64,000 bases of DNA. Source: Williamsia muralis NBRC 105860 (GTDB taxonomy: Bacteria; Actinomycetota; Actinomycetes; Mycobacteriales; Mycobacteriaceae). Shown one piece after another: positions 1 through 64,000 of the stretch (position 1 is the first letter of the stretch; each line of letters starts with the position of its first letter). The stretch is from the NCBI RefSeq assembly GCF_001598915.1, contig NZ_BDAP01000011.1:1-64000 (forward strand), given 5' to 3'. The notes under the pieces are model-generated. The model searched no databases. It was not told where the DNA came from and saw only the letters and a list, made by a program, of their open reading frames with translations. Both the position numbers and the translations under genes were made by a program.

Positions 1-30
1 GTGAGGTTCCCCCCGGATAGTGGAGGGTGG

Positions 31-909
31 TTACGCGGCCTGAAGGGCCGCGGTCAGTGACATCTCGTAGTTAATGGGACTGAGCATCCCAATCGTTGAG
101 TGCCTCCGTCGAGTGTTGTAGTAGTTGAACCAATTGTCAACCGCAGCAACCAATTCAGTCTCATGCACGTAGCTGTTGCGGTAGTAGTGCTCGTGTTTGA
201 ACGTCGACCACAGACTCTCGGCGCCGGCGTTGTCCCAGCACACCCCGGTCCGTCCCATCGACCGGAGCAGACCGTACTTCCCGCAAGCCTTCGTCATCAG
301 CGTCGATGTGTATTGAGATCCCCTGTCCGAGTGCATGATGATGCCCTTGGTCCGGCCACCGCGGGTACGAGCAGCCATGTCAACCGCATCGGTCACCAGG
401 TCAGCACGCATATGGTCAGCAACAGCCCAGCCCAACGCCCGCTTCGAATGCTCATCTTTGATCACGCACAGATACATGTCTTCGCCGCCGCAGGTCAGGT
501 ACGTGATGTCCGACGTCCACACCGCATCGATGCGACCCTGGTCGAACATCCGGTTGACCAGATCCGGCGGGAACGTCGCGAACGGATCCACGATCGTCGT
601 CGGAGGCGAAAAGCTACGTGGACTGATGCCAGCCAGACCCCGCTCGGCCATGATCTTCGCGACGGTCTTCTCGGTCACGAACTCGCCCCGCGCGCGCAAC
701 TCAGCGGTGATCCGCGGCGACCCGTACACGCCGTAAGAGTCTTTGTGGATCGAAGCTATCCGCACCGCCAACTCCTCCCGACGCTGCCGCTGTATCCCCA
801 ATTCCGTTGTCACAGTTGACTTCAAGTGCCGATAGTAACCCGATGCCGACACACCCAGCAGGGAGGCCATGCGGCTGATCGCTGTGGTGGCGCACTCCGT
901 GGCCATCAA
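31..909 (-). CDS. IS3-family transposase OrfB (rve integrase domain)
   Basis: 292-residue catalytic subunit. A helical HTH_21-like region (residues 50-110) precedes an rve/DDE integrase core with DAVWTSDITYL (first Asp), MHSDRGSQYTS (second Asp) and the WDNAGAESLWSTFKHE segment that holds the catalytic Glu. The C-terminus has the usual YYNTRRRHSTIG. The annotated ATG is not necessarily used: a -1 shift at the A run in OrfA reads straight into KYALMATECA, giving the OrfAB fusion that is normally the active transposase. All catalytic residues are present. Confidence 0.94.
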   Translation of the reverse strand: MMATECATTAISRMASLLGVSASGYYRHLKSTVTTELGIQRQRREELAVRIASIHKDSYGVYGSPRITAELRARGEFVTEKTVAKIMAERGLAGISPRSFSPPTTIVDPFATFPPDLVNRMFDQGRIDAVWTSDITYLTCGGEDMYLCVIKDEHSKRALGWAVADHMRADLVTDAVDMAARTRGGRTKGIIMHSDRGSQYTSTLMTKACGKYGLLRSMGRTGVCWDNAGAESLWSTFKHEHYYRNSYVHETELVAAVDNWFNYYNTRRRHSTIGMLSPINYEMSLTAALQAA

Positions 910-920
910 CGCGTACTTCT

Positions 921-1226
921 CTACCGTTGATGGTTCGCCGCGAAGTACGCCGACGCTTTTTTTAGGAACGCGATGTCCTTCTCCTGATCGGCGACCTGCC
1001 GGCGCAGCCGCGTCAGCTCGTCGCGCTCAGCAGCGTTCAAAGGCTCCTCACCCTCTCGCTGCGCCGCATCCAGGCGCCGGCGCTCATCAGCGACCCACCG
1101 CCCCAGCAGGCCTTCGTTGAGGCCGAGATCGCGTGCGACCTCGGCAATGGATCGACCAGAATCGATCACTCGATGCGCAGCATCGACCTTGTACTCGGTC
1201 GTAAACGACCGACGCTTCCGCGACAT
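921..1226 (-). CDS. IS3-family transposase OrfA
   Basis: 101-residue DNA-binding subunit of the IS3 transposase. The N-terminus carries a helix-turn-helix (about residues 15-45, with SIAEVARDLGL and LGRWV), and the C-terminal half is a leucine-zipper-like helix (DELTRLRRQVADQEKDIAFLKK). The end of the gene contains the run of A residues (CTA AAA AAA G, near 960) where a -1 ribosomal frameshift would fuse OrfA to OrfB. The length and the FLKK end are typical of the family. It belongs to the insertion sequence rather than to the plasmid backbone. Confidence 0.93.
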   Translation of the reverse strand: MSRKRRSFTTEYKVDAAHRVIDSGRSIAEVARDLGLNEGLLGRWVADERRRLDAAQREGEEPLNAAERDELTRLRRQVADQEKDIAFLKKASAYFAANHQR

Positions 1227-1274
1227 GTGAACATCCTCCCAGCGGAACCTGTGATCCCGCTAGCTCGGTGTCCA

Positions 1275-3098
1275 CTACCTGGGGGGAACCTCATTGGTCG
1301 GAAAGCGGCCGTAGCGGACCCGCTCAGGTGCTGCGATAGGCAGTGCGATGGCGGCGGGGTAGATCTCGGCGGGCCGTGGCCCACGTTTTCGTTGCTTACC
1401 TCTACGCTTACGCCAAGCAACTTCTTGATTCCACCAGTCGCGAACCGCTCTCTCCCAGCGATGGCGATGTATACGTCGGGTCATGACGCCCGCGACGTCA
1501 AGCAACTGACTACTTAGAGTCCAGTTGGGCCACTCCACGAGAAGGCCCAACCGTTGCATTCGGTCCAGCCAACGAGACACCACCACGCGTCCGTACCCCG
1601 TACGCCGAACAACGTCCTCCACGGTGCCCACCCCTAGCCCCCAGGCACGGTGGATTTGTTCAGCCGCACCTCCAAGACCACCATTCCAAACCCAAACGTC
1701 CCTTTGAGCGTGCTGGAGACGTTCTGTAAGCCCAGATCCGTAGGGGCGTGATTCCACTTGTGTTGCAGCTGTGGATAGTGGGGGACGATTCAACCTCCAC
1801 GTTGCTGAACAGGTGCCCTCCGCTTCAGCGGTTCTTGTAATCCAACCTTGGGCCTGGAGACGATGCAGTGCACGACAGGCCGTTGCGGCGTGCACGTTCG
1901 CACCTTCTGCTAGGCGTCTAACGTCGATGTTAATCGTAGTGCTATGCGCCGAAATGCAAACGGAGAGAAACGCACACAGCACTCGCTCGGCGCTGGCGCC
2001 GCCGGGAGCTGACCATCGAGCAGGCCATCTCAGAAGTGCACTCTCTGCCTCAGCGATGGCGCCGCTGACAGAATCATCCGACACCTCATAGGCTGTTCTA
2101 GGCCAGGCTGTTTGTGCCGCTACAGCTAACGCTTTGTGCCACTGCTTGATAGCTCGGCCGGGGTTGCTCTCGTAATCCTCACGCAGTCGAGTCAGTCCTG
2201 GCCTTCGAATCTGACCAACGACGTCAGTCCAACACCACCCGCTGGCAGCCATGCCTAACAGAACTCTCCACGCCACGGATGACCGATCGCAGGATGCCGT
2301 AAGGGGGTCGTTGAGTAGCTGCGCAGTCCCCCCAGTCAGAGGAGTGCGAACTCGGTCTAATCTCTGGGCGGGACCCGAACCGGTCGTGCTAATTCCGAGC
2401 GCCTTGTGCGGCGCGTGCTCCCGAGGCGTGGGCCGCGTCGGGAAGCGAGCGTGCAGCCAATCGACGACTTCCACGGGTGGTGCATCTCGATCCATTGCCA
2501 ATAGAGCTGCGTCGAGGTCATCGGCCCGGAGAAGCGGTTCTGCACAGCCTCCAGCGCGGTGCGCTGAGCCAGGGATCCGGACGGCGCCGGTTGCCGGGTT
2601 GCAAAGGGGAGTGATATCGAGAGTGGGTAGGTGGGACCTAACGGCTCGAGCCAAGGCAGCAACTGATTGAGCATCTGCGCCGTATTGCAATCGAACCCAG
2701 ACATGGATGCCGCCGGCAGGGCCGGACCGCACAGTGAGGTGCGGAACGCCTAGCTCCTCGAGCACCCTGGCCATGACCGAAGCATCGGCGTCGACTGCAT
2801 CTCGTCCGTACCGGCCGACGTCGAAGTCGAAGGCTAGGAGCTGAAAGACCCCAGACCTGTCTGCTAAATAGCTAGCGGTCGGAATGTCTGACAGTGAAAT
2901 TGGCCAGGACGAGGAGCGGTAGGAATGATCTTTGTCGACGTCGAGCCTCACCGTTGCGCGTGGCGACCAACGCCGCCACCACGCCAGAAGTGATAGACAC
3001 GAGGAAGCGGGCCTATCAAGGGTTCGACTGTGCGACACGCGGGGTGTAGGGATTGCGGGCGCTTTCGGGCGCGAGCTACCCTGAGACCTGTCAGGCAA
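1275..3098 (-). CDS. Plasmid replication protein, archaeo-eukaryotic-primase-like, 3' end replaced by IS3
   Basis: A 607-codon frame with the three motifs of AEP primase/polymerase domains: DFD (residues 91-93), SGPAGGIHV (125-133) and RIPGSAHR (174-181). Winged-helix-like regions follow (for example LAEGANVHAATACRALHRL), then a basic C-terminus. It is probably the replication initiator/primase, by analogy with AEP-type Rep proteins of actinobacterial plasmids. The last residues (NEVPPR and stop) come from the inverted repeat of the adjacent IS3 element, so the native C-terminus is lost or displaced. The farthest upstream start is a TTG inside the duplicated hairpin sequence, and a later start such as the GTG at residue 21 or 50 is more likely. 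GC bias is lower than in the transfer genes. Whether it still works is unknown. Confidence 0.7.
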   Translation of the reverse strand: MPDRSQGSSRPKAPAIPTPRVSHSRTLDRPASSCLSLLAWWRRWSPRATVRLDVDKDHSYRSSSWPISLSDIPTASYLADRSGVFQLLAFDFDVGRYGRDAVDADASVMARVLEELGVPHLTVRSGPAGGIHVWVRLQYGADAQSVAALARAVRSHLPTLDITPLCNPATGAVRIPGSAHRAGGCAEPLLRADDLDAALLAMDRDAPPVEVVDWLHARFPTRPTPREHAPHKALGISTTGSGPAQRLDRVRTPLTGGTAQLLNDPLTASCDRSSVAWRVLLGMAASGWCWTDVVGQIRRPGLTRLREDYESNPGRAIKQWHKALAVAAQTAWPRTAYEVSDDSVSGAIAEAESALLRWPARWSAPGGASAERVLCAFLSVCISAHSTTINIDVRRLAEGANVHAATACRALHRLQAQGWITRTAEAEGTCSATWRLNRPPLSTAATQVESRPYGSGLTERLQHAQRDVWVWNGGLGGAAEQIHRAWGLGVGTVEDVVRRTGYGRVVVSRWLDRMQRLGLLVEWPNWTLSSQLLDVAGVMTRRIHRHRWERAVRDWWNQEVAWRKRRGKQRKRGPRPAEIYPAAIALPIAAPERVRYGRFPTNEVPPR

Positions 3099-3205
3099 GA
3101 CAGTCCCTTCGGGGAATGGCGAGACCCGCGAGACGAGCGCTTACTCGACCTCGTATGCCAGATCAAGAGCCCTCCGGCTGGTACCCGGGGGGTTCTTATC
3201 GTTTG
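3030..3205 (+). ncRNA. Candidate structured/countertranscribed RNA, locus A
   Basis: A plus-strand segment antisense to the 5' end of the rep-type gene at 1275-3098. It contains ctgtc/gacag and tccc-ttcg-ggga hairpins and ends in a terminator at 3170-3188 (stem ccctccgg/ccgggggg, one G-T pair) followed by ttcttatcgttt. The same series of hairpins ending in a terminator occurs at 5230-5405 beside the second rep-type gene. Conserved blocks are cgacacgc, gggattgc and the 18-nt run accctgagacctgtc plus caagacagtcccttcgg, while the intervening sequence has diverged. The arrangement resembles countertranscribed RNAs that limit plasmid replication. No promoter could be assigned with confidence. Confidence 0.5.
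3170..3198 (+). terminator. Rho-independent terminator of candidate RNA A
   Basis: Eight-pair GC-rich stem ccctccgg / ccgggggg (one wobble pair), loop ctggtac, then ttcttatcgttt on the plus strand. Confidence 0.6.
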
Positions 3206-3314
3206 GGCCCGCGCTACGGGGCGTTCATGAGTTCGTTAAGTGAGCGGGTAGGACTCCGATCGTTCGGCGCATACAGGCTTGGCGATGGCGGTCGCCAATG
3301 TTGCCAGCCGCGAA

Positions 3315-3380
3315 AACTCGGCCGAATTACAACGATGTAAGTATATCGTCGAGCTTTACGCGCATTTTTAACTCGGCCGA
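3315..3380. repeat. Direct repeat aactcggccga in AT-rich intergenic DNA
   Basis: The 11-mer aactcggccga occurs at 3315-3325 and 3370-3380. The 3099-3482 gap between the rep-type gene and the divergent zinc-finger gene otherwise holds candidate RNA A and AT-rich stretches (gtaagtatat, gcatttttgcgctaattatg). The repeats could be operator or origin sites. Two copies are too few to call iterons. Confidence 0.35.
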
Positions 3381-3482
3381 TGCTGGCGAGTCGACCGCAA
3401 GTCCGGACTACCGCTACGCAAAGATGCAGGTCACACGCAGTGCGCCTGGTGCATTTTTGCGCTAATTATGAGACAATAAGAT

Positions 3483-3947
3483 GTGGAACGGACCCCTGGC
3501 ACCCGGCGTGTAGCCGAGGCTGTCCCAACCACACGTGGCCTTGAGAACGACTCGGGACGCGCACCGGTTGTCACTGCCTACTGCGCAAGACCTCAGTGCC
3601 GCAAAGAATTTCGGCGAACTATGGGGCGCGGGCGGCCGCGGACGTACTGTTCGAGCGAATGCCGGCGAGAGGCCGAAGGCGACGCGCGACGGCTTACTGC
3701 GCAGATCGAACACCATCGGACCATGGCCGACATGCTCACACGCGACCTCGCCGCTTTCGATCTTGATACTGCACCAGCCGCTCCCAACCACGCCGTAGCT
3801 CCAGGTATCGAAGTCGCGGTGGCGCGAGCCGAAGGAGTCTTGCTCGGGCTTAACGATGGGAGCACATTGGCGACGGAGTTCAACCGACTGTTAGAGGCCG
3901 TCCGCAGCGCGGCAATACCGCAGGATCAGCAGCATCGGGCTTCTTGA
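3483..3947 (+). CDS. Small zinc-finger/coiled-coil protein near rep
   Basis: A 154-residue protein starting at GTG. Residues 30-62 carry a CxxxxC plus YCSSEC pattern (CARPQC, then GRPRTYCSSECRREA) typical of a treble-clef or zinc-ribbon finger, followed by a helical region (ARRLTAQIEHHRTMADMLTRDL) likely to form a coiled coil. It lies divergently between two rep-type genes, which suggests a DNA-binding role in replication or copy control, but no specific family was recognised. The start is uncertain because there is no clear ribosome binding site. Confidence 0.6.
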   Translation: MERTPGTRRVAEAVPTTRGLENDSGRAPVVTAYCARPQCRKEFRRTMGRGRPRTYCSSECRREAEGDARRLTAQIEHHRTMADMLTRDLAAFDLDTAPAAPNHAVAPGIEVAVARAEGVLLGLNDGSTLATEFNRLLEAVRSAAIPQDQQHRAS

Positions 3948-4095
3948 GGTCCGTCCCCGTTTCGTCCACCTGGTGGTGCGTACCCAGCGAAGCCGTCGAC
4001 CCTGTCGTTAAGCAGGTACAACGTACGTCCAAGCTAGGGCGCCGCAGCCAAATGATCGGCCTGCCTGTCAGCTAACGCTCGAGCCATGCAGTTCT

Positions 4096-5292
4096 TCACC
4101 TTTCTCCGTGACTGCAGCGAACCGCGACGTCGCCGTAGGGGAGTAGCCACCCGTGATCATCGCAGGCGTCGCATAGCAACACGCCTCGACGGCGAACTTC
4201 GTATTCTTCTTGCCGAGCGTCATCCAGAGCAGCAGGTCGGTTGTTGAGGTCACCATGGCGATTCAAGATGCCCGCAAGCAACAAAATCGGCCGTTTCGGG
4301 TCGTGGGCGACCCAGTTGCCGTTACCGGGAAGCGTGTGGTCGCGAAGCAACTGATTGAGGTCGCGGTCAGTCCAACCGTATGCCGCTGGTTTCGCCAAGA
4401 CATGTGACCAGGCCGCAGGGGTATACCGCCGAGCCCACTGCGGCGTACGCGCATTGCTTCGCCATCTTGAAGCGAGCAACAGGCCTCTGGTGTCCGGTTT
4501 GCGCCGTGACGGTGGGGTTCTTGTAGTTGCTGGGTCGCGCGTAGCGCGGCGTTGTTGCTCTCCAGCATTGCTGGATGGGGTTAGTAAGTTCTTCGATACG
4601 TGAGATGAGCGCCCTAAAGGGCGCCCTTCGGGATGGGGTGCCGCAGTTCTATTACCTGCGCGTTTATCCACAACTTGCGCACCGTGCAGTGCGTACACCG
4701 AGGCCCATCCACGACCTCGGTCTCCGACTCGGTACGAGGCGAGTCGCTCATCAAGCGTTCGCTGACGGCCACGCATGACTTCGGTGGCAACGCCAATCAG
4801 CCGCATCACTTTGCGGGCGCGCTGGACGGTGCGTTCGGCGCACCCGCTTATTGCAGCAACCCGCGCGACAGTAGGCCGGCAGTTACGGCCGGTGCGATAA
4901 TCAGCGTGAACGGCATGGGCGGCCGCCACCTTGGTCAATACAGCAAGAGAAATGCCGTTCTTTGGGCCACCGAGGTGCGGAAGCACCCGCGCATAGTGCT
5001 GCGCGTACGCAATCGGCAGCGTCCACCTCAGCCAATGTTCGTCGCGATTCCAGCACGGAACACCCGCATGTGCATAGTCGCCGAGATCAAGAGCGATGGG
5101 CTGTAGCCCAAAGCACCCAAGTTTTCGAAGACGCACGGGGGCTGTGGTGCTCCGACCACGTCTGGGCCGCACCGGGCTGGACCCGCAGTAACGGCGGACC
5201 AGAAGAAAAGAGTCGGATTTTGTATCCGACACGCTATGTGCAGGGATTGCACGCGCCAGAGGGTGCGCGCTACCCTGAGACCTGTCCGACAA
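4096..5292 (-). CDS. Putative replication-associated winged-helix protein
   Basis: A 398-codon frame of a type found beside rep on actinobacterial plasmids. The central part (about residues 90-190, with LAVLTKVAAAHAVHAD, CAERTVQRARKVMRLIGV) reads as a helix-turn-helix or winged helix. The C-terminus has CDACDDHGWLLPYGDVAVRC, which could bind zinc. The frame opens at a TTG inside the same duplicated hairpin sequence as the first rep-type gene, so the resemblance of the two predicted N-termini (DRSQGS) reflects shared nucleotide sequence and may be untranslated. The true start is probably further in. It may be an initiator or a regulator; it was not identified further. Confidence 0.55.
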   Translation of the reverse strand: MSDRSQGSAHPLARAIPAHSVSDTKSDSFLLVRRYCGSSPVRPRRGRSTTAPVRLRKLGCFGLQPIALDLGDYAHAGVPCWNRDEHWLRWTLPIAYAQHYARVLPHLGGPKNGISLAVLTKVAAAHAVHADYRTGRNCRPTVARVAAISGCAERTVQRARKVMRLIGVATEVMRGRQRTLDERLASYRVGDRGRGWASVYALHGAQVVDKRAGNRTAAPHPEGRPLGRSSHVSKNLLTPSSNAGEQQRRATRDPATTRTPPSRRKPDTRGLLLASRWRSNARTPQWARRYTPAAWSHVLAKPAAYGWTDRDLNQLLRDHTLPGNGNWVAHDPKRPILLLAGILNRHGDLNNRPAALDDARQEEYEVRRRGVLLCDACDDHGWLLPYGDVAVRCSHGER

Positions 5293-5412
5293 GACAGTCC
5301 CTTCGGGGAATGGGGCGGTTTCGCAACCGTCCTGACCCAGAGTTGGCGCTCTGAGTTCAAAACCTTGAGAAGCCCTCTGGCCCGCCAGCCAGGGGGTTTC
5401 TTAATTTGTTGC
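5230..5412 (+). ncRNA. Candidate structured/countertranscribed RNA, locus B
   Basis: Second copy of the hairpin series described at 3030-3205, antisense to the start of the rep-type gene at 4096-5292. Elements in order: a stem formed by gcacgcgcc and ggtgcgcgc (one mismatch), ctgtc/gacag with loop cgacaa, tccc-ttcg-ggga, then a terminator with stem ccctctggc/gccaggggg followed by tttctta. Compared with locus A, the terminator arms changed in sequence but stay paired, which supports function as RNA. Confidence 0.5.
5373..5405 (+). terminator. Rho-independent terminator of candidate RNA B
   Basis: Nine-pair stem ccctctggc / gccaggggg (one G-T pair) with loop ccgcca, followed by tttcttaattt on the plus strand. 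Confidence 0.65.
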
Positions 5413-5452
5413 GAAAACCCGCCGTGTGAAGTTGTGTGGTGTTCCTATGCCG

Positions 5453-5656
5453 TTAGGCCGTCAGAGGCAGCTGCCCCTCCTTCACTAGGTCGGGGCCGAC
5501 CTTGAGATCAGATCGACCAGCGATGTCGCATAATAGGTCCGCTACATACCTGCTGACCTGGCTGTATCCGGCGTGCGCTGCAAGTTCGGGTACGTCCACA
5601 GGTTCAGGGACGCGCACCATGTGTTCCTTGCGCTTTCCGAGATTCGGTTGAGCCAT
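5453..5656 (-). CDS. Small ribbon-helix-helix-like protein
   Basis: A 67-residue protein with a good ribosome binding site (aaggaagg, about 9 nt before the ATG). The sequence (NLGKRKEHMVRVPEPV, then ELAAHAGYSQVSRYVADLLC) matches the beta-strand plus two-helix layout of RHH repressors often annotated as actinobacterial antitoxin-like proteins. No toxin gene lies beside it, so it is more likely a plasmid copy-control or partition repressor. Its place just upstream of the rep-type gene and candidate RNA B on the same strand fits that role. Function is inferred from fold and context only. Confidence 0.65.
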   Translation of the reverse strand: MAQPNLGKRKEHMVRVPEPVDVPELAAHAGYSQVSRYVADLLCDIAGRSDLKVGPDLVKEGQLPLTA

Positions 5657-5861
5657 TCGGTGACCTTCCTTCCTTGCAGCCCGGCCAGCGGAGCACGTTC
5701 ATAGTCGCGCAAACCTGTACCAGTAACAGGTAGCGACACGCCTGTAACAGAAACAGATTCCCCGAAGGTTCTCCGTTGGAGAACACTGCACCGACAGATC
5801 TTCCGTGCGGCTGGCTGTGAAGGTTCAGCGTGCCGATTGCACGAAGATCGCTACCACAGCC

Positions 5862-6737
5862 TCAAATCGCCATCACGCGCTCGAGAAAGTCGACCTGTGC
5901 CGCCATCCAAGCCGATTCGTGCACTCCGTTCTCTAGCTCGAAATGGCCAACAGGAAGCGTTTTCACCTCGCACGTGGGCGCCGCAGCTACCACCTCGTCA
6001 ACCAGATAGCCCGGGGTCATGGGATCGTCTTCGCCAACGCAAAGAAGTAGTGGGGGAGCGCCCGCAGCGTACTCAGCCGGCCGATAGCGGACAAGATCAA
6101 GTAATACTCCAGCCGAAACCTTGTTGCACCAGGAGGTCCCGTCGAAAAGCCGCGAAACCCTTTCTGGCTCTGCGTTAGTCATAGCAGCGGTGCTTCCTAC
6201 CGCGCCAACGAGCGGAATGTAATGAGGCTCGAGCCGGAGCGCTCGCCGGATCCGATCTGACACGGCCGCTGCGGCGAAACGCATTGTCCCCGGGAGGCCT
6301 GACTTGCTCGCGACTCCGACGAAGGGTAGCTGCGCAACAACGCCGCGCACGGGGTGCCTGCTCGCAGCGGCGATCGCGTGAGCACCGCCTAGCGATGTAC
6401 CCCATAGCGCCACACGATTGGCGTCCACGCGAGAGTGTCTCGCCACCGCCTTCACGGCCGCGACGACCTCTTCAATTTGGAGAGCTACCTCTGCAACTTG
6501 GCGTGGAGAACCGTCGCTGTCGCCGAAGGAACTGTAGTCAAACGCGAACACCGCAAACCCAGCTGCATTGAATCCTCGAACGGCACTCTGAACTACGGGA
6601 CCGTCGCGGGTGCCGCCCAGCCCCGGGCAGACGACAACTGTCAGCCCGTTCGCCTCGTCGATAGCCGGGGCGGTGAAAACACCCCGGCAGGTCGACCGCT
6701 CCGTTGAGAACTCAATGGTCTGTTCTGTTTTACTCAC
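5862..6737 (-). CDS. Alpha/beta hydrolase
   Basis: A serine hydrolase of the alpha/beta fold. Visible features are the oxyanion region CPGLGGTRDG, the nucleophile elbow GTSLGG, the acid in CVGEDDPMTP and the catalytic His in VGHFELENG. It resembles the DUF/X-Pro dipeptidase-like hydrolases used as esterases or dienelactone-type enzymes; the substrate is unknown. The GTG at 6737 was chosen because it follows caggggg at proper spacing. The frame stays open upstream to 6851, which would add 38 residues without family resemblance. The gene is divergent from the methyltransferase at 7180, separated by about 440 bp, so both may share a control region. No signal peptide is seen. Confidence 0.85.
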   Translation of the reverse strand: MSKTEQTIEFSTERSTCRGVFTAPAIDEANGLTVVVCPGLGGTRDGPVVQSAVRGFNAAGFAVFAFDYSSFGDSDGSPRQVAEVALQIEEVVAAVKAVARHSRVDANRVALWGTSLGGAHAIAAASRHPVRGVVAQLPFVGVASKSGLPGTMRFAAAAVSDRIRRALRLEPHYIPLVGAVGSTAAMTNAEPERVSRLFDGTSWCNKVSAGVLLDLVRYRPAEYAAGAPPLLLCVGEDDPMTPGYLVDEVVAAAPTCEVKTLPVGHFELENGVHESAWMAAQVDFLERVMAI

Positions 6738-7179
6738 CGACTCACCCCCTGCCGGGAGCGGGTAAGATCCGCCGCTCTGCGGAACCAACCCGCCACACGA
6801 AACTGGACATTCCTTACTGCTAGCGAACCGCCACCAATCTCTTTCAGACACTGGTCATCTCGATCGTCGCACTGCGACATGTCATTTGCCACACCGCCCC
6901 TTCAGAGTAGGCGCGACACCCATTGGTCTAACTGCACGAGTAGCGGACGGACGCGCGCCGAATGCATCGCCGAATAGAATCGGGCGCACGGCTCGGCAGG
7001 CGGCCTTCCACCCATGTGTCGGTAATGAGAGTCGGCCCGAAGGTCTACCTTGTTGTTGGCAGATCGGAAGGCGAAGCTGCAGCACGGGACGAGGCTAACA
7101 GTTTCAATGCCTACTGTCATCCGTACAACACCTATAGAGTCATCACAACACAAGTATTGCGCTACACAAAGGGGCCTTT
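6738..7179. promoter_or_regulatory. Divergent intergenic region, hydrolase / methyltransferase
   Basis: A 442-bp gap separating divergent genes, so it must carry both promoters. A TATAGA box is visible at about 7130 (acacctatagagtc). A 52-codon frame (7025-7183) runs through its right part and is listed separately. No clear operator palindrome was found. Confidence 0.4.
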
Positions 7180-7183
7180 ATGA
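7025..7183 (+). CDS. Possible 52-aa upstream gene overlapping the methyltransferase start
   Basis: An open frame starting ATG AGA GTC, with a protein-like composition (MRVGPKVYLVVGRSEGEAA, then FNAYCHPYNTYRV). It ends with a TGA that overlaps the methyltransferase ATG (ATGA arrangement), which suggests translational coupling. There is no good ribosome binding site, and the frame overlaps the expected promoter of the methyltransferase. It may be spurious. Confidence 0.3.
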   Translation: MRVGPKVYLVVGRSEGEAAARDEANSFNAYCHPYNTYRVITTQVLRYTKGPL

Positions 7184-8019
7184 CGGACTTTGAGGTAGGA
7201 AATATCGCTGCAACTGCAGTTCTGACAGCGAAGATGCGTGCGTTGGAGACTGATCGGCCTGAGCCACTTATTTCAGATCCCTACGCGGCGTGTCTCGTTG
7301 AGCACTCGGGTCTGGACATGGCATCGGTGCAGCTGGAGCAGATGACGGGCCAGCGCCTGTTCGAGTCGAATATCGTGCGCACCCATTTTCTGGACACGTC
7401 GCTGCAGGCCGCGATTGCCGGCGGGGTGACCCAGGTCGTGATCTTGGGTTCCGGTTTGGACACCCGGGTCGCGCGCCTTGAGCTGCCCTCGCAGTGCGTC
7501 GTTTTCGAGATCGATCAAGCGAACGTGATCGCTTACAAGAAGCGGGTGTACGCCGAGGAAGGTGTTGTGGTGCCAGCCGACTGGCGGCCGCGTAGTGGCG
7601 ACCTGGAAGGGGACTGGATCGGGGAGTTGACCACCGCGGGGTTTGACCCCGAGGTGGCGACTGCTTGGGTGATCGAGGGGGTGCTGTTCTATTTCTCCGA
7701 TGACGTCGTCGCAAAGCTGATTCAGACGGTTTCGGACTACAGCGCACAGGGCAGCCAGCTACTTGCGGTCCACTTCGGCGCGGGGGCTCTCGTTGAAGCC
7801 CAGACGCGCGAGATGGCCGCAGCAGCAACCAATGCCGGCGGGTACGGGTTCAAGTCGATTGTCGCTGAGCCGGTTGGCTGGTTGGACGAATACGGCTGGG
7901 ATGTTGAGGCTGAAACCTTCGGTAGTGCCGCACAGCGCTTGGGACGCACTATTCCCTACGACATCGAGGAGACTCCCGGCCAAGAGATTGCTTGGCTCAT
8001 CAAGGCTGTTAAGCGATAG
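7180..8019 (+). CDS. SAM-dependent methyltransferase, LCM-like (TIGR00027 type)
   Basis: A 279-residue class I methyltransferase. The N-terminus (NIAATAVLTAKMRALETDRPEPLISDPYA) and the SAM site VILGSGLDTRVARL with acidic FEIDQ at the end of the next strand are hallmarks of the leucine-carboxyl-methyltransferase-like enzymes expanded in mycobacteria. The start follows aaagggg. Its stop overlaps the convergent membrane-protein gene by 11 bp. The acceptor molecule is unknown. Together with the next four genes it forms a cassette that looks like a regulated small-molecule or signalling unit, an inference from context only. Confidence 0.88.
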   Translation: MTDFEVGNIAATAVLTAKMRALETDRPEPLISDPYAACLVEHSGLDMASVQLEQMTGQRLFESNIVRTHFLDTSLQAAIAGGVTQVVILGSGLDTRVARLELPSQCVVFEIDQANVIAYKKRVYAEEGVVVPADWRPRSGDLEGDWIGELTTAGFDPEVATAWVIEGVLFYFSDDVVAKLIQTVSDYSAQGSQLLAVHFGAGALVEAQTREMAAAATNAGGYGFKSIVAEPVGWLDEYGWDVEAETFGSAAQRLGRTIPYDIEETPGQEIAWLIKAVKR

Positions 8020-8989
8020 AGCCAGTGGGCTGGTCGTCGGCGGGGCGACCAGCCTTACGGTCGGCCGCGTTGCGGGCATCGGCCAGCTCCACTTGAAGGC
8101 TGTAGGCCGACAGAGGGTCCTTGGCTGCTGTCCAACACTGCCACTGGGTGGCCGGCGGGTCGGCCATAGGCAGTGCGAACTCCGGGTACTCCTGTCGTGC
8201 CGCGAGCCAGGTCGCTGCCGATTTCCTCAGCACTTTGAAGCGCCGCACCCGGTAGGGGAGTCGGACCGCCGGGTAGATCAGGACGGTCGCCATCGCCGCG
8301 AGTGCGATGAGCAGAGCAAGTATCAGCGAGATGGTCTTGACGTGCTCGGTGTACCAGTTGTCTTCGATGTCGAGCTCGGTCATCGCGAGATCGACAATTT
8401 TGTTGACCGTGTAGATGCAGGCCAGTGCTGCGGTCGTCGCCCAGCCGCTCAGCGTGAGCGCGAAGGGACCACTTCGCACTACTCGGACAGCCTGAACGGC
8501 AAGTGCGGCGTTGAGAGCGCCCGCAAGCCCAACTGATCCGAGGAACACACCCCAATACATCCAGACCGACCAAGTGAACGGGATGTCGGTGGTGATGTAG
8601 GAGCTGGGGATATCAGCAATCGGTGAGATCACATACGCGATGAACATCGCGCCAGCGATGGCGGCCTGGGCGATGAACCAGGGCCGGTAGGCCACTGGCC
8701 GACCTGTGAGCGCGAGCATCAGGACTACCGCCGGAACGGTCGCGCATGCAGCGAGCGACATTCCAACAAATGTCATGACGTTCGCCAGGCCAGTGACAGT
8801 CTTTAAGGCCGGGTTGATGACGTCGTCGGTGATGACCGGGGTGCGAGCGAGTTTTGCCAGCCCCACCAGCAAACACACTTGGGTGTAGGCCCAGTAGGTC
8901 GGCGTCGATTGTGCCGAGCCGTTTCGGATTCGCACTACGCCCACTGCCACCAGGAGTAGGCAGATGCCGGCGGTCAATACAGAGATCAT
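8009..8989 (-). CDS. MAB_1171c-like multi-pass membrane protein
   Basis: A 326-residue protein with about seven hydrophobic segments in the first 250 residues (MISVLTAGICLLLVAVGVV onward) and a cytoplasmic-looking C-terminal tail of about 90 residues with RLPYRVRRFKVLRKSA and PATQWQCW. The pattern matches proteins annotated as MAB_1171c family putative transporters, which usually sit after an IrrE-type peptidase gene, as here. The ATG at 8989 lies 20 bp from the stop of the peptidase gene and was chosen because the hydrophobic helix begins there. The frame is open further upstream but would overlap the peptidase gene. The transport or sensing role is unproven. Confidence 0.75.
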   Translation of the reverse strand: MISVLTAGICLLLVAVGVVRIRNGSAQSTPTYWAYTQVCLLVGLAKLARTPVITDDVINPALKTVTGLANVMTFVGMSLAACATVPAVVLMLALTGRPVAYRPWFIAQAAIAGAMFIAYVISPIADIPSSYITTDIPFTWSVWMYWGVFLGSVGLAGALNAALAVQAVRVVRSGPFALTLSGWATTAALACIYTVNKIVDLAMTELDIEDNWYTEHVKTISLILALLIALAAMATVLIYPAVRLPYRVRRFKVLRKSAATWLAARQEYPEFALPMADPPATQWQCWTAAKDPLSAYSLQVELADARNAADRKAGRPADDQPTGSIA

Positions 8990-9008
8990 CCGGTTCTCCG
9001 GTTCACGG

Positions 9009-9548
9009 TCACGGCCAGCCGAATGTTTGAGCGGCTTTCTCGAGCATCCGCCGCTGGGCTGCGGTCGCGTTCGCGGGAATGATGGTGTCGCGGTACTCAT
9101 CTGCGCGCGCGATGAGCAGACGAGCGAACCACTCGGCCTGCAGTTCGAACGGGTGCTCATAGTTGGACCGAGCGAGAGAACACGGCAGCGTGAGCACGTT
9201 CGCGACGATTCGCGCTGGCATCAACGGAAACAGCGATGCGAGGTAGCTTTCGCGTTCCTCGGCAGAAAGCGTGTGTTGCAGCAGAATGTGGCCGAGTTCA
9301 TGTCCGATGGCAATCTCCCTGGGCACGCCAGTGAGATCTGGACGGACATACACCTGGTCGCTGTTCGCAGTCGGCACCCACGCCGCGGAGCACTCGTCGA
9401 CAAGATCAGGTGGCAGATCGTGCAGGGTTATGGGTCGGTCACGCTCAAGGGACAGCGTCGCGATCGCTGCCTCGATAGTCCACGGCCGACGGAACGGTAC
9501 TTGCGCAACGGCGGCCGCGGCCACCGTCTCCGGATCAGACGCCGTCAT
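9009..9548 (-). CDS. ImmA/IrrE-type metallopeptidase
   Basis: A 179-residue putative zinc peptidase with HELGHI (HExxH) in the middle and a downstream helix (HPFELQAEWFARLLIARADEY) that supplies the third ligand, as in IrrE/ImmA proteins. These enzymes typically cleave an adjacent repressor and release its targets. The neighbouring HTH gene ends 14 bp inside this start, so the two are translationally coupled and the HTH protein is the obvious substrate. The ATG at 9548 (MTASDPETV) was selected over an upstream start embedded in the HTH gene. Confidence 0.8.
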   Translation of the reverse strand: MTASDPETVAAAAVAQVPFRRPWTIEAAIATLSLERDRPITLHDLPPDLVDECSAAWVPTANSDQVYVRPDLTGVPREIAIGHELGHILLQHTLSAEERESYLASLFPLMPARIVANVLTLPCSLARSNYEHPFELQAEWFARLLIARADEYRDTIIPANATAAQRRMLEKAAQTFGWP

Positions 9549-9957
9549 CGAGAGAGTTGTCAGGGTTGGCCAGACGCGCGAGTGCACTCCGGGCCTTGTC
9601 ACTCATGGGCTTCTCGGACGCGCGTAGCGCGATAAGACCGGTGGTGTTGTTCGCAATGAGGAGGAAATTCTCAAGTTGAAGGGCATATGGCGTGTAGACG
9701 TCAGGGTTGTCCGAGACCAAGTAGGCAGCTGCCTCGCCATCGAAGCCGAACGAGACAGCCAAGGCAGTGCGTTCTTCCAGGGAGGGGAGTGCCTCTCCGG
9801 CAAACCACCGGTCCACTGTGTGGCTGTCGATGTGGCGATGCAGCCTGTCACTGAGGGTGCGGGACAGTTCCGCGCTAGTTTTAGGTTGCTCCCCGACATA
9901 GTTAGCCAACTCGCGCAGTCGGCTGATGCGGACCTCGAGCGGCAGAGTCGTAGACAT
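9535..9957 (-). CDS. HTH regulator paired with the IrrE-type peptidase
   Basis: A 140-residue protein with a helix-turn-helix at about residues 28-70 (TSAELSRTLSDRLHRHIDSHTVDRWFAGEALPS reads as an XRE-like domain), then a helical region. It overlaps the peptidase gene downstream and begins 12 bp after the larger XRE regulator. It likely represses this cassette and is likely inactivated by the peptidase, by analogy with ImmR/ImmA pairs. No operator was identified. Confidence 0.75.
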   Translation of the reverse strand: MSTTLPLEVRISRLRELANYVGEQPKTSAELSRTLSDRLHRHIDSHTVDRWFAGEALPSLEERTALAVSFGFDGEAAAYLVSDNPDVYTPYALQLENFLLIANNTTGLIALRASEKPMSDKARSALARLANPDNSLDDGV

Positions 9958-9968
9958 GGAACCCCCTC

Positions 9969-10739
9969 CTAGTCGTTCTCCTGACGCAGCATAATCGATC
10001 GCCGCTTAGCCCTCCACCGCGCCGTAAAGACATCAATGAGGCCTTTTTCATCCTCCGGAAGCATGCCGGCGAGCCACCGTCGGTACAACTGATCGACACG
10101 AGCAGGGTCGCCCGCGGGTGCGAGCGGGGAATTCAGATGCGCGCGAAAGGTCAGCTCGATCGCCGGCGCAATCGTCGCACCAGGTCCGCCCACACGCTCG
10201 AGTACTTCGGTGGCGTAGATAGCGGTCAAACGCTGAACACACCTCCGCAAAGCCTCATGCGTATCGGGCGAAGGGGAGCCAATCGCTCCATCAGCCGCAC
10301 GAACAATGTCTCGAACGATCGCCACGGGCATTTCAATCGTGGTGAACGACAGCGCATCTGTTAACTCGAGCGTTTCATTGTCAACGGGAGCACCGGACGA
10401 GGATGTGCCGCCGTGAAGCATCTTGGCGGCCGTGCCTTCCGGCCATTGCAGCCCCTTGTCCAGGCGCCGCAGGGTTGTCGGCCTCGGCTCGGTTGTTTGA
10501 GCATCGGGGTTTTCGATCCGCGCCATCGTAGTGTCGGCCGGACCGCCATTTCCGTGCACCTCTGCGCGCGTGAGGGCGAGCGCGCGACGCCGTTCTAGTA
10601 CGGCCTTCGCAAGGCGCTGCAAGCGTTCTAAATCACCCGGCATGATCGAAACCGTATCCCAGCTAAAGGCCGCCTCGAAGCCAAGATCTGACGTGTTTGG
10701 GGCCGCTTTGGGTTCCGAATCGTCTATTAGAGGGAACAT
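9969..10739 (-). CDS. XRE-family transcriptional regulator
   Basis: A 256-residue protein beginning at an ATG preceded by taggag. An XRE-like HTH lies around residues 40-95 (LERLQRLAKAVLERRRALALTRAEV, TTMARIENPDA, TLRRLDKGLQWPEGTAAKML), with a helical effector-like C-terminus. It is the first gene of a four-gene minus-strand run (regulator, regulator, peptidase, membrane protein) and so probably controls that run. Confidence 0.78.
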   Translation of the reverse strand: MFPLIDDSEPKAAPNTSDLGFEAAFSWDTVSIMPGDLERLQRLAKAVLERRRALALTRAEVHGNGGPADTTMARIENPDAQTTEPRPTTLRRLDKGLQWPEGTAAKMLHGGTSSSGAPVDNETLELTDALSFTTIEMPVAIVRDIVRAADGAIGSPSPDTHEALRRCVQRLTAIYATEVLERVGGPGATIAPAIELTFRAHLNSPLAPAGDPARVDQLYRRWLAGMLPEDEKGLIDVFTARWRAKRRSIMLRQEND

Positions 10740-11118
10740 CGCCGTTTTGCTCCTAGTTTTGCAGTCCTTGCAACCACCATATGATTGGCTTACAGTGCCT
10801 TTATAACGTACGAGTGGTACTCAAAGAGTGGACCGTGTGCGCTATGCTACTGCCAGCAACTGCGAACGGGGAGGTACGACGTTGCTACCGACTACGGACT
10901 TCACTGCGTGCCCGGGGGGCCCGGTCTCGCGCTCCGGCTTACGCCCGTCAAGTACCGCATCAACGCCCAGACGCCACTCGGCGTACTAGTGGCGTCCGTC
11001 GCGGGAGATAGTCCTGCCATAAATCGCTGGTCGCGAGCCGACCGCCGGGTACCGCAATTCGAAAGACGGAGCCACGGATGAACATTCGCCGCGGGCGGCC
11101 ACCTGACAGACCGGGGGG

Positions 11119-11160
11119 CCCTGGGAGAGGCCAAGATTTGCCGTCCAACCTCTCCCAGGG
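11119..11160. repeat. Hairpin 1 with conserved loop
   Basis: Perfect 12-bp stem ccctgggagagg / cctctcccaggg (11119-11130 and 11149-11160) enclosing the 17-nt sequence caagatttgccgtccaa at 11132-11148. The same 17-mer is presented by an unrelated stem 37 bp further on. Confidence 0.8.
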
Positions 11161-11175
11161 CGAAAAGGCCCTAAC

Positions 11176-11205
11176 GAGTGCTCAAGATTTGCCGTCCAAG
11201 CACTC
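11176..11205. repeat. Hairpin 2 with the same loop and a different stem
   Basis: Perfect 7-bp stem gagtgct / agcactc (11176-11182 and 11199-11205), with outer ggcc/ggcc pairs at 11167-11170 and 11210-11213. It contains the same 17-mer caagatttgccgtccaa (11183-11199, its last base shared with the stem). Confidence 0.8.
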
Positions 11206-11478
11206 ACAAGGCCCCCACTGTCCAGCCGCTGATTTTGTGCCCACAGAGCCGAACGTCCCCAGCTTAGGCGTTATATCCAAGCCTGCCTCGAGGATTGGCT
11301 GCCCGGCGCAACCTGTGGGCTTCATCTGTCTTCCCCATCGCGAGGAAGCTGCTGCCCCGACCTGTCCCCTCGGTCACACGGTTGAACGACTCCACATCCC
11401 TTGATGCATCGCTAATACCGCGATGCCTCGCGGAGATCTACAAAGCCCCTCAGTTTGTTCACGTCGAAAGGAAATGCC

Positions 11479-12750
11479 TTGCCATATAACGCCGTTCATA
11501 CTCCTCGTCACGCCTTGCCAGCGCGTGGCAACAGCTTCACCCGCTCGTTGGAGGCCACGTCGTTGGCGTCGCGGCGGGTGATCGCGGCCGCGATCGCGAC
11601 GGCTGCTGTGGTCAGTTGCGGTACCGCCGCTGCCGGGGGAGCGTTCGCCGAGCCCGGCGGCCAGGGCGGGGTGACTGTGCCTCCGTCTGGAGGCCCCGGC
11701 CAGGGCGGTGTTACCGCCGCACCGCCGGCACCGGCCGAACCGGTCGCCCCCGTGTTTGATGACGGCCCCGGCTCCATCCCTGACCCGGTATTTAGTGCTC
11801 CGCCGGTGTACGAGGGAACTCCTGAGGACTCGTCGTACGATCCGTCCTACTACCAAGCGCCGCCGTCGTATTCGACGATCTACAGCCCGGTCCCGCAAGG
11901 ACCGATCCACGCACCCGTGGCCACCAAGCCGGTCCGGCCGATTCTGCCGAAGCCAGGCAACGTCCGGGTCGGCAACATCACCGCCCCGCAAGGTGTGCTC
12001 TCCGATGCCGACACCCGCTCGATCAATCGGTGGTCTGCCTACGGTGAATCGGAGTTCGCTCGCGCGTTAATCTCGGTGGGGGTGCCTGCTGATGTGGCCT
12101 CGCGGCAGGCCGCAGCGATGGCCGTGGGTGCGGGTACCGGAATGCTGATCGCGACTGTTCTGTTCGTCCCGCCGGCGACGCTGATCGGCGCACTGGCCGG
12201 GCTGGGTATCGGTGCCGCTGTCGCACCGTTCACTCCACTTCCCCCGGTAGCACCGCTGGTCGGAGCCGGCGGCGGTGCTGCTGCTGGCGCGGCCACCGGC
12301 CTCGCATTGGCGCTGACGATCGGTGGTGTGACCGGCGGAACCCTGGGGTGGCTGTTCGGTGCTGGCGATCCAGGAGCGAACGGAGATACACCGACCGCGC
12401 CGGGCACCCCGGAAAGCGAGTTGAGCAAGCCGGAGCCGCCGAATCCGGATGCCAACCAGTACGAGCTCAACGCACAGGGCCTGCCGGGCAACGGCACTGT
12501 CAACTATGTCGTCAACTCTCGCGGTGATGTCAGCGGCAACGTGAATGTCGGCCCGGTGAACGTGCCATTGGAGTGGTCAGCTGAGCAGGCCGACGCTCCG
12601 TATGAGGCGGCTGGGTTCTTGGCGCAGACCGCCCGCGACACCGTCGCTGATGTGACCGCGCAGGTCAGTACGCAGATCGAGAAGGTCATTCCCGGTGTGC
12701 GCGTGGAGTTCCCGCAGCTGATTCCGGCTGCTACTCCTGCTGTGAGCTGA
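11479..12750 (+). CDS. Secreted/membrane Gly-Pro-rich protein, first gene of the transfer operon
   Basis: A 423-residue protein if started at the TTG at 11479, which follows aaagga at good spacing; the frame opens 24 bp earlier without one. It has a signal peptide (RVIAAAIATAAVVSCGTAAAGGAFAEP), a Pro/Gly-rich linker, two hydrophobic Gly/Ala-rich segments (AVGAGTGMLIATVLFVPPATLIGALAGLGIGAAV and a second) and a soluble C-terminus. No family was recognised. As the first gene of the operon with the cutinase, wall hydrolase and T4SS parts, it is probably an envelope component of the conjugation apparatus. Confidence 0.7.
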   Translation: MPYNAVHTPRHALPARGNSFTRSLEATSLASRRVIAAAIATAAVVSCGTAAAGGAFAEPGGQGGVTVPPSGGPGQGGVTAAPPAPAEPVAPVFDDGPGSIPDPVFSAPPVYEGTPEDSSYDPSYYQAPPSYSTIYSPVPQGPIHAPVATKPVRPILPKPGNVRVGNITAPQGVLSDADTRSINRWSAYGESEFARALISVGVPADVASRQAAAMAVGAGTGMLIATVLFVPPATLIGALAGLGIGAAVAPFTPLPPVAPLVGAGGGAAAGAATGLALALTIGGVTGGTLGWLFGAGDPGANGDTPTAPGTPESELSKPEPPNPDANQYELNAQGLPGNGTVNYVVNSRGDVSGNVNVGPVNVPLEWSAEQADAPYEAAGFLAQTARDTVADVTAQVSTQIEKVIPGVRVEFPQLIPAATPAVS

Positions 12751-12763
12751 GCCCGGTTCAGTA

Positions 12764-13585
12764 ATGGCTGCGACGCGATACTCCGCGAGTCGCCGCCCCT
12801 CGGTGGGGCAGCGACCCCGATCTGCGGGCATGCCGACGGCACCGGCACCTCAGCCACGGCAGATGCGTGGCGGTCGCCGGGGCTGGCAACGCCCCGGTGC
12901 CCGCCCGGCCGCGGCCACGCCAATGCCCACAGGGACCCGGGTTCCGGCTGCTCCGGCGGCACCAGCTGCTCGGCGGCGACCACGCCCGACGGGTTCGCGA
13001 CGTCGTCGGGGATCGGTCATCGTGGCCGCGGCGATCGTGGTGCTGGTGATCGTGGTGGCCGGCGGTGTGATGGTGCTGACGTCGTCGTTGTCGGTTTTGC
13101 GGTCGGACCCACCGAATGTGGACCTGCCGGCCGCCGATCAGGCGAACTGGACCACGATTCCGTCGCCGTCTCCTGCGCCGCCGCCGTCGGTCACCAATCC
13201 CGCCTGCCCCACCACCACGGTGGGCAAGGTGTCGTGGGGCCGAGATGCCGGCGGCACGAGCAACGGTGTCGACGCCATCAAGGCGTTCGACTACGGCTAC
13301 TACGTGCAGCGCTCGGGCGAGGCGGCCCGCGCGGTCGTGGCACCGGATGCGGCCCTGGTTGCTGATGCGCCCACGATCCAACGGGCCGTGGACGCTCTGC
13401 CGGCCGGGACGACCCATTGCTTGGAGATCACCGACACCGGCCGCGGTGTGTACGAGGTCAGATTGGCTGAGTTCCTGCCCAATTCGGCTGCACCGAGCCT
13501 GACGTTTCAGGTGATCGAGACCGGTGTTCGTGAGGGTCGCACGGTCATCACCGGGATTCCAACAAACGTGTCGATAGGGGAGTGA
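12764..13585 (+). CDS. Single-pass membrane protein of the transfer operon
   Basis: A 273-residue bitopic protein: a basic, Pro-rich cytoplasmic N-terminus of about 83 residues, one transmembrane helix (SVIVAAAIVVLVIVVAGGVMVL, about 84-105), a Pro/Ser linker and an extracytoplasmic domain of about 140 residues with two cysteines (NPACPTT and THCLEIT) that may pair. The arrangement resembles VirB8/NTF2-like subunits of Gram-positive conjugation systems, but no family signature was identified. It starts 13 bp after the previous stop. Confidence 0.68.
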   Translation: MAATRYSASRRPSVGQRPRSAGMPTAPAPQPRQMRGGRRGWQRPGARPAAATPMPTGTRVPAAPAAPAARRRPRPTGSRRRRGSVIVAAAIVVLVIVVAGGVMVLTSSLSVLRSDPPNVDLPAADQANWTTIPSPSPAPPPSVTNPACPTTTVGKVSWGRDAGGTSNGVDAIKAFDYGYYVQRSGEAARAVVAPDAALVADAPTIQRAVDALPAGTTHCLEITDTGRGVYEVRLAEFLPNSAAPSLTFQVIETGVREGRTVITGIPTNVSIGE

Positions 13586-13620
13586 CCAGTGGTCACGCAC
13601 ACAGTCCTACTGCGAGTAGG

Positions 13621-13715
13621 GCGGCCTGGGAGCGGTTCAGATTGGCGTCGAGTGACGCTCCCAGGCCGCGGGTTGCCGATGTTCATCCACACGAAGCGGA
13701 CGCCGATCGGCGTCC
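13621..13715 (+). promoter_or_regulatory. Hairpin and palindrome ahead of the cutinase gene
   Basis: A 14-bp stem gcggcctgggagcg / cgctcccaggccgc (13621-13634 and 13656-13669, 21-nt loop) is followed by the perfect 18-bp palindrome ggacgccgatcggcgtcc at 13698-13715, ending 25 bp before the cutinase ATG. The first could attenuate upstream transcripts, and the second could be an operator or a second terminator. It is the largest gap inside the operon, so a separate promoter for the cutinase is possible. Confidence 0.5.
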
Positions 13716-13740
13716 CTCAGTCTAGGCGGTAGGGACATAC

Positions 13741-15969
13741 ATGAGTCGAGCGAAGATGCGGCCACTAGTGGCTGGATTGGCGACCCTGTCGGTGACGCTG
13801 ACCGTGGTGGCCACCGTGCCCGCCACCGCCAGCGCCGCCCAGCCGTCGAGCTGCACCCCGTATATGGCGTACCTGGTGCCCGGAACGTGGGAAACCACCG
13901 CCACCGCTGACCCCTCCAAACCGGCCGGGCTGCTCGGCAAGGTCGGCGCCGAACTCGAAGAGTCCTACGGTTCGCAGATCACCGTGATCTACCCGAACTA
14001 TTCGGCGTCAGCGTTCGACAAAGGACAGACCTACGCCAGCTCGGAAGCCGATGGCGTGCAACGTCTTCGCGGCCTGCTCGAACAGTGCCCCGAATCGCAA
14101 AACGTGCTCGGCGGCTACTCCCAAGGCGCTGACGTGGCCGGCGATGTGGCCTGGCAGATCGGCAACGGACAAGGCCCCGTCGATCCGGACAAGATCGACG
14201 CGGTCGGCCTGGTCGCCGACCCCAAACAGGGCAACGCCCCGGTCGCCGGACCCGCCCCGACCGGTAAAGGCATCGCCGGCACCCGTCCCGGTGGTTTCGG
14301 CACACTCGCCGACAAGGTCCGCCAGGTCTGCGCACCCGGTGACCTCTATTGCTCGACGAACTCCTCCGAGCACTCCTTCATAGCCGGTCTAGGGCAGATG
14401 CTCGGATCATCGGGCAACGGTGAAACCGCACCCACCACAACCACAGTCGCCGACACCACGACCAGCACCACACCGACTACGGGTAGTGCGGTGACATCGC
14501 CGGCCGATGCTCAAGCGTTGACCAGTGACTACTCGCGCACCGATGTGCCAGGCACCGTCGGGGCGGCGACCGCGCTCAACGATCAGATCGCCGAGCTCCA
14601 GGGCCAGCCCGCGCCGGCCTCGGGCGGTCAGGCCAGCCAGATCGCCTCGCTGGCGTCGTTGGCCGGACAGCTCCTGGAAACCTTCACCGCGGTGGCCGAT
14701 ACCCAGCAGTGGGTGCAGACCACCCCCGGCGCAGACAAGTACCTGAGCAACGCCAAGCCTGGCACTCCTGCCGCGCAGGCGAACTCGCTGCTCTCGACGT
14801 TCAACGCGATGGACGTTCCGGCGATCCTGTCGACCACCAGCTCCATTGCGTCGTCGCTGTCCCAAGCGCTCGGGTCAAGTCCCACCGTCCCCCTCGCCGG
14901 CACCACCACCACGTCGTCGACCACACCCACCACCGCGTCGAGCGGTGCGGGGTCGACGACCACTCCATCCGCTGCATCGCCGACGTCCGAGAGGGGTGAG
15001 GCCGGCGGTGCGGCGGCTGTTCCGACCGGTGAGGCTGTTTCGGTCTCGCCGACGGTCCCCACAGGGGCAGGGGAGGGGAGTGCACCGGCCTGGCAGGGCA
15101 CCGATGCACTCCCCACACCCCAAACCGGTGGCGCCGCTCCGGATTACGCCGCTCTCGGTGCCTCCACGGCCCAGCTGGTGGCCCAGGTTGCACCGTTGAA
15201 CTCTGCCGATAAGACAGCGTTGACGTCGGCGGCCACCGTGCTCGGTGGCCTCAAACCGGAGGTACTGATCGGGCAAGGGCTCAACGTGGTCACCGCGGTG
15301 ACCAGCACCGACTACCGGGGCATCGTGGCGGGCTTGCAACGGCTGCCGCAACAGATCTTTACCGGCGACATCCCCGGCGCGCACAAGACTGCCGGGGATC
15401 TCAACAACATGTTGTCGCCGTGGGTGACGATGGCCGCCCAGATCGATTTCAAGACCGCCGCCAAACTCGTGGCGTTGATTCCCGATCCGTCCGGGACCAC
15501 CCAAATCGCGTCGGTGGTCCTGGGATTGCTGGGCAACCTCGACATCGTCCGCCTGGCTCGCAACGTCGGCCAGCTCCAAGAAGTGGCCTGGCAGGTCCTC
15601 GAATCGCACAACCTGATGGCGCTGACCCAGCTCCTGCCGATCGGTTTGGATCTGGCGTCGGTGGCCTTGGGTGTGCTCGAACCAGGCGCGAAAATGTCGC
15701 CGGAACTGCTCGGTGCGGGCGCCACCCCCGAGCAGCAAGCACTGGCCACCCACAGCCAGGGCCAGGACATGGCCGGCATGTTCGGGTCGCTGACCCAGCT
15801 GGTCTCTTCCCAAGGCGCACAGGACCTTTCCAAGCTCGTCGGCGAGGGCCTCACCGCTGCCACGTTCTACGCCTCCAATGCGCACGGGCAATACGACAAG
15901 CTGATCATCGACGGCAAAACCGCCCTGGACTGGCTCTATGACTTCTTCCGTGAAGCACTCGGCGGGTGA
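13741..15969 (+). CDS. Cutinase-family protein with long C-terminal extension
   Basis: 742 residues. A signal peptide (to about residue 33) is followed by a cutinase-type serine hydrolase domain of about 185 residues: nucleophile Ser127 in GGYSQG, Asp201 in APGDLYC, His211 in SSEHSFI, and paired cysteines typical of the fold. After residue 225 come Thr/Ser/Pro/Ala-rich linkers separating two helical regions of unknown family, extending the protein far beyond the usual 200-260 residues. It probably hydrolyses ester-linked lipids of the mycomembrane during mating-channel assembly, which is an inference. It sits between membrane-channel genes and a peptidoglycan hydrolase. Confidence 0.85.
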   Translation: MSRAKMRPLVAGLATLSVTLTVVATVPATASAAQPSSCTPYMAYLVPGTWETTATADPSKPAGLLGKVGAELEESYGSQITVIYPNYSASAFDKGQTYASSEADGVQRLRGLLEQCPESQNVLGGYSQGADVAGDVAWQIGNGQGPVDPDKIDAVGLVADPKQGNAPVAGPAPTGKGIAGTRPGGFGTLADKVRQVCAPGDLYCSTNSSEHSFIAGLGQMLGSSGNGETAPTTTTVADTTTSTTPTTGSAVTSPADAQALTSDYSRTDVPGTVGAATALNDQIAELQGQPAPASGGQASQIASLASLAGQLLETFTAVADTQQWVQTTPGADKYLSNAKPGTPAAQANSLLSTFNAMDVPAILSTTSSIASSLSQALGSSPTVPLAGTTTTSSTTPTTASSGAGSTTTPSAASPTSERGEAGGAAAVPTGEAVSVSPTVPTGAGEGSAPAWQGTDALPTPQTGGAAPDYAALGASTAQLVAQVAPLNSADKTALTSAATVLGGLKPEVLIGQGLNVVTAVTSTDYRGIVAGLQRLPQQIFTGDIPGAHKTAGDLNNMLSPWVTMAAQIDFKTAAKLVALIPDPSGTTQIASVVLGLLGNLDIVRLARNVGQLQEVAWQVLESHNLMALTQLLPIGLDLASVALGVLEPGAKMSPELLGAGATPEQQALATHSQGQDMAGMFGSLTQLVSSQGAQDLSKLVGEGLTAATFYASNAHGQYDKLIIDGKTALDWLYDFFREALGG

Positions 15970-16092
15970 TGTGCAGCTGATCTGACACCCGCCGTGCGCG
16001 CTACGGGCGCGCACCACTTTTCCTCTTTTTGCTTGTCCTGGCCGGGCGCGTGAAAAGCGAAGTAATGCAACCAAAGTGAGGAGGTAGACCCG

Positions 16093-18081
16093 ATGGCACA
16101 ACAAGCTGGCACCGCCAAGAAACTGTCGTTGGCTGGTGTCGTCGGGCTGCTTCTGGCGGCGATCATGTTCGTCGGGTTCGGATCGGACAATCCCGAACCA
16201 CCCACCGATTGCTTACCTCAGGTCGCCGCCCAAGGCCCGACCGTGCAGGGCCCGGGCACCAAGGTGCTTCCCATGAAAAAGGACACCTACCAGTTCAGTT
16301 CCCCGTTCGGGCCGCGGTGGGGAACGATGCATCAGGGCGTGGATTTCGCTGCGCCGCTGGGCACCCCGATCTATGCGGCGATGAGCGGAACGGTCGCCGA
16401 AGCCGGGCCCGCCGGCGGATTCGGCTACTGGATCATCATCGACTTCGACGCCGACGGCAAAAAGTACTCGAACGTGTACGGCCACATGCCTGGCAGCTCG
16501 TTCAAGGTCAAAAAGGGCGACCAGGTCTCCTCCGGCCAGCAGATCGCCTCGGTCGGTTCTGAAGGCGGCTCCACCGGACCCCACCTGCACTTTGAGGTGT
16601 GGGACGGCGGCCGTCTACCGGAGGGGGCCGGCACTGCTGTTGACCCGATGCCGTGGCTTTCGGGTGCTGGCGAGCCGGGAGCCCCGGCCAGTGACCCGTC
16701 GGCAGATCCGGGCGCACCCCGCGGACCGCCACCGGCCGAGCATGTCTCCGATCCGGCCGTGGTGTCGGTCGCCGACTGGGAGAAAGTCGCCAAGCTCGAG
16801 TCCGGCGGCGATTGGGCCATCGACACCGGTAACGGCTACTTCGGTGGGCTGCAGTTCAACCCGCAAACCTGGACCGGTAACGGCGGGGGCGAGTTCGCCC
16901 CCACGGCGAATGCTGCCACTGCCGGTGAGCAGATGGAGGTCGCCAACCGGGTCCTCAAAACTCAAGGGTGGGGTGCCTGGCCGGTCACCAGCAAAGAAGC
17001 TGGTGTCACCGACAAAAAGCCCGCACCCGACGGCGCGTTCGTCGACGCGGCCGCGTCCACACCCGAATCGGCCACCGTCGAGCTGGCCGCAGCACGCGGA
17101 CCCGCTCCCGGTGCCGGCTGCGCCCCCGCCGGCGGCCTGGGCGAAGGACTCAAACCAGGATCGGTTCCGGCCGAGTTCGAGCCGTGGATCATCAAGGCCG
17201 CCACCACCTGCCCCGAAGTCACCGCCCCCCTGATCGCCGCCCAGATCGAGAACGAGTCGAACTTCGACGTCGAAGCCCACAACGCCACCTCTCGCGCGGA
17301 CGGACCGACCCAGTTCATTCCGAGCACGTGGGAAGCCAAAGCGGTCGACGGCGACGGCGACGGCCGCCGCGAAACCCGCAACGTCGCTGATGCGGTGATG
17401 TCGCAGGCCGCCTACGACTGCGAGCTGGCTCAGATCGCGAAAGCCGATCTGCAACAAGGAAAACTCAAAGGCGACCTGACCGAGCTGTGGTTGTCAATGT
17501 ACAACTGCGGGCCCGGCGCCACCCAAGCCCAAGGCGGGGTCTGCGACAACCAAGAGACCCGCAACTACGTCCGCAACATCCCCGCGAACGCCGCCGCCAA
17601 GTTCACCGCCCCGGGCCCCGGCAGCGCTGACCTTCCCCGCGGTGGCCCGTTCGGGCAGCGTGCGGTCGCTGCAGCGATGAAGTGGCGCGGCACCACCTAC
17701 GCCTGGGGCGGTGGCACTGCACACGGGCCCAGCGGCGGGATCTCCGACGGCGGCGGTGCCGCCGACGCGGCCGGCGACTTCGGAAAGATCGGGTTCGACT
17801 GCTCGGGACTGATGATCTACGCGATCGCCCAAGCCTCCGATCAAAAGATCATCCTGGACCACTACACCGTCAACCAGCTCAACGATCCACGCGGAAAACC
17901 CGTCCCCATCAACGCCTTACAGCCCGGCGATGTGGTTTTCCCCGGCGGCGGCAACCCCCAGCACGTGGCCATGTACATCGGCAACGGCCAGATGGTCGAA
18001 GCCCCCCAATCAGGAGACGTCGTCAAGGTCTCCCCGTTGTCGAACCTCGGCGACGGCATCGACGCACGGAGGTTCGGATGA
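16093..18081 (+). CDS. Four-domain peptidoglycan hydrolase (M23, Rpf-like, lytic transglycosylase, NlpC/P60)
   Basis: 662 residues with a strong ribosome binding site (gaggaggt). An N-terminal transmembrane anchor (SLAGVVGLLLAAIMFVGFG) is followed by four wall-lytic domains. First is M23/LytM (HQGVD and HLHFE zinc ligands, about 70-165). Second is an Rpf-like domain (KLESGGDW with catalytic Glu, about 230-300). Third is a lytic transglycosylase (QIENESNF, about 375-505). Fourth is NlpC/P60 (FDCSGL Cys and QHVAMYIG His, about 535-655). All key residues are present, so it can in principle cut both glycan and peptide bonds. It plays the VirB1/TraG-like role of opening the wall for the mating channel. 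Its stop overlaps the next gene by 4 bp (ATGA). Confidence 0.92.
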   Translation: MAQQAGTAKKLSLAGVVGLLLAAIMFVGFGSDNPEPPTDCLPQVAAQGPTVQGPGTKVLPMKKDTYQFSSPFGPRWGTMHQGVDFAAPLGTPIYAAMSGTVAEAGPAGGFGYWIIIDFDADGKKYSNVYGHMPGSSFKVKKGDQVSSGQQIASVGSEGGSTGPHLHFEVWDGGRLPEGAGTAVDPMPWLSGAGEPGAPASDPSADPGAPRGPPPAEHVSDPAVVSVADWEKVAKLESGGDWAIDTGNGYFGGLQFNPQTWTGNGGGEFAPTANAATAGEQMEVANRVLKTQGWGAWPVTSKEAGVTDKKPAPDGAFVDAAASTPESATVELAAARGPAPGAGCAPAGGLGEGLKPGSVPAEFEPWIIKAATTCPEVTAPLIAAQIENESNFDVEAHNATSRADGPTQFIPSTWEAKAVDGDGDGRRETRNVADAVMSQAAYDCELAQIAKADLQQGKLKGDLTELWLSMYNCGPGATQAQGGVCDNQETRNYVRNIPANAAAKFTAPGPGSADLPRGGPFGQRAVAAAMKWRGTTYAWGGGTAHGPSGGISDGGGAADAAGDFGKIGFDCSGLMIYAIAQASDQKIILDHYTVNQLNDPRGKPVPINALQPGDVVFPGGGNPQHVAMYIGNGQMVEAPQSGDVVKVSPLSNLGDGIDARRFG

Positions 18082-18725
18082 CCACCACCCACACACCCAC
18101 CCGCCGATCAGCTGCTGGCCGACTGACGGTCACAGCGGCGGCGATCGCCATCACCGCCGCACTCACGGCCGGGTGCTCCGGTGAGGACGGCGAACCCACC
18201 GCGGCATCGACGACCCCGCGCACCCCGGCCCAAGCCCAGCAGTGGGATCCGAACGACCCCCCGCGCACCATCGAGCCCACCGCGGCCACACCCAGCTCGG
18301 CCCTGCCCGACGCAGCGGCCGAGCTCGACCGGTCCAACCCCGGTGCGGTCTCACAAGCGGCGGTGCAGATCTGGTTTTCCTGGGACACCGCCACCGACCG
18401 CGGCCCCAACGACGCCACCGCCCGCGCCGCCCCGTTGCTGACCCAAAAGTTCGCGGACAGCTTGTTCGCCACCGGCTCCAACAGTCCTGGCGGGCAATGG
18501 CTGACCTGGGCCAAACAAGATGCCGTGGTCACACCCACGATCCGGTTGATGCCCGACCAAGGGGCACCGCAAACGCCCGACCGCAAGTACTACGTCTACG
18601 AGGTCACCCAGACCGCGCGCACCCCCGACGGTGAGCAAGTCGGTGCACCGGTGACCACCTCGGCCTGGGTGATCTGCGTGCGCAACGGACCGATCTGGGA
18701 GGTGAGTCAACTCGCCCAACGATGA
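18078..18725 (+). CDS. Conjugation lipoprotein, NTF2/VirB8-like fold possible
   Basis: A 215-residue lipoprotein with lipobox LTAGCS (Cys about residue 33). After a Pro/Thr-rich linker, residues 90-215 form one domain (AAVQIWFSWDTATDRGPNDATARAAPLL, then YYVYEVTQTARTPDG and SAWVICVRNGPIWEVSQL) with the helix-then-sheet order of NTF2-like VirB8/TcpC domains. It is translationally coupled to the wall hydrolase. The VirB8-like assignment is inferred from layout only. Confidence 0.7.
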   Translation: MTTTHTPTRRSAAGRLTVTAAAIAITAALTAGCSGEDGEPTAASTTPRTPAQAQQWDPNDPPRTIEPTAATPSSALPDAAAELDRSNPGAVSQAAVQIWFSWDTATDRGPNDATARAAPLLTQKFADSLFATGSNSPGGQWLTWAKQDAVVTPTIRLMPDQGAPQTPDRKYYVYEVTQTARTPDGEQVGAPVTTSAWVICVRNGPIWEVSQLAQR

Positions 18726-18774
18726 CCACCACCGACCTGTCCCTGCCCCGGACCCAACCTCGAAGGAGGACCGT

Positions 18775-20268
18775 ATGAGCTTTTCCAGCAACGCCTATCC
18801 GCAATCGAGCGTCGGCAGCCCGTACGACGCCGAAACACCCGTGAACCTGCGCGCACAAACACTGCGCCGCCGCCCACCCGAACCAGAACCCATCGACGAC
18901 ACCGCCGACGACGACAGTGACTCCACCGATACGGTGGCGTCCGAACCCGTCGAGGGTCCGCGCACCACCCGCGAGGCCGCCGAAGCCACCCGCGCAGCGA
19001 TCTTCGCCGCCGCGACCACCGACCCGACCGACGCCGCGAAAACCGAAGTGGTGCGGCCCGCGCCGGTCGGACCAGGCGAAGCCCCCACCGTCGAGTTCGG
19101 TCCGCCGGTCCGCGCGATCGCGCCGCCTGTTGTCGACGAGGACTATCGCCACCAGGTGCTGCGCGGCGAGCTGCTCGCGGCGAACCCGGGTATCGAGACC
19201 GACCCGGCCGAGTGGGGCCGGTGGGGCCGGATCAATCAGACCCTCGGGATGAAGCTGCGCGCTGAACCCGCCGAGATCGACTACCGCTACGACGTCGAGC
19301 TGATTTCCCGGGCGGTCTTGCCGCCGTGGTTCGTGGTGATGATCGCCAACCCCAAAGGCGGACAGGGAAAAACACCGACCACTCTGATGCTCTCTTACAT
19401 TTTCGGGCTGTTCCGCGGTGCGGGCGTGGTGGCATGGGACAACACCGAATCCAAAGGCACCCTGGCCGACCGCGCCGAAGCCACCACACCCGGCGAGCAG
19501 CTGCACGTGTGGGATCTCCTCGAGCACGCCAGCGAGCTCGCCGGGCCGAACGCGCAGGCCGGGGCGCTGGGGGCGTACCTGCGCCGCCAGCCCAGCACCA
19601 TGGTGGACGTCCTGGCCTCGGATAGTTCGTCCAAACGCGCCAAAGCCATCGGCAACGCCGAATGCGATGCGGTGGCCGCCGTGCTGCGCCGACACCGCCA
19701 CGGCGTGTTCGTCGACACCGCCGGAGAGGACCTGTCGGAGAACTGGCAGTGGACTGCCCACAATGCCCACCAGCTGGTGATCCCGATGACCTACCGCCGC
19801 GACGCCGCGCGCGCGGTGCTGGAAATGCTCGACGGGCTGCGCAGTCGGCACGGCCGCCCGGGCCTGGTCACCGACGCGGTCGTTGCGATCGCTGCCACCC
19901 CCGGTAGCGCTGACCCGGTCGACCGGGACGCCATCATCAGCGACCTCAATGATCTGGGGATCACCCGGATCATCGACGTTCCCTACGAGCCGCTGTTCGA
20001 GGGCTCCGGTACCCGCATCGCCGAAGCCCAGCTCGCCGCGCCCACCCACATCGCCTACACGCGGGTGGCAGCGGAGATCGCCGACCAGCTTTCCCAGCTG
20101 CGCAGCAGCGCACCCATCGAGTACACCGCCGGTGCGGTACCCACCTCGATCACCCGACCCGCTGTGTACATCGGCCCACCAGCACCAGGCGGGCCACCAC
20201 CCAACACCGGTCCCTACAACCCCCACCCAGCAATGAACACCTATCCACCACAAGGAGGTAACTCATGA
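18775..20268 (+). CDS. ParA/MinD-like ATPase of the transfer operon
   Basis: 497 residues. An acidic, Pro-rich N-terminal tail of about 120 residues precedes a P-loop ATPase with deviant Walker A KGGQGKT (residues 194-200), where the residue after the Thr is Pro instead of the usual Thr/Ser. A switch-like DNTESKGT follows and VFVDTAGEDL is the likely Walker B. A disordered Pro-rich tail ends the protein. It starts after gaaggagg. ParA/MinD-like proteins recur in actinobacterial conjugation loci, where they may position the machine or recruit the relaxosome. No ParB partner is adjacent, though a ParB-like gene lies at 57183. Confidence 0.82.
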   Translation: MSFSSNAYPQSSVGSPYDAETPVNLRAQTLRRRPPEPEPIDDTADDDSDSTDTVASEPVEGPRTTREAAEATRAAIFAAATTDPTDAAKTEVVRPAPVGPGEAPTVEFGPPVRAIAPPVVDEDYRHQVLRGELLAANPGIETDPAEWGRWGRINQTLGMKLRAEPAEIDYRYDVELISRAVLPPWFVVMIANPKGGQGKTPTTLMLSYIFGLFRGAGVVAWDNTESKGTLADRAEATTPGEQLHVWDLLEHASELAGPNAQAGALGAYLRRQPSTMVDVLASDSSSKRAKAIGNAECDAVAAVLRRHRHGVFVDTAGEDLSENWQWTAHNAHQLVIPMTYRRDAARAVLEMLDGLRSRHGRPGLVTDAVVAIAATPGSADPVDRDAIISDLNDLGITRIIDVPYEPLFEGSGTRIAEAQLAAPTHIAYTRVAAEIADQLSQLRSSAPIEYTAGAVPTSITRPAVYIGPPAPGGPPPNTGPYNPHPAMNTYPPQGGNS

Positions 20269-20681
20269 CCACCAGCACTAGCACCGGCGGTAGCAGGTTG
20301 CAGCGCAACAGTATTCGCGCCGCATCCATCCTCGGCATCGTCACCTTGGCCTGGCTGACCAGCGCCGGTGTCGCCGGCGCCGACACTGTCGTCGCGATTG
20401 ACAGCCCACTCGACGGCATCACCCCCGACTTTTCTCTCTGGGGTACCGGTGTCGGGGACACCTGGCGTCGGCTGATGGCTGCGTTCTGGGCTGCCTGCCT
20501 GGCCGCCTGCACCATCTGGGTCATCGCCGCCTCGGTGAAGATGGCCATGGCCAACCGGCGCGGTATGGCCGGACAGCAAGTCGAGGCCAAAGCCTCCTTC
20601 ATGGACGCCCTCACCGGGCTCGGCGCCTGCGCCGGGGCCTCGATCCTCATCGGCGGCGTCCTGTTCGCCGTCTCGGGCTAA
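20265..20681 (+). CDS. VirB2/TrbC-like small membrane protein (putative pilin)
   Basis: 138 residues, overlapping the previous stop by 4 bp and preceded by aaggaggt. A signal-like helix (AASILGIVTLAWLTSAGVAGADT) is followed by a short loop and two hydrophobic helices (RLMAAFWAACLAACTIWVIAASV and LGACAGASILIGGVLFAVSG) joined by a basic loop. This is the topology of VirB2/TrbC pilin-type subunits, and its position ahead of the VirB6-like and VirB4-like genes agrees. Sequence similarity to pilins is not evident. Confidence 0.6.
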   Translation: MTTSTSTGGSRLQRNSIRAASILGIVTLAWLTSAGVAGADTVVAIDSPLDGITPDFSLWGTGVGDTWRRLMAAFWAACLAACTIWVIAASVKMAMANRRGMAGQQVEAKASFMDALTGLGACAGASILIGGVLFAVSG

Positions 20682-20722
20682 CCCAAAACCCACCAATCCC
20701 ACTCACAGAAAAGGACATTGAC

Positions 20723-20896
20723 ATGACATCTTCTCCCAGCCCCCGCGCTCGCCGCCCCATCAACCCCGGCGCGGCCCCCGTCCCCCCACGAGCTGGCGGC
20801 GACCGCCACAAGCTGCGCCGCGTTCGGTTCGTCGTGTTCTTCGGCGTAGCACTCGTGATCACGCTGCTCATCATCCTGCTCACCGTCATCCTCTAA
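20723..20896 (+). CDS. 57-aa single-pass membrane protein
   Basis: A small gene starting ATG ACA TCT TCT after aaaggac. The protein has a basic, Pro-rich N-terminus (PRARRPINPGAAPVPPRAGG) and one C-terminal transmembrane helix (VRFVVFFGVALVITLLIILL). Size and position between the VirB2-like and VirB6-like genes suggest a VirB3- or VirB7-like accessory subunit, but this cannot be shown from the sequence. Confidence 0.6.
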   Translation: MTSSPSPRARRPINPGAAPVPPRAGGDRHKLRRVRFVVFFGVALVITLLIILLTVIL

Positions 20897-20930
20897 AGCG
20901 CCCAACGTCCTAACAAGCAAGGAGCACAGC

Positions 20931-20987
20931 ATGATTGGCTACGAACTACCGAGCGAGTCGCCCAACCCGATCGGGGGTGTGCGGTGA
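20931..20987 (+). CDS. 18-aa leader peptide gene coupled to the next gene
   Basis: ATG preceded by caaggag at correct spacing, encoding MIGYELPSESPNPIGGVR. Its TGA shares a base with the ATG of the following gene (TGATG). The following gene has no ribosome binding site of its own except within this mini-ORF, so it is probably translated by re-initiation. Confidence 0.5.
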   Translation: MIGYELPSESPNPIGGVR

Positions 20988-21709
20988 TGGCCCGCGACTA
21001 CAGCCGAGTCGGCACGCCTTCGGCCGCAGGGGGCGGTGCCCCGACACGATCGCGTACGCCGTGGTGGATCGGCGGCGTAACACTGCTGATCATCGTGGTC
21101 CTTGTTTTTGTTTTCGCTGCTGCGTGCGGCGGTAGTGACGGCGGCGACTCTGGCGCAGCGAACAAGAACTCGACACAGGGGATCGGCTCCGCCCATGGCC
21201 CGCAGTCGATCACTGACGGCATACCGTCGGGATACACACGCGACAAGACAGGCGCGGTAACCGCCGCCGTCAACTTCATTCAGGCCATCACTCAAGCGGG
21301 GCAGGGCCGGATCTCCGGCGACAAGTTGCGAGAGCAGGCCGTGGGCCCCGGTGCGAGCAAGGCGTTGCTCGACGTAGTCGAGCAGAACTCCGGCCGCGGG
21401 GCGACCGAGAACGTGTACTCGACCATTCCAGTGGTCACCACGGTCCCGACGTTCGACCCGGCCCGCGCAGTTGTCAGTGTGTGGCAGGTCGATACCAGCC
21501 AATCGAAGATCGGTGACGCGGGCAAGGTTGGCGTGCAAACGATCTGGTCGACAACGACAGTAACCCTGTCTTGGAGCGGCACCGATTGGAAAGTAGTCGA
21601 CTGGAAGTTCGAGCCGGGGCCTAACCCGGCCGACACGACGTTCCCGGCCGCCGATTCACCGCTCGCGCAGAAGGCGACCAACGGCTACTACAGCTTCTAC
21701 GTCGACTAA
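20987..21709 (+). CDS. Membrane-anchored transfer protein, VirB8-like candidate
   Basis: 240 residues from the ATG at 20987, which overlaps the leader-peptide stop. A short basic cytoplasmic N-terminus, one membrane helix (WWIGGVTLLIIVVLVFVFAAACGG, whose Cys could also be a lipobox) and an extracytoplasmic domain of about 170 residues: helical start (AAVNFIQAITQAG), then strands ending TVTLSWSGTDWKVVDWKFE. The order fits NTF2-like VirB8/TcpC domains. The assignment is inferred from topology and neighbours. Confidence 0.65.
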   Translation: MARDYSRVGTPSAAGGGAPTRSRTPWWIGGVTLLIIVVLVFVFAAACGGSDGGDSGAANKNSTQGIGSAHGPQSITDGIPSGYTRDKTGAVTAAVNFIQAITQAGQGRISGDKLREQAVGPGASKALLDVVEQNSGRGATENVYSTIPVVTTVPTFDPARAVVSVWQVDTSQSKIGDAGKVGVQTIWSTTTVTLSWSGTDWKVVDWKFEPGPNPADTTFPAADSPLAQKATNGYYSFYVD

Positions 21710-21733
21710 GTCGCCGGGCTACAGGAGAAACCC

Positions 21734-24064
21734 ATGAGGACCAGCATCTTTCGTCGAATCCGCACAAGCTCTCGCCGTACGCCCCGAACTGGTGGGCACT
21801 CGGTGTGGGTGCGGGCGCTGCTGCTGGTGACCGCAGCACTGGTGCTGGTCACCGTGGGGGCCGGGCAGGCCGCCGCCGCACCCGAGAACGGGCCTGTCGC
21901 GCCGACGACGGGCGGCAAACAACTCCCCAAAGGGATGCCCGCTGAGCTCAATCAATTCGTCGCCGGCACCGACGAGTTCAAGAACGGCCCCTGGTTCAAA
22001 GGGGTCTGCGCGGACAAGGGCGGTGACTTCGCCGGCTACCTGGCCGCGATGTTCCCGAACGAGGAAGCGTTGCGGTACTGGGGCCTTCCCGCTGATCAGA
22101 AGGTCAAATTGATTCAGGCCAAGGCGATGGGCTTGGTCGTGTCGAATGTGGAGCTGCCCAGCGGGGAGTCGCTGCCCGCTGAGGCGTTGCGCGACGAGAA
22201 GAAGGCCAAAGAAGCGGTCGACGCAGGCTGGGCACCCCCGAGTGACTGGTATCAGGAGACCTTTCCCAACGACCGTTCTGAGTTCTACCCCTCGACCACA
22301 CCGGTGTGCGCCGACGACCTCAAACGCTGGACCAGCGAAGCGATCACAACGTGGGGCTTCAAGTGGGCCAAACAACCCGACGCGGCATCGATGGACATCA
22401 TGACCGCCGCCGAGGACGGCCCCCGACGCACCAACGCCGAGGCCGGCGACCCGCAACGCAACCGGATCGAAGATCCCTGCAACACCGGCGAGAAACGCGG
22501 ATGGGCGTACTGCGAACACGCATTCTTCGTCAACTGTGACCAAGCAGCCCGAGGTCCGGATGTCGCGAGCTGCACGGACTGGAACATCAACGTGGGCAAA
22601 ATGTTCGACGAGACGGCAGCGTGGATCGACCGCAACACCGAGCTCAGTGACCGGGTCGACGAGGCAATCAAGGAGACCGGGGCCTACAAGCTCGGAGCCG
22701 CCGCAGTCGATGCGTTCTCGATGCTCTGGACCGGGGCAGTGGCGATCGCCAAGTTCGTCGAGGATCCCAGCAGTGTGATCGACGATTGGGCCAACACGAT
22801 GAAAGAAGGCTCGATCGGCCTGCTGCAGAAAGTCTTACCGGGCCTGGCCGAAGTAGGCAATTTCGACTTCAAGGCCCAATGGTTCATCGCCTGGTACGCC
22901 AAGGCCGTAGGGCTGGGCATCGCGGTGCTGGCGGTACTGTTCCTCGCCGCGACCGTGCGCGCCGCCCGCAGCGGTGGGGGGCGAGAACTGCTGTTCAACA
23001 CCCTGGGCTATGCGCCGATGGCAGTGGCGTTCATGCTCTTCGCGCCCGGAGTGGCGTACATGATCGAAGCGTTCTGTGCGGCATTGTCCGATGCCCTCGT
23101 CGGCTTTATGGGGACATCGGTCGACGAGCTGGTCAACAATGTCTCGGCCACCCTGGGCGCGGTCAACAAAGACACCCTGGTCGGCGGAACATTGATGGGA
23201 CTGATCGGCTTTGGCCTGCTGGCGATAGGGGCGTTCGCGCTGTACGTGGGTCTGTTGATGCACCAAATCGGCATCCCGTTGGCCTCCTGCGCGATGGCGA
23301 TCGGGTTCGCCTTCTTCGTCTATCCGCCGATGCGCAAAAAGGCGTTGCGGATCCCGATGACCCTGCTGTCGCTGATGCTCAGTGTGCCGCTGCTGTTCTT
23401 CATGCTCGGGCTGCTCAGCGACCTGCTCAACGACGCAGCTAAGAACTCGATCGCCAGCACCGGGGAACTGCAATCGCTAGGCATGCTCACGCTGATGGCG
23501 CTGGCGTTCGTCGTCATCGGTCTCGCGCCGTTCTCGATGCTCAAATGGGCACCAGTCCTGCCTGACACCGAAGACTCCGACCGAATGGGCGACTCCGGAG
23601 GCGGATCAGGCCAAATCATCGGCGCCGGCATGGGCGGTGCGATCGGGGCCTCCCGCGGAGCCTCCGGTGGTGGTGGCCACGGCGGCGGAGGCGGCGGTAG
23701 TGGAGGACCTGTGGGTGGGCAGAGCGGACAGACCGCCCACAAAGCGACCAGCGCCGCGAACGCCAGCCCCGGCGGAGGTCATACCGGCGGCAAGGGCGGC
23801 GGTGGACACAGCGGCGAGCTGGGGTCGGGCATCACCAAGGGCTCCAAAGCTCTGGGCAAAGCCGGAGCGCTCGCCGGCCCCGAAGGGGGAGCCGCAGGCC
23901 GACTACTGGCGGCCGCCGGTTCCGGGCTCGGTAGAGGCGTGTCGATGACCGGCCACGCCGCGAGCGCCGGAGTCTCGGGCGGTGCCCGGGCCGCAGCGAT
24001 CAACGCCGCCAGCCGCACCCACGGCGTCGCCGCTGACTCCGCGCCCACCCCCGACAACACCTGA
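21734..24064 (+). CDS. VirB6/TrbL-like polytopic membrane protein
   Basis: 776 residues starting after aggagaaaccc. Signal peptide, an extracytoplasmic region of about 270 residues with several Cys, then at least six transmembrane helices between about 330 and 610 (IAVLAVLFLAATVRA, MAVAFMLFAPGVAYMIEA, LMGLIGFGLLAIGAFALYVG, LASCAMAIGFAFFVY, LLSLMLSVPLLFFMLGLL, MLTLMALAFVVIGLA). A long Gly/Ser/His-rich tail follows. This is the layout of VirB6/TrbL channel proteins in Gram-positive conjugation. It directly precedes the SCO6880-type and VirB4-type genes. Confidence 0.8.
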   Translation: MRTSIFRRIRTSSRRTPRTGGHSVWVRALLLVTAALVLVTVGAGQAAAAPENGPVAPTTGGKQLPKGMPAELNQFVAGTDEFKNGPWFKGVCADKGGDFAGYLAAMFPNEEALRYWGLPADQKVKLIQAKAMGLVVSNVELPSGESLPAEALRDEKKAKEAVDAGWAPPSDWYQETFPNDRSEFYPSTTPVCADDLKRWTSEAITTWGFKWAKQPDAASMDIMTAAEDGPRRTNAEAGDPQRNRIEDPCNTGEKRGWAYCEHAFFVNCDQAARGPDVASCTDWNINVGKMFDETAAWIDRNTELSDRVDEAIKETGAYKLGAAAVDAFSMLWTGAVAIAKFVEDPSSVIDDWANTMKEGSIGLLQKVLPGLAEVGNFDFKAQWFIAWYAKAVGLGIAVLAVLFLAATVRAARSGGGRELLFNTLGYAPMAVAFMLFAPGVAYMIEAFCAALSDALVGFMGTSVDELVNNVSATLGAVNKDTLVGGTLMGLIGFGLLAIGAFALYVGLLMHQIGIPLASCAMAIGFAFFVYPPMRKKALRIPMTLLSLMLSVPLLFFMLGLLSDLLNDAAKNSIASTGELQSLGMLTLMALAFVVIGLAPFSMLKWAPVLPDTEDSDRMGDSGGGSGQIIGAGMGGAIGASRGASGGGGHGGGGGGSGGPVGGQSGQTAHKATSAANASPGGGHTGGKGGGGHSGELGSGITKGSKALGKAGALAGPEGGAAGRLLAAAGSGLGRGVSMTGHAASAGVSGGARAAAINAASRTHGVAADSAPTPDNT

Positions 24065-24099
24065 CCAGCCATGCCTGACCAGAAAGGACAACGACCGCG

Positions 24100-25749
24100 A
24101 TGACAGTCCCCATGCACGAAGAGGTTCGGACCTCGGTCCTCGGCGGCGAGGTCGCCTCACGTGGCCTTCCGGCCGCCCAGCTGATCTTGTGCACGATCGG
24201 GGCACTGAGCGGGCTCATCGTCATGATCATGATGCCTGGCCTGACCGGGTTGGGACTGTGCGCGGTCATCATCGTGGCCACGGCCGGGTCCACATTGAAG
24301 TTGATCGGCGACGAATCGCTGGCCGGGATTGCTGCGCACCGGTGCTCGACGTGGTGGCGGCGTCGCGATGGCCGCCACATTTGGCTCACTCCCGGCGACC
24401 CCGCTCTGGGTATCGCCCCTGACCCTGATTACGGCGACCCGCAGGTTGATCCGGGGTGGACGTTCCCGCCGGCGCTGGGGGCGTGCGAGCCGATCGACCT
24501 GACCGGCACGGGTCTGGATGATTTGTTCATCTTGTGGCACCACAACCCGGGGGAGCGGCCCTACTTCCAGCTGATCATGTCTGTCCAGGGTCAGGCCGAA
24601 GGGCTGCGGTCGAACGAGCGGTGGGCCCAAAACCAGGCGGCCTACAGCGAATCTGTCCTCAACGCCGCGGCCCGCGACACCGTGTTCACCCGCAGTTTGC
24701 AGCTGGTGCTGCGGGTAGTGCCGGCCGACCTGGACCCGCACGAGCAGTGGGTGCAGAAGAAGATCGAACAGCTCCGTGAAACCTCACCGGAGAGGGTCGA
24801 GTTACTGACCCCGGCGATCGTGTCCTACGGGCATCTGATCGACGACGCCCGGCCGTACTCGGAAGAGCCGTATTCGTATCTGTCGATTGCGGTCCCGGAG
24901 AACGGGCGGCTGATGCGGGAGGCCGCGCGGATCGCCCGCAGTAAGAACGCGACCCCCGAAGGTGGCGTGGCACAGGTGATCCGCGACGAAGCCGCCCGGA
25001 TTCAACGGGCGCTGCAGTCGGCCGGGTTCGGCCGGGTCGACGTGCTCGGCGAACAACGAGCGTGTGCGGTGATGCGGGCCATGATGAACCCCTCGTTCGC
25101 CCTGGACCGCCACCAGGGCGCGAGCTGGCGGAACTGGATCCCCTCGTTCTTCGGTGGCCACGACTCGGTGCTGGTGCGCGCCTCCACCGACCCCGACCGC
25201 CGCGACGAGTACTGGCACACCCGCGTCGGGGTGATACCGCCGAGCAAGATCCCGCCGGTACAGCTGGGACCTGCATGGCTGACCCCGTTGCTCTCGCGCG
25301 TCGAGCCCGATCCCGGTGACCCCGGCGATGATCTGCCCCCGTCGCCGACCATGCGCACGATCACCGTCCGCATGGATCTGGTGCCCGCCCGCATCGCACG
25401 CCAGGCCACCAAACGACATGCCACCAACGACGCCGCCAAAGCCATTGAGCTGCAACAAAAAGGGCAGATCAGTGACGGCTCGGAAGAAGTGCTGTCCTCG
25501 TCGTCGGCGCGGCGCCGCGAAGACCTCAAAGCCGGCACCGGCTACCACGGGGTCATCTGGTCTATGGCGGTCGCGGTCACCGGCCGCGACGCCGATGACC
25601 TGGACCGGGCGTGTGACCGGGTGACCGCCGCCGCCGGCGACTCAGCAATCCCGGAAATCCGTTGGTGCACCGACGATCACGACATCGCCCAGTTCTGGAC
25701 CCTGCCCCTCGGGCGTGGTCTGGCCCGTACCAAGTTCACCCGCAACTAG
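24100..25749 (+). CDS. SCO6880-family T4SS protein (PrgI/VirB4-N-like)
   Basis: 549 residues. Two N-terminal transmembrane helices (AAQLILCTIGALSGLIVMIMM and LGLCAVIIVATAGSTLKLIG) form a PrgI/VirB3-like membrane anchor. A large soluble region follows (FQLIMSVQGQAEGLRSNERWAQNQAAY, ILNAAARDTVFTRSLQLVLRVVP) like the N-terminal half of VirB4. It lacks a P-loop. In this lineage the VirB4 ATPase appears split: this protein carries the N-terminal half and the next gene carries the motor domain, 17 bp downstream. Confidence 0.8.
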   Translation: MTVPMHEEVRTSVLGGEVASRGLPAAQLILCTIGALSGLIVMIMMPGLTGLGLCAVIIVATAGSTLKLIGDESLAGIAAHRCSTWWRRRDGRHIWLTPGDPALGIAPDPDYGDPQVDPGWTFPPALGACEPIDLTGTGLDDLFILWHHNPGERPYFQLIMSVQGQAEGLRSNERWAQNQAAYSESVLNAAARDTVFTRSLQLVLRVVPADLDPHEQWVQKKIEQLRETSPERVELLTPAIVSYGHLIDDARPYSEEPYSYLSIAVPENGRLMREAARIARSKNATPEGGVAQVIRDEAARIQRALQSAGFGRVDVLGEQRACAVMRAMMNPSFALDRHQGASWRNWIPSFFGGHDSVLVRASTDPDRRDEYWHTRVGVIPPSKIPPVQLGPAWLTPLLSRVEPDPGDPGDDLPPSPTMRTITVRMDLVPARIARQATKRHATNDAAKAIELQQKGQISDGSEEVLSSSSARRREDLKAGTGYHGVIWSMAVAVTGRDADDLDRACDRVTAAAGDSAIPEIRWCTDDHDIAQFWTLPLGRGLARTKFTRN

Positions 25750-25766
25750 CCCCCAAGGTCGCACTG

Positions 25767-27446
25767 ATGAGTACACGAACCGGCGCCCACGCCTACCCCG
25801 ACGAGCCCTACTATTCCGACGAAGACGTCGAGCGTTCGCGCAGCCAGGCCATTCGCGGCTGGATGCGCTGGGTGATGGGTAAAGCCGACGAGCCGGTGTA
25901 CCTCGATGACGACGGTATGGAGCACTACGACGCCGACCTGGCCGATGTGCAGCTGCTCAGAGAACAAGCCCGCCACGGTAATGGGGGCGGCGACCTCGAC
26001 GAATGGGGCGCCTACGCCCCGATGATGGAGCGGCGTGATCCGCCGCTGCGTAAACGCTGGCTCGATCGGGCGGGCTGGTACGAACGCCGCCCCGCCGGCG
26101 GCTGGACCACCACCCGCCAGGCCGAAGCGCTCAACCTGTTCACCACCCGCCGCGCCATTGCCCACTCCGGCCTGATCACCGGGCAAAACCTGATGGGCCA
26201 ATCGGTCGTGCGCCTGGACCCGTTCGAGCTGTACAAAGAAGGCGTCATCGACGGGGTGAACACCTGCAACATCGGCGATGTGGGGACCGGCAAGTCCTCG
26301 GACATGAAAACCAGTGTGTTCCGGCAACTTATCCTCAACCGGCAAGTAGTCGTCTTCGACAAGAAACGCCAAGGCGGACGGGGCGAGTACGGGTCGATCG
26401 CCGATGCCTTGGGCGCACCGTCGATCGAGTTCCTGCTCGACGGGGCCGGGGTGAGCCTGAACCTGCTCGACCCGGCCATCTCCACCGACGGCCGCCATAA
26501 GGGCGGTGTGGCCGGCGTCGTCCCGGCCGGCCAGCAAGCCCTGCTGCTCGCGGTCCTCAAAGACGCGATGGAACAACCCATCACCCCGAAAATGCGGGCG
26601 GCGGTGCGCCGCGCCCTAGCAATCGTGAACGAACGCGCCAAAGCCGCCAACCGAGAGCCGCTGCTGGTCGAGGTCGCCGGCCAACTCCTCGACCCCGACC
26701 CCGGCATGTCCACTGCGGCCTACGACGCGGTCCGCAACGGCGCCGAACTATCCGAAGAGATCCTGTCCAACCTCGGTGACGGCGGCTACTTCGGCTCCCG
26801 CTGGGCCTCCCGCTCGCTCGAATGGGGCGTGGACGCCGGGCTGACCCTGCTCGAGCTCATCGACGGCGAGCTCCGCGGACTCGTCGACCGGCCCACCAGC
26901 CAAGCAGTCCACGACGCCCTCGAGCACCCGTTCGTGCACTTCGACATCTCCGGCCTGCCTGAGCAGGGCAAAGCCGTCCAGGTCGTGATGACCACCGCCC
27001 AAACGTGGCTGTCGAACCGGCTCGCTGCCCGCTCACAAAACCGCACCCAAACCGTCGAGGTGTTCGAGGAAGGCTGGTCCCTCGGAGACGGCTCCACCGG
27101 CGACACCGCCCGCGCCAACATGAAACTCTCGCGCGGCCTGGGTCTGTCGACGTCGAGTGCGTTTCACCACCTGTCCGATCACCCCGCCGACTCCCCGTCA
27201 CGGGCCCTGATGCAAGAAGCCGACATCGTCAAGCTCTACAAACAGGGCCGCGCCGATGACGCCGAAGCAGTGTGCGACATGTACCACCTGCCCCCGGAAA
27301 CCCGCGACGTCCTCATGCAACTGGGCCGCGGCCAGTGCCTGGTCGTGATGAAAAACCGCGACCCCATCCTCATGCAACACATGCGGTCCTCCGACGAAAT
27401 CGCCCTCACCAACACCAACGACGTCCTCGAAGGCACCACACCCTAA
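25767..27446 (+). CDS. VirB4-type conjugation ATPase (motor domain)
   Basis: 559 residues from the ATG at 25767, the first start after the previous stop. Walker A GDVGTGKSS at 170-178, followed by VVVFDKKRQGGRGEYGSIADAL as in VirB4/TraC motor domains. A Walker B-like TVEVFEEGWSLGDGS and later AFHHLSDHPADS complete the RecA-like core. It powers substrate secretion or channel assembly together with the SCO6880-type protein. No membrane segment, so it is cytoplasmic. Confidence 0.87.
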   Translation: MSTRTGAHAYPDEPYYSDEDVERSRSQAIRGWMRWVMGKADEPVYLDDDGMEHYDADLADVQLLREQARHGNGGGDLDEWGAYAPMMERRDPPLRKRWLDRAGWYERRPAGGWTTTRQAEALNLFTTRRAIAHSGLITGQNLMGQSVVRLDPFELYKEGVIDGVNTCNIGDVGTGKSSDMKTSVFRQLILNRQVVVFDKKRQGGRGEYGSIADALGAPSIEFLLDGAGVSLNLLDPAISTDGRHKGGVAGVVPAGQQALLLAVLKDAMEQPITPKMRAAVRRALAIVNERAKAANREPLLVEVAGQLLDPDPGMSTAAYDAVRNGAELSEEILSNLGDGGYFGSRWASRSLEWGVDAGLTLLELIDGELRGLVDRPTSQAVHDALEHPFVHFDISGLPEQGKAVQVVMTTAQTWLSNRLAARSQNRTQTVEVFEEGWSLGDGSTGDTARANMKLSRGLGLSTSSAFHHLSDHPADSPSRALMQEADIVKLYKQGRADDAEAVCDMYHLPPETRDVLMQLGRGQCLVVMKNRDPILMQHMRSSDEIALTNTNDVLEGTTP

Positions 27447-27475
27447 ACCCCTGCACCGCAGCGAAAGGACGATCC

Positions 27476-27865
27476 ATGGCCACGATGCTCACAGCTGTAC
27501 CGACCATGATGGACGGCGTTGATCGGTTCACCGCCCGCTCCTCGATGAAGCCACCCCGGCGCTACACCGCGATCGTCCACGGGTTCCTCGCCCCAGCGAC
27601 CGCAGCCGATATCGGGTCGATCGAACGCGAGTGCACAGCCTTGATCGGTGACTACCTGCACGCGGTGCCGACCGTGGAGGTCATTCCCACCCGCCGCGCC
27701 GGGGAGGTCTTCGTGGCGATTGAAGTCATCACTTCTGAATCTGAGCACCGTGTGCGGCGGGCCCTGGATGCCGCCTGTGATCACGTCGTCGCCCACAGCT
27801 CCCGACTCGGGCTGACGCACGCCGCACGCACCGACCCACTAACCGACGCCGCCGGACGCGACTAA
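27476..27865 (+). CDS. Small conserved protein of the transfer operon, unrecognised
   Basis: 129 residues starting after cgaaagga. A predicted mixed alpha/beta protein (YTAIVHGFLAPATAADIGSIERECTALIGDYLHAVPTVEVIPTRRAGEVFVAIEVITSE) with no transmembrane segment or known motif. It lies between the VirB4-type ATPase and the coupling protein, so a cytoplasmic accessory role is likely. Confidence 0.65.
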   Translation: MATMLTAVPTMMDGVDRFTARSSMKPPRRYTAIVHGFLAPATAADIGSIERECTALIGDYLHAVPTVEVIPTRRAGEVFVAIEVITSESEHRVRRALDAACDHVVAHSSRLGLTHAARTDPLTDAAGRD

Positions 27866-27903
27866 TCCGCCCCGATCACCCACCACGACAAGGAGACCGA
27901 CCG

Positions 27904-28566
27904 ATGAGCACCAAAGCTGACTGGACCACCGCTGAATCGGCTGTGCGCGAGAACGCCGACGAGCTACGCGCCCTCGACACCCACACCGCCCTGTACGGGT
28001 GGGCCAAAACCCACAAGCTCGACACCCGCGCCCTGTGGCCGAAAGTGAAAACCGAGATGCGTAAACAACTCGGCATCGACTACAACGAGATCCGCGACCG
28101 GGTAGTAGCCGAACGCGCCGCCCAGGTCGTCGAGTCCGCGCAGGACGCGCCGCTGATCGAGTTGTGGTCAGCCGGCGACGCCGAAGTCAACACCTACGCA
28201 GTGTGCAACGCCGACGGCACCGAAGCCTGGTACGGCGAGTTCCATTCCAACGACAACATTTACGACCGGGGCGACGATCTGTCCGCGGAACTGTCGGCGG
28301 CAGAAAAGGCGGTGTTCCTGGCCGGCAAAGCCCGTGAACACCAAGGTTTGGAGGTCGTGCGGCTGCAGCTGCACACCTGCCACCCTGACATCGATGCTGA
28401 TTCGGTGGCCGCGTCCGCCGCCCGCCACCAAGTCGCGGTCACCGTCGACGTCGCCGAGCAAAACCCGGCCGTGCCGCAGTGCCGGGTGCCCGGCTATCAG
28501 AGCTGGCACGAAGTGCGCCTGGACACCCTGTTCGTCGTCGACGACAGCGAAGCGGCCGCGTCATGA
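27904..28566 (+). CDS. Unrecognised transfer-operon protein
   Basis: 220 residues starting after aaggaga. The N-terminal 80 residues are helical (LYGWAKTHKLDTRALWPKVKTEMRKQLG). The C-terminal 130 residues alternate strands and helices (ELWSAGDAEVNTYAVCNADGTEAWYGEF, SAAEKAVFLAGKAREH, VVRLQLHTCHPDI), an order reminiscent of RNase H folds, though no catalytic acidic set can be assigned. Its stop overlaps the next start (ATGA). Confidence 0.6.
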   Translation: MSTKADWTTAESAVRENADELRALDTHTALYGWAKTHKLDTRALWPKVKTEMRKQLGIDYNEIRDRVVAERAAQVVESAQDAPLIELWSAGDAEVNTYAVCNADGTEAWYGEFHSNDNIYDRGDDLSAELSAAEKAVFLAGKAREHQGLEVVRLQLHTCHPDIDADSVAASAARHQVAVTVDVAEQNPAVPQCRVPGYQSWHEVRLDTLFVVDDSEAAAS

Positions 28567-28877
28567 CCGACACCGTCGATCCTCGCCGGATCGCGCTGCG
28601 TGCGGAAATCTCCCAACTGTTTCGGAGGGCCGACGCCCCCGGCATCGACGCGACCGAAGCGCGAACCCGGATCGCGGCCGCAGCTGCACTGACCGCCGTC
28701 CTAGCCGGCAGCGAGCCCGACCACTTCACCACGACAATCCTCGCGGCCGCCGACACCGACTCTGACCGCACCGTGGCCGCTCACCTGCGTGAGGTAGCCG
28801 CGAACCTGCCCACTGCACGCCCGGTACCTATACCCGCCGGCCAGCTGACCACAACCCAGACAGGGGCCCGATCGTGA
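28563..28877 (+). CDS. Small helical protein coupled to the coupling-protein gene
   Basis: 104 residues, overlapping both neighbours by 4 bp (ATGA before, GTGA after). Mostly helical (IALRAEISQLFRRAD, ATEARTRIAAAAALTAVLAG), no motif recognised. The tight coupling suggests it works with the VirD4-type protein encoded next. Confidence 0.6.
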   Translation: MTDTVDPRRIALRAEISQLFRRADAPGIDATEARTRIAAAAALTAVLAGSEPDHFTTTILAAADTDSDRTVAAHLREVAANLPTARPVPIPAGQLTTTQTGARS

Positions 28878-30694
28878 GCGCCATCGGAGGACGACCCGCA
28901 CCCGCACCGCCCCGCACACCGCTGATCGCGTGGTGGGTGCTCCCGCTGTGTTTGCTGGTGTTCGTGGCCACGGCGACCGTTCCGTTCGGCGGGGCCATGT
29001 CGGGCCTGCTATCCGGTCACGGCTTCGCCTGGCCAGCAGGACCATTCGGCGTGGGCGGATACAAAGCCATACTCACCTCACCCGGCGACCCGGCCGCGCG
29101 GTGGCCCTCACAGCCCGTGCCCGGCGGACCGGTCCTGACCTGGATCTGCATGGCCATCGGCCTCATCATTTCCGGCGCCTGCGCGGGAATCGCCGAATCG
29201 ATCGCCCAGAACCGGGCCCACCGCAATAAGGCAAAGACATCGGGCTTGGGCGATGACCGGGAGCTGCTGCGGTTGCAAATGAATGAGAAGGGCGCGACCG
29301 AGCGTGCACGGAACGACTTCCGGTCGCTGCAAGACCGGCCTCTGCGATCCATTGACAGCCAAGCTGCTGCGATCAGGCTCGGATCGAACGTACTGACCGG
29401 CACCCCGATCTATCTGCAACACCGCGACTGCGTCCTGTGCGAGGCACCCACCGGTGCCGGCAAAACCTCCCGTGTGGCAATTCAACGGTGTTGGGACGCC
29501 CCAGGATTCCTGCTCGCCACCACCACCAAACGTGACCTGATCGCCTCAACCTGGCGGTACCGGTCGGCGCTGGGTCAGGCAGAGATCTTCGACCCCGAAG
29601 GGCTCATCGGCCATCCCGACCCGCTGCGCTGGTCGTTGCTGGCCGGCTGCGACGACGAGGAGACAGCTGCCCGACGCGCCGAGGCCTGGGTAAAAGCCGT
29701 GCCAATGGGCGACACCAAGGACTCCTCCTTCTGGGAAGGCAAAGCGAAAACCCTGATGCGTTGCTACCTGCACGCTGCCGCACACCGCGGAAAGGGCTTG
29801 GCCGCAGTGTGTTCGTGGGTCACCAACCGGCGAGCAAGCGAGCCCCTGGAAATCCTGGACTCGGTCAATCCAGCATGGGCGGCCGAGATCAGGCAAATCG
29901 TCGACGCACAATCAGATTCCAGCGACGACATGTTCCACGCGGTGGCCACCCTGGTCGAACCCCTGTCGAATCCGCGACTGCTGGCGGCCGTCGACACCCC
30001 CGCTGACGAATCCGTGGACCTCGAACAGCTGGTACTGGGTGGGCCCAACACGCTCTACCTGGTGTCCAAGGGGACCAGCGGTTCGGTCGCCCCGATCGTG
30101 GCCGTCTTCGCCGCCGAGGTCTATCACATCCTCGACCGGGCATCGCTGCGCACACGCAGCGAGCGACTCGACCCACCAGCTCGCCTCGTACTCGACGAAG
30201 TCAACACCGTCGCACCGATCCCAGGTCTGCCGAACATGATGAACGACACCGGCGGTCGCGGTATCAGCATCTGGGCGTTCGCCCACAACAAGGCCCAGAA
30301 CATCCAACGGTGGGGCAACGCAGAGGGTGAACTGTTCACCGATTCAGCACCCGTTCGGCTGATCCTGCCGGGCCTATCCGGCGACCGTGAACTGGCTGAG
30401 CTCTCCCGTCTGTGCGGAACCATCGACGAGTACGAACCCATCACCGACCCCACCCACACACCCCGCCTACGAACCCGAAACGTCATGGAACCGAGCGACA
30501 TCCGCCAGATGCCCACCGATCATGCGTTGCTCGTCGCTCGCGGCGCTGCACCGTTCGTCGTGCATCTGCCGACCGTGTGGGAGAACAAGCCGTGGCGCAA
30601 AGAAGTCGATGCCTCTAAAACGCTGTTCGACAAAGTCGCACCCCTGCTCAGCAGTGACGGAGACGGCGACACCGACGTGCGAGTGTGGGCGTGA
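28874..30694 (+). CDS. VirD4/TraG-type coupling protein (T4CP)
   Basis: 606 residues starting at a GTG that overlaps the previous stop. Two N-terminal transmembrane helices (about 18-37 and 88-107) precede the ATPase domain: Walker A APTGAGKTS at 191-199, FDPEGL, and Walker B RLVLDEVNTVAPI with GGRGISIWAFAHNKAQ, all characteristic of VirD4/TraG. It links the relaxase-DNA complex to the secretion channel. Confidence 0.92.
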   Translation: MSAIGGRPAPAPPRTPLIAWWVLPLCLLVFVATATVPFGGAMSGLLSGHGFAWPAGPFGVGGYKAILTSPGDPAARWPSQPVPGGPVLTWICMAIGLIISGACAGIAESIAQNRAHRNKAKTSGLGDDRELLRLQMNEKGATERARNDFRSLQDRPLRSIDSQAAAIRLGSNVLTGTPIYLQHRDCVLCEAPTGAGKTSRVAIQRCWDAPGFLLATTTKRDLIASTWRYRSALGQAEIFDPEGLIGHPDPLRWSLLAGCDDEETAARRAEAWVKAVPMGDTKDSSFWEGKAKTLMRCYLHAAAHRGKGLAAVCSWVTNRRASEPLEILDSVNPAWAAEIRQIVDAQSDSSDDMFHAVATLVEPLSNPRLLAAVDTPADESVDLEQLVLGGPNTLYLVSKGTSGSVAPIVAVFAAEVYHILDRASLRTRSERLDPPARLVLDEVNTVAPIPGLPNMMNDTGGRGISIWAFAHNKAQNIQRWGNAEGELFTDSAPVRLILPGLSGDRELAELSRLCGTIDEYEPITDPTHTPRLRTRNVMEPSDIRQMPTDHALLVARGAAPFVVHLPTVWENKPWRKEVDASKTLFDKVAPLLSSDGDGDTDVRVWA

Positions 30695-31272
30695 CCGTCC
30701 AGGTCCGTTGGGGGCCGCTAACCTGGCGACACTTGGACACCGACCAGGCCGGTGACCTGTGGGACGAGCTGGTCGACTGGGTGGAATGGCTCCGCCGCCG
30801 TTACGGACTGAGCCATTCCAAACTCCCCGGGTGCTGGCCCAACCACCCTGTGGCAGTGGAAGAACTCACGGCCCTGATGGGCTCCTACACCGCCGCCTAC
30901 CAAGCACTATCGACCAAAGATGGTGTCGTGGTTCGCTACCACGACACGATGATCGTCTGGCATCGACTTGAGCTGTGGTCCTGCCTGTCGCGTCTCAAAG
31001 AGCACGCCTCATTCGGCGACTGCAACTCCAAAGACTGCAACTGGTACGAACGCGAGCTCAAACCCCTGCACCCCTCAACACGCACAACAATCAACGCCGA
31101 CATCCAAGCCCGCAAAGCGGTACCCGCACAGCACCACACGATGACCGAGCGAGCTATGGCAGAACTCGTCGCCTCAGGAGACGCGATCTCAGCCGACGAC
31201 GGATCAATTCACTGTCGAGACAGTCGCTGGGTCTACAACAACGCCACCGGCGAGTTCGACTGCGCCTCATAG
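30691..31272 (+). CDS. Last gene of the transfer operon, unrecognised
   Basis: 193 residues from the GTG at 30691, which overlaps the coupling-protein stop; a GTG two codons upstream is also possible. The N-terminal half is rich in Trp and acidic residues (WRHLDTDQAGDLWDELVDWVEWLRRRYG) and the middle holds two cysteines (FGDCNSKDCNWYE). Soluble, no known domain. Similar small proteins commonly follow VirD4-type genes in actinobacterial elements, so a relaxosome or coupling-protein partner is plausible. Confidence 0.62.
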   Translation: MTVQVRWGPLTWRHLDTDQAGDLWDELVDWVEWLRRRYGLSHSKLPGCWPNHPVAVEELTALMGSYTAAYQALSTKDGVVVRYHDTMIVWHRLELWSCLSRLKEHASFGDCNSKDCNWYERELKPLHPSTRTTINADIQARKAVPAQHHTMTERAMAELVASGDAISADDGSIHCRDSRWVYNNATGEFDCAS

Positions 31273-31287
31273 GCGCACCCACATACC

Positions 31288-31317
31288 CGGTGGCCGGCAC
31301 GAAAATGTTGGCCACCG
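31288..31317 (+). terminator. Hairpin at the end of the transfer operon
   Basis: Eight-bp stem cggtggcc / ggccaccg (31288-31295 and 31310-31317) 16 bp after the last stop. No T tract, so termination efficiency is uncertain. Confidence 0.4.
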
Positions 31318-31450
31318 CAACAGGTGAAGGTCCGGCCGCTGAGCCGCAACGCTGTTATTCCCGGCCAGGAACAGCACTGCGATCAGCGCCGGGCCTTCAT
31401 CCGAGTTGTTTGTGCACGTCTGGCGGCGATCCCGCCAACAACGAAGTGGC

Positions 31451-33037
31451 CTAGAATGTTTCGATTGACTGACGAAATGAATCAAGATCCAGGATGGCTC
31501 TTCGGATTGCCCGTAAATCCTGAGTTGGCACGTCGACACCGCTTACATATGTATCGTCCTCCAGTTGGAACAAACCCTGGGGGGCATACTTGGTTCGGAC
31601 GAGGTCAACATACGCCCCGTAGTCGATCGTCCACACGTCGAAGCGTTCTCCGGGTCGATCCTGTGCCGAGTATCCGCGTCTGACAACGTGAAGCACCCGC
31701 GCGTCGAACAGAGTCACGAGCAATGGGTCGCGCATATCGTCTTCACGGACCAGGAACGCTCTCGCGCGTTTTTCTCGGATGACCTTATCAATCAGCCAGG
31801 TCAGAAGCGCTCGGGCCTGCTCTCGGCTCTCCAGGGCCTCCACCTTGTCGCTTTGATACCAGTACTTTGCTGCTTCTCTGACGATATCCACCGAAATTGG
31901 CTGGCTACCAGCGCGCGTCGCGGCCCGCGACACAATGTGCAGAAAGTCGCGAGGTACGCCTTCAGCCGCCCGTACCAGTTCGTCGAACGCCCGAGTATCG
32001 GTAAAACCGAGCCGGATGACGTCGGATGTGTTCCTGACAGTCAGATCGCCGAATGCCTCCGGCGCGTCGCTGGCGGACAGGTGTTTGAAGATGAGACCGC
32101 GGAAGAACTCCCTAGCGACGTCTTCATTGCCCTCGTAGACCATGTAGTCATCGAGCGACACGGTCGCACCGAGGTCTGCCCCTAGCTCAAGACCAATGCG
32201 TTCCTGGGCGACAACGGCCATGAAGTTCGATTGTTGCTCGATCGCAGCAATCTTGACGGTAAACTTCTGCAGTGGCATCACGCACCTAAGTAAGAACTCA
32301 CCTAGATAGGGCTGCAAATCCCGAGGGACGCTGCTCCATTCATCGAGGAAGATCCAAATTCGCCTTGTGGTTAGCACTTTTGCGACATCGCGCAATGCCC
32401 GCGCGATGTCACTGAAGTTCAGTGCGACCTGTTCTGTCCCCCGTCGGGTTTCGGACCTCGAACTCACCTTCTGGTCTTCGGCACCGGCCTCAGCCGACAA
32501 GTCGACGGTGGGTGAAGAGCTCACCTTTGCGTTGAATTTGAGACCGGAATGTTCTTTCTGTGTGGACTGCCGTTGCTGCGACGTCTCTACCTCACCCGTC
32601 ACACGAACATCCGTAAGCACCGTCAGCAGGTGGTCGACTTTCGCGACGAAGTCCCCGTCATTGACCAGTGTTTCGTCTTCCAGCACGGCGTCTAGGATTG
32701 CTTCGCGCAGCTGGCCTAGGAGGTCGATCAGCAATCGACCCGCACGTTCTTGTGGACTTGCTGCGCTTGGGTCAAGAAGACCGTCTGGCGAGCCCACGGT
32801 TCGCAGGTCCAAGACGATTGCAATGTCGCCAAGTGCCCGACGTTCCGAGGCCAGGTATGCGAATGCGTGAGTCTTGCCGGTGCCGCGTCGCCCGTTGAGA
32901 ACCTGATGGTCGACGACATCGAGTATATCGGCAACTCCGGAGTCGACGAAGGTCTCGTGGAGGTGGGGGTTTTCGCTCTTCTCGGCGCGCTTGGGTATCC
33001 GCGCGAGCGCACGGTTTATCGGCGAGAGTCCTGCCAT
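31451..33037 (-). CDS. ORC/STAND-like P-loop ATPase, lone accessory gene
   Basis: 528 residues. Walker A NGRRGTGKTH (48-57), Walker B RIWIFLDEW (226-234), then a sensor-like KIAAIEQQSNF and a helical/winged C-terminus. The core resembles ORC-CDC6/STAND ATPases, many of which are orphan genes in defence islands. A charged insertion (about 145-205, QQRQSTQKEHSG to SSRSETRRG) separates Walker A from B. It sits alone on the minus strand between the transfer operon and the relaxase, with visibly weaker third-position GC bias than both, consistent with separate acquisition. A defence or exclusion role is inferred, not shown. Confidence 0.65.
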   Translation of the reverse strand: MAGLSPINRALARIPKRAEKSENPHLHETFVDSGVADILDVVDHQVLNGRRGTGKTHAFAYLASERRALGDIAIVLDLRTVGSPDGLLDPSAASPQERAGRLLIDLLGQLREAILDAVLEDETLVNDGDFVAKVDHLLTVLTDVRVTGEVETSQQRQSTQKEHSGLKFNAKVSSSPTVDLSAEAGAEDQKVSSRSETRRGTEQVALNFSDIARALRDVAKVLTTRRIWIFLDEWSSVPRDLQPYLGEFLLRCVMPLQKFTVKIAAIEQQSNFMAVVAQERIGLELGADLGATVSLDDYMVYEGNEDVAREFFRGLIFKHLSASDAPEAFGDLTVRNTSDVIRLGFTDTRAFDELVRAAEGVPRDFLHIVSRAATRAGSQPISVDIVREAAKYWYQSDKVEALESREQARALLTWLIDKVIREKRARAFLVREDDMRDPLLVTLFDARVLHVVRRGYSAQDRPGERFDVWTIDYGAYVDLVRTKYAPQGLFQLEDDTYVSGVDVPTQDLRAIRRAILDLDSFRQSIETF

Positions 33038-33132
33038 ACGGCCGAGCGTAGCTCACCGTGTCGCCCTTGATGCCGCCGCCGGCGCAGACCCAGCCCAGCC
33101 TTTAACCGTTCCTTCTCGGGAACCCGGCCGAA

Positions 33133-36100
33133 CTACAGCCGCCGGTTGTGTTCGTGCTCGCGGGTGACGTGCTCGGCGGTGTCGCGGGTGTGGCCGCGGT
33201 AGATCTGGGGGTCGTGCTCGAGTTCGTTGGCCGCGCCCGCGTGTGCGATGGCGGCGTGGTGTTCGCGCCGCTGCTCCTCGAGTTCTCGTTGTAGGTTCCG
33301 GTGGGCCTGCTGGTGGAGGTAGTTGGTGTCAACGGGTTTGGGTCCGATGGGGTCGACGTCGGAGGTGATGTCGTGGTCGGTGCGCCACGCCTGGATCTGG
33401 CCGGCGAGGTGTTCCCATCGGTGCTGTGCGGTCTGGTCGGTGGGGTAGTCGCCGAGCGCTTCGGTCCATAGGGGTCGGTCGACGGCCAGTTGTGACCCGG
33501 CGGCGGCAATGGTTTCGGCTAGGTGGCGGTGGTGTGCGACGGCGTGTTCGTTGCCCTCGGCCAGCGGAGGGGCTGGCAGCCAGGACGGTGCGCGCGGATC
33601 GGCTGCTAGCGCGGCAACAGGGTGGTCTTCACGCCATGCGGCGAGCAATTTTTCGGGGTCTACGTCGCCGGCTGCGGTCCGCGCACGTGTGCTGCGGACT
33701 TGCAGTTGGCCCGCCAGCTGCATCGCGGTCTCACCAGAGAGTCGTTCTCGCGCAGCGATGTCGTCGATGAGTGTGCCGATCGTCGGGTGTCCACTGCGGA
33801 TGGCGATGCCGGCACTTTCGAGGCGTTCCACTTCGACCTGGTGGGCGTCGATCCAGCGGTTGCGGGCGATGTTGAGTGCGTTGGGTAGGTGGGTGTCGAG
33901 GTGTTCGGCGATGGCGGCCGCTGAGATCTCTTGGTCGGCGAGCTGGAGGTCACGTACCGCCGCTGCGGTGACCCGGTCGGGGGAGTATCCGGCGCGGTCT
34001 GCTGCGCTTAAGCGTGCGATGAGGCGGCGGGTGGCTGGGTCGTTGCGTACGTGGTTGCGGCCCTCGGCTGGGAGCACGGAGAGTGCTGTATCGAGTCGTG
34101 CAGAGTCGATCTGGGCGACCGCTGCCCGGTAGTCGGTGAGCGCGGATGCCAGGGGATCGGTCTGCCGTTTAAGGGCTTCTTGGTGGGTGCTCGCGGCGAT
34201 CTGGCACCAGTCGGCCAGCTCGGCGTCGGTGCCGGGATAGCGCGGAGGCAGGGGAGCCAACCGGTTCGGGTCATCGTTGACCGGACGCGGTGTGCGGGTT
34301 TGCTGTTCGGCGATGCGGTGGGCGATCAGTGCGGCCGGATCGTGCGCGTCGGCCAAGGACGTGTGGTCACCCAGCGCGGCGGCGAGGAGGTGCACCGGGT
34401 GTCCGCCGGCGTCGTGTTCGGCGACCAACAGCTCACGCAAACGGTGATAGCTGTCGGGGTGTGCCTCACGCATGGTGAGGTGAATCGTCTCGGGCAGCGC
34501 TTGATCCAGCACCCGGTTCAGGTACTCATCGCGCAGGATTCGTTGGCCTGCGTGGTAGTGCACCGAGAGGCGTTCGGGGTCGTGTGCGGCGGCCAGGGCA
34601 GCCCGGAGTTCTTCGGTGGCGGTGCGGTGTCCGTTGTCGCGGGCGACCGAGACCCGCAACAGCTCCACAGCGGTCGGGGCGCGTTGCACGCCGTCGACGT
34701 GGACCTTTTCCACGTCGATGGGCAGCTCTTGATCCAGCGGCACGTAGGCATGGTTTTGGGAGCGGCCACGGGTCATTCCGACGTAGAGCCCGGCGCGGTC
34801 GGCGGTGACCGAATGCAGCATACGGGTGACGTCGACGGTCAAGCCTTGGGCGCGGTGGATCGTCATCGCATAGCCCAATTCCGTGTGTTCACGCACGTAT
34901 TGGGCGCTCAAACGCACGGTGCCTTTATGGTCACGGTGGCGCACCGTCAGCGACTTGTCGCGGTGTACTTTCACGACTGTCCACACGTCACCGTTGCGGA
35001 CGTAGGAGCCTGGTCGGGTGCCGCCTTTGGTGCGGCCGCCGGGCCCGCGGTCGTTGGATCGGGTGACTACTTGGTCCCCGACGCCGGCCATGTGCTGATC
35101 GGACAGACCGACGACGCGGTCTGTGCGTGCAGCGTTTTCGCTGCGCCGGATGCTCTGGATGGCTGAGTTCAGTTCGCGCACATCGTTGGTCGTCGAGGCG
35201 AGGACGATGCTGTTGCGGCCAGCTTCCAGGTCGGCGATGTGGTCGGCGACCAGGTGGGTTTTCAGTTCGGCCAGGGTGCCGTCGTGGACCCACCCGCGCC
35301 GCGCATACAGGTCGATGGCCGCGAGGTCGCCGAACCGTAGGGCGATGGAGTTCTTCGCTTGCACGTGGTCGTCGCCGAACCGCACGACTTCGTCGAGTTC
35401 TGGTGCGTGGGTGTGATCAGCGAGGGAGCGAAGCAGGCCACCGGACTCGACCGCGTCGAGCTGGGCTGGGTCGCCCAGGGCGCGGATGATTGCGCCGCGT
35501 TCGTGGGCGATGGCCACCAGGGCGTCCCAGTCGGCGGTGCACATCATCGAGGCTTCGTCGACCAAGAGCACGGTGCCGGGGCGGATGGGAGAGTCGAGGA
35601 TGGTGCCGGCGGGGATCCCTTTGTCAGCCATCTTCCCGCGATAGGGGTAGGTCAGGTACGCAACCGTGAGCCCTTGAACGCCGACTTCTTCGCCCAGGTT
35701 CTCGGCGGCGACAGCTGAGGGTGCGAGGGCGATGACGTTGTGTCCGGCCGCTTCCCACGACTTGGTCGCAGCCGACATGGCGGTGGTTTTGCCGGCACCA
35801 GCGGGGCCCACGCCGACGGCGAGGAGGGCACCGGAGCCGGTGAAATGGTCGACCAGGGCGCGTTGGCCGGGGTTGAGTTCGCGGCCGTTCTCGGCCTGCA
35901 GTTGCTGGCAGATGTGCTCGACGTGGGCGCGGGTCAGGACGTGGCCGGTGGGGGTGTTCGCTGCAGCGTGCACGCGGTCTTCGGCGGCCAGAACTGCGGT
36001 GGTGGTCAGCAGAGTCTCGTCGTGGCGCACCAGCTGCGATTCGCCGTTGGCGCGTTGCAATGCCGCTGGGGTGGGGGCGAACTCGGGGGTGGCCAGCGCG

Positions 36101-37611
36101 ATTACACCGGCTCGGGCGTGGTCGATGACAGCGTCGATCGCGGCGCGGCGTTGCGGTGGATCATCGAACGCGACGGTCGCCAGATGTGCTTCGGCCGCGC
36201 CACGTAGGGAGTGCATCGTCCACGATGAGCGACGCTCAGACAGGTGCTCAAGGACCTGGTGGGCTTCGGTGTCGACGCCGAGAAAGTCGCGGTCTACGGC
36301 GTTCTCACGCTGTAAGATTCGGTCCATCATCCGACCCAGTGCGCGTTCGGATCCCAGGACGGTCAGGGCGCGATCGCGCCACCCCTCACGCAGCTCGGCG
36401 AGTGACTTGCCGACCTGTTTTCCTTCGCGGGTGTCGAGGTTGGCTTGCTGCATGAGCCGGTACATGGTGCGTTTGGGTGGCATGTATCCGTGCTCGTCGC
36501 GGTAGGCGCGCAGCAGCTCGTCGTAGCGGGCCTCGATGGCGGTGCGGCGGCCGGAGAACTCTTCACGCAGCTCGGGTAGCACCCCAGCGATCTCGATGAC
36601 CGCCTGGCGGCCGTCGCCCATCTGGCGGACCTCACGGCCCACACCGAGCTCGCGGCAGACCAGGTCCATCACTGCGCCGTTGTAGCGCTGCGAGTGCGCC
36701 ACGGCGGCCTTGTGCAGGGCTTTGGAGTCGATGGATCGCCACACACCGTCGGTGCCCTGGACCTTCTGGGACACCGCGGCGTGGGTGTGAAAGTTCGGAT
36801 CCCCGGCCCGGGAATCGTAGTGATCGAACTGGGCCACGATCAGCCCTTTGGTGTCCACTTGCAGCTCACCGCTGGCACCGGAGCGAGTAAAAATCGCTTC
36901 CTGCTGCAGATGGGTCAAGGCGTCGTTGACCGCCTCGTGGTGGCAGCGTTCGATGGTGCGGCGAGTGTGCTCATCACCCAGTGCCCACAGCGTGGACACC
37001 GATTTGGGGGGAGTGAACACCAGGTCGAACCCGGCAACGGGTTGGCGCACCTTGCCTTTCTCGAAGGCAATCCACGACGACAGTTCCCGCTCGGTCAGCG
37101 GGGCCCGGCCCTTGTCGGCGGTGAACAGTCGGCGGCCGTGCTCGCGTTCGATGTCACGGACCTCAGCCACTTTCGGGCGACGGTGGTGGGTGGCCACGAA
37201 CGATTCGATGCTCGCTTCGGTGGCTTTCACCAACTCGATGTCGTTGTTGTAGTGCGGGAACTTGCGGCCCAACCGGGCGGTCTTAATCGCCGCCGCCGGC
37301 TTCATACCCTCGCCGACCATCGTGTCGATCAGAGCATCGGCGTTGGGGTGCAACGCTTCTCCGAACAGCGCCTTCATCTGCTCTTCGCGGACCGTGCCAT
37401 TGACGGCCAGAGCGTCATGTCCGACCCCCCCGGCCAGGCGGTGGTCCTCGAGCGCGAGAAGCCCATCGCCCCACCACAACCCCGGGGGAGTGCCATGGGC
37501 GGTGTAGTAATCGGCCATCTCCTGGCCCCGCTCGCGCTCGCGATCCTGACTGGCTACCTGGTCCGTCAGATAGCTGTAGCCGTCACCGGCATGCAGCACG
37601 TGCAGGGTCAT
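33133..37611 (-). CDS. traA: MobF-family relaxase-helicase (TraA/TrwC type)
   Basis: 1,492 residues from the ATG at 37611 (two GTG codons lie just upstream). The relaxase domain begins MTLHVLHAGDGYSYL with catalytic tyrosine candidates at 12 and 14. The metal-binding histidines are in FDHYDSRAGDPNFHTHAAV. The C-terminal helicase half has GVGPAGAGKTT (Walker A), LLVDEASMM (Walker B) and a UvrD-C-like AMTIHRAQGLTVD. It nicks oriT, stays attached to the 5' end and unwinds the transferred strand. The length suits actinobacterial TraA proteins. The intergenic DNA on its 5' side is the likely oriT. Confidence 0.93.
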   Translation of the reverse strand: MTLHVLHAGDGYSYLTDQVASQDRERERGQEMADYYTAHGTPPGLWWGDGLLALEDHRLAGGVGHDALAVNGTVREEQMKALFGEALHPNADALIDTMVGEGMKPAAAIKTARLGRKFPHYNNDIELVKATEASIESFVATHHRRPKVAEVRDIEREHGRRLFTADKGRAPLTERELSSWIAFEKGKVRQPVAGFDLVFTPPKSVSTLWALGDEHTRRTIERCHHEAVNDALTHLQQEAIFTRSGASGELQVDTKGLIVAQFDHYDSRAGDPNFHTHAAVSQKVQGTDGVWRSIDSKALHKAAVAHSQRYNGAVMDLVCRELGVGREVRQMGDGRQAVIEIAGVLPELREEFSGRRTAIEARYDELLRAYRDEHGYMPPKRTMYRLMQQANLDTREGKQVGKSLAELREGWRDRALTVLGSERALGRMMDRILQRENAVDRDFLGVDTEAHQVLEHLSERRSSWTMHSLRGAAEAHLATVAFDDPPQRRAAIDAVIDHARAGVIALATPEFAPTPAALQRANGESQLVRHDETLLTTTAVLAAEDRVHAAANTPTGHVLTRAHVEHICQQLQAENGRELNPGQRALVDHFTGSGALLAVGVGPAGAGKTTAMSAATKSWEAAGHNVIALAPSAVAAENLGEEVGVQGLTVAYLTYPYRGKMADKGIPAGTILDSPIRPGTVLLVDEASMMCTADWDALVAIAHERGAIIRALGDPAQLDAVESGGLLRSLADHTHAPELDEVVRFGDDHVQAKNSIALRFGDLAAIDLYARRGWVHDGTLAELKTHLVADHIADLEAGRNSIVLASTTNDVRELNSAIQSIRRSENAARTDRVVGLSDQHMAGVGDQVVTRSNDRGPGGRTKGGTRPGSYVRNGDVWTVVKVHRDKSLTVRHRDHKGTVRLSAQYVREHTELGYAMTIHRAQGLTVDVTRMLHSVTADRAGLYVGMTRGRSQNHAYVPLDQELPIDVEKVHVDGVQRAPTAVELLRVSVARDNGHRTATEELRAALAAAHDPERLSVHYHAGQRILRDEYLNRVLDQALPETIHLTMREAHPDSYHRLRELLVAEHDAGGHPVHLLAAALGDHTSLADAHDPAALIAHRIAEQQTRTPRPVNDDPNRLAPLPPRYPGTDAELADWCQIAASTHQEALKRQTDPLASALTDYRAAVAQIDSARLDTALSVLPAEGRNHVRNDPATRRLIARLSAADRAGYSPDRVTAAAVRDLQLADQEISAAAIAEHLDTHLPNALNIARNRWIDAHQVEVERLESAGIAIRSGHPTIGTLIDDIAARERLSGETAMQLAGQLQVRSTRARTAAGDVDPEKLLAAWREDHPVAALAADPRAPSWLPAPPLAEGNEHAVAHHRHLAETIAAAGSQLAVDRPLWTEALGDYPTDQTAQHRWEHLAGQIQAWRTDHDITSDVDPIGPKPVDTNYLHQQAHRNLQRELEEQRREHHAAIAHAGAANELEHDPQIYRGHTRDTAEHVTREHEHNRRL

Positions 37612-37617
37612 CACCAC

Positions 37618-38020
37618 CGCACCATAACCCGGCCACGGCCGTGGTGGAAGAAACGCGCCGCCCCCAAAGTCAGAAGATCTGCCAGAGGTGTGTCAGAACT
37701 AATCACTCACAGTAAAGCTGTGGGATCAAACAAGCAGGTCATGACCGAAGGGCATGGCACAAGGCGATGGTTCGAAGAACCGAGATCAAAAATCGGGCAC
37801 AGAGCAGACAGCGGAGACAGACAGGGCGAAAAGACGGTGCAAGGCCCCCCGGGGCCGGCAACACCGGGATTCGACCACCAGGCGACAACGGTCTGCCAGA
37901 ACCCCCCAACGGCCGCGTCAGCGGGTAATGTTGGGGCTGCATTCAACTGGCGTCGAGTGCTGCAAGAAGTTCCGTATGCACGTACGGGGCTTACACAGGT
38001 TCAGATGAGGGAGGGCCCTC
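37618..38020. other. Probable origin of transfer region
   Basis: A 403-bp gap between divergent relaxase and accessory genes, the usual place for a MobF oriT. It contains the palindrome ccacggccgtgg (37633-37644), hairpins cacag-taaag-ctgtg (37708-37722) and ggttc-gaa-gaacc (37769-37781), and ggccccccggggcc (37843-37856). The nic site cannot be assigned by eye. Promoters for the flanking genes must also lie here. Confidence 0.5.
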
Positions 38021-38497
38021 GTGGCTACCACCGAAAAAAGAATGTCCGCACGCGATCTCGCACGGAAGAAGGTCGCCGCGCAACGCGAAGCGCAGCGACT
38101 GCGCGACCAAGCCAACGAAACCGATCTGGCCACTGTCCTCAAAGCGGCCGAAGCGGTACCGGCTGCAGAAACGGTCCGCGACAAAGCAATCGCCGCGGCC
38201 AAGACCAAATGTCAGAGCAAAGTCGACGAGGCACACACCCGCATGGGTGCCGCGCTCGCAGCGATGCGCGATCGCGGTGAAACGATCGCCGCGCTCGCCG
38301 AGCTCTCCGACCTGCCCGACACCGAAGTGCGCCGGCTGATCAGGCTCCACGAATCCAAGGCCACCACAGACAGCCAGGCCGCGGCGCCAGGCACCGAGCA
38401 CAGTGACACCGACAATGCACCACACCAGCCGGCACCGGCGGCCGGGGGAGACGGTCAAAGTCAGCCGGTCCAGTCGCCGGCAGAACTCGCGTCGTAG
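38021..38497 (+). CDS. Small helical accessory (relaxosome?) protein
   Basis: 158 residues starting at a GTG after a gaggga-type site. Residues 1-85 form a charged coiled-coil-like helix (SARDLARKKVAAQREAQRLRDQANETDLATV), followed by an HTH-like part (RGETIAALAELSDLPDTEVRRLIRLHE) and a disordered Pro/Gln-rich tail. Divergent from the relaxase across the probable oriT, it is a good candidate for an oriT-binding accessory protein, analogous to but not homologous with TrwA. Confidence 0.6.
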   Translation: MATTEKRMSARDLARKKVAAQREAQRLRDQANETDLATVLKAAEAVPAAETVRDKAIAAAKTKCQSKVDEAHTRMGAALAAMRDRGETIAALAELSDLPDTEVRRLIRLHESKATTDSQAAAPGTEHSDTDNAPHQPAPAAGGDGQSQPVQSPAELAS

Positions 38498-38561
38498 CCC
38501 TGGGGTAGACCACACCCATGGACATCACCACCGCGTTTGCCGTTTCGGTCAAGGCCGGGTC

Positions 38562-39080
38562 GTGACCAGCCACCGGCTGGTTGTCGACCCGGTCGGTGAC
38601 GCCGGCGAGATCCGGCGGTTCACCCGGTACGTCATCGTCGGCCCCAGCGCGCACGACTGTGCGGTGTTCGTCGGCGCGATCGGCGACGACGGCTACGGCC
38701 GGTTCTGGCTCGGCCGACCCGGCGGTCCGAAAGTGGTCCGCGCTCAACGGTTCGCCGTCGCCGCCGTCCACGGCGTGATGCCGGCCGGCATGGTCGCCAT
38801 GCACGAATGCGACAACCCACTCTGTGTGCGCGTGGGCTCCCGTCACGTCGTGATCGGTACCCAGTCCGACAATCTCACCGACATGGGCCGCAAACACCGC
38901 GGCGGCGGCAGCGGATGGGGCCGCGGCGCCAGCGGTCTAGATCGCCAAGCCCGACGAGCCCGCGCCCACGCCGTGCGCGCCGCACTCATCAACGGATGGG
39001 ACCGCACGGCGGTCTCAGAAGCGTTAGGTGCTGGGATGCCCGGCCAGGAACCTCTGTTCGCTCTTCACGGCGGCATTTAG
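38562..39080 (+). CDS. HNH-type endonuclease-like protein
   Basis: 172 residues from the GTG at 38562. HECDNPLCVRVGSRHVVIGTQSDNLTDM matches the core of HNH_3-type endonucleases (His, paired Cys-containing loop, His, Asn), followed by a Gly/Arg-rich linker and a helical end (VRAALINGWDRTAVSEALGAG). Possibly a free-standing homing-type nuclease. It lies next to the oriT region. The reading frame is open further upstream but without a better start. Confidence 0.65.
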   Translation: MTSHRLVVDPVGDAGEIRRFTRYVIVGPSAHDCAVFVGAIGDDGYGRFWLGRPGGPKVVRAQRFAVAAVHGVMPAGMVAMHECDNPLCVRVGSRHVVIGTQSDNLTDMGRKHRGGGSGWGRGASGLDRQARRARAHAVRAALINGWDRTAVSEALGAGMPGQEPLFALHGGI

Positions 39081-39171
39081 TCCGGGCCATCCACCCCGTC
39101 TTTGCCTCCGTAGGGGTCTCCTCGATGGGGCAACACCGACCAGTTCGGTTCCAAGTTTCTGCCCTTATGAC

Positions 39172-39732
39172 CTACGGCGCGGACCACTCGGCTTCGTCGA
39201 GGTACATGCCTCGAGCGACGACCTTGTGCAACGGCTGGTCCGTCTCGAACGCGATGTATCCACTGACTTTTTCGCCGGGCTTCACCTGCCCTCGGAGTGC
39301 GTTGTCATTGGCGACACCCCAGTTAATTTCCACCTTGGTGCCGTCAGCGAGCAGAGCGTACGCGTGCGCGTAGGCCAGCTGGCTGGCGTCGTAGTTCCCG
39401 TTCTCGCCGACCACAGTGACGAACACCTTTGAATACGGCTTGTCGTCTGCGCCGTCTTCGCGGATCTCGGGCGCGTTGACGGTGATGGTGGCAGCGTCTC
39501 CGGTCTTGTCGCCCATGATGTCGTAGTCCTCAACGAGAACCGCCTCACCCCACGCCACTTGTGACACTTCGTGTTCGCCCGAGCCAGAGTTCTCGTTATC
39601 CGGGTGCGCAAAGTTGTTGATGCCCACCGGCGCCGTGGGATGGCCCGTCTCCTCGTTGTCACTGCACCCGCCGGCCACGAGGGTCACCGCGACGGCGGTA
39701 AGCAGAGCAGCGGCGGCCTTCTTAGCGTTCAT
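39172..39732 (-). CDS. Lipoprotein with DUF4352-like beta domain
   Basis: 186 residues with lipobox VAGGCS near residue 23. The mature part is beta-rich (VAWGEAVLVEDYDI, ATITVNAPEI, SKVFVTVVGENGNYDASQLAYAHAYALLADGTKVE, KVSGYIAFETDQPLHKVVAR), the usual pattern of DUF4352/Ig-like extracellular lipoproteins. Surface exposed; a role in exclusion or mating-pair interaction is possible but speculative. First of several minus-strand lipoprotein genes here. Confidence 0.72.
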   Translation of the reverse strand: MNAKKAAAALLTAVAVTLVAGGCSDNEETGHPTAPVGINNFAHPDNENSGSGEHEVSQVAWGEAVLVEDYDIMGDKTGDAATITVNAPEIREDGADDKPYSKVFVTVVGENGNYDASQLAYAHAYALLADGTKVEINWGVANDNALRGQVKPGEKVSGYIAFETDQPLHKVVARGMYLDEAEWSAP

Positions 39733-39808
39733 GGAGTTTCCCTGGCGGTCGGAGACGGTTATGCCAGGCAGGCGCTGGCTAGCTCAGGATGTTACGCACG
39801 TGGGCGGT

Positions 39809-40351
39809 TCACGAAATGGGGGCTGGGCATTGCCCGGTTTGAGCACCGATCGAGTTGATTTCTGCGTTCGACCGCGGATCCCCGGCGTAGTCAATCTGGT
39901 TCGTACAGCGGTCAGCAATGACCGCGTTGGGGTCCGGGACTTGCGCCCCGTTGGGGTAGCGACAGACGGTCCCGTCACAGACAGGGGTGTTGGCTTCACG
40001 TTCGCGACTCAATGAGTTGTCATGTTGGGCTTGGCAGTAGTCCGAGTAACCGGTGACTGTTCCATCGGACCAATAGGTTTCGATCGGACCCAACCCAACT
40101 TGGCAGCCCACGATGTAGGGCTCTGGTTCCACGACGGTCTCCTCGACAACGATCTCTGCCGGCGGCGCCGGTGCCGGCGCGGGGGTCGACGACGAGGGCG
40201 GAGGTGCAGTGACAGTGACGGTGCTGACGGCGACCGATGATGCAGTCGACGACGACTCCGCCGCACCGGTCTTGTCGGGATTGTCAGTGGCACAGGCCGT
40301 CAGCAAAACACCCAACGCACACACACCCAGCAACGACCGTTTCGTGAACAT
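39809..40351 (-). CDS. Lipoprotein, Cys-rich C-terminus
   Basis: 180 residues, lipobox LLTACA, a Ser/Thr/Pro linker, then a small domain with six cysteines (IVGCQVGLG, SDYCQAQ, PVCDGTVCRYPNG, RCTNQID, GQCPAPI) suggesting disulfides. The family was not recognised. Confidence 0.65.
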   Translation of the reverse strand: MFTKRSLLGVCALGVLLTACATDNPDKTGAAESSSTASSVAVSTVTVTAPPPSSSTPAPAPAPPAEIVVEETVVEPEPYIVGCQVGLGPIETYWSDGTVTGYSDYCQAQHDNSLSREREANTPVCDGTVCRYPNGAQVPDPNAVIADRCTNQIDYAGDPRSNAEINSIGAQTGQCPAPIS

Positions 40352-40524
40352 GCCCGTACGTCGCGACGCACGGACATACCGTTACTGCCGCCGGGCAAGT
40401 AAACAACAAGCACCCACGCTGCCTAACGCGCTTCTGGTGAGTGGCCGTGACGGACCGTGACGTATTCGCTGCCTGAAACGGGCCGCCCCCTGAGCCATCA
40501 TCTTCCTGTGAGTGCACCGAACGG

Positions 40525-40830
40525 CTACCGCGTAGGGATCGGTGCGAGCATCGACAGCACCGGCAGGCGCCACACCACCAGCGCGAGGTGTGAGCGCCAC
40601 AGGCGGTGTTTGAGGGCGTAGAGCCAGTGGCCGGCGAGCCACAGGGCCAGTCCGATGCCGGCCTCGATGGGGTAGCGGGTGTTGGCGAGGTCGCCGCCGT
40701 GGATGAACATTCCGCCGATGCCGTCGATGAACAGGATGATGCCGACCAGGCGAGCCAGGCCAGAGCCGATGCCCCACAGCAGGATGGCGACGAGCAGCAC
40801 ACCGGTTGCGATGAACACGAGCGACGCCAT
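40525..40830 (-). CDS. Small three-helix membrane protein
   Basis: 101 residues from the internal ATG (MASLVFIATG). Three hydrophobic segments (FIATGVLLVAILLWGIGSGLA, LVGIILFIDGIGGMFIHGG, IGLALWLAGHWLYAL) and a basic end. Function unknown; a membrane partner of the neighbouring lipoproteins is possible. Confidence 0.55.
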   Translation of the reverse strand: MASLVFIATGVLLVAILLWGIGSGLARLVGIILFIDGIGGMFIHGGDLANTRYPIEAGIGLALWLAGHWLYALKHRLWRSHLALVVWRLPVLSMLAPIPTR

Positions 40831-40899
40831 AGCGGTCACCTTCTGTGAGTTGGGGCCTGTGCCGGTGAGTGTGTCGTAGGGGTCTGACAGTGGCGGGGG

Positions 40900-41478
40900 T
40901 TAGCTGTCGGTCGGGCAGTGGCCCCACAGTCCGTGACGGTCGCGTTGAGCGTCAGTCTGGGCGGCGCGGAAAGCATTCCGGTAGCGGTAGCGGGTGCGGT
41001 CGTAGGTGTATTCACGGGCAGCTCCGGCTTCGATGAGCGCCAGGTTGAACAACCGCTGATCCTGAACGGTCCACACGTACGCCAGCTGGCGGTCGTAGCG
41101 GTCGGTGTCGCCGACGGTCTGGTCGTGTTCGAGTCGCACCGCGCGGCCGGTGAGGATCGTGCTGGTGTAGTCGCTCGCTTGTGGCCCGAAGCATTCGATG
41201 GGGGCGTTGGGTTTGACGGTTTCGGGGGTGTCGACGCCGATGAGCCGGACGGTGGAGGTGGCGCCGGCTCGATCGGTGACCTCGATGGTGTCGCCGTCGA
41301 CGACACGACTGACTGTCACCTCGGGCCCGGCGGTGTCGGGGATCTGCCCGCGCATCACATCGACGGCCGTGTCAGTCACGGGCGCGACGTCATCGTCGGC
41401 AACTGAGGCGCAGCCTCCCAGCAGGGTGGCTGCGCTGAGCGTTGCGGCGGCGATGAGTGCTCGGTAGCGAGAGGCCAT
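40900..41478 (-). CDS. Staphylococcal-nuclease-like (TNase) lipoprotein
   Basis: About 192 residues with lipobox LGGCAS and an SNase/TNase domain: VVDGDTIEV, VRLIGVDTPET, and RYDRQLAYV plus LIEAGAARE. Active-site Asp and Arg positions look conserved. It would be an extracellular, membrane-anchored nuclease. Start taken at MASRYR; another Met lies two codons upstream. Confidence 0.85.
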   Translation of the reverse strand: MASRYRALIAAATLSAATLLGGCASVADDDVAPVTDTAVDVMRGQIPDTAGPEVTVSRVVDGDTIEVTDRAGATSTVRLIGVDTPETVKPNAPIECFGPQASDYTSTILTGRAVRLEHDQTVGDTDRYDRQLAYVWTVQDQRLFNLALIEAGAAREYTYDRTRYRYRNAFRAAQTDAQRDRHGLWGHCPTDS

Positions 41479-41525
41479 GTGCACGAGGTCCTGTGTTCGG
41501 TGGGTGGCTGGGTCGGCTTGCGCGT

Positions 41526-41744
41526 TCAGGCGTCCGGAAACCGGGCGTCCACACGCGCCAGACCACGCCGCACGTATTCGTCGCCGTCGATGTCGCCGCG
41601 TTCCAGCGCGGTCAGGTCAGCGATGTCGTCGCGGTCCGGGGCCCAGCCGTCGAGGACGTGGCTGGCGATGTTGTTGTGCACGTTCCACTTCTGCGCGATG
41701 GTCAGGCCGGCGAATAGGTCGGCGTAGCTGGGTTCTGTGTTCAC
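41526..41744 (-). CDS. VbhA-like antitoxin, second copy
   Basis: 72 residues with the IAQKWNVHNNIASHVLDGW core of VbhA-type Fic antitoxins. The inhibitory-helix position reads SHVLDG, Asp replacing the usual Glu of (S/T)xxxE(G/N). It lies 44 bp downstream of the Fic gene and is a paralogue of the copy upstream of it (42618-42857). Confidence 0.75.
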   Translation of the reverse strand: MNTEPSYADLFAGLTIAQKWNVHNNIASHVLDGWAPDRDDIADLTALERGDIDGDEYVRRGLARVDARFPDA

Positions 41745-41788
41745 CTAGGATCTACTTCCTTCGCGGCCTGCGTTGCGTGCTCCGGTGG

Positions 41789-42586
41789 TTAGCGTTCGAT
41801 GCCGTGGTGGTGTCCGGGGCGTTCGGGGCCGTTGTCGCGGTACTGGTGTGGGGTGTCGGGGAGCTGGTTGTAATGGACCGGTTCGGGATGTTGTTGGTAG
41901 GCGATGGGTTCGGGGCGTTGGTCGTAGCTCAGCTCGTGCTGGTGGTCGTGCGCCGGGCTGGTGGTTTCGGCGGCGGGTGTGGGGGTGGGCCGTTCGATGG
42001 TGATGAACTCGAACACCGGGGTCAGGGCGGCGGGCCGGGTGGTGAAGTCGCCGGCCTCGGGGCGGCTCATCCCTGAGCGCATGTTCCACACGTAGGGGTC
42101 GATGGCTGTGAAGTTGTAGTCGTAGGCGGATTGTTCGGCGATCTGGGCCATGAACAGTTTCGCGGCCCGGCCGTTGCCTTCACGGAACGGGTGGGCGTGA
42201 TTGATCAGGGTGTAGATGACCGCTGATTGGTCGGCGAACTCGCCACGGTCCACTGTCGCCCACGAGGTTTCGGCGGCGGTGGTGGCGGCCGCGGCAAGGT
42301 AGTGGTCGATGTCGTGGCGGTGCGCGAACGGTTTGCCGTCTTTGCTCATGTTCACTTCGCGGTACTGCCCGGCCCACTCGTACACGTCCTGGAACAGGTA
42401 GCCGTGCAACGCTCGCAGGTGTTCGACGTCGAACGTGCGCTCAATCTGGGCGGTGCCGTTGCGGATCAGTTCTTCTCGGGCGGCGGTCCAGATGTATTCC
42501 TCGCCGGAGAGGTCGTGCTGGTTGTGGTGGCCAAGTTTGTTGGCCAGCACCGTGGTTCCTGGCCAGTAGTAGTCGTCCCAGTCCAT
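41789..42586 (-). CDS. Fic-family adenylyltransferase-like toxin
   Basis: 265 residues. Fic motif HPFREGNGRAAK at 132-143; the canonical second Arg is Lys here, which may weaken activity. The N-terminal part (SGEEYIWTAAREELIRNGT) and DVYEWAGQYREVNMSKDGKPF are typical of VbhT/Fic_N-type enzymes that AMPylate target proteins. The last 60 residues form a low-complexity His/Pro/Gln tail ending with DNGPERP and HHGIER, shared with the protein encoded at 42895-43485. It is encoded between two VbhA-like antitoxin genes. Confidence 0.9.
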   Translation of the reverse strand: MDWDDYYWPGTTVLANKLGHHNQHDLSGEEYIWTAAREELIRNGTAQIERTFDVEHLRALHGYLFQDVYEWAGQYREVNMSKDGKPFAHRHDIDHYLAAAATTAAETSWATVDRGEFADQSAVIYTLINHAHPFREGNGRAAKLFMAQIAEQSAYDYNFTAIDPYVWNMRSGMSRPEAGDFTTRPAALTPVFEFITIERPTPTPAAETTSPAHDHQHELSYDQRPEPIAYQQHPEPVHYNQLPDTPHQYRDNGPERPGHHHGIER

Positions 42587-42617
42587 CGACTCGACGTTCC
42601 CCCCGCGTGTCGGTTGT

Positions 42618-42857
42618 TTAGGACGGTGAGCGTTTGGCGGCCAGTCCGGCGCGGCCGCGGCGCACGTACTCCTCGAGGGTGATGTCGCCGCGTGTGAGGG
42701 CGATCAGGTCAGCGACGTTGTCGCGGGTGGGTGTCCACCCTTCCATCACGTTGTTGGCGATCGTGTTGTGCACGGACCACTTTTGCTCGATGGTCAGCTC
42801 GGCGAACAGGTCGGGGTAGCGCACTGCCCATTCGGGTTCCTGTGTCATGACGGTCAT
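42618..42857 (-). CDS. VbhA-like antitoxin, first copy
   Basis: 79 residues, core IEQKWSVHNTIANNVMEGW. Here the inhibitory motif keeps Glu-Gly (NNVMEG) but has Asn at the S/T position. It sits directly upstream of the Fic gene, the normal antitoxin-then-toxin order, so it is the likelier cognate antitoxin. Start chosen at MTVMTQEPEW. Confidence 0.78.
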   Translation of the reverse strand: MTVMTQEPEWAVRYPDLFAELTIEQKWSVHNTIANNVMEGWTPTRDNVADLIALTRGDITLEEYVRRGRAGLAAKRSPS

Positions 42858-42894
42858 CGTATTTCTCCCTCGCGTGCTGTGGTGGTGGTCTGTG

Positions 42895-43485
42895 TCAGCG
42901 TTCGATGCCGCGGTGGTGGGCGGGCCGTTCGGGGCCGTTGTCGCGGTGTGGGGTGTCGAGGAGCTGGTTGTAGTGCACTGGTTCGGGGTGTTGCTCGTAG
43001 TGCTGCGGGGCAGGGCGCTGATCGGCGGCTAGGTGCTGTTGCTCGGGCAGGTGCTGGTTGCCGGCCAGTTGCAAGGCAGGTTCGGGGTGCGCGGTGTGGG
43101 GGTGGGTGTACTCGCGCAGCTGCGTACGGAGCTCGACGACATCGTTGTAGGCCTGGCGTTCAGAGTCCGAGGCGCAGGCCTGTGCCCGGTTCGCGGCCAC
43201 GGCGAGCATCTCGGGCAGTGGCAGGGTGCTGCCGACGCTGGGTTCAGCATGGATGCGGTGGCCGTCGACGAGTCGGTCGTAGTGGTCCATTGCCCATCCT
43301 GCCGACCCCAAATCGCGCCACAGATTTGATGATTCGACGTGCCAGGTGCGGGTGTCGGTGTAGGGCTCGTCGATGGCGCGTTCAGGCACGGTGACAAAAG
43401 CGGCCGTCACGGCGTAGCCGCGGTCGCTGCGCCGCAGGGACACATCAGCGATGTGGGTGTGGTCGGGAACTTCGTAGTAGCTCAT
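42895..43485 (-). CDS. Unknown protein sharing a C-terminal tail with the Fic toxin
   Basis: 196 residues. The first 120 residues form an unrecognised domain (HIADVSLRRSDRGYAVTAAFVTVPERA, LWRDLGSAGWAMDHYDRLVDGHRI). The last 50 residues closely match the Fic tail: QHPEPVHYNQL, DTPH, DNGPERP, GIER, also about 80% alike at the DNA level. It is followed by a VbhA-like gene, just as the Fic gene is, so the locus looks like a duplicated [tailed protein + VbhA] unit. It may be another translocated effector. Confidence 0.65.
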   Translation of the reverse strand: MSYYEVPDHTHIADVSLRRSDRGYAVTAAFVTVPERAIDEPYTDTRTWHVESSNLWRDLGSAGWAMDHYDRLVDGHRIHAEPSVGSTLPLPEMLAVAANRAQACASDSERQAYNDVVELRTQLREYTHPHTAHPEPALQLAGNQHLPEQQHLAADQRPAPQHYEQHPEPVHYNQLLDTPHRDNGPERPAHHRGIER

Positions 43486-43505
43486 CGAGAGGTCGTCCTT
43501 TCGGG

Positions 43506-43715
43506 TCAGAACAGGGTGTGTTGGGCCTGGGCGGCGGCAGTGTCGGTAAGCCGTTCGTAGGCGGCGGCCATCCGCTGCACGGCGGCGTGGGGTTCTTCGA
43601 GCTCATCGGCGATCTGTTCCCAGCTCATGCCTTCGTCGTAGTGCATGTGCCAGGCCATCTTGTGCAGATCCTCGGCCCGCAACACCGGACCCCCGCTCAC
43701 GTAGTCGGTGCTCAT
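43506..43715 (-). CDS. Small HTH-like protein
   Basis: 69 residues; the central part (KMAWHMHYDEGMSWEQIADELEEPHAAVQRMAAAYERL) reads as a helix-turn-helix. It overlaps the preceding gene's stop (ATGA type). A local regulator is plausible. Confidence 0.6.
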   Translation of the reverse strand: MSTDYVSGGPVLRAEDLHKMAWHMHYDEGMSWEQIADELEEPHAAVQRMAAAYERLTDTAAAQAQHTLF

Positions 43716-44344
43716 GCGGTGCCCTGGTGCAGGCGGGCGAGCTGGTCGCGTTTGGTCAACCACAGTTCTTCGGCCCGCTGTTGGTGGCCGGTGAGGCTTT
43801 CCCAATGGCCGGCGAGCTCCTCGACGCTGACGGTCTCGCGGATCTGGGACATGCGGGCCAGCAGGCCGGCGTAGCCGCGGCGGTACCACTGGTCGATCAC
43901 TTTGGCGGCCAGGTGCGGCAGTTCCACACCACCGATCAGCGGTCCCTGAGCGGGGGACAGGATCGCGAACAAGTGCTGCTCGACGCGGGCCAGGCGGCCA
44001 GTCTCGAACAGGCGAGCTTGGACCAGGACCGGGTTGGCAGGGCCGCCCTCGTCCAAGACGCTGCACACCGCGTCGAAGATTTCGGTGTGAGCCGGGCTCC
44101 AGAACGGATTCCACCGGTCGGGTCCGGTCATGATCTGACGGACCTGCTGGGCAAGGTCTTTCGGTGCCCACATCAACGCGGTCAGGAACGCAGCCTCAAC
44201 GCTGGTGGTGATGGCGTCTTCGGTACTGACGTCGGGGCCCAGGTGGCTGGGGAACTGATCGACGGTCAGGACCTCGTCGTCTGCGGGCATCTCGCCGGCG
44301 GCCGCCGCCGGGTCGGTAACCATGTCACTGGCGGTGATCGTCAT
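43712..44344 (-). CDS. DnaB-helicase N-terminal-domain-like protein
   Basis: 210 residues starting after gaggagga. Residues 45-150 resemble the DnaB N-terminal domain (VEAAFLTALMWAPKDLAQQV, FWSPAHTEIFDAVCSVLDEGGPANPVLVQARL) but no helicase motor follows. Stand-alone DnaB-N-like proteins on plasmids may load or modulate the host replicative helicase. Its function here is inferred. Confidence 0.7.
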   Translation of the reverse strand: MTITASDMVTDPAAAAGEMPADDEVLTVDQFPSHLGPDVSTEDAITTSVEAAFLTALMWAPKDLAQQVRQIMTGPDRWNPFWSPAHTEIFDAVCSVLDEGGPANPVLVQARLFETGRLARVEQHLFAILSPAQGPLIGGVELPHLAAKVIDQWYRRGYAGLLARMSQIRETVSVEELAGHWESLTGHQQRAEELWLTKRDQLARLHQGTA

Positions 44345-44376
44345 GGGGTCCTCCTCGTCAGTCATCGGTTCGTGGG

Positions 44377-44763
44377 TCAGGTGGTGGCGTAGGCGGCATC
44401 GGCATAGACGCAGCCAGGGCCGTGGGGGTCGCTGATGTGTTCGTGGCATTCGGTGCAGCACTCGTCGTGGTCGTAGATCAGTCCCTCGGCGTGCCGCCAC
44501 GCACGGTCCTCGTGGGCTTTGTGCGCCCGGTGGGCCATCGCCTCGAGGTGAGCGGCATGGTCGGTGTCGCCGGCAGTGCGGGCGGTAACAGCAAGGGCCT
44601 CGAAGCGGGCTGCTCGGTCGGCGTAGGTGCTGCGGCGATCTGTGGTCACGGCGTGGGCTCCGATCAAAGAAGGCTTGGGAGAGGGGGAGTGGGTGTCGGT
44701 CAGGCTGTGGAGCTCGCCGGCACTTGCCCACCCTTCCGGGGTTGTGACGTTGTAACTGCTCAT
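44377..44763 (-). CDS. Small Cys-rich protein, unrecognised
   Basis: 128 residues; a helical middle (AARFEALAVTARTAGDTDHAAHLEAMAHRAHKA) and a C-terminal DECCTECHEHISDPHGPGC that could bind zinc. No family recognised. Confidence 0.55.
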   Translation of the reverse strand: MSSYNVTTPEGWASAGELHSLTDTHSPSPKPSLIGAHAVTTDRRSTYADRAARFEALAVTARTAGDTDHAAHLEAMAHRAHKAHEDRAWRHAEGLIYDHDECCTECHEHISDPHGPGCVYADAAYATT

Positions 44764-44777
44764 TGGGTTTCAGCTCT

Positions 44778-45023
44778 TCATGCCGCTGCGCTGGCAGCGA
44801 GTGCTTTGATGCGGTCGGGCCGGAAGCCGGACCAGTGGTCGTCGCCGGCCACCACAACGGGTGCTTGCAGGTAGCCCAGTCCCATCACGTAGTCACGAGC
44901 CTGGTCGTTGGTGGTGATGTCCACGACGGTGTAGTCCAGGCCGTTCTTGTCGAGGGCTTTATAGGTGGCGTTGCACTGCACGCACGCAGGCTTGGTGTAC
45001 ACGGTGATGGTGTGCTCAGTCAT
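44778..45023 (-). CDS. NrdH-type glutaredoxin
   Basis: 81 residues with thioredoxin-fold glutaredoxin features: TVYTKPACVQC (CxxC), APVVVAGDDHWSGFRPDRI matching the NrdH signature. It reduces class Ib ribonucleotide reductase in actinobacteria; a plasmid copy could support dNTP supply after transfer. Confidence 0.88.
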   Translation of the reverse strand: MTEHTITVYTKPACVQCNATYKALDKNGLDYTVVDITTNDQARDYVMGLGYLQAPVVVAGDDHWSGFRPDRIKALAASAAA

Positions 45024-45542
45024 TGTTTTGGCCTCTCGATTAGTTACGTGCGACTGGTTGAGTTGATACGTCTATTCTATTTCTTATTGCGTTGATTCGC
45101 AACACTTTCCGTGAATTGGTGTGCATTCTTCGGTCATTCCTTTTTTGGGCATTTCCTGATATTAGCGCCGCCCTGTCGGGGTGGTTTCGAGTCACGTTGT
45201 GGAGGAGAGAAAGGGCCGCGATATAAGCGGATCGGCGCGCCAGCGGCGGGTAGCGCGTGGGTCTTTGTCGACGAAGCTGCTTGACGCGGGGCCACCCCGA
45301 TCCAGTCAGAATCGGCGCATCAGGGGATGACCGGCCAGGTAAGACAAACATGCAGCGCACACCACACGTATGGGCTAGGGTGGAGACGTCGGATTGGCGT
45401 CGGACACCCTGTCAGAACTCGCTCGCATGCATGTGTGAGCGAGTGGTTTGTGGTGCGCGTTGTGGGCGCCCTGTGTGCTGACCCTTTCTGTCCATTCGGC
45501 TCAACCCTGGGCCTGAATTTCCGCATATAAAGGGGGTTCATT
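45024..45542. promoter_or_regulatory. Divergent gap with an 11-bp inverted repeat
   Basis: 519 bp between the NrdH operon (minus) and a secreted-protein gene (plus), partly AT-rich near 45065-45165. An inverted repeat actcgctcgca / tgtgagcgagt (45417-45427 and 45434-45444, one wobble) is the clearest structure. No credible gene was found. Confidence 0.45.
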
Positions 45543-45842
45543 GTGACAATCGCAAAGAGAATCGGTGTTGGGCTCAGCGGAATTGTGGCCGCTGCTGCTG
45601 TGTCATTGGCGGCGGTGCCGGCCGCCGGTGCTGACACCATTAACGTGGTGCAAAAGACGCGGCATTGGTGGGACAATGCGACGTATTACGAATACGGGCC
45701 GTTTCGCGATGCGAATCATTGCATTGGTTTCGCGAAATCGAATCCGCAGCTGTCGGAATTGTTCATGGTCAATGAAGCGGTGTGCGGTGCCGACAGCATG
45801 ACCTCGCCGTGGCACTTGAACGCGCCGATCAACATCCTGTAA
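45543..45842 (+). CDS. Small secreted protein
   Basis: 99 residues from a GTG after aaaggggg. A signal peptide (RIGVGLSGIVAAAAVSLAAVPAAGA) leaves a mature peptide of about 68 residues with two Cys (ANHCIG and EAVCGA), rich in aromatic residues. Function unknown; it could be a host-interaction or bacteriocin-like peptide. A strong hairpin follows. Confidence 0.7.
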   Translation: MTIAKRIGVGLSGIVAAAAVSLAAVPAAGADTINVVQKTRHWWDNATYYEYGPFRDANHCIGFAKSNPQLSELFMVNEAVCGADSMTSPWHLNAPINIL

Positions 45843-45859
45843 GCCGACGCACCGTAGGT

Positions 45860-45883
45860 GGCCCCACCCTTGCGGGTGGGGCC
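45860..45883. terminator. Bidirectional hairpin terminator
   Basis: Perfect 10-bp stem ggccccaccc / gggtggggcc, loop ttgc, between the convergent secreted-protein and 52-aa genes. Confidence 0.6.
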
Positions 45884-45895
45884 TGGCGGCCGCCG

Positions 45896-46054
45896 CTAGC
45901 TGGTCTCGGCGAACGGGTCAGATGGTGTGCCGTCGGGCAGGTGCCAGTCGGTTTCGAGTTGGCTGGTTCCGTCCTGGCGGATCGTGTGGGTGGTGATGCC
46001 TTCTCGGATGATGATCGTTCCGTCGATGTCGGCGTAGGCAGTGGTGATGGTCAT
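45896..46054 (-). CDS. 52-aa protein separated from its leader by IS110
   Basis: Starts ATG ACC ATC ACC after aaggaaccc and ends TAG. The protein (MTITTAYADIDGTIIIREG, then TDWHLPDGTPSDPFAETS) is short and beta-rich. Upstream on the same strand come the IS110 element and then the class B structured repeat at 47590-47865, so the gene was probably the first gene behind that repeat before insertion. Function unknown. Confidence 0.6.
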   Translation of the reverse strand: MTITTAYADIDGTIIIREGITTHTIRQDGTSQLETDWHLPDGTPSDPFAETS

Positions 46055-46141
46055 GGTGGGTTCCTTAGGATCGTTGTGTCTGGGGTTAGGTGCTCTAGAT
46101 GGCCAGGGCGGCAGGGTGAAGCTGATGGTTGGTTGATTCTC

Positions 46142-47547
46142 GGGATCTTTAGGAGAATGGCTGCCCCGCCGCTGTGGTGGCTCTGGTCGCTAATTGAGAT
46201 CTGACGCTGCTCGTACTGACGCGAATGGGCTGTGGTCGCTGCTCTAAGGACCTGACGACGGGGTTGCCTATGGCCGAGGCTTTTCGTCGGAAGGCAGCAG
46301 GTATATGGCCCTTACGAGACCGGATTCGATGGCAGCGTGGATCGGTATTGATGTCGGCAAGTCGCATCACCATGCGTGCGTGATCGACTCTGAAGGGACC
46401 AAGCTTTGGGACCAGAAGATCGCCAATGACGAGACCAAGATCGAGGCGTTGATCGACCGTGTCGTGACCACCGTAGAAGGACCGGTGGTGTGGGCCGTTG
46501 ACCTTGTTTCGCCCGCCGCCGCGCTGCTGAATACCACTTTGCTGCTGCGCGAGCAGACCGTTGTTTATGTGCCCGGCCGCACCACCTCGGTGATGGCTCC
46601 GGTGTTTCGCGGCGAGGCCAAGACCGATGCCAAGGACGCTCGGGTGATTGCAGACACGGCTCGGATGCGGCGGGACCTGTCGCCGGTCGTGGTCGAAAAT
46701 GATCTGGTTGCGGAGCTGCGGCAGTTGCATGCCTACCGCACCGATGTGATGGCCGACTGGGTGCGGGGCATCAATCGGTTGCGCGACATGCTCGGCAGCA
46801 TCTTCCCAGCTCTTGAGGCTGCGTTTGACTACTCGACTCGGTCGCCGCTGATCCTCGTCTCGCGGTTCTGCACACCCGCGGCGATCCGTAACGCCGGCGA
46901 AGCTGGCGTGGCGAAGTACTTGCGTGAGAACAAGGCCTGGGCCAAAGGCATCCCCGCGATGGCCGAGGCCGCGGTCGTAGCGGCGAACGGTCAGCGGCAT
47001 CGGCTGCCCGGCGAAGCCGGCACCGCACGGCTGATCTGCAAGTTGGCCGCCCGGCTGCTTGAGATCGATCGCGAGATCAAGGATCTCGATAGGGAGATCG
47101 CTGCGCTGTTCCGGACGCATCCGTCGGCGAGAATCATCGAATCGCTGCCAGGAATGGGTCCTGGTCTCGGTTCGGAATTCCTCGTCATCACCGGCGGCAA
47201 CATGGTGGCCTTCCGCGATTCCGGGAAGCTCGCCTCCTATGCCGGGCTGGTTCCTGTTCCTCGCGATTCCGGTCGAATCACTGGCAACATGCACCGACCG
47301 AAACGCTATAACCGAAGACTGCGACGGGTGTTCTACATGGCCGCTCTCTCGAGCCTGAAAACACAAGGGCCGTCTCGAGAGTTCTACGACAGGAAACGCG
47401 CCCAGAACATGGTTCACACCAAGGCTCTGATCGCCCTCGCGCGGCGACTCGTCGACGTCCTGTGGGCACTGCTGCGTGATGGGCGGGAGTTCACTGTCGA
47501 CGTGCCAGGAGCCGCTACCGCTGCTTGACATCGTCATTAAGATTCTC
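46142..47547 (+). mobile_element. IS110-family insertion sequence
   Basis: One intact transposase gene flanked by non-coding ends. The 7-mer gattctc occurs at 46135-46141 and 47541-47547 and marks the likely junction or core repeat; ggagaat (46151-46157) is inverted relative to attctcc (47542-47548). The left non-coding end (about 160 bp) is long enough to encode a bridge RNA as in IS110-group elements. Exact ends are estimates. Confidence 0.75.
46305..47528 (+). CDS. IS110-family transposase
   Basis: 407 residues. N-terminal DEDD RuvC-like domain (IGIDVGKSHHHACVID, the conserved KTDAKDARVIADTAR) and C-terminal transposase_20 domain with SLPGMGPGLGSEFLVITGG, FASYAGLVP-type KLASYAGLVPVPRDSG and the Ser-containing end. 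It acts as a bridge-RNA-guided recombinase in known members. Start assumed at MALTRP; MAAWIGID is also possible. Confidence 0.94.
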   Translation: MALTRPDSMAAWIGIDVGKSHHHACVIDSEGTKLWDQKIANDETKIEALIDRVVTTVEGPVVWAVDLVSPAAALLNTTLLLREQTVVYVPGRTTSVMAPVFRGEAKTDAKDARVIADTARMRRDLSPVVVENDLVAELRQLHAYRTDVMADWVRGINRLRDMLGSIFPALEAAFDYSTRSPLILVSRFCTPAAIRNAGEAGVAKYLRENKAWAKGIPAMAEAAVVAANGQRHRLPGEAGTARLICKLAARLLEIDREIKDLDREIAALFRTHPSARIIESLPGMGPGLGSEFLVITGGNMVAFRDSGKLASYAGLVPVPRDSGRITGNMHRPKRYNRRLRRVFYMAALSSLKTQGPSREFYDRKRAQNMVHTKALIALARRLVDVLWALLRDGREFTVDVPGAATAA

Positions 47548-47589
47548 CTCGTTGTGGGCGACGCTGTCGGCTTCGCAGTCGCTCAGTGC

Positions 47590-47865
47590 GGGGTGGGCGG
47601 TCAACCCCGAAGAGCAGCGGCGGCCGGAAGCCACTTTCACGCGAGCGCAGCGAGTGTGGGTGTGAAAGTGGTTGGAGCGCACGGGCGTAGCGCAGCGGAG
47701 AACGGGCGGAAGCGCCGGTGCGTGGGTTGACCGGTCGGGCCCCCGGACTGAGAGAATGAGAAGACGCGCGCCCCTTGGTGACCACACGGACGAAGCTCGG
47801 GCCGAAGGCCCGACTAGTCGGGTGGCCGCGCAGCGGACATACCGTCACGCTGCGCGGCCACACCG
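47590..47865 (-). repeat. Structured leader repeat, class B copy 1
   Basis: Nested and adjacent stems: ggtcaaccc/gggttgacc (47599-47607 and 47724-47732) encloses the core hairpin ccactttcac/gtgaaagtgg (47631-47640 and 47662-47671) around gagcgcagcgagtg. Then come cgggcc-gaa-ggcccg near 47799 and a 14-bp stem gtggccgcgcagcg/cgctgcgcggccac (47823-47862). Class B copy 2 keeps the stems with compensatory changes. On the minus strand it leads toward the IS110 insertion and the 52-aa gene. Confidence 0.7.
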
Positions 47866-47867
47866 TT

Positions 47868-48881
47868 TTAGCCGGCCTTGTCCGCCTCGCCTGCGCCGGT
47901 GGTGTTCTGGTCCGCAGTGGTGGTGCGGTGGCCGGTGAGGTGGGCGTATTTGATGGTGTGGGTGAGGGTGCCGCCGCCGTAGGCGGGATATTCCACGGTC
48001 ACCGATTTGGGGTTGACCCGGCGGACTCGATACCAGTCGTCGTGCCGGCCGCGCACCAGATCCCCGACACTGATGGTGTCGCGGGTGTAGTTGGTGGTGT
48101 CGCCGCTGGCGATCTGTTGCTGGCGGACCTGTGTCCAGTAGGCGATGTCCTCGGCGCGTTGGGCCATGCGGGCGGCGACCCGCTCGCGGTATGGGCCGGC
48201 CGCTGCCGTGGTGACCTCTTCGCGTTTGTCGCCCGCGGCGTCGGTGAACAGGGTGCGGCGGTGCCCGTCGAGTCTTCTTTGGTCGGCGCGCTGTTCGGCC
48301 TCGAGTGTGTCGATGCGGTTGGCCACGGTGACCGGGTTGTACCGGTGCTCGGTGGTCGCGGCGGCCGCCGCTGCGCGCTGCTCGACAGCCTTGGCGGTGT
48401 TCTCGGCCTCCACGGCCTGACCGAGTGTCTTCCACGCTTTGTCGATCGCGCCCCGGTGCCGGCGTTCGGAGTGATGGCCGATCTTGATCGGCTCCCCACC
48501 TGGGGGCAGGGCGTCGGTGGCGGCGCGTTCTCTCGCCCACGCGGCTTCGGCGTCGCTCTTCTTGCGTTCGGCTTTCGCGGCCAGGGCGGCGGCGCGGTCG
48601 TCTTGGCGGGCCAGGCGGTCGGCCTCGGCCTCGGCCGCTGGCCGGTGGGTGCGGTCGATCTCCACGGTCACGGTGTGGCCGGCCTCCCGCAAGGCGTGGG
48701 CGGCGCGGTTGATCTTGTAGTCGTTGGGCTGGCGGTCGCGGCTTCCGGCGATGCCCCACAGCCCCAGCGTGCGGAACCAGCGAAACCCGTTGGCTTTCAA
48801 AATCGTGTTCGTGCCGTCGCCTTTGCTGGTGCCCTCGACGAGGGTTCCGTCTGCGTGGGTGTGGCGAATGGTGATCGTCAT
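47868..48881 (-). CDS. DUF3560-type protein
   Basis: 337 residues. The N-terminal TLVEGTSKGDGTNTILKANGFRW and DYKINRAAHALREAGHTVTVEID, a long charged helical middle with Ala/Arg-rich repeats, and the C-terminal ISVGDLVRGRHDDWYRVRRVNPKSVTVEYPAYG correspond to DUF3560 proteins, common on actinobacterial and other plasmids. Biochemical function unknown; such proteins often lie with anti-restriction genes. Third gene of the operon behind class A copy 1. Confidence 0.8.
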   Translation of the reverse strand: MTITIRHTHADGTLVEGTSKGDGTNTILKANGFRWFRTLGLWGIAGSRDRQPNDYKINRAAHALREAGHTVTVEIDRTHRPAAEAEADRLARQDDRAAALAAKAERKKSDAEAAWARERAATDALPPGGEPIKIGHHSERRHRGAIDKAWKTLGQAVEAENTAKAVEQRAAAAAATTEHRYNPVTVANRIDTLEAEQRADQRRLDGHRRTLFTDAAGDKREEVTTAAAGPYRERVAARMAQRAEDIAYWTQVRQQQIASGDTTNYTRDTISVGDLVRGRHDDWYRVRRVNPKSVTVEYPAYGGGTLTHTIKYAHLTGHRTTTADQNTTGAGEADKAG

Positions 48882-48968
48882 AGCGGCGTAACTCTTTCCT
48901 GTGGAGTGGATATTGATGTGTGGGTGGCTGCCCGTGTGAGGGGTCGGGCAGCCACCCGGCCGGTCGGT

Positions 48969-49358
48969 TTACGAGGTGGTGGGCTCGTCCCATCGGCCGG
49001 GGCGTAGCCCGGTGTCGCGGTCGCTGGGGTCGCTCCACCGGTCGGCGATCTCGGCGAGGCAGTCCCACCGTTCGCGTTCGGTCAGTCCTGGTGCCCAGCT
49101 GGCCCAGCGGCGGCCGGGAAGCATCGGGTTCAGGGCGCAGGGGTCGCGGCGGGCGGCCGCTTTGACGCACACCGATTCCACGGTGAGCTGCTGGTCGTAA
49201 TTGACTCCGCCGATCTCGCGGACAGCTTCGGTGATGGCGTCGACCACCTCGGGGCGGGTGGCGGCGATGTTGGCTGCTGCCCACAGGATCCCGGTGAACG
49301 TGCGGGCCAGCTCGTCGGGAATGACAGCGGGAGCGTAGGCGCTGGTGGTCGAGGTCAT
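48969..49358 (-). CDS. Small protein, unrecognised
   Basis: 129 residues (VIPDELARTFTGILWAAANIAATRPEVVDAITEAV, then GLTERERWDCLAEIADRWSDPSDRDTG), helical and soluble. Middle gene of the DUF3560 operon; ribosome binding site gaaagga upstream. Confidence 0.6.
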   Translation of the reverse strand: MTSTTSAYAPAVIPDELARTFTGILWAAANIAATRPEVVDAITEAVREIGGVNYDQQLTVESVCVKAAARRDPCALNPMLPGRRWASWAPGLTERERWDCLAEIADRWSDPSDRDTGLRPGRWDEPTTS

Positions 49359-49388
49359 GACGGGGGTCCTTTCGGTGGGTGGGGTAGG

Positions 49389-49970
49389 TCAGCGGGTGTG
49401 CAGTGCCGGCGTGGGCGTGGTGAAGTCGGTAAGCGATAGGGCGCTGGTGATCGCGGTGCCCAGGTCGTAGGGGTTACGGGGCAGCGGTTCCCCCAGGTAG
49501 GAGAGCCAGCGGCCGGCGTCGAGGGTGAGCATGGACGCTGAGCGGTGCAGGGTGTTGTAGGTCAGGGCGTCGGGGTCGATACCTTCAACGGCGAATGCTG
49601 CTGAGATCCAGGTGTTTTCGTCCATGAGCTGACGCACGGTGGTGCGCACTGCATCGTCGGTGAATGTGCGTTCGCCGTTGATCCCGTCGCACGAGTACGA
49701 ACGCACGTCGGGCAGCTTGGCCGGGTCCGTGCACACCAGGCGGTCGTCGAGCTGGTCGTAGCTGTCGGTCATCCCGTTGAATTGGGCGCTTTGAAACCCG
49801 AACCACTCGTTTTGGGCTTGGGTGTAGGCCGGTCCGTCGACCCAGGCGACCCGCAGCCATGCGCTGGCGGTGCCGCGTCCGGACCGTACCGAGAACTTCA
49901 CGGTGGGCCAGGTGGCGCGCAGGTGCTTACGCAGCTCGGCGGCAGTCTCTTTCGTGGTGAACTTCGGCAT
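49389..49970 (-). CDS. LPD29-like protein, first gene behind class A repeat 1
   Basis: 193 residues. The start KFTTKETAAELRKHLRATWPTVKFSVRSGRGTASAWLRVAWVDGP matches the large-polyvalent-protein-associated domain LPD29 seen in mobile-element proteins. Start at the ATG 49970 after ccgggaggg; the frame continues upstream into the structured repeat, which has no coding character. Likely an establishment or anti-defence protein by context. Confidence 0.72.
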   Translation of the reverse strand: MPKFTTKETAAELRKHLRATWPTVKFSVRSGRGTASAWLRVAWVDGPAYTQAQNEWFGFQSAQFNGMTDSYDQLDDRLVCTDPAKLPDVRSYSCDGINGERTFTDDAVRTTVRQLMDENTWISAAFAVEGIDPDALTYNTLHRSASMLTLDAGRWLSYLGEPLPRNPYDLGTAITSALSLTDFTTPTPALHTR

Positions 49971-50003
49971 GGTGACCCTCCCGGCCTTGGTGCGGCAGAC
50001 CTG

Positions 50004-50280
50004 GTGTCCGCCAACTTTTTTGCCCTTCTGGCAATGGAGATAAAGACCGGCATAGGAGGACAGAACACAAGACCGCGGGCGGAAAGTTTTCACGCGGAGC
50101 GCCAGCGGAGTACGGGTGTGAAAAGTTTCCGAGCCCGAAGGGCCGCAGCCGGGGCCTTGTGTGGCGGACGACGCCGGTCATGATCGGAAGGCCAGAAGGG
50201 ACAAAACGACCCAGCCCGGCCGTCAGGCCGGGTCACAGTGCGCCGCAGGCGCTCGGTTCAGGTGACCGCGCAGCGGGCAA
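50004..50280 (-). repeat. Structured leader repeat, class A copy 1
   Basis: Nested complementary arms: ttttgcccttctggc (50018-50032) with gccagaagggacaaaa (50191-50206); gaccggc (50045-50051) with gccggtc (50173-50179); acacaag (50065-50071) with cttgtgt (50156-50162); core hairpin ttttcac (50087-50093) with gtgaaaa (50118-50124). A crossing pair gtccgcc (50006-50012)/ggcggac (50163-50169) would make a pseudoknot. Hairpins cccggcc-gtca-ggccggg (50215-50232) and gcgcc-gca-ggcgc (50240-50252) follow. Confidence 0.78.
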
Positions 50281-50287
50281 ACAAAGA

Positions 50288-50318
50288 AGGCCGGCCACCT
50301 AGATCAGGTGACCGGCCT
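50288..50318 (-). terminator. Terminator upstream of class A copy 1
   Basis: Stem aggccggccacct / aggtgaccggcct (one mismatch), loop agatc. The minus-strand 3' flank is tctttgtttg, so it stops minus-strand transcripts before the repeat. Confidence 0.65.
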
Positions 50319-50347
50319 AAACGGAACGGGTGTGGCTCCACGCGATC

Positions 50348-50412
50348 CCGCCGGAAGCTAGCTGTGCGGGAGCTGCGCTACGCCGCGGGAGGGCTCGGTG
50401 CCGCGGCAGCTC
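50348..50412. repeat. 65-bp repeat C, copy 1
   Basis: Contains tgtgcgggagctgcgcta (50363-50380) and cgcggNagggctcggtg, repeated at 59830-59892 on the far side of class A copy 4. Partly self-complementary (ccgcgg flanking gagggctcggtg). Confidence 0.6.
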
Positions 50413-50653
50413 TTGAATTGAGTAAGAGCTAGCCCGGATGCGGCGGATTCCGTCAGAACGTGGTCGACGTACCCGCTGTGTTGGTCGGACTAGGTCTCAT
50501 CCGAGAAAATCCGTCTGCGGACAAGTCAGGGGTGTTGCAGGGCCATTCCCTGTCGCCTTACCCAGTAGTATGGAGAACACTTCCCTTCGAAGGGGAAGCA
50601 TTGTCTGGGAGTACCTTCGGGCTCTCCCTGTCCCCGATATGAGGAAGGAGGTA

Positions 50654-50770
50654 ATGGCTATCGCCGCCGGAAATAAAAAAATCCGGAACGGCTGGACCAA
50701 GTTTTTTGTGCTGACCCAGCTCGTCCGGAATGGATATCAGTTCATCCGTTGGTTCTCTGATCAGATGTAG
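50654..50770 (+). CDS. 38-aa cationic, aromatic-rich peptide
   Basis: ATG with an excellent ribosome binding site (gaggaaggaggta). The peptide begins MAIAAGNKKIRNGWTKFF, continues VLTQLVRNGYQFIRW and ends FSDQM: six basic and one acidic residue, two Trp, one Tyr and four Phe. No signal peptide. Size and composition resemble leaderless bacteriocins or small membrane toxins. The direct repeat ttctctgatcagat brackets its stop (50753 and 50774). Function is inferred from composition. Confidence 0.5.
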   Translation: MAIAAGNKKIRNGWTKFFVLTQLVRNGYQFIRWFSDQM

Positions 50771-51122
50771 TTCGATTCTCTGATCAGATCGTCGAGAGGA
50801 ACATCTAACCGTGTCCGTCGTCGTCATTGCCGTGGCGGCGGCGGACCCCTTCACTGTAACGAGATTTTTTTTCTTTTGCCAGATCCACAAAGCGCGTCGT
50901 TTTAACGAATCGTCCGTCGGTCGTTAGGCCTGGTAGATGACGTTTTGCTTGGTGTGACGACAGGTCACTTTGGTGACCATTCGTATCGGCTGCGATACCA
51001 GGCCATCGCTCGCGACTGAGGGTGTCGCCTCATTCCCAAATGGGTTCTGGCAGCGCCTGTTACGGATCATTTGGTGATCGGTTTGGTGCTGTGACACATG
51101 TCTGGTCAGTGAGGGCGTCCAC
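50771..51122. other. Gap with a foldable segment
   Basis: 352 bp without a gene. The segment 50927-51004 has an outer stem ggcctggta/taccaggcc, hairpin ggtcac-tttg-gtgacc (50963-50978, one spare base) and competing gtatcg/cgatac (50983-50998). A T run (50865-50875) precedes it. Confidence 0.4.
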
Positions 51123-51479
51123 TCAGTAGCGGTGATCGTGGTTGAGCTTTGAGGCGAGGAGTGCTGCGGCGGTGGTGAGTGCTGCGGTGGTCACGATGAT
51201 GAGGACGCCGACGGGGAGGGACACGGGGCTGCCGAAGAACGCGCCGACGAAGATGCTGAGGAGGAATGCTGTTGGGCCTGCGACGATGAGTGCGCCCAAG
51301 CCGGCTTTCTCGTCTCTGGTGGTGCGGTTGTAGATCGCGACGAAGAGGCCGATGGCTGCGATGGTGAGCGCGAGTCCGAATCCGGTCCATTGGAGGGCGT
51401 TGAGGACCCCGTCAGATAGGGGTGGACGCACTGGTTCGATCGTGTCGATGCTGCGAATGTCGTTGTGACTGGACGCCAT
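51123..51479 (-). CDS. Small membrane protein
   Basis: 118 residues with three hydrophobic helices (LQWTGFGLALTIAAIGLFVAIY, GALIVAGPTAFLLSIFVGAFFG, SLPVGVLIIVTTAALTTAAALLAS). Last gene of the operon behind class A copy 2. Unrecognised. Confidence 0.6.
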   Translation of the reverse strand: MASSHNDIRSIDTIEPVRPPLSDGVLNALQWTGFGLALTIAAIGLFVAIYNRTTRDEKAGLGALIVAGPTAFLLSIFVGAFFGSPVSLPVGVLIIVTTAALTTAAALLASKLNHDHRY

Positions 51480-51619
51480 CAGTCAGAACCTTTCACTGTT
51501 GTTGGTGCTGTTCGGTAGTCGAGGATCGGTGAGCAGAGCTATGCCGTGGCGTTGCTGGTTGCTGGGTGTCCCCTCCCGTTGGCCAGGGTGCCATATGTGT
51601 CTGACGGCGGGGAGTGCTG

Positions 51620-51934
51620 TCAGTAGAGCGTTGGTTCTGGTGAGTAGGCGGTGCCGGTGTCGCGGACGTGGATGGCTGCGTTGGTGAGCCACTCGCGGTC
51701 GATGTTGCCGTGTTCGTCTCTGCCTGCGCCGGCGAGGAGTAGGGGGTTGTCGTCGATGCTGATGGTGAGGAATGGTGCGCCGTTGGGTTGGTGGCCGGCG
51801 AGGTGGTCGAGCGCAGCGAGTGCCGCGTCGCCGGCGGCGTGGTGGGCGTCGGTGTAGGTGGTGTCGGCGTTGGCGATCAGGATGCCGTTGTGGGGGTCGG
51901 TGAGGGTGAATGCGGTGACGCTCCAGCAGATCAT
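51620..51934 (-). CDS. Small protein, unrecognised
   Basis: 104 residues starting MICWSVTAFTL after aaggaga. Beta-rich opening (AFTLTDPHNGILIANADTTYTDAHHAAGDAALAALDHLAG) and ISIDDNPLLLAG. Second gene behind class A copy 2; a strong hairpin lies between it and the first gene. Confidence 0.6.
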   Translation of the reverse strand: MICWSVTAFTLTDPHNGILIANADTTYTDAHHAAGDAALAALDHLAGHQPNGAPFLTISIDDNPLLLAGAGRDEHGNIDREWLTNAAIHVRDTGTAYSPEPTLY

Positions 51935-51978
51935 CAGTGAGGTCTCCTTGTCGGCGAGTGGTTGTGGTGGTGACAAGG

Positions 51979-52062
51979 ATGCCGCGCGGCCCCTCGGGCC
52001 GCGCGGCATGTGTGGGTCCCCAGACCCGGTTGTGCAGAGTGGTCCGGGTCTGGGGATAAGCC
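51979..52062. terminator. Two strong hairpins
   Basis: atgccgcgcggccc-ctc-gggccgcgcggcat (about 51979-52010) followed by ccccagaccc / gggtctgggg (about 52018-52057). They separate the genes at 51620 and 52067 and would reduce read-through. Confidence 0.55.
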
Positions 52063-52066
52063 TGGG

Positions 52067-52735
52067 TTAGTGCTGGTCGGCGGGTGGGACGGGGCCGCTG
52101 GCGAGCCATCCGGTGCCGGTGATTTTGTAGCGGTGGGCGGCGCGTGGTCGCCAGCTTTCGGCGGCGGAGTTGTCGGCGAATTGGTCGCCGTCGTCGAACG
52201 TGGCGATGGCGAGTTTGTGGGCCTTTTTCATGGTGGCGACCATGGTGTCGATGGCGGTGGTGTCCATCAGGGCCAGGGTGAGCGGCGACATGGTGAGCCG
52301 GACGTAGGGGAGCACTTTCTGGGTCGCGGGGTGGGTGAACTGTTCACGGGCAGCGGCACCGAGGGGGCCTCGGGTCCAGCGCAGGGTGGTCTGCATTTCG
52401 GGGTATCCGCCGGGCAGGATGCCGGGGAGCATGGTGGTTTTGGCCATGCCCATGCGGGCCTGGCGGGCGGTGGCGAACAGTCCCAGGACGTGCTGGACCT
52501 GTTCGCAGCTCAGGAATTGCATGGTGACGCCGGGGAATTGGACTTGGACCATGGCGACGCCGGTCCCGGCCGCGATGACGTCGACGCGGGCGCGTTGTTC
52601 TCCGCAGACGGTGACCGCGACGTTGGTGACTACACCGTTGGTGCGGAGCGGTAGCGGGGTCTTGATGTGTTCGGGGCGGCTGCTGGCGATGCGGCGTGCT
52701 TCTTGGGCCTGTGCTCGTGCTTTCCCTGCGACCAT
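52067..52735 (-). CDS. First gene behind class A repeat 2, unrecognised
   Basis: 222 residues from the ATG at 52735 after gagggaga. Helical start (KARAQAQEARRIASSRPEHI), then a mixed domain (VVTNVAVTVCGEQRARVDVIAAGTGVAMVQVQFPG, VLPYVRLTMSPLTLALMDTT). Soluble, no motif. Position directly behind the structured leader suggests early expression after transfer. Confidence 0.65.
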   Translation of the reverse strand: MVAGKARAQAQEARRIASSRPEHIKTPLPLRTNGVVTNVAVTVCGEQRARVDVIAAGTGVAMVQVQFPGVTMQFLSCEQVQHVLGLFATARQARMGMAKTTMLPGILPGGYPEMQTTLRWTRGPLGAAAREQFTHPATQKVLPYVRLTMSPLTLALMDTTAIDTMVATMKKAHKLAIATFDDGDQFADNSAAESWRPRAAHRYKITGTGWLASGPVPPADQH

Positions 52736-52763
52736 GGCGACGTCTCCCTCGAAATCGGTGGCA

Positions 52764-53072
52764 GACCTGGTGTCCGCCAACTTTTTTGCCCTTCTGGCAA
52801 TGGAGAGGTGGACCGGCAGAGGACAGAACGGAGTGGCAGGTGATCGGACAGTTTTTCAGCGAGCGCAGCGAGTGCGGGTTGAAAAAGTGTTCGACCCCGC
52901 AGGGGCGATAGTCACCTGTTCGAAGTGGCGGACGAACCGGTCACACTCGGAAGGCCAGAAGGACAAAACGTGACCGTGCCGAAGGCCGGTCACGTCACGC
53001 GGATCTCGGCCGCAGGCCAATCATTGCGCGCCGCCAGGCGCTCCGTTGAGGTGACCGCGCAGCGGGCATGGT
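52764..53072 (-). repeat. Structured leader repeat, class A copy 2
   Basis: Same layout as copy 1 with changed but still complementary arms: caggtga (52837-52843)/tcacctg (52912-52918) replaces acacaag/cttgtgt. tttttca/tgaaaaa replaces ttttcac/gtgaaaa, and gtgaccg/cggtcac replaces cccggcc/ggccggg. The crossing pair gtccgcc (52772-52778)/ggcggac (52927-52933) is intact. The right end runs into the 3' end of the next gene. Confidence 0.78.
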
Positions 53073-53315
53073 GGTGCTTGCGTCCAGGAACGCGGTGGCG
53101 ACGGGTACGAAGTCGCCGGGCTCGACGTCGAAGCCTTCCCCGTGCGTGACGCAGTGGTGCAGCACGGCGAGGCGGGCCAGGGCGGTGCCCAGGTCGGGGT
53201 GAGTTTCGGTCCACGCGTTCGCGACGTAGTCGGTCCACCACAGAACGAACGTGTCTCCGTCTGGGGAAACGGTGGCGTGCAGGTCGGGGAGGGTGAGGGT
53301 GGCAACGGCGTTCAT
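52995..53315 (-). CDS. Small protein whose 3' end reads into class A repeat 2
   Basis: 106 residues starting MNAVATLTLPDLHATVSPDGDTFVLWW; an acidic, beta-rich domain of about 80 residues, then a basic tail (SPQRSAWRRAMIGLRPRSA) encoded by the right end of the structured repeat. The tail may be acquired sequence rather than native. Function unknown. Confidence 0.55.
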   Translation of the reverse strand: MNAVATLTLPDLHATVSPDGDTFVLWWTDYVANAWTETHPDLGTALARLAVLHHCVTHGEGFDVEPGDFVPVATAFLDASTTMPAARSPQRSAWRRAMIGLRPRSA

Positions 53316-53367
53316 GGGGGTTCTCCTGGATCGGGGGCTGTGGCTCAGCACATTTCGGGACGGTGGG

Positions 53368-53718
53368 TTAGGTGACGGTGCGGCAGTGGCGGCATTCCCA
53401 TTGCCCGCTGATGCGGCTGCAGGTGCGTCGCTGCTCGCAGAGCCAGCACCGCTGGTTGGCTCGGGTGATGGTGTCGCCGGTCTGATCGGCGGCCGCTGCG
53501 GCGGCGGCCACGGTGAGCTGGGCGCGGTGGGCGGCGCGGACCTGTTGGTCGCGGTCGTGCTGCTCGGCCTCGGTCAGCGGCGGCCGGGTGCCGGCACGCA
53601 GGTAACCGGTGAACGCCCGCGTGCAGTCCGAACAGACGTCGCCTTGCTCGGCGATCGGGTTGGCGCACCCGGGGAGCACGCACCGGGCGAACAACTCCAG
53701 TTCGGTGACGCTGTTCAT
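53368..53718 (-). CDS. Small double zinc-finger-like protein
   Basis: 116 residues from the ATG at 53718. Two Cys clusters: CVLPGCANPIAEQGDVCSDC near the start and CWLCEQRRTCSRISGQWECRHC at the end, separated by an Ala-rich helix. Probably binds zinc. Second gene behind class A copy 3. Confidence 0.62.
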   Translation of the reverse strand: MNSVTELELFARCVLPGCANPIAEQGDVCSDCTRAFTGYLRAGTRPPLTEAEQHDRDQQVRAAHRAQLTVAAAAAAADQTGDTITRANQRCWLCEQRRTCSRISGQWECRHCRTVT

Positions 53719-53788
53719 GTCGGGTGCCTTTCGGTGATGATGAGCGGCAGGCGGGCCACCGGGTCGGGGGGTGGCCCGCCCACCCACA

Positions 53789-54226
53789 TCAGTGATCGGT
53801 GTGTCCTTCGCCGTCTGCGGTGTCGCGGCGTAGGTGCGCGGCCAGGAACGTGTCGGCGGCGGTCGGGCTTCCGGCCGCCCGCAACGCGGCGACGGTCGCT
53901 TCGGCTTCGAGGCAGGTGAGGGCACCGGCGATGTCGTCGGCCACGTCGAGGCCGCCGAAGATGTCGGCCCACACAGTCAGCGCGTCGGGTGCCTCGGCCG
54001 GGGTTCCGACGTCGACGGCGCTCTGCCAAAACTCCAGCGCCTCAGCGTTTTGGTCGCTGTAGGGCGGCAGCCCGGTTCCGGCCCACGCGGGCTGTATCTC
54101 ATGGTTGATGGAGGACAGTTGGTCCCCGCGCCACGCTTCGGCGGATCCGAGCACGGCCAGGACCGATGCGACGGCGAGCTGGGCGCGGCGCGGGTTGATG
54201 CGATTGGCGATCTCGGCAATGTCCAT
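53789..54226 (-). CDS. First gene behind class A repeat 3, unrecognised
   Basis: 145 residues from the ATG at 54226 after gagggagac. Helical (MDIAEIANRINPRRAQLAVASVLAVLG, VADDIAGALTCLEAEATVAALRAAG), soluble. The frame extends upstream into the repeat but the ribosome binding site fixes this start. No family recognised. Confidence 0.62.
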   Translation of the reverse strand: MDIAEIANRINPRRAQLAVASVLAVLGSAEAWRGDQLSSINHEIQPAWAGTGLPPYSDQNAEALEFWQSAVDVGTPAEAPDALTVWADIFGGLDVADDIAGALTCLEAEATVAALRAAGSPTAADTFLAAHLRRDTADGEGHTDH

Positions 54227-54258
54227 GACTGGCGTCTCCCTCGGGTCGGTGCGGCAGA

Positions 54259-54540
54259 CCTGGTGTCCACCCACTGTTTTGCCCTTCTGGCAAGGGAGAG
54301 GTGGACCGGCTCAGGAGGACAGAACACAAGACCGTGGGCGGAAAGTTTTCACGCGGAGCGCAGCGGAGTGCGGGTGTGAAAAGTTTTCGAGCCCGCAGGG
54401 CCGCAGCCGCGGTCTTGTGTGGCGGACGACGCCGGTCACACTCGAACGGCCAGAAGGGACAAAACGATGAAACCGGCCGCCAGGCCGGTTACAGTGCGCC
54501 GCAGGCGCTTCCGATCAGGTGACCGCGCAGCGGACATTCC
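54259..54540 (-). repeat. Structured leader repeat, class A copy 3
   Basis: The longest intact arm pair: acacaagaccg (54324-54334)/cggtcttgtgt (54410-54420), 11 bp. P5 equivalent aaccggcc-gcca-ggccggtt (54471-54490), compensatory relative to copies 1 and 2. gcgcc-gca-ggcgc at 54496-54508. The crossing pair is 6 of 7 here (gtccacc 54265-54271 with ggcggac 54421-54427). Confidence 0.78.
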
Positions 54541-54729
54541 CGGGCACCGGGTCGGCACGGAACCGCGAGAAGGCCGGCGGACTTCCGTCTGAAAGGGCTC
54601 CCCGCCTCAGAGCGGAGCATGCGGGGAACGGCCGGCCATCGTGTCAACTACGAACGCACCCGGCCCTGCGGAACCCGTGCTGCATAATCCGTCCTGGGCA
54701 GCCATCAGCACTGCCATCAGGGGGATCAC

Positions 54730-55332
54730 ATGAAATTTGTCGGCATGGTCGCGCTCGCCACTGCGGCATGCATGCTCGTCGCCTGCACGACCCAGCCACC
54801 GCCGGACACCTCGGAGAGTGGCTACATCGGGGTCGAGATCGGTTCCGGTGAGACGGCCACAACGCCCGACCCCGGTGCGACGGTTCAACGCGCCACCATC
54901 GAAACCACCGTGGACGGCCAACCGATCACCATCATCGAGTTCACCAAGATCTGCACCCGCAGCGGTGACGGTGATGCCGTGACTGTGTCCGCCGAAACTC
55001 ACGGCTACGGGTACGACGACAACAGAAACAACAACTACAACACCGGAGTCGGCCTCGGAAGCTTTGACATCGAACTCGTCGGACTTCGTAACGCCGCCCC
55101 CACCGTCAAGCGGGTCAACATCAGCCAGCCCACCGGCCCAGACGCTGGTATCTGGGTGTACGTCGCCAACAACGTTGAAGGCGAGGGCAACACCGGATCG
55201 GCCACCGCAACAATCGAATCCCCAGACACCTACACCGTCACCGGAAGCGCACCCGACCCCCTCGCCCCGACGCGCACGAAGACGTTCACCGCCAGAGCAA
55301 CATGCCAACAACCGGCATTCCCGGCACCGTGA
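54730..55332 (+). CDS. LpqH-family lipoprotein
   Basis: 200 residues with lipobox LVACTT. The mature domain has the order of mycobacterial LpqH (19-kDa antigen) proteins: DGQPITIIEFTKICTRSGD near the start, VGLGSFDIELVGLRN, then NTGSATATIESPDTYTVTGSAPDP and a final FTARATC Cys that pairs with the earlier one. A plasmid-borne copy on the plus strand among minus-strand genes. It is followed, TGATG-overlapped, by a shorter relative. Confidence 0.8.
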   Translation: MKFVGMVALATAACMLVACTTQPPPDTSESGYIGVEIGSGETATTPDPGATVQRATIETTVDGQPITIIEFTKICTRSGDGDAVTVSAETHGYGYDDNRNNNYNTGVGLGSFDIELVGLRNAAPTVKRVNISQPTGPDAGIWVYVANNVEGEGNTGSATATIESPDTYTVTGSAPDPLAPTRTKTFTARATCQQPAFPAP

Positions 55333-55805
55333 TGAACACTCCGAGCACCAGAATCAACATCCCCAGAGCCGTCCTCGGCCTCGTCTGCGTACTGATGTGG
55401 ACGCTTACCGCCTGCACCACCAGCGACGGTGACGTTGGATCATCGAGCGCCACCGAATTGCGTTCAAGCAACACGTCCACCACCACTGCCGGCCCGCCCG
55501 TCCTGATCGACACGGCAGCGCCCGACGACCTCGTCCCGCAACTTCCGATCGTCCTCACCGTCGACGGCCAAACCTTCACCATCACCGAACGCGACGGCGG
55601 ACACGACTACAACTGGGACAACGGACCCAACCCCGACTACGGATTCTCAGAGAGCGCGCCTCAAACGGCACAGATCTCAGCAGACGACGCAACGAAGGTT
55701 CGACCCCCACCATCCCCGCCGACCGGCACACTCGGCCACTACCGCAACAGCATCCGCGACTTCCTCGGCATGATTAACCCCAACACCGGATACATCGAGG
55801 AGTAG
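55332..55805 (+). CDS. Truncated LpqH-like lipoprotein
   Basis: 157 residues, lipobox LTACTT, starting at an ATG overlapping the previous stop. VLTVDGQTFTITERDG matches the first strands of the upstream LpqH-like protein, but the second half of the domain and its closing Cys are missing and the C-terminus (HYRNSIRDFLGMINPNTGYIEE) is unrelated. Likely a decayed or recombined paralogue. Confidence 0.6.
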   Translation: MNTPSTRINIPRAVLGLVCVLMWTLTACTTSDGDVGSSSATELRSSNTSTTTAGPPVLIDTAAPDDLVPQLPIVLTVDGQTFTITERDGGHDYNWDNGPNPDYGFSESAPQTAQISADDATKVRPPPSPPTGTLGHYRNSIRDFLGMINPNTGYIEE

Positions 55806-55887
55806 CGCAGCAAACGAGTCTGCAGATCAGCGACACCGGGGTTCAGTGGTCCGTACTGGACTCCGTCGATGGTGGTGCAGACGTCAT
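55739..55887 (-). pseudogene. Frameshifted small gene behind class B repeat 2
   Basis: An ATG after gaaagg (55887) starts a 14-codon frame. One base out of register the sequence reads like a normal small protein (CTTIDGVQYGPLNPGVADLQTRLL). A single-base indel probably broke it. It overlaps the 3' end of the convergent lipoprotein gene. Confidence 0.3.
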
Positions 55888-55924
55888 GATGTGGCCTTTC
55901 GGTGGGTGGCGCTGACGCCTCGCG

Positions 55925-56180
55925 GTCGGGCTGGCCGGGGTGGGCTGTCAACCCCGAAGAGTCCCGGCGGCCGGAAGCCTCTTTCACGCGAGCGCAGCGA
56001 GTGGGGGTGTGAAAGTGGTTGGAGCGCACGGGCGCAGCGCAGCGGAGAACGGGCGACACCGCCGGGGCGTGGGTTGACAGGTCGGGGTCCCCGGCCAGCC
56101 ACCATGAGAAGGCGCGCGCCCCCTGTGGTGACCACCACGGCGAAGCTCGGACCGCCAGGTCCGAGAACGCGGACTGAGGG
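55925..56180 (-). repeat. Structured leader repeat, class B copy 2
   Basis: Stem ctgtcaaccc/gggttgacag (about 55945-55954 and 56070-56079) encloses the core hairpin ctttcac/gtgaaag around gagcgcagcgagtg. Then ctcggacc-gcca-ggtccgag (about 56146-56165), where copy 1 has a gggcc/ggccc stem. These are compensatory differences from the copy at 47590. Confidence 0.7.
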
Positions 56181-56187
56181 GGAGAGA

Positions 56188-56280
56188 AGCCTGGCCAACG
56201 CGACACAGGTCTGGGGAGAAACGTGTCGGGACCGGGGGGAGTGGTCCCAGGACCGGGGGGATGGTCCGGTTGGCCAGGCT
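56188..56280. other. Branched palindromic structure
   Basis: Outer 12-bp stem agcctggccaac/gttggccaggct (56188-56199 and 56269-56280) enclosing two tandem hairpins with identical ggacc/ggtcc stems and G-rich loops (56229-56247 and 56250-56267). It adjoins class B copy 2. Confidence 0.65.
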
Positions 56281-56343
56281 CTCGGTGAGCACGCTAGCAG
56301 GACGAACTGACATTGCCCATCTGAGCGGCCACGTCGGGGCGAA

Positions 56344-56371
56344 GCGGGACAGGTCGTCTCACCTGTCCCGC
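56344..56371 (-). terminator. Hairpin terminator after higA
   Basis: Stem gcgggacaggt/acctgtcccgc (11 bp), loop cgtctc, about 50 bp past the HigA stop on the minus strand. Confidence 0.55.
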
Positions 56372-56423
56372 ATCGTTATTGCGTTGAGTTGGATGTCCGT
56401 CAGGACGTTGTAGCGGATCGGGG

Positions 56424-56717
56424 TTAGGCGTCTTCGAGGACTTTGACGGTGGACAGGTCGGTGGTTTCTTTGGCGACTTCGAGGTCGTAATGGGTTTGCA
56501 TGTTGAGCCAGAAGGTGTCGCTGATGCCGAACATTTTGCCCAGGCGCAGCGAGGTGTCGGGGGTGATGGCCCGCTTGCCGTGGATGATTTCGTTGATACG
56601 CCGGGGCGGGACGTTCATCAGATCGGCCAGTCGGCGCTGCGAGAGGCCCATGGGCTGCATGTAGTCCTCGAACAGGACGATGCCGGGATGGATCGGGGGG
56701 TGGGCTGTGGTGGTCAT
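56424..56717 (-). CDS. higA: HigA-family antitoxin
   Basis: 97 residues: HPGIVLFEDYMQPMGLSQRRLADLMNVPPRRINEIIHGKRAITPDTSLRLGKMFG is the classic HigA HTH. It binds HigB and represses the operon. It is encoded downstream of the toxin gene, the usual higBA order. Confidence 0.92.
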   Translation of the reverse strand: MTTTAHPPIHPGIVLFEDYMQPMGLSQRRLADLMNVPPRRINEIIHGKRAITPDTSLRLGKMFGISDTFWLNMQTHYDLEVAKETTDLSTVKVLEDA

Positions 56718-56772
56718 GATGGGCGTTACCTCTGATTGGTAGTCGTTCTTGGTGTGTTGGTGTGGTTTTGGG

Positions 56773-57054
56773 TTAGTGGTAGTCGACTATTTCAACGTCG
56801 GCGGGTCCGTGTGCAGTCCAGGTAAAACAGATTCGCCACTGCTGGTTGATGCGAATGCTGTGCTGCCCGGCCCGGTCGCCTTTGAGCGCTTCGAGTCGGT
56901 TCCCCGGCGGGATCCGCAAATCTGACACCCGGTCGGCGGCGTGCAGGGCCAGGAGTTTGCGGTAGGCGCGCTGTTGCAGGTCCGGGTCGAACTTCTTGAC
57001 CACTTCCCGCCGCCACACCTTCTCGGTTCGAGAGTCGTGGAAGGACTGGATCAC
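56773..57054 (-). CDS. higB: HigB/RelE-family toxin
   Basis: 93 residues from a GTG at 57054. IQSFHDSRTEKVWRREVVKKF, LRIPPGNRLEALKGDRAGQHSIRINQQWRICFTW and VEIVDYH are characteristic of HigB mRNA interferases. It stabilises the plasmid by post-segregational killing. Confidence 0.92.
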   Translation of the reverse strand: MIQSFHDSRTEKVWRREVVKKFDPDLQQRAYRKLLALHAADRVSDLRIPPGNRLEALKGDRAGQHSIRINQQWRICFTWTAHGPADVEIVDYH

Positions 57055-57062
57055 CCCTCCAG

Positions 57063-57081
57063 TGTAACGCGTACCGTTACA
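57063..57081 (-). promoter_or_regulatory. Likely HigA operator
   Basis: Perfect inverted repeat tgtaacg-cgtac-cgttaca 8 bp upstream of the higB start. Position and symmetry fit autorepression by HigA. Confidence 0.6.
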
Positions 57082-57182
57082 GGGGTCAAGTGATGGATGG
57101 TCTCGGGTCGGGCGCTGGTCGACCGTCCCAACGCAGGCGGGGGCGGGGCAGGTGGTGCCCACCCGCCCCGCCCCAAACCTGT

Positions 57183-58811
57183 CTAGCTGATGTTGATGTC
57201 GTCGGCGTTCATGTCGCCGGTGACCACTTTTTCGATGTCGGACAGGGCGTATCCGAACGCTTCGGTGAGGAATGTCAGGTAGCGGGTGCGTCCTTCGCCG
57301 ATGCTGCGCAGGTATTCGTGGCCACCGCGCCAGGCGTCCTTGGGCAGGTTCGCCTCGTGCGCGGCGCACGTGATCGCCAAGGCGATCAGCTGCGCGCGTT
57401 CGCCGGTGGCTCCGTCGAGCGCTTCGATGGGGCCGCCGCCGAGCAGGTCGGCTGCGATCTCCTTGGCGTTGGCGTCCTGGCGTGCGGCGTTGTACAGATC
57501 GGCGTTGTGCCACATCGTGGTTGCCAGAAACGCCGCGACCACAGCGGCCTTACCCTTGGGCAGGGTTTTACGGCCGAAGGCCTCGGTCAGCTTGTCCCGG
57601 CGCACCGTCTGCGCCGCCACACCCAACTTGTTGAGCGTCTTGACCTTGCGTCGTTCGCGGGTCTCGGCGTCTTTGTGGGCCTGCTCGGCCTCGGTCAGCG
57701 GCCGATCTTTCGGGGTGCTCTTTTTGCTTGACCGGTTCTGCTGGTCCCACTCCCACGCGGTCAGTAATCCGGCCTCTTCGTAGCAGCGGTGAAACCACAC
57801 CACCTCAGCCGTGCAGCTCTCGGTCCGGGTCACTGTGCGCGGATCGTGGTAGCCCTCTTCGGGCTTGAGGTCGGCGTCTTCTTCACCGTCGAGGTCCCAG
57901 TCGATGTCGTCGCGGTCGAGTGCGACTCCTTCGGCGCTGGTGTACTCGGTCCGCCACCGCGCCGACAGGAGCGCGAGCAGGTGATCGGGGTCAAGATCGG
58001 CCACGGCGGCTTTGCTGCCTTCGGCGTCGACGAGCTGATCGAGGCGGCGGTAGCCGCTGACAACGTCGCTCCGGTCGGTGGTGGCGATAAAGCCCTGGGC
58101 GGTCAGTTCATCGCGAGCGGCCCTGATCGCGGCGCGTGCCGGTGCGGTCTCCTTGAGCTCGGCGGCTTTGTGGTCGAACCGGCCCTCGGCAGCGGCGGCG
58201 ACCAGCTCGGCCACGGCCTCGGGATCGTCGTCGTACTCGGCCAAGATCATGCCCTGGTCCAGGGTGAGGTTCGCGGCATCGACCGCGCTGCGGGCGGTCT
58301 GGGAGGCTGCGGTGGCCAGCGCTGCATCGACGGTTCTTTTGTTGGTGTGCAGCGATTTGGCGATCTTGGTGGCCGACAAGCCGGTCAAGGACAGTTGCTC
58401 GACCGCTGCAGCCTTCTCCGATGCTTTGAGGTCGGCGCGGGCTTCGTTGGCGATGACCTGGTCGATGATGCGGCGGCGGGTCCGCTCGGTGTCGTCGCTC
58501 TCGGCCTGATCGGCCGCGACCACATAGACCGGGATCGATGTCAGACCGGCCTCACGGGCGGCGAGCATCCGGCGTTGGCCGTCTCGGACCTTCACGGTGC
58601 CATCGGCGTCACGGACGGCGTACAGCGGCAACCGGACACCGGTAGCGATCGAGGCGATGAAGTCTTTGCCCAGCACCGGATCGGTGCGCACGTTGTCATC
58701 CAGGACCAGCTCGGCCGGGTCGATATGCAGCAGCTCCCCGGTAGCGGCGGTGATGGTCTCGACAGCAGTGGTCTCGGCGTCGGGGGTGATGGTGGCGGTG
58801 TTGTTTCCCAT
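57183..58811 (-). CDS. ParB/Spo0J-type nuclease-domain protein (large)
   Basis: 542 residues. N-terminal ParB/sulfiredoxin-like domain (LVLDDNVRTDPVLGKDFIASI, AVRDADGTVKVRDGQRRMLAAREAG with GQRR), an HTH (LTGLSATKIAKSLHTNKRTVDAAL) and a long C-terminal region of about 300 residues. No parA gene is adjacent, and the size exceeds classical ParB, so it more closely resembles the ParB-like proteins of plasmid leading regions than a partition protein. Third gene of the operon behind class A copy 4. Confidence 0.8.
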   Translation of the reverse strand: MGNNTATITPDAETTAVETITAATGELLHIDPAELVLDDNVRTDPVLGKDFIASIATGVRLPLYAVRDADGTVKVRDGQRRMLAAREAGLTSIPVYVVAADQAESDDTERTRRRIIDQVIANEARADLKASEKAAAVEQLSLTGLSATKIAKSLHTNKRTVDAALATAASQTARSAVDAANLTLDQGMILAEYDDDPEAVAELVAAAAEGRFDHKAAELKETAPARAAIRAARDELTAQGFIATTDRSDVVSGYRRLDQLVDAEGSKAAVADLDPDHLLALLSARWRTEYTSAEGVALDRDDIDWDLDGEEDADLKPEEGYHDPRTVTRTESCTAEVVWFHRCYEEAGLLTAWEWDQQNRSSKKSTPKDRPLTEAEQAHKDAETRERRKVKTLNKLGVAAQTVRRDKLTEAFGRKTLPKGKAAVVAAFLATTMWHNADLYNAARQDANAKEIAADLLGGGPIEALDGATGERAQLIALAITCAAHEANLPKDAWRGGHEYLRSIGEGRTRYLTFLTEAFGYALSDIEKVVTGDMNADDINIS

Positions 58812-58837
58812 GGTGTTTTCTCCTATTGTGTGAGAGA

Positions 58838-58872
58838 AGCAACCGGGCCGAGTAACAGTCGGCCCGGCTGCT
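58838..58872. terminator. Strong hairpin upstream of the ParB-like gene
   Basis: 14-position stem agcaaccgggccga / tcggcccggctgct (one mismatch), then ttttcttta on the plus strand. It lies between two minus-strand genes and could attenuate expression of the ParB-like gene. Confidence 0.6.
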
Positions 58873-58899
58873 TTTCTTTATGGGCCAGAAGCGGTTTCG

Positions 58900-59259
58900 C
58901 TATCTGGGGTTTGTGGGGGTGTGGTCGACGGGGTTGGTGTCGGCGTCGGCGAGCATGCAGGCGGCGATCACGCGCACGTTCGACAGTCGGGCGGCTTCGT
59001 CCAAATGTTTGGTGGCTTCGGTGTGCCACGCGGCGCGCTGGTTCGGGTGGGTGGTCGATTCGCCCTGACGGATGTACATCGCGGCCTCGGCGGTTTCCCG
59101 TTCAATGGCCTCATCCAGGGCGGTGGCCCACTCTTCGGCCTGGGCATTCATGGCCTCGTGGAAGCTGATTCCGCGTAAACCGGCCATCATGCGGACCGCT
59201 GCCAGGTTCGGGGTTGCGACGGTCAGGGCGTCGAGTTCGGTGTAGGTGTCGATGCTCAT
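58900..59259 (-). CDS. Small helical protein, unrecognised
   Basis: 119 residues (LNAQAEEWATALDEAIERETAEAAMYI-like central helix, ATKHLDEAARLSNVRVIAACMLADAD). ATG overlaps the stop of the preceding gene (ATGA). Soluble; unknown function. Confidence 0.6.
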   Translation of the reverse strand: MSIDTYTELDALTVATPNLAAVRMMAGLRGISFHEAMNAQAEEWATALDEAIERETAEAAMYIRQGESTTHPNQRAAWHTEATKHLDEAARLSNVRVIAACMLADADTNPVDHTPTNPR

Positions 59260-59450
59260 GGGGCGCGCTCCTTGTCAGTGGGTGAAGTGGGGGGGTCGAT
59301 GACGGTGGCGGCGGCTACATGGGCTTCGGGGCTGGTAACCGCGAGGTCGAACAGGACGAACTTGGTGTCGTCGTCGAGATCGGTGTAGGCCGGATCACCG
59401 GGCATTTTCGTGTGGTTGTAGACGTGCTTCATCGCGGGCGTTCGGGTCAT
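59256..59450 (-). CDS. 64-aa protein, first gene behind class A repeat 4
   Basis: Starts MTRTPAMKHVYNHTKMPG. Another ATG 7 nt upstream lies closer to the gggaggc ribosome binding site but opens only a 20-codon frame, so translation here may be competed or coupled. Acidic middle (AYTDLDDDTKFVLFDLAV). Function unknown. Confidence 0.5.
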   Translation of the reverse strand: MTRTPAMKHVYNHTKMPGDPAYTDLDDDTKFVLFDLAVTSPEAHVAAATVIDPPTSPTDKERAP

Positions 59451-59479
59451 AGAACATGGCGTGCCTCCCTTGTGTTGTC

Positions 59480-59765
59480 GTGTCCGCCAGCTTTTTTGCC
59501 CTTCTGGCAAGGGAGATAAAGACCGGCTCAGGAGGACAGAGCACAAGATGTGGGCGGGAAGTTTTTCAGGGAGCGCAGCGAGTGCGGGTTGAAAAAGTTT
59601 CCGAGTCGGCAGGCCGGAGCGCAGCGGAGCCAGGTCTTGTGCGGCGGACGACGCCGGTCATGATCGGACGGCCAGAAGGGCAAAAGGGCTCTCTGGCCGA
59701 TAGGCCGGTGTCACTGCGCGCCGCAGGCGCATCCGAGTAGGTGACCGCGCAGCGGGCAAACAAAA
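59480..59765 (-). repeat. Structured leader repeat, class A copy 4
   Basis: Arms: gtccgcc (59482-59488)/ggcggac (59643-59649) crossing; ttttgcccttctggc (59494-59508)/gccagaagggcaaaa (59671-59685); gaccggc (59521-59527)/gccggtc (59653-59659). gcacaaga (59541-59548)/tcttgtgc (59635-59642) is an A-T to G-C compensatory change at the outer pair relative to copies 1 and 3. Core tttttca/tgaaaaa; gcgcc-gca-ggcgc at 59718-59730. Confidence 0.78.
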
Positions 59766-59799
59766 GGCCGGCCACCACGGGGGAGTGTGGTGGCCGGCC
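59766..59799 (-). terminator. Terminator upstream of class A copy 4
   Basis: Perfect 13-bp stem ggccggccaccac/gtggtggccggcc; the minus-strand flank is ttttgtttg. It stops transcripts from the TetR-like gene before the repeat. Confidence 0.7.
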
Positions 59800-59829
59800 A
59801 GGGGGAGGGGCCCGGTCGTGAGGACGCTG

Positions 59830-59892
59830 GGAGCTGGTTGTGCGGGAGCTGCGCTAGGTCGCGGTAGGGCTCGGTGTCGCGGAAGCCCTGGC
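59830..59892. repeat. 65-bp repeat C, copy 2
   Basis: Second copy of the sequence at 50348-50412 (shared tgtgcgggagctgcgcta at 59839-59856), again just right of a class A repeat and its terminator. Confidence 0.6.
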
Positions 59893-59948
59893 TTTAGGTC
59901 CCCTTTGCGCCGAACGCGAGCAACTGTTTTGCGACCCGGTCTCCCGGG

Positions 59949-61616
59949 CTAGTCAAACCGCAGGCTGGTCAGATACACGTCTTCGGTGGGTTGAATTTTC
60001 TCCACCGTGGCCGCGCGGATACCGGCGACGGTGCGCAGGGTGTCGAGGAATGGCTCAAGCTCTCGTAGCATCTCGGATGCCTCGCTTGCCGTTGGTCGTC
60101 TTCCGGTGACCATTCCAAGCGAGAGTTGGTTCACGAGAGCGGTGTTGAGTTTTCCTTGGTGGAGCACAGCCCAGGGCTTTGGCTGTTCGGAGTCTTCTGG
60201 CTCCAAGCGTTCGATCATTTCTTGCCGCGCCTGTCGGGCCCGGCTAGCAAGGACGGCTGCAGATCCCACGACCAGGGCGAACCGCTGCGCGGTCCGGTAG
60301 TACTCCATTGCGGCGGGCCGCAGATCACTTGGCGTGACGTTGAAAAGTGCTGTTGTCGGGTAAAGCGCTCCTATGTCTGCCGGTCGAGAGTCGTTGACGT
60401 CCGCGATGTCTCTTAGAAAGTCGGCGAGAAGTACCTGCCCGACGACTCCGTACCCAGTGAGCAGGATGAGATCGGGGAGGTGGAGCGCACTGGCGCTGGT
60501 GATGTCACCTGAGTTCCTGTCCACAAGTGTAATCATCGTGGCGAGTCCCCGGCTTGCCGTTGCCGCTTCGGTCGAGTCTTGTGCGCGCAGGTTGTCTAGC
60601 AGCCGATCTCGCAGTTCGGTGAGTTCTTCGTCGTCGCCGTTGTCTTGCAGGATCTGTCGGTACGCAAGCTGCGTTCCACACAGCCGAGTGACGAAGGGGA
60701 TGAGAATCCGAGGAGGGAGCGTTTTGCCTGCATTGGCGGAATCGACCAGGGTTCGTGCCATGGCAAGGGCGGCATCAATTTCGGCGGGGACGTCATCTTG
60801 GATTAGTGCTTGAGCTCGGGCACGGTGGTACTCGGCGGCAGCCGCGGTCAGCGGTTGGTTCAGTTTCTTCTCGTACACGGACTCTTTCCGCTTGTTCTCG
60901 GCCACAGCATGAAGGTGAGCGACGACATCGCGTGTGGCTCTCAGGTAGAGCAGTTCATCTGGCTCCGGTCCGACAGCGTCACTTGCCGCCTGAGCCAACC
61001 GTCTAGCGGCATCAGCTGCGATGCGGGCGAGTTGTGCTCCCAGTGCGTAATGCCGTGAGCGGTCGGCGTCCAGGTGCTCCAGCCCTCGCTCAGCGACTTG
61101 TCGTGCCTCCAGTGTTGTCGATGGATCCTTGGGCAACTGCAACAATCGGTACGACAGATAGCAACACGTTGTCGCAAGCAGGTAGTTCTCCTCCGGATGT
61201 GTTGCAACGCAATCGGCGTAGATGCTCCGTGTTGCTTCGACAGATTGGGAGATGTTCACATCAGCCAGACTTCGTAAGACCCGAACCTGATTGGTGACAT
61301 ACTCTCGGCTGTCTCGAGCTGCTGCGTACCCTTTGCCTGTTTGGAGGCGACGGGGAACGGCACGACCCGCCGCCGCACGCTCGTCGGCGACCGCGGCGAA
61401 TACCTCTTCCATGCTTGCGAACTGCCGCTTGACAGTGTTCACCGAGACGCCCGCTCGCCGTGCGAAGTCCTTCATCGTCACGGAGAACTCTCCGGCTTCT
61501 ACCAACCCCTCAGCCATCTCCAGGATGATGTGGCGGCTCTGGCGTTTACGTGTCTCAGCCGCACGCGCGCGCGCTTCGTCACGATTCTTCGAGCTGGATT
61601 CCATGCGATCCATCAC
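59949..61616 (-). CDS. Large regulator with TetR-like N-terminus
   Basis: 555 residues. A TetR-type HTH (FSVTMKDFARRAGVSVNTVKRQFASMEEVFAAV, about 43-76) is followed by about 450 residues of helical, TPR-like sequence instead of the usual 130-residue ligand domain. Lower GC bias than its neighbours. Divergent from a secreted hydrophobic-peptide gene, which it probably controls. Start uncertain among MMDRMES; the family was not recognised beyond the HTH. Confidence 0.65.
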   Translation of the reverse strand: MMDRMESSSKNRDEARARAAETRKRQSRHIILEMAEGLVEAGEFSVTMKDFARRAGVSVNTVKRQFASMEEVFAAVADERAAAGRAVPRRLQTGKGYAAARDSREYVTNQVRVLRSLADVNISQSVEATRSIYADCVATHPEENYLLATTCCYLSYRLLQLPKDPSTTLEARQVAERGLEHLDADRSRHYALGAQLARIAADAARRLAQAASDAVGPEPDELLYLRATRDVVAHLHAVAENKRKESVYEKKLNQPLTAAAAEYHRARAQALIQDDVPAEIDAALAMARTLVDSANAGKTLPPRILIPFVTRLCGTQLAYRQILQDNGDDEELTELRDRLLDNLRAQDSTEAATASRGLATMITLVDRNSGDITSASALHLPDLILLTGYGVVGQVLLADFLRDIADVNDSRPADIGALYPTTALFNVTPSDLRPAAMEYYRTAQRFALVVGSAAVLASRARQARQEMIERLEPEDSEQPKPWAVLHQGKLNTALVNQLSLGMVTGRRPTASEASEMLRELEPFLDTLRTVAGIRAATVEKIQPTEDVYLTSLRFD

Positions 61617-61778
61617 CGTCCTTGTGAGAAGAGTCCAGTGACGTCAAGGGTAGCCCAGTGTCCATATGGACACCAAGCGTCCGGTGATGTTCGATCGCGT
61701 CCAACGTATTCCCAGCGCCGCGTGCCCGTGCTTATAGTCGATTTGCCCCCCGAAAGACCTTATGTAGCAGGAGGATCA

Positions 61779-62336
61779 ATGATCACCAAGTTCATTTCAC
61801 ACGAGTACTCGCCTAGCTCGTTTGCAGAGTCGGCGGCCAAAACGGATGTTCCGCACCAGCGGGTCTCGCCATCGACGTCCGCTCCGCGGCGGACCTTTGC
61901 TGCGGTGACCGCGTTCTTGTTCGCAGCGCTCATCCTCATGGGAGTCACAGGCACTGGCGTTGCCAATGCGGTCGAGAGCGGCCCCGGCCACGGCGTTGGG
62001 CAGCGCGACCTTCTCCTCGACGGAGACGAGACCGCTCGAGCAGCCAGCGGCGACGTCTGGGCAGCGTACTCGTACTGCGTTGATGGCGGAATCATCGCGC
62101 AGTACGGGTTGACTTGGTCTGTTATCGGCGGTGGCGCTGGAACAGCCCTGGCTGCGGCATCGTTTGGCGTGAGCATTCCTGTAGCGACCGGAGTCGGCGG
62201 ATTCAGTGGCACTCTGGCCGCCTCAATCAGCTGCACCGGCATGGTGATCGACGCTGCCAAGAAGGCTCAGAGTCAGGGAAAGTGGGCCGGTCTGACATTC
62301 GCAGCCCCTGGTGGCGGCTGGAGCTGGACGTACTGA
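61779..62336 (+). CDS. Secreted Gly/Ala-rich hydrophobic protein
   Basis: 185 residues from an ATG after aggagg. An atypically long N-terminal region precedes the signal helix (FAAVTAFLFAALILMGVTGTGVANA). The mature part has two Cys (YSYCVDGG and SISCTGMV) around a Gly/Ala-rich hydrophobic segment (VIGGGAGTALAAASFGVSI) and ends GGGWSWTY. It looks like a secreted pore-forming or bacteriocin-like peptide; no immunity gene is evident. A 16-bp terminator follows. Confidence 0.62.
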   Translation: MITKFISHEYSPSSFAESAAKTDVPHQRVSPSTSAPRRTFAAVTAFLFAALILMGVTGTGVANAVESGPGHGVGQRDLLLDGDETARAASGDVWAAYSYCVDGGIIAQYGLTWSVIGGGAGTALAAASFGVSIPVATGVGGFSGTLAASISCTGMVIDAAKKAQSQGKWAGLTFAAPGGGWSWTY

Positions 62337-62350
62337 TCGAACTCGGCACG

Positions 62351-62387
62351 ACGAGTGCCCCCGACCGCGAGGGTCGGGGGCACTCGT
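62351..62387 (+). terminator. Strong terminator after the secreted-peptide gene
   Basis: Perfect 16-bp stem acgagtgcccccgacc / ggtcgggggcactcgt, loop gcgag, then gttgt. Confidence 0.8.
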
Positions 62388-62471
62388 GTTGTCCAGGCCG
62401 TGCCACGAGCACTGCGCGACGCATGCACGTTGTTCGACGCCAGGCGGGTACGAATTTGAGATGCTCTGTCC

Positions 62472-62844
62472 ATGACCGATGATTACCGGCCCCCGGATGC
62501 CGAGATCCCAGTGCCGGTAGGAACTGGGGTGAGCGTAATACCTTCCGGCGGTGGCGTGAGACCGAATTCGTGGTCGAAGACCCTGGACCGCTGCCCGCCG
62601 ACGCAGCGGTGCAGCTAGATCAATCCACCACTATCCGGCCACGTCGCTACGCGATCGCCCTCGACAACGGCAATCTCCTCTTCCTCCGTGGGCGGTCGAC
62701 CACACGTTGTCGGAAAACACTGCCCCCCAGGTCGTGGGGTTTGAGGTGATCGCGAAGTTGCAGGAATCGACGCGGGTCACCAAGACCGAGGCTGACATCT
62801 TCGCCGAATTACGGCCGCGAACCCATCGACTCCATCGCAGGTGA
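62472..62844 (+). pseudogene. Decayed gene with several frameshifts
   Basis: ATG ACC GAT GAT opens a 48-codon frame. The protein-like sequence then continues in a second frame (RWRETEFVVEDPG, YAIALDNGNLLFLRG) and a third (VGFEVIAKLQEST, KTEADIFAELRPR). At least two indels are needed to join them. The family was not recognised. Confidence 0.55.
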
Positions 62845-62879
62845 CAATCCCGGCGAGCTGGCGGATAATTAGGGTCAGG

Positions 62880-63082
62880 ATGACCACGATGACAACCACT
62901 GAACGAACCCGGCAAGCGGGAAGCGGCGACCACTCGCGCCCGCTGCCCGCCGCGCCGCCGCACGCATGGTCCTCGCCGCTGATAAGGCCGCCGGTCGCGA
63001 TATCGACCCGCGCATGGCCCCGGCCGCCGAGGGGTGCGACAAAGCTGACTGGCATGGTCACGTCACGGAGGTCAAGATATGA
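62880..63082 (+). pseudogene. Probable frameshifted small gene
   Basis: Starts MTTMTTTE, but the natural-looking continuation (ARMVLAADKAAGRDIDPRMAPAAEGCDKADWHGHVTEVKI region) lies in another frame and ends in a TGA overlapping the next ATG (ATGA). A one-base indel near 62900 would join the two. A short gene starting at ARM-Met is also possible. Confidence 0.35.
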
Positions 63083-63378
63083 GTCGCAAAACCGGTTACA
63101 CCCCCGAGCAGCGCGCCGCTGTCACACGGGTCCAGTGCCTGACAGCTCAGATCTCGCGCCTGGACCGCACCAGCCGTACGCGCCAGCTAACCCCGCACGA
63201 ACGCCAGACGAGGCGCACCTACGTCAATGAACGCGACCAGCTAAAACGTGCGTTACCGACTGGGTGGGGCGCTCTCTCGCGCACTTCACCCCAGGTGCAG
63301 GCGGCTGCATCGCACCAAGTCGCCGGCCCCGCCCAGGTTGTCAGTGGAGGGCTACCCGGATCGGCGCGGCGCCACTGA
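63079..63378 (+). CDS. Small basic protein, unrecognised
   Basis: 99 residues starting after ggaggtcaag. The basic helical first half (EQRAAVTRVQCLTAQISRLDRTSRTRQLTPHERQTRRTYVNERDQLKRAL) suggests nucleic-acid binding; the tail is low complexity. Coupled to the small frame upstream. Confidence 0.6.
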   Translation: MSRKTGYTPEQRAAVTRVQCLTAQISRLDRTSRTRQLTPHERQTRRTYVNERDQLKRALPTGWGALSRTSPQVQAAASHQVAGPAQVVSGGLPGSARRH

Positions 63379-63588
63379 TCTACCGGCGAATAGGTGCCCA
63401 AGATTGAGGGTCTAGATCGACGGGCCCCGGCCAGGACGATTCATTGTGAGATTCACCGCGCAGTTCGGCGAGCGCCCAGTGCGGGCAACCCTGCCCGACA
63501 TCCACATACCTACAGGGATTGATCCCTGAGCGCATCGCATGTGCTATCCAGGAAGCCAGATAGGACCGCGCTAGCACAGGAGTTTTAG
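63379..63588. other. Intergenic region without a clear gene
   Basis: 210 bp. A minus-strand frame crosses it but lacks a ribosome binding site and family resemblance. Nothing else was seen. Confidence 0.4.
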
Positions 63589-63648
63589 GTGACACGGATC
63601 TTCGACAACATCACCTCATCTCTGGGCAGTCACTTACGCGACCGATAG
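63589..63648 (+). pseudogene. Remnant of a larger gene start
   Basis: GTG after a good aggag site encodes MTRIFDNITSSLGSHLRDR and stops. The opening resembles the N-terminus of phospholipase-D-like helicase proteins from memory only. The rest appears lost by indels. Confidence 0.3.
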
Positions 63649-63746
63649 TATTCCCGGCGTGTCGCGCCGCGAATCGGCAGCGTCTGACTGAGTTCGTCGA
63701 CGTCTACACGTCGTAACGAGGTCCGAGTGCAACATTAGGAGAGCTG

Positions 63747-64000
63747 GTGGTCGACACAGACGGGCCGGAAGATACTTTGGAGCTCGTCTCCCTCGCGATG
63801 ACCTACCGCATCTGCCAGGACAAAGACTATGACTCCACTCTTTCGAACGTCGAGGACGGTTACGGCGTCAGCGAAGATGCCGAGTGCTGGGAGATGAAGG
63901 CCATCCTCACCTCGAAGATCAACCCATCACAACTAGCGGACGATTCAGGTGACGCCCGGGGTGAAGCGAAGATCGAGGCAATTCGGTCGAGCATTCGGGA
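63747..64000 (+). CDS. Incomplete gene at the window edge
   Basis: GTG after attaggag begins an open frame that runs past position 64000 (at least 84 codons): VDTDGPEDTLELVSLAMTYRI, then CQDKDYDSTLSNVEDGYG and ECWEMKAILTSKINPSQLAD. Acidic, soluble, unrecognised. Confidence 0.5.
   Translation, partial: MVDTDGPEDTLELVSLAMTYRICQDKDYDSTLSNVEDGYGVSEDAECWEMKAILTSKINPSQLADDSGDARGEAKIEAIRSSIR

Follow-up and report, generated by a model that had tools for sequence, protein, structure and literature searches.

In the parts of the literature available to us, experimentally tested single-stranded DNA (ssDNA) promoters belong only to plasmids F (Frpo) and ColIb-P9 (ssi1-3). In both systems the template strand folds within the leading region, and several copies precede leading genes (ssb, for example) that read toward oriT on the tra strand; Frpo is described as both a promoter and a priming site. 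Two surveys, as far as their accessible portions indicate, searched mainly by similarity to Frpo or ssi, with one adding a structure-guided search in a few islands, and the accessible part of another paper only cites Frpo (PMC12614216). In the literature searched, we found no description of ssDNA promoters in actinobacteria. The EGeRS of the Bacillus pLS20 family, also on a Gram-positive plasmid, are lengthy repeats that regulate its establishment genes; according to the available part of that report, the transferred strand there is the non-template strand, and transcription from the single strand was therefore judged impossible (PMC8708921).

The 64,000-nucleotide stretch of DNA analyzed here (the window) resembles a conjugative plasmid and contains four copies of a structured element upstream of genes that, as in F and ColIb-P9, read toward the predicted oriT on the tra strand (Table 1). 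In contrast to pLS20, the transferred strand would be the template. A blastn search of 72,556 plasmid records with copy 3, set for distant similarity, detected no sequence resemblance to Frpo or ssi; its 38 matches were all in Rhodococcus, Prescottella, or Nocardia. The same copy had zero blastn matches to phages.

Table 1. Positions of elements, candidate promoter hexamers, and genes in the window
Feature	Position	Strand	Basis or remark
TraG/TraD-type coupling protein, transfer region	28874..30694	+	
MOBF-type relaxase-helicase, TrwC domain + AAA_30, 1494 aa	33133..37617	-	
Predicted oriT	37671..37694	+	Small hairpin CAGA-AGA-TCTG, then CCAGAGGTGTGTC
Gene downstream of copy 1, 193 aa	49389..49970	-	LPD29 domain
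Putative pseudoknot arm GTCCGCC, copy 1	50006..50012	+	Complement GGCGGAC at 50163-50169; sequence, energy test
Copy 1 core, P1..P1'	50018..50205	- (downstream gene sense; + would fold)	Covariance model, DNA fold
Candidate -35 TTGTGT, copy 1	50157..50162	+	P3 right arm; by eye, spacing table
Candidate -10 CATGAT, copy 1	50179..50184	+	P2/internal-loop junction; by eye, promoter table
Hairpin array flanking copy 1	50206..50282	+	Loops GTCA, GCA, GCA (GNNA/GNA type); by eye
Gene downstream of copy 2, 223 aa	52067..52738	-	No family match
Copy 2 core	52784..52968	- (gene sense)	Covariance model; P3 divergent
Candidate -10, copy 2	52942-52947	+	
Gene downstream of copy 3, 145 aa	53789..54226	-	No family match
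Copy 3 core	54277..54463	- (gene sense)	Covariance model
Candidate -35, copy 3	54415-54420	+	
Candidate -10, copy 3	54437-54442	+	
ParB-like protein, 542 aa	57183..58811	-	Same-strand gene run downstream of copy 4; TIGR00180, E 2.7e-8, below curated cut-off
First substantial ORF downstream of copy 4, 119 aa	58900..59259	-	No family match
Copy 4 core	59494..59685	- (gene sense)	Covariance model, DNA fold
Candidate -35 TTGTGC, copy 4	59637-59642	+	
Candidate -10, copy 4	59659-59664	+	

Element copies and linkage to a relaxase

A blastn search with positions 50000-50290 as the query returned the remaining window copies at 52766-53068, 54259-54536, and 59480-59764. Hairpin arrays similar to that beside copy 1 extend to about 53068, 54537, and 59760 for copies 2, 3, and 4, respectively. 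Relatives of the element occurred in 44 of 251 genomes of the same family, on 65 contigs with up to six copies each, and 28 of the 29 multi-copy contigs held their copies in a single orientation. A covariance model search (cmsearch) returned 219 matches, some of them weaker hits to the opposite strand of the same places. Of the 219, 150 were aligned; 127 were non-overlapping and at least 150 nt long, and 80 were left after a 90% identity cut. Of these 80 rows, 78 entered the promoter table and 78 the loop table.

We predict an oriT near the relaxase gene with nic after position 37691, a placement predicted by analogy with F, and the motif is located as in F. Of the 37 TrwC places, 14 were inspected for the motif, and all 14 loci had it, as 11 exact copies of GAGGTGTG and 3 variants (a raw count over loci that include close relatives). 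Because the predicted oriT is F-like, the + strand would be transferred first, and since the nic position is a prediction, the transfer polarity is as well. The window elements would then lie in the leading region on the first-transferred strand. If the predicted oriT is right, this strand would be the template of the downstream genes, with elements and genes on the minus strand and the predicted T-strand being +. The available portion of the R388 oriT paper gives no nic or hairpin detail (PMC4853378). Among the 44 element-bearing genomes, 35 were searched for TrwC and 19 contained it. The domain was on 17 of the 65 element-bearing contigs, and in all 17 contigs holding both, the elements were on the strand of the relaxase gene. 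Distance counts against a leading-region role, as the window elements are 12-22 kb from the predicted oriT and those of G180:C5 are 57-127 kb from the relaxase domain.

Covarying fold and the strand that probably carries it

The original prediction held that the four copies keep one fold while their paired bases change together. Analyses by blastn, the covariance model, and a wider alignment confirmed the common fold with strong covariation, and the paired arms quoted are present in the sequence. In a 28-sequence MAFFT alignment, paired cells made up 89.0%, compared to 82.1% in shuffled data and 32-55% when partners were displaced by 1-3 columns, and the covariation score was 0.187 versus 0.078, a level that none of 500 shuffles reached. 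In this alignment, the number of additional pair types was unexceptional (31 versus 28.2; 65/500 shuffles). From the plain MAFFT alignment, RNAalifold retrieved 21 pairs only, comprising P1 and parts of P2 and P3. Due to this partial recovery, the structure was drawn manually, using individual folds of sequences belonging to the tested set, and this choice carries over into the model and some of the covariation count. In CM-fitted alignments assessed with our own R-scape-like phylogenetic null (not R-scape), 23 of 45 pairs reached E<0.05 among 80 sequences, and 14 of 45 did so among 54 type-I sequences. DNA fold z scores were -4.50 for copy 1 and -4.35 for copy 4.

The architecture comprises a P1-P2-P3-P5 stem, GNA loops of the DNA type, and perhaps a pseudoknot, and it differs from Frpo and ssi as far as these were compared. 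For the crossing pair named in the original prediction (GTCCGCC/GGCGGAC), cognate partners averaged -9.77 kcal/mol versus -9.01 (sd 0.19) for swapped partners, and 0 of 2,000 permutations that ignore kinship among the sequences matched the cognate energy, giving the pseudoknot moderate support. The core G-G mismatch, also named there, was present on the template strand in 50 of 80 elements and is not universal, with an A-T pair in its place in 24.

Non-Watson-Crick stem cells distinguished the two strands. Across the 80 sequences, the gene-sense strand had 198 A·C cells versus 65 G·T cells, and events on the tree showed the same bias, with 81 changes from Watson-Crick to A·C versus 27 to G·T (p = 1.9e-7). 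An A·C on the gene-sense strand is a G·T on the template, which points to the template as the folded strand; neither count shows the excess of G·U over A·C that a structured 5' UTR RNA would be expected to have. Strand asymmetry was absent in P1 (10 A·C versus 12 G·T), and P4 wobble cells leaned the opposite way (2 A·C versus 24 G·T), which we think is partly misalignment. Loops gave a second measure. GNA and GNNA loops closed by c-g are described in the accessible part of one report as extraordinarily stable DNA mini-hairpins (PMC4686876). Such loops numbered 35 on the template versus 0 on the gene-sense strand in the core, where composition alone would give about 2 to 1, 107 versus 1 in the 100-nt flank, and 240 versus 130 in the rest of the loci. 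In P4, GN(N)A loops were found in 40 of 78 elements on the template strand versus 1 of 78 on the RNA strand. UNCG tetraloops on the RNA strand were considered and rejected; some P4 loops have TTCG or TGCG, but we read the stem there as registering with a TNC triloop. The template strand gave the more stable fold in 80 of 80 elements, an asymmetry that is largely composition, as shuffles accounted for -4.5 of -9.5 kcal/mol with DNA parameters and -11.9 of -17.6 with RNA parameters. The molecule that folds is most probably the + strand DNA, the template of the downstream genes, and not RNA. These tests support the proposal of selection on folded RNA or ssDNA and favor + strand ssDNA over gene-sense RNA, providing covariation-level evidence for functional DNA secondary structure rather than RNA. 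The original prediction had named neither a function, a strand, nor a promoter geometry.

Promoter-like geometry and downstream genes

The predicted DNA fold resembles a promoter, with TTG in P3, a duplex to -12, an opening that spans -5 to -1, and then duplex P1. An A at -11, unpaired in the predicted fold, was present in 78 of 78 elements and a T at -7 in 76, and TTG occurred with a spacer of 16 in 46 elements and of 18 in 11. As points against a promoter, TTG was missing at both spacings in 21 of 78, including copy 2, and 66 of 78 had C instead of T at -12. Mean pairing probabilities were 0.93 at -12, 0.11 at -11, 0.14-0.31 from -5 to -1, and 0.98 at nominal +2, a fork-junction profile. In the absence of the pseudoknot, the spacer from -28 to -19 is paired just in part (0.27-0.67). 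The initial T of TTG was kept while its stem partner drifted (entropy of 0.27 versus 1.10 bits). The arm difference was smaller for the second T (1.02 versus 1.46 bits), and at the G conservation was better in the stem partner (0.95 versus 0.70 bits). By prediction, a single strand would fold to rebuild a -35 and a -10, the latter mostly with C at -12.

Elements had an ORF of at least 70 aa on the downstream side in 115 of 127 cases and on the divergent side in 85 of 127, so the presence of an ORF alone is weak evidence. After near-duplicates and spurious-looking frames were dropped, 54 of 109 distinct downstream ORFs were scanned, and their families included DUF4192 (13), the ArdC N-domain (8), Peptidase_M78 (6), LPD29 (2), and ParB_N (1). 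Downstream of copy 4, a short ORF seen by eye from 59457 precedes the first substantial one.

Proposed function and rival readings

The fold, its covariation, the strand asymmetry, the promoter-like geometry, and the linkage to a relaxase and same-strand genes, each established by computation, suggest that each element is very probably an Frpo-like ssDNA promoter of the plasmid leading region. In this model, the relaxase would nick near 37.7 kb and the + strand would enter the recipient with its 5' end leading. On this entering strand, each element would fold into a hairpin with the -35 in P3, the P2 duplex reaching -12, A-11 unpaired, and -5 to -1 open, with duplex P1 then serving as downstream DNA. 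Recipient RNA polymerase would dock at this promoter, already open, and copy first the left arm and then the + strand; we infer that the minus-strand establishment genes (antirestriction among them in relatives) are transcribed before the complementary strand is synthesized. Second-strand synthesis would remove the fold and turn the promoter off.

A structured RNA of the riboswitch or attenuator type, lying in minus-strand 5' UTRs and regulating the downstream genes in cis, would also account for the covarying stems and for the spacing of elements from genes, with 47 of the 115 elements with a downstream ORF of at least 70 aa ending 44-54 nt before a same-sense start codon of our choosing. The elements are like Rfam cis-regulatory RNAs in having a conserved covarying structure 5' of genes, but they differ in matching no family and in strand evidence pointing to DNA; Rfam gave 0 matches within the window and, over seven loci, one chance-level match outside the element (E=0.34), with none near the gathering score. 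We set this RNA aside mainly due to the wobble polarity and loop type of each strand. The better folding of the template, for which composition is partly responsible, also argues against it, and it leaves the conserved -11A and -7T unexplained and faces diverse downstream families, and we regard it as very unlikely.

A single-strand origin (ssi/sso), in which the transferred-strand fold primes second-strand synthesis instead of or besides expression, involves the same strand and fold as a promoter. The flank hairpin arrays are consistent with this role, and the title of Masai and Arai's 1997 paper, as listed among the references of PMC11541004, names primer RNA synthesis too. The number of copies per contig and their common location about 50 nt before a start codon fit promoters better, and priming is very unlikely to be the explanation. 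Several copies in one plasmid could likewise reflect a double-stranded DNA site, such as a cruciform or repressor-binding repeat, or a mobile repeat, but these predict neither the strand asymmetry of wobble pairs and loops nor the nearly uniform orientation within contigs, and we regard them as extremely improbable.

It is likely that actinobacterial conjugative plasmids have their own class of ssDNA promoter, in which the transferred strand folds into a fork-junction open promoter capped by hyperstable, DNA-specific GNA loops, with multiple copies on each plasmid that would together drive an early establishment regulon. Such a dissimilar family in Mycobacteriales would mean that transcribing the incoming strand early has arisen, or has been retained, far outside F and ColIb-P9. 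The elements would also serve as markers for the leading regions of plasmids in rhodococci and nocardiae and direct attention to uncharacterized establishment genes (DUF4192, LPD29, and others), and wobble polarity together with loop type would offer a general way to separate folded-DNA from folded-RNA elements in genomes. In plasmid F, we did not locate the published Frpo -35 and -10 hexamers in the expected arm of the F repeats. Two 548-bp repeats, 90% identical, lie where Frpo1 and Frpo2 are described, and their strand-energy differences are small (-72.4 versus -71.6 and -76.7 versus -73.4).

Architecture, covariation and spread of the element

All four copies of the repeat and the complementary arms described in the original prediction are present in the window sequence. 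Read on the minus strand, the sense of the downstream genes (gene-sense strand), the core has stem P1 (TTTTGTCCCTTCTGGC / GCCAGAAGGGCAAAA), with internal loops separating P1 from P2 (GACCGGC / GCCGGTC) and P2 from P3, whose sequence in copy 3 is CACAAGACCG / CGGTCTTGTG. Two hairpins come next, P4, which is small, and P5, which is long. Beyond P1, on the side opposite the gene, lies a flank of small hairpins spanning ~75-100 nt. A second repeat in the window (88% identical) contains partial model matches and may represent a reduced version of the element or a class of its own.

Features of the window
Feature	Position	Strand	Remark
Core, copy 1	50018-50205
Core, copy 2	52784-52968
Core, copy 3	54277-54463
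Core, copy 4	59494-59685
Second repeat	47570-47744 / 55917-56091
Partial model matches	47621-47708; 55946-56079		within second repeat
65-bp repeat	50349-50413 / 59825-59889		85%; directly beyond copies 1 and 4
TrwC relaxase	33133-37617	minus
Predicted oriT motif	37671-37694	+
Fic-domain protein	41789-42586	minus	between predicted oriT and elements
Duplicated segment	41544-41728 / 42636-42820		185 nt, 76%; near Fic-domain gene
IS110-family transposase	46305-47528	+	in otherwise mostly minus-strand stretch
HTH_3 gene and adjoining small ORF	56424-56717 / 56792-57016	minus
ORFs between copies 3 and 4	54730-55332; 55302-55805	+	first: lipoprotein-like start (by eye)

In a sequence-only alignment, changes on both sides occurred in 19 of 45 pairs versus 12.1 after shuffling (0 of 500 shuffles), the covariation score was 0.187 versus 0.078, and sliding partners by one column reduced paired cells from 89% to 50-55%; the number of further pair types was unexceptional (65 of 500 shuffles). 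Covariation above a phylogenetic null, as originally predicted, was borne out, with 23 of 45 pairs at E<0.05 when the substitutions on the tree were replayed at random positions. Testing all column pairs gave eight significant pairs, six of them structural. One of the other two (203/251) lies outside the modelled P5 pairs, and the second (196/325) is the core mismatch. The claim that this mismatch is kept was confirmed in part: of the 80 sequences left after a 90% identity cut, 50 show C·C at this place (gene-sense strand), but 24 have an A-T pair.

By blastn, copy 3 matched 38 plasmid records (18 Rhodococcus, 17 Prescottella and 3 Nocardia) and no phages. A covariance model, R1, built from 28 sequences found matches in 44 of 251 genomes of the same family (10 of 31 genera). 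A wider sample of 298 genomes from the whole order gave six with matches, of which one belongs to another family. A divergent group has another P1 (CATCTGGC / GCCAGATG) with, by eye, an unchanged layout. Locus L132 (2173-2258; genome G008, 5.25-Mb contig) holds an element reduced to 86 nt, in which P1 and most of P2 remain and the inner hairpins are missing.

Strand asymmetry of the fold

RNA tolerates G·U as a wobble pair. On the gene-sense strand, A·C exchanges, which are G·T on the opposite strand, outnumbered G·T in cells (198 versus 65; 196 versus 41 with P4 left out) and in tree events (81 versus 27), although the model was made on the gene-sense strand, where fitting bias should therefore favour G·U. 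The excess was found in P5 (47 versus 1), P3 (110 versus 21) and P2 (29 versus 6); P1 had no strand asymmetry (10 versus 12), and P4, which we think is partly misaligned, was reversed (2 versus 24).

Loop sequences also differed between the strands. P4 loops were GNA or GNNA on the + strand (template strand), which we infer to be the folding strand, in 40 of 78 tabulated sequences versus 1 of 78 on the gene-sense strand. C or T as the third loop base, as in GTCA and GATA, departs from the RNA GNRA rule. Counting GNA/GNNA hairpins whose stem has 4 bp or more gave 35 on the template versus 0 on the gene-sense strand in the core, where composition alone predicts a ratio of ~2 to 1, 107 versus 1 in the 100-nt flank and 0 versus 3 over 60 nt on the gene side. 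The excess in the rest of the loci (240 versus 130) may reflect composition or further unrecognised elements. In DNA, GNA and GNNA loops form extraordinarily stable mini-hairpins when two or more G-C pairs are present, according to passages of PMC4686876. The template strand folded more stably in 80 of 80 sequences with DNA or RNA parameters; shuffles attributed to composition -4.5 of the -9.5 kcal/mol gap with DNA and -11.9 of -17.6 with RNA parameters.

Plasmid position and downstream genes

The window also holds a coupling protein gene. Elements and the TrwC domain lay on one strand in 17 of 17 contigs with both; in contig coordinates all elements were upstream of the relaxase gene in 15, and the remaining 2 had at least one element beyond its far side. 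Orientation was single in 28 of 29 contigs with at least two elements, the exception being a 5.25-Mb contig. On the strand opposite the relaxase gene and upstream of it, GAGGTGTG occurred in 11 of 14 loci and a near variant in 3, some loci being close relatives; by eye, a small hairpin precedes the motif in several. In plasmid F, the T-strand sequence GCAAAAACTTGTTTTTGC-GTGGGGTGT-GG is flanked by the leading genes on one side and traM on the other. Reasoning from F, the + strand is predicted to be transferred first and would serve as template for the genes on the minus strand.

A downstream ORF of at least 70 aa follows 115 elements, 47 of which end 44-54 nt before its start codon, as chosen by us. 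The 54 of 109 downstream proteins scanned included DUF4192 (13), an ArdC N-domain (8), Peptidase_M78 (6), LPD29 (2) and one each of ParB_N, HTH_Tnp_1, DUF2786, DUF7168 and DUF5888, with no family match for others. According to Pfam, the ArdC domain is an antirestriction factor, and the leading region of plasmid F includes ssb as well as an antirestriction and a ParB-like gene. Copy 1 of the window is followed by the gene for an LPD29 protein, and no family match was found for the genes downstream of the other three copies. The HTH_3 gene and its neighbouring small ORF, itself without a family match, are possibly a toxin-antitoxin pair.

Candidate promoter geometry and probable likeness to Frpo

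On the template strand, the apex-to-base arm (5' to 3') carries CANNNT at the junction of P2 and the internal loop. In this candidate -10 box, all 78 sequences have A at -11 and 76 have T at -7, the key sigma-70 contacts being -11A and -7T; -10 is free, and 66 of the 78 have C in place of the usual T at -12. TTG is found 16 nt upstream in 46 of 78 and 18 nt upstream in 11; 21 sequences, including copy 2, lack it at both spacers, and at each of the remaining spacers between 8 and 31 it occurs in at most 3. The first T of TTG is conserved versus its drifting stem partner (0.27 versus 1.10 bits), with a smaller gap for the second T (1.02 versus 1.46) and the reverse for G (0.95 versus 0.70).

Polymerase binds fork-junction DNA. 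In the DNA ensemble computed without pseudoknots, numbered with a zero, pairing was 0.96 from -17 to -13 (0.75 at -15) and 0.93 at -12 versus 0.11 at -11, then 0.49-0.63 from -10 to -8, 0.86 at -7 and -6, 0.14-0.31 from -5 to -1 and 0.92-0.98 over nominal +2 to +8. Values were 0.70-0.90 across the -35 positions and 0.27-0.67 in the remaining spacer.

Folding of Frpo, the single-stranded-DNA promoter of plasmid F, rebuilds -10 and -35 boxes and drives early expression (passages of PMC9849209 and PMC11541004). We consider it very probable that the element works like Frpo, a confidence slightly lowered because transfer polarity is itself predicted; the likeness is one of inferred function, and the element is not a detected homologue. 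Two published surveys used known or candidate Frpo sequences as queries (passages), and a word beginning Actino or Rhodococcus occurs in neither main text. In the open-licence literature, preprints outside its scope, nothing was found on Frpo in Rhodococcus, and no actinobacterial single-stranded-DNA promoter was named among the matches listed; Frpo with Actinobacteria returned only work that titles and abstract openings indicated to be unrelated. For pLS20, the requirement that the transferred strand be the template was used to exclude such promoters (passages of PMC8708921); by the identical criterion, the + strand here is predicted, from the F oriT analogy, to be the template.
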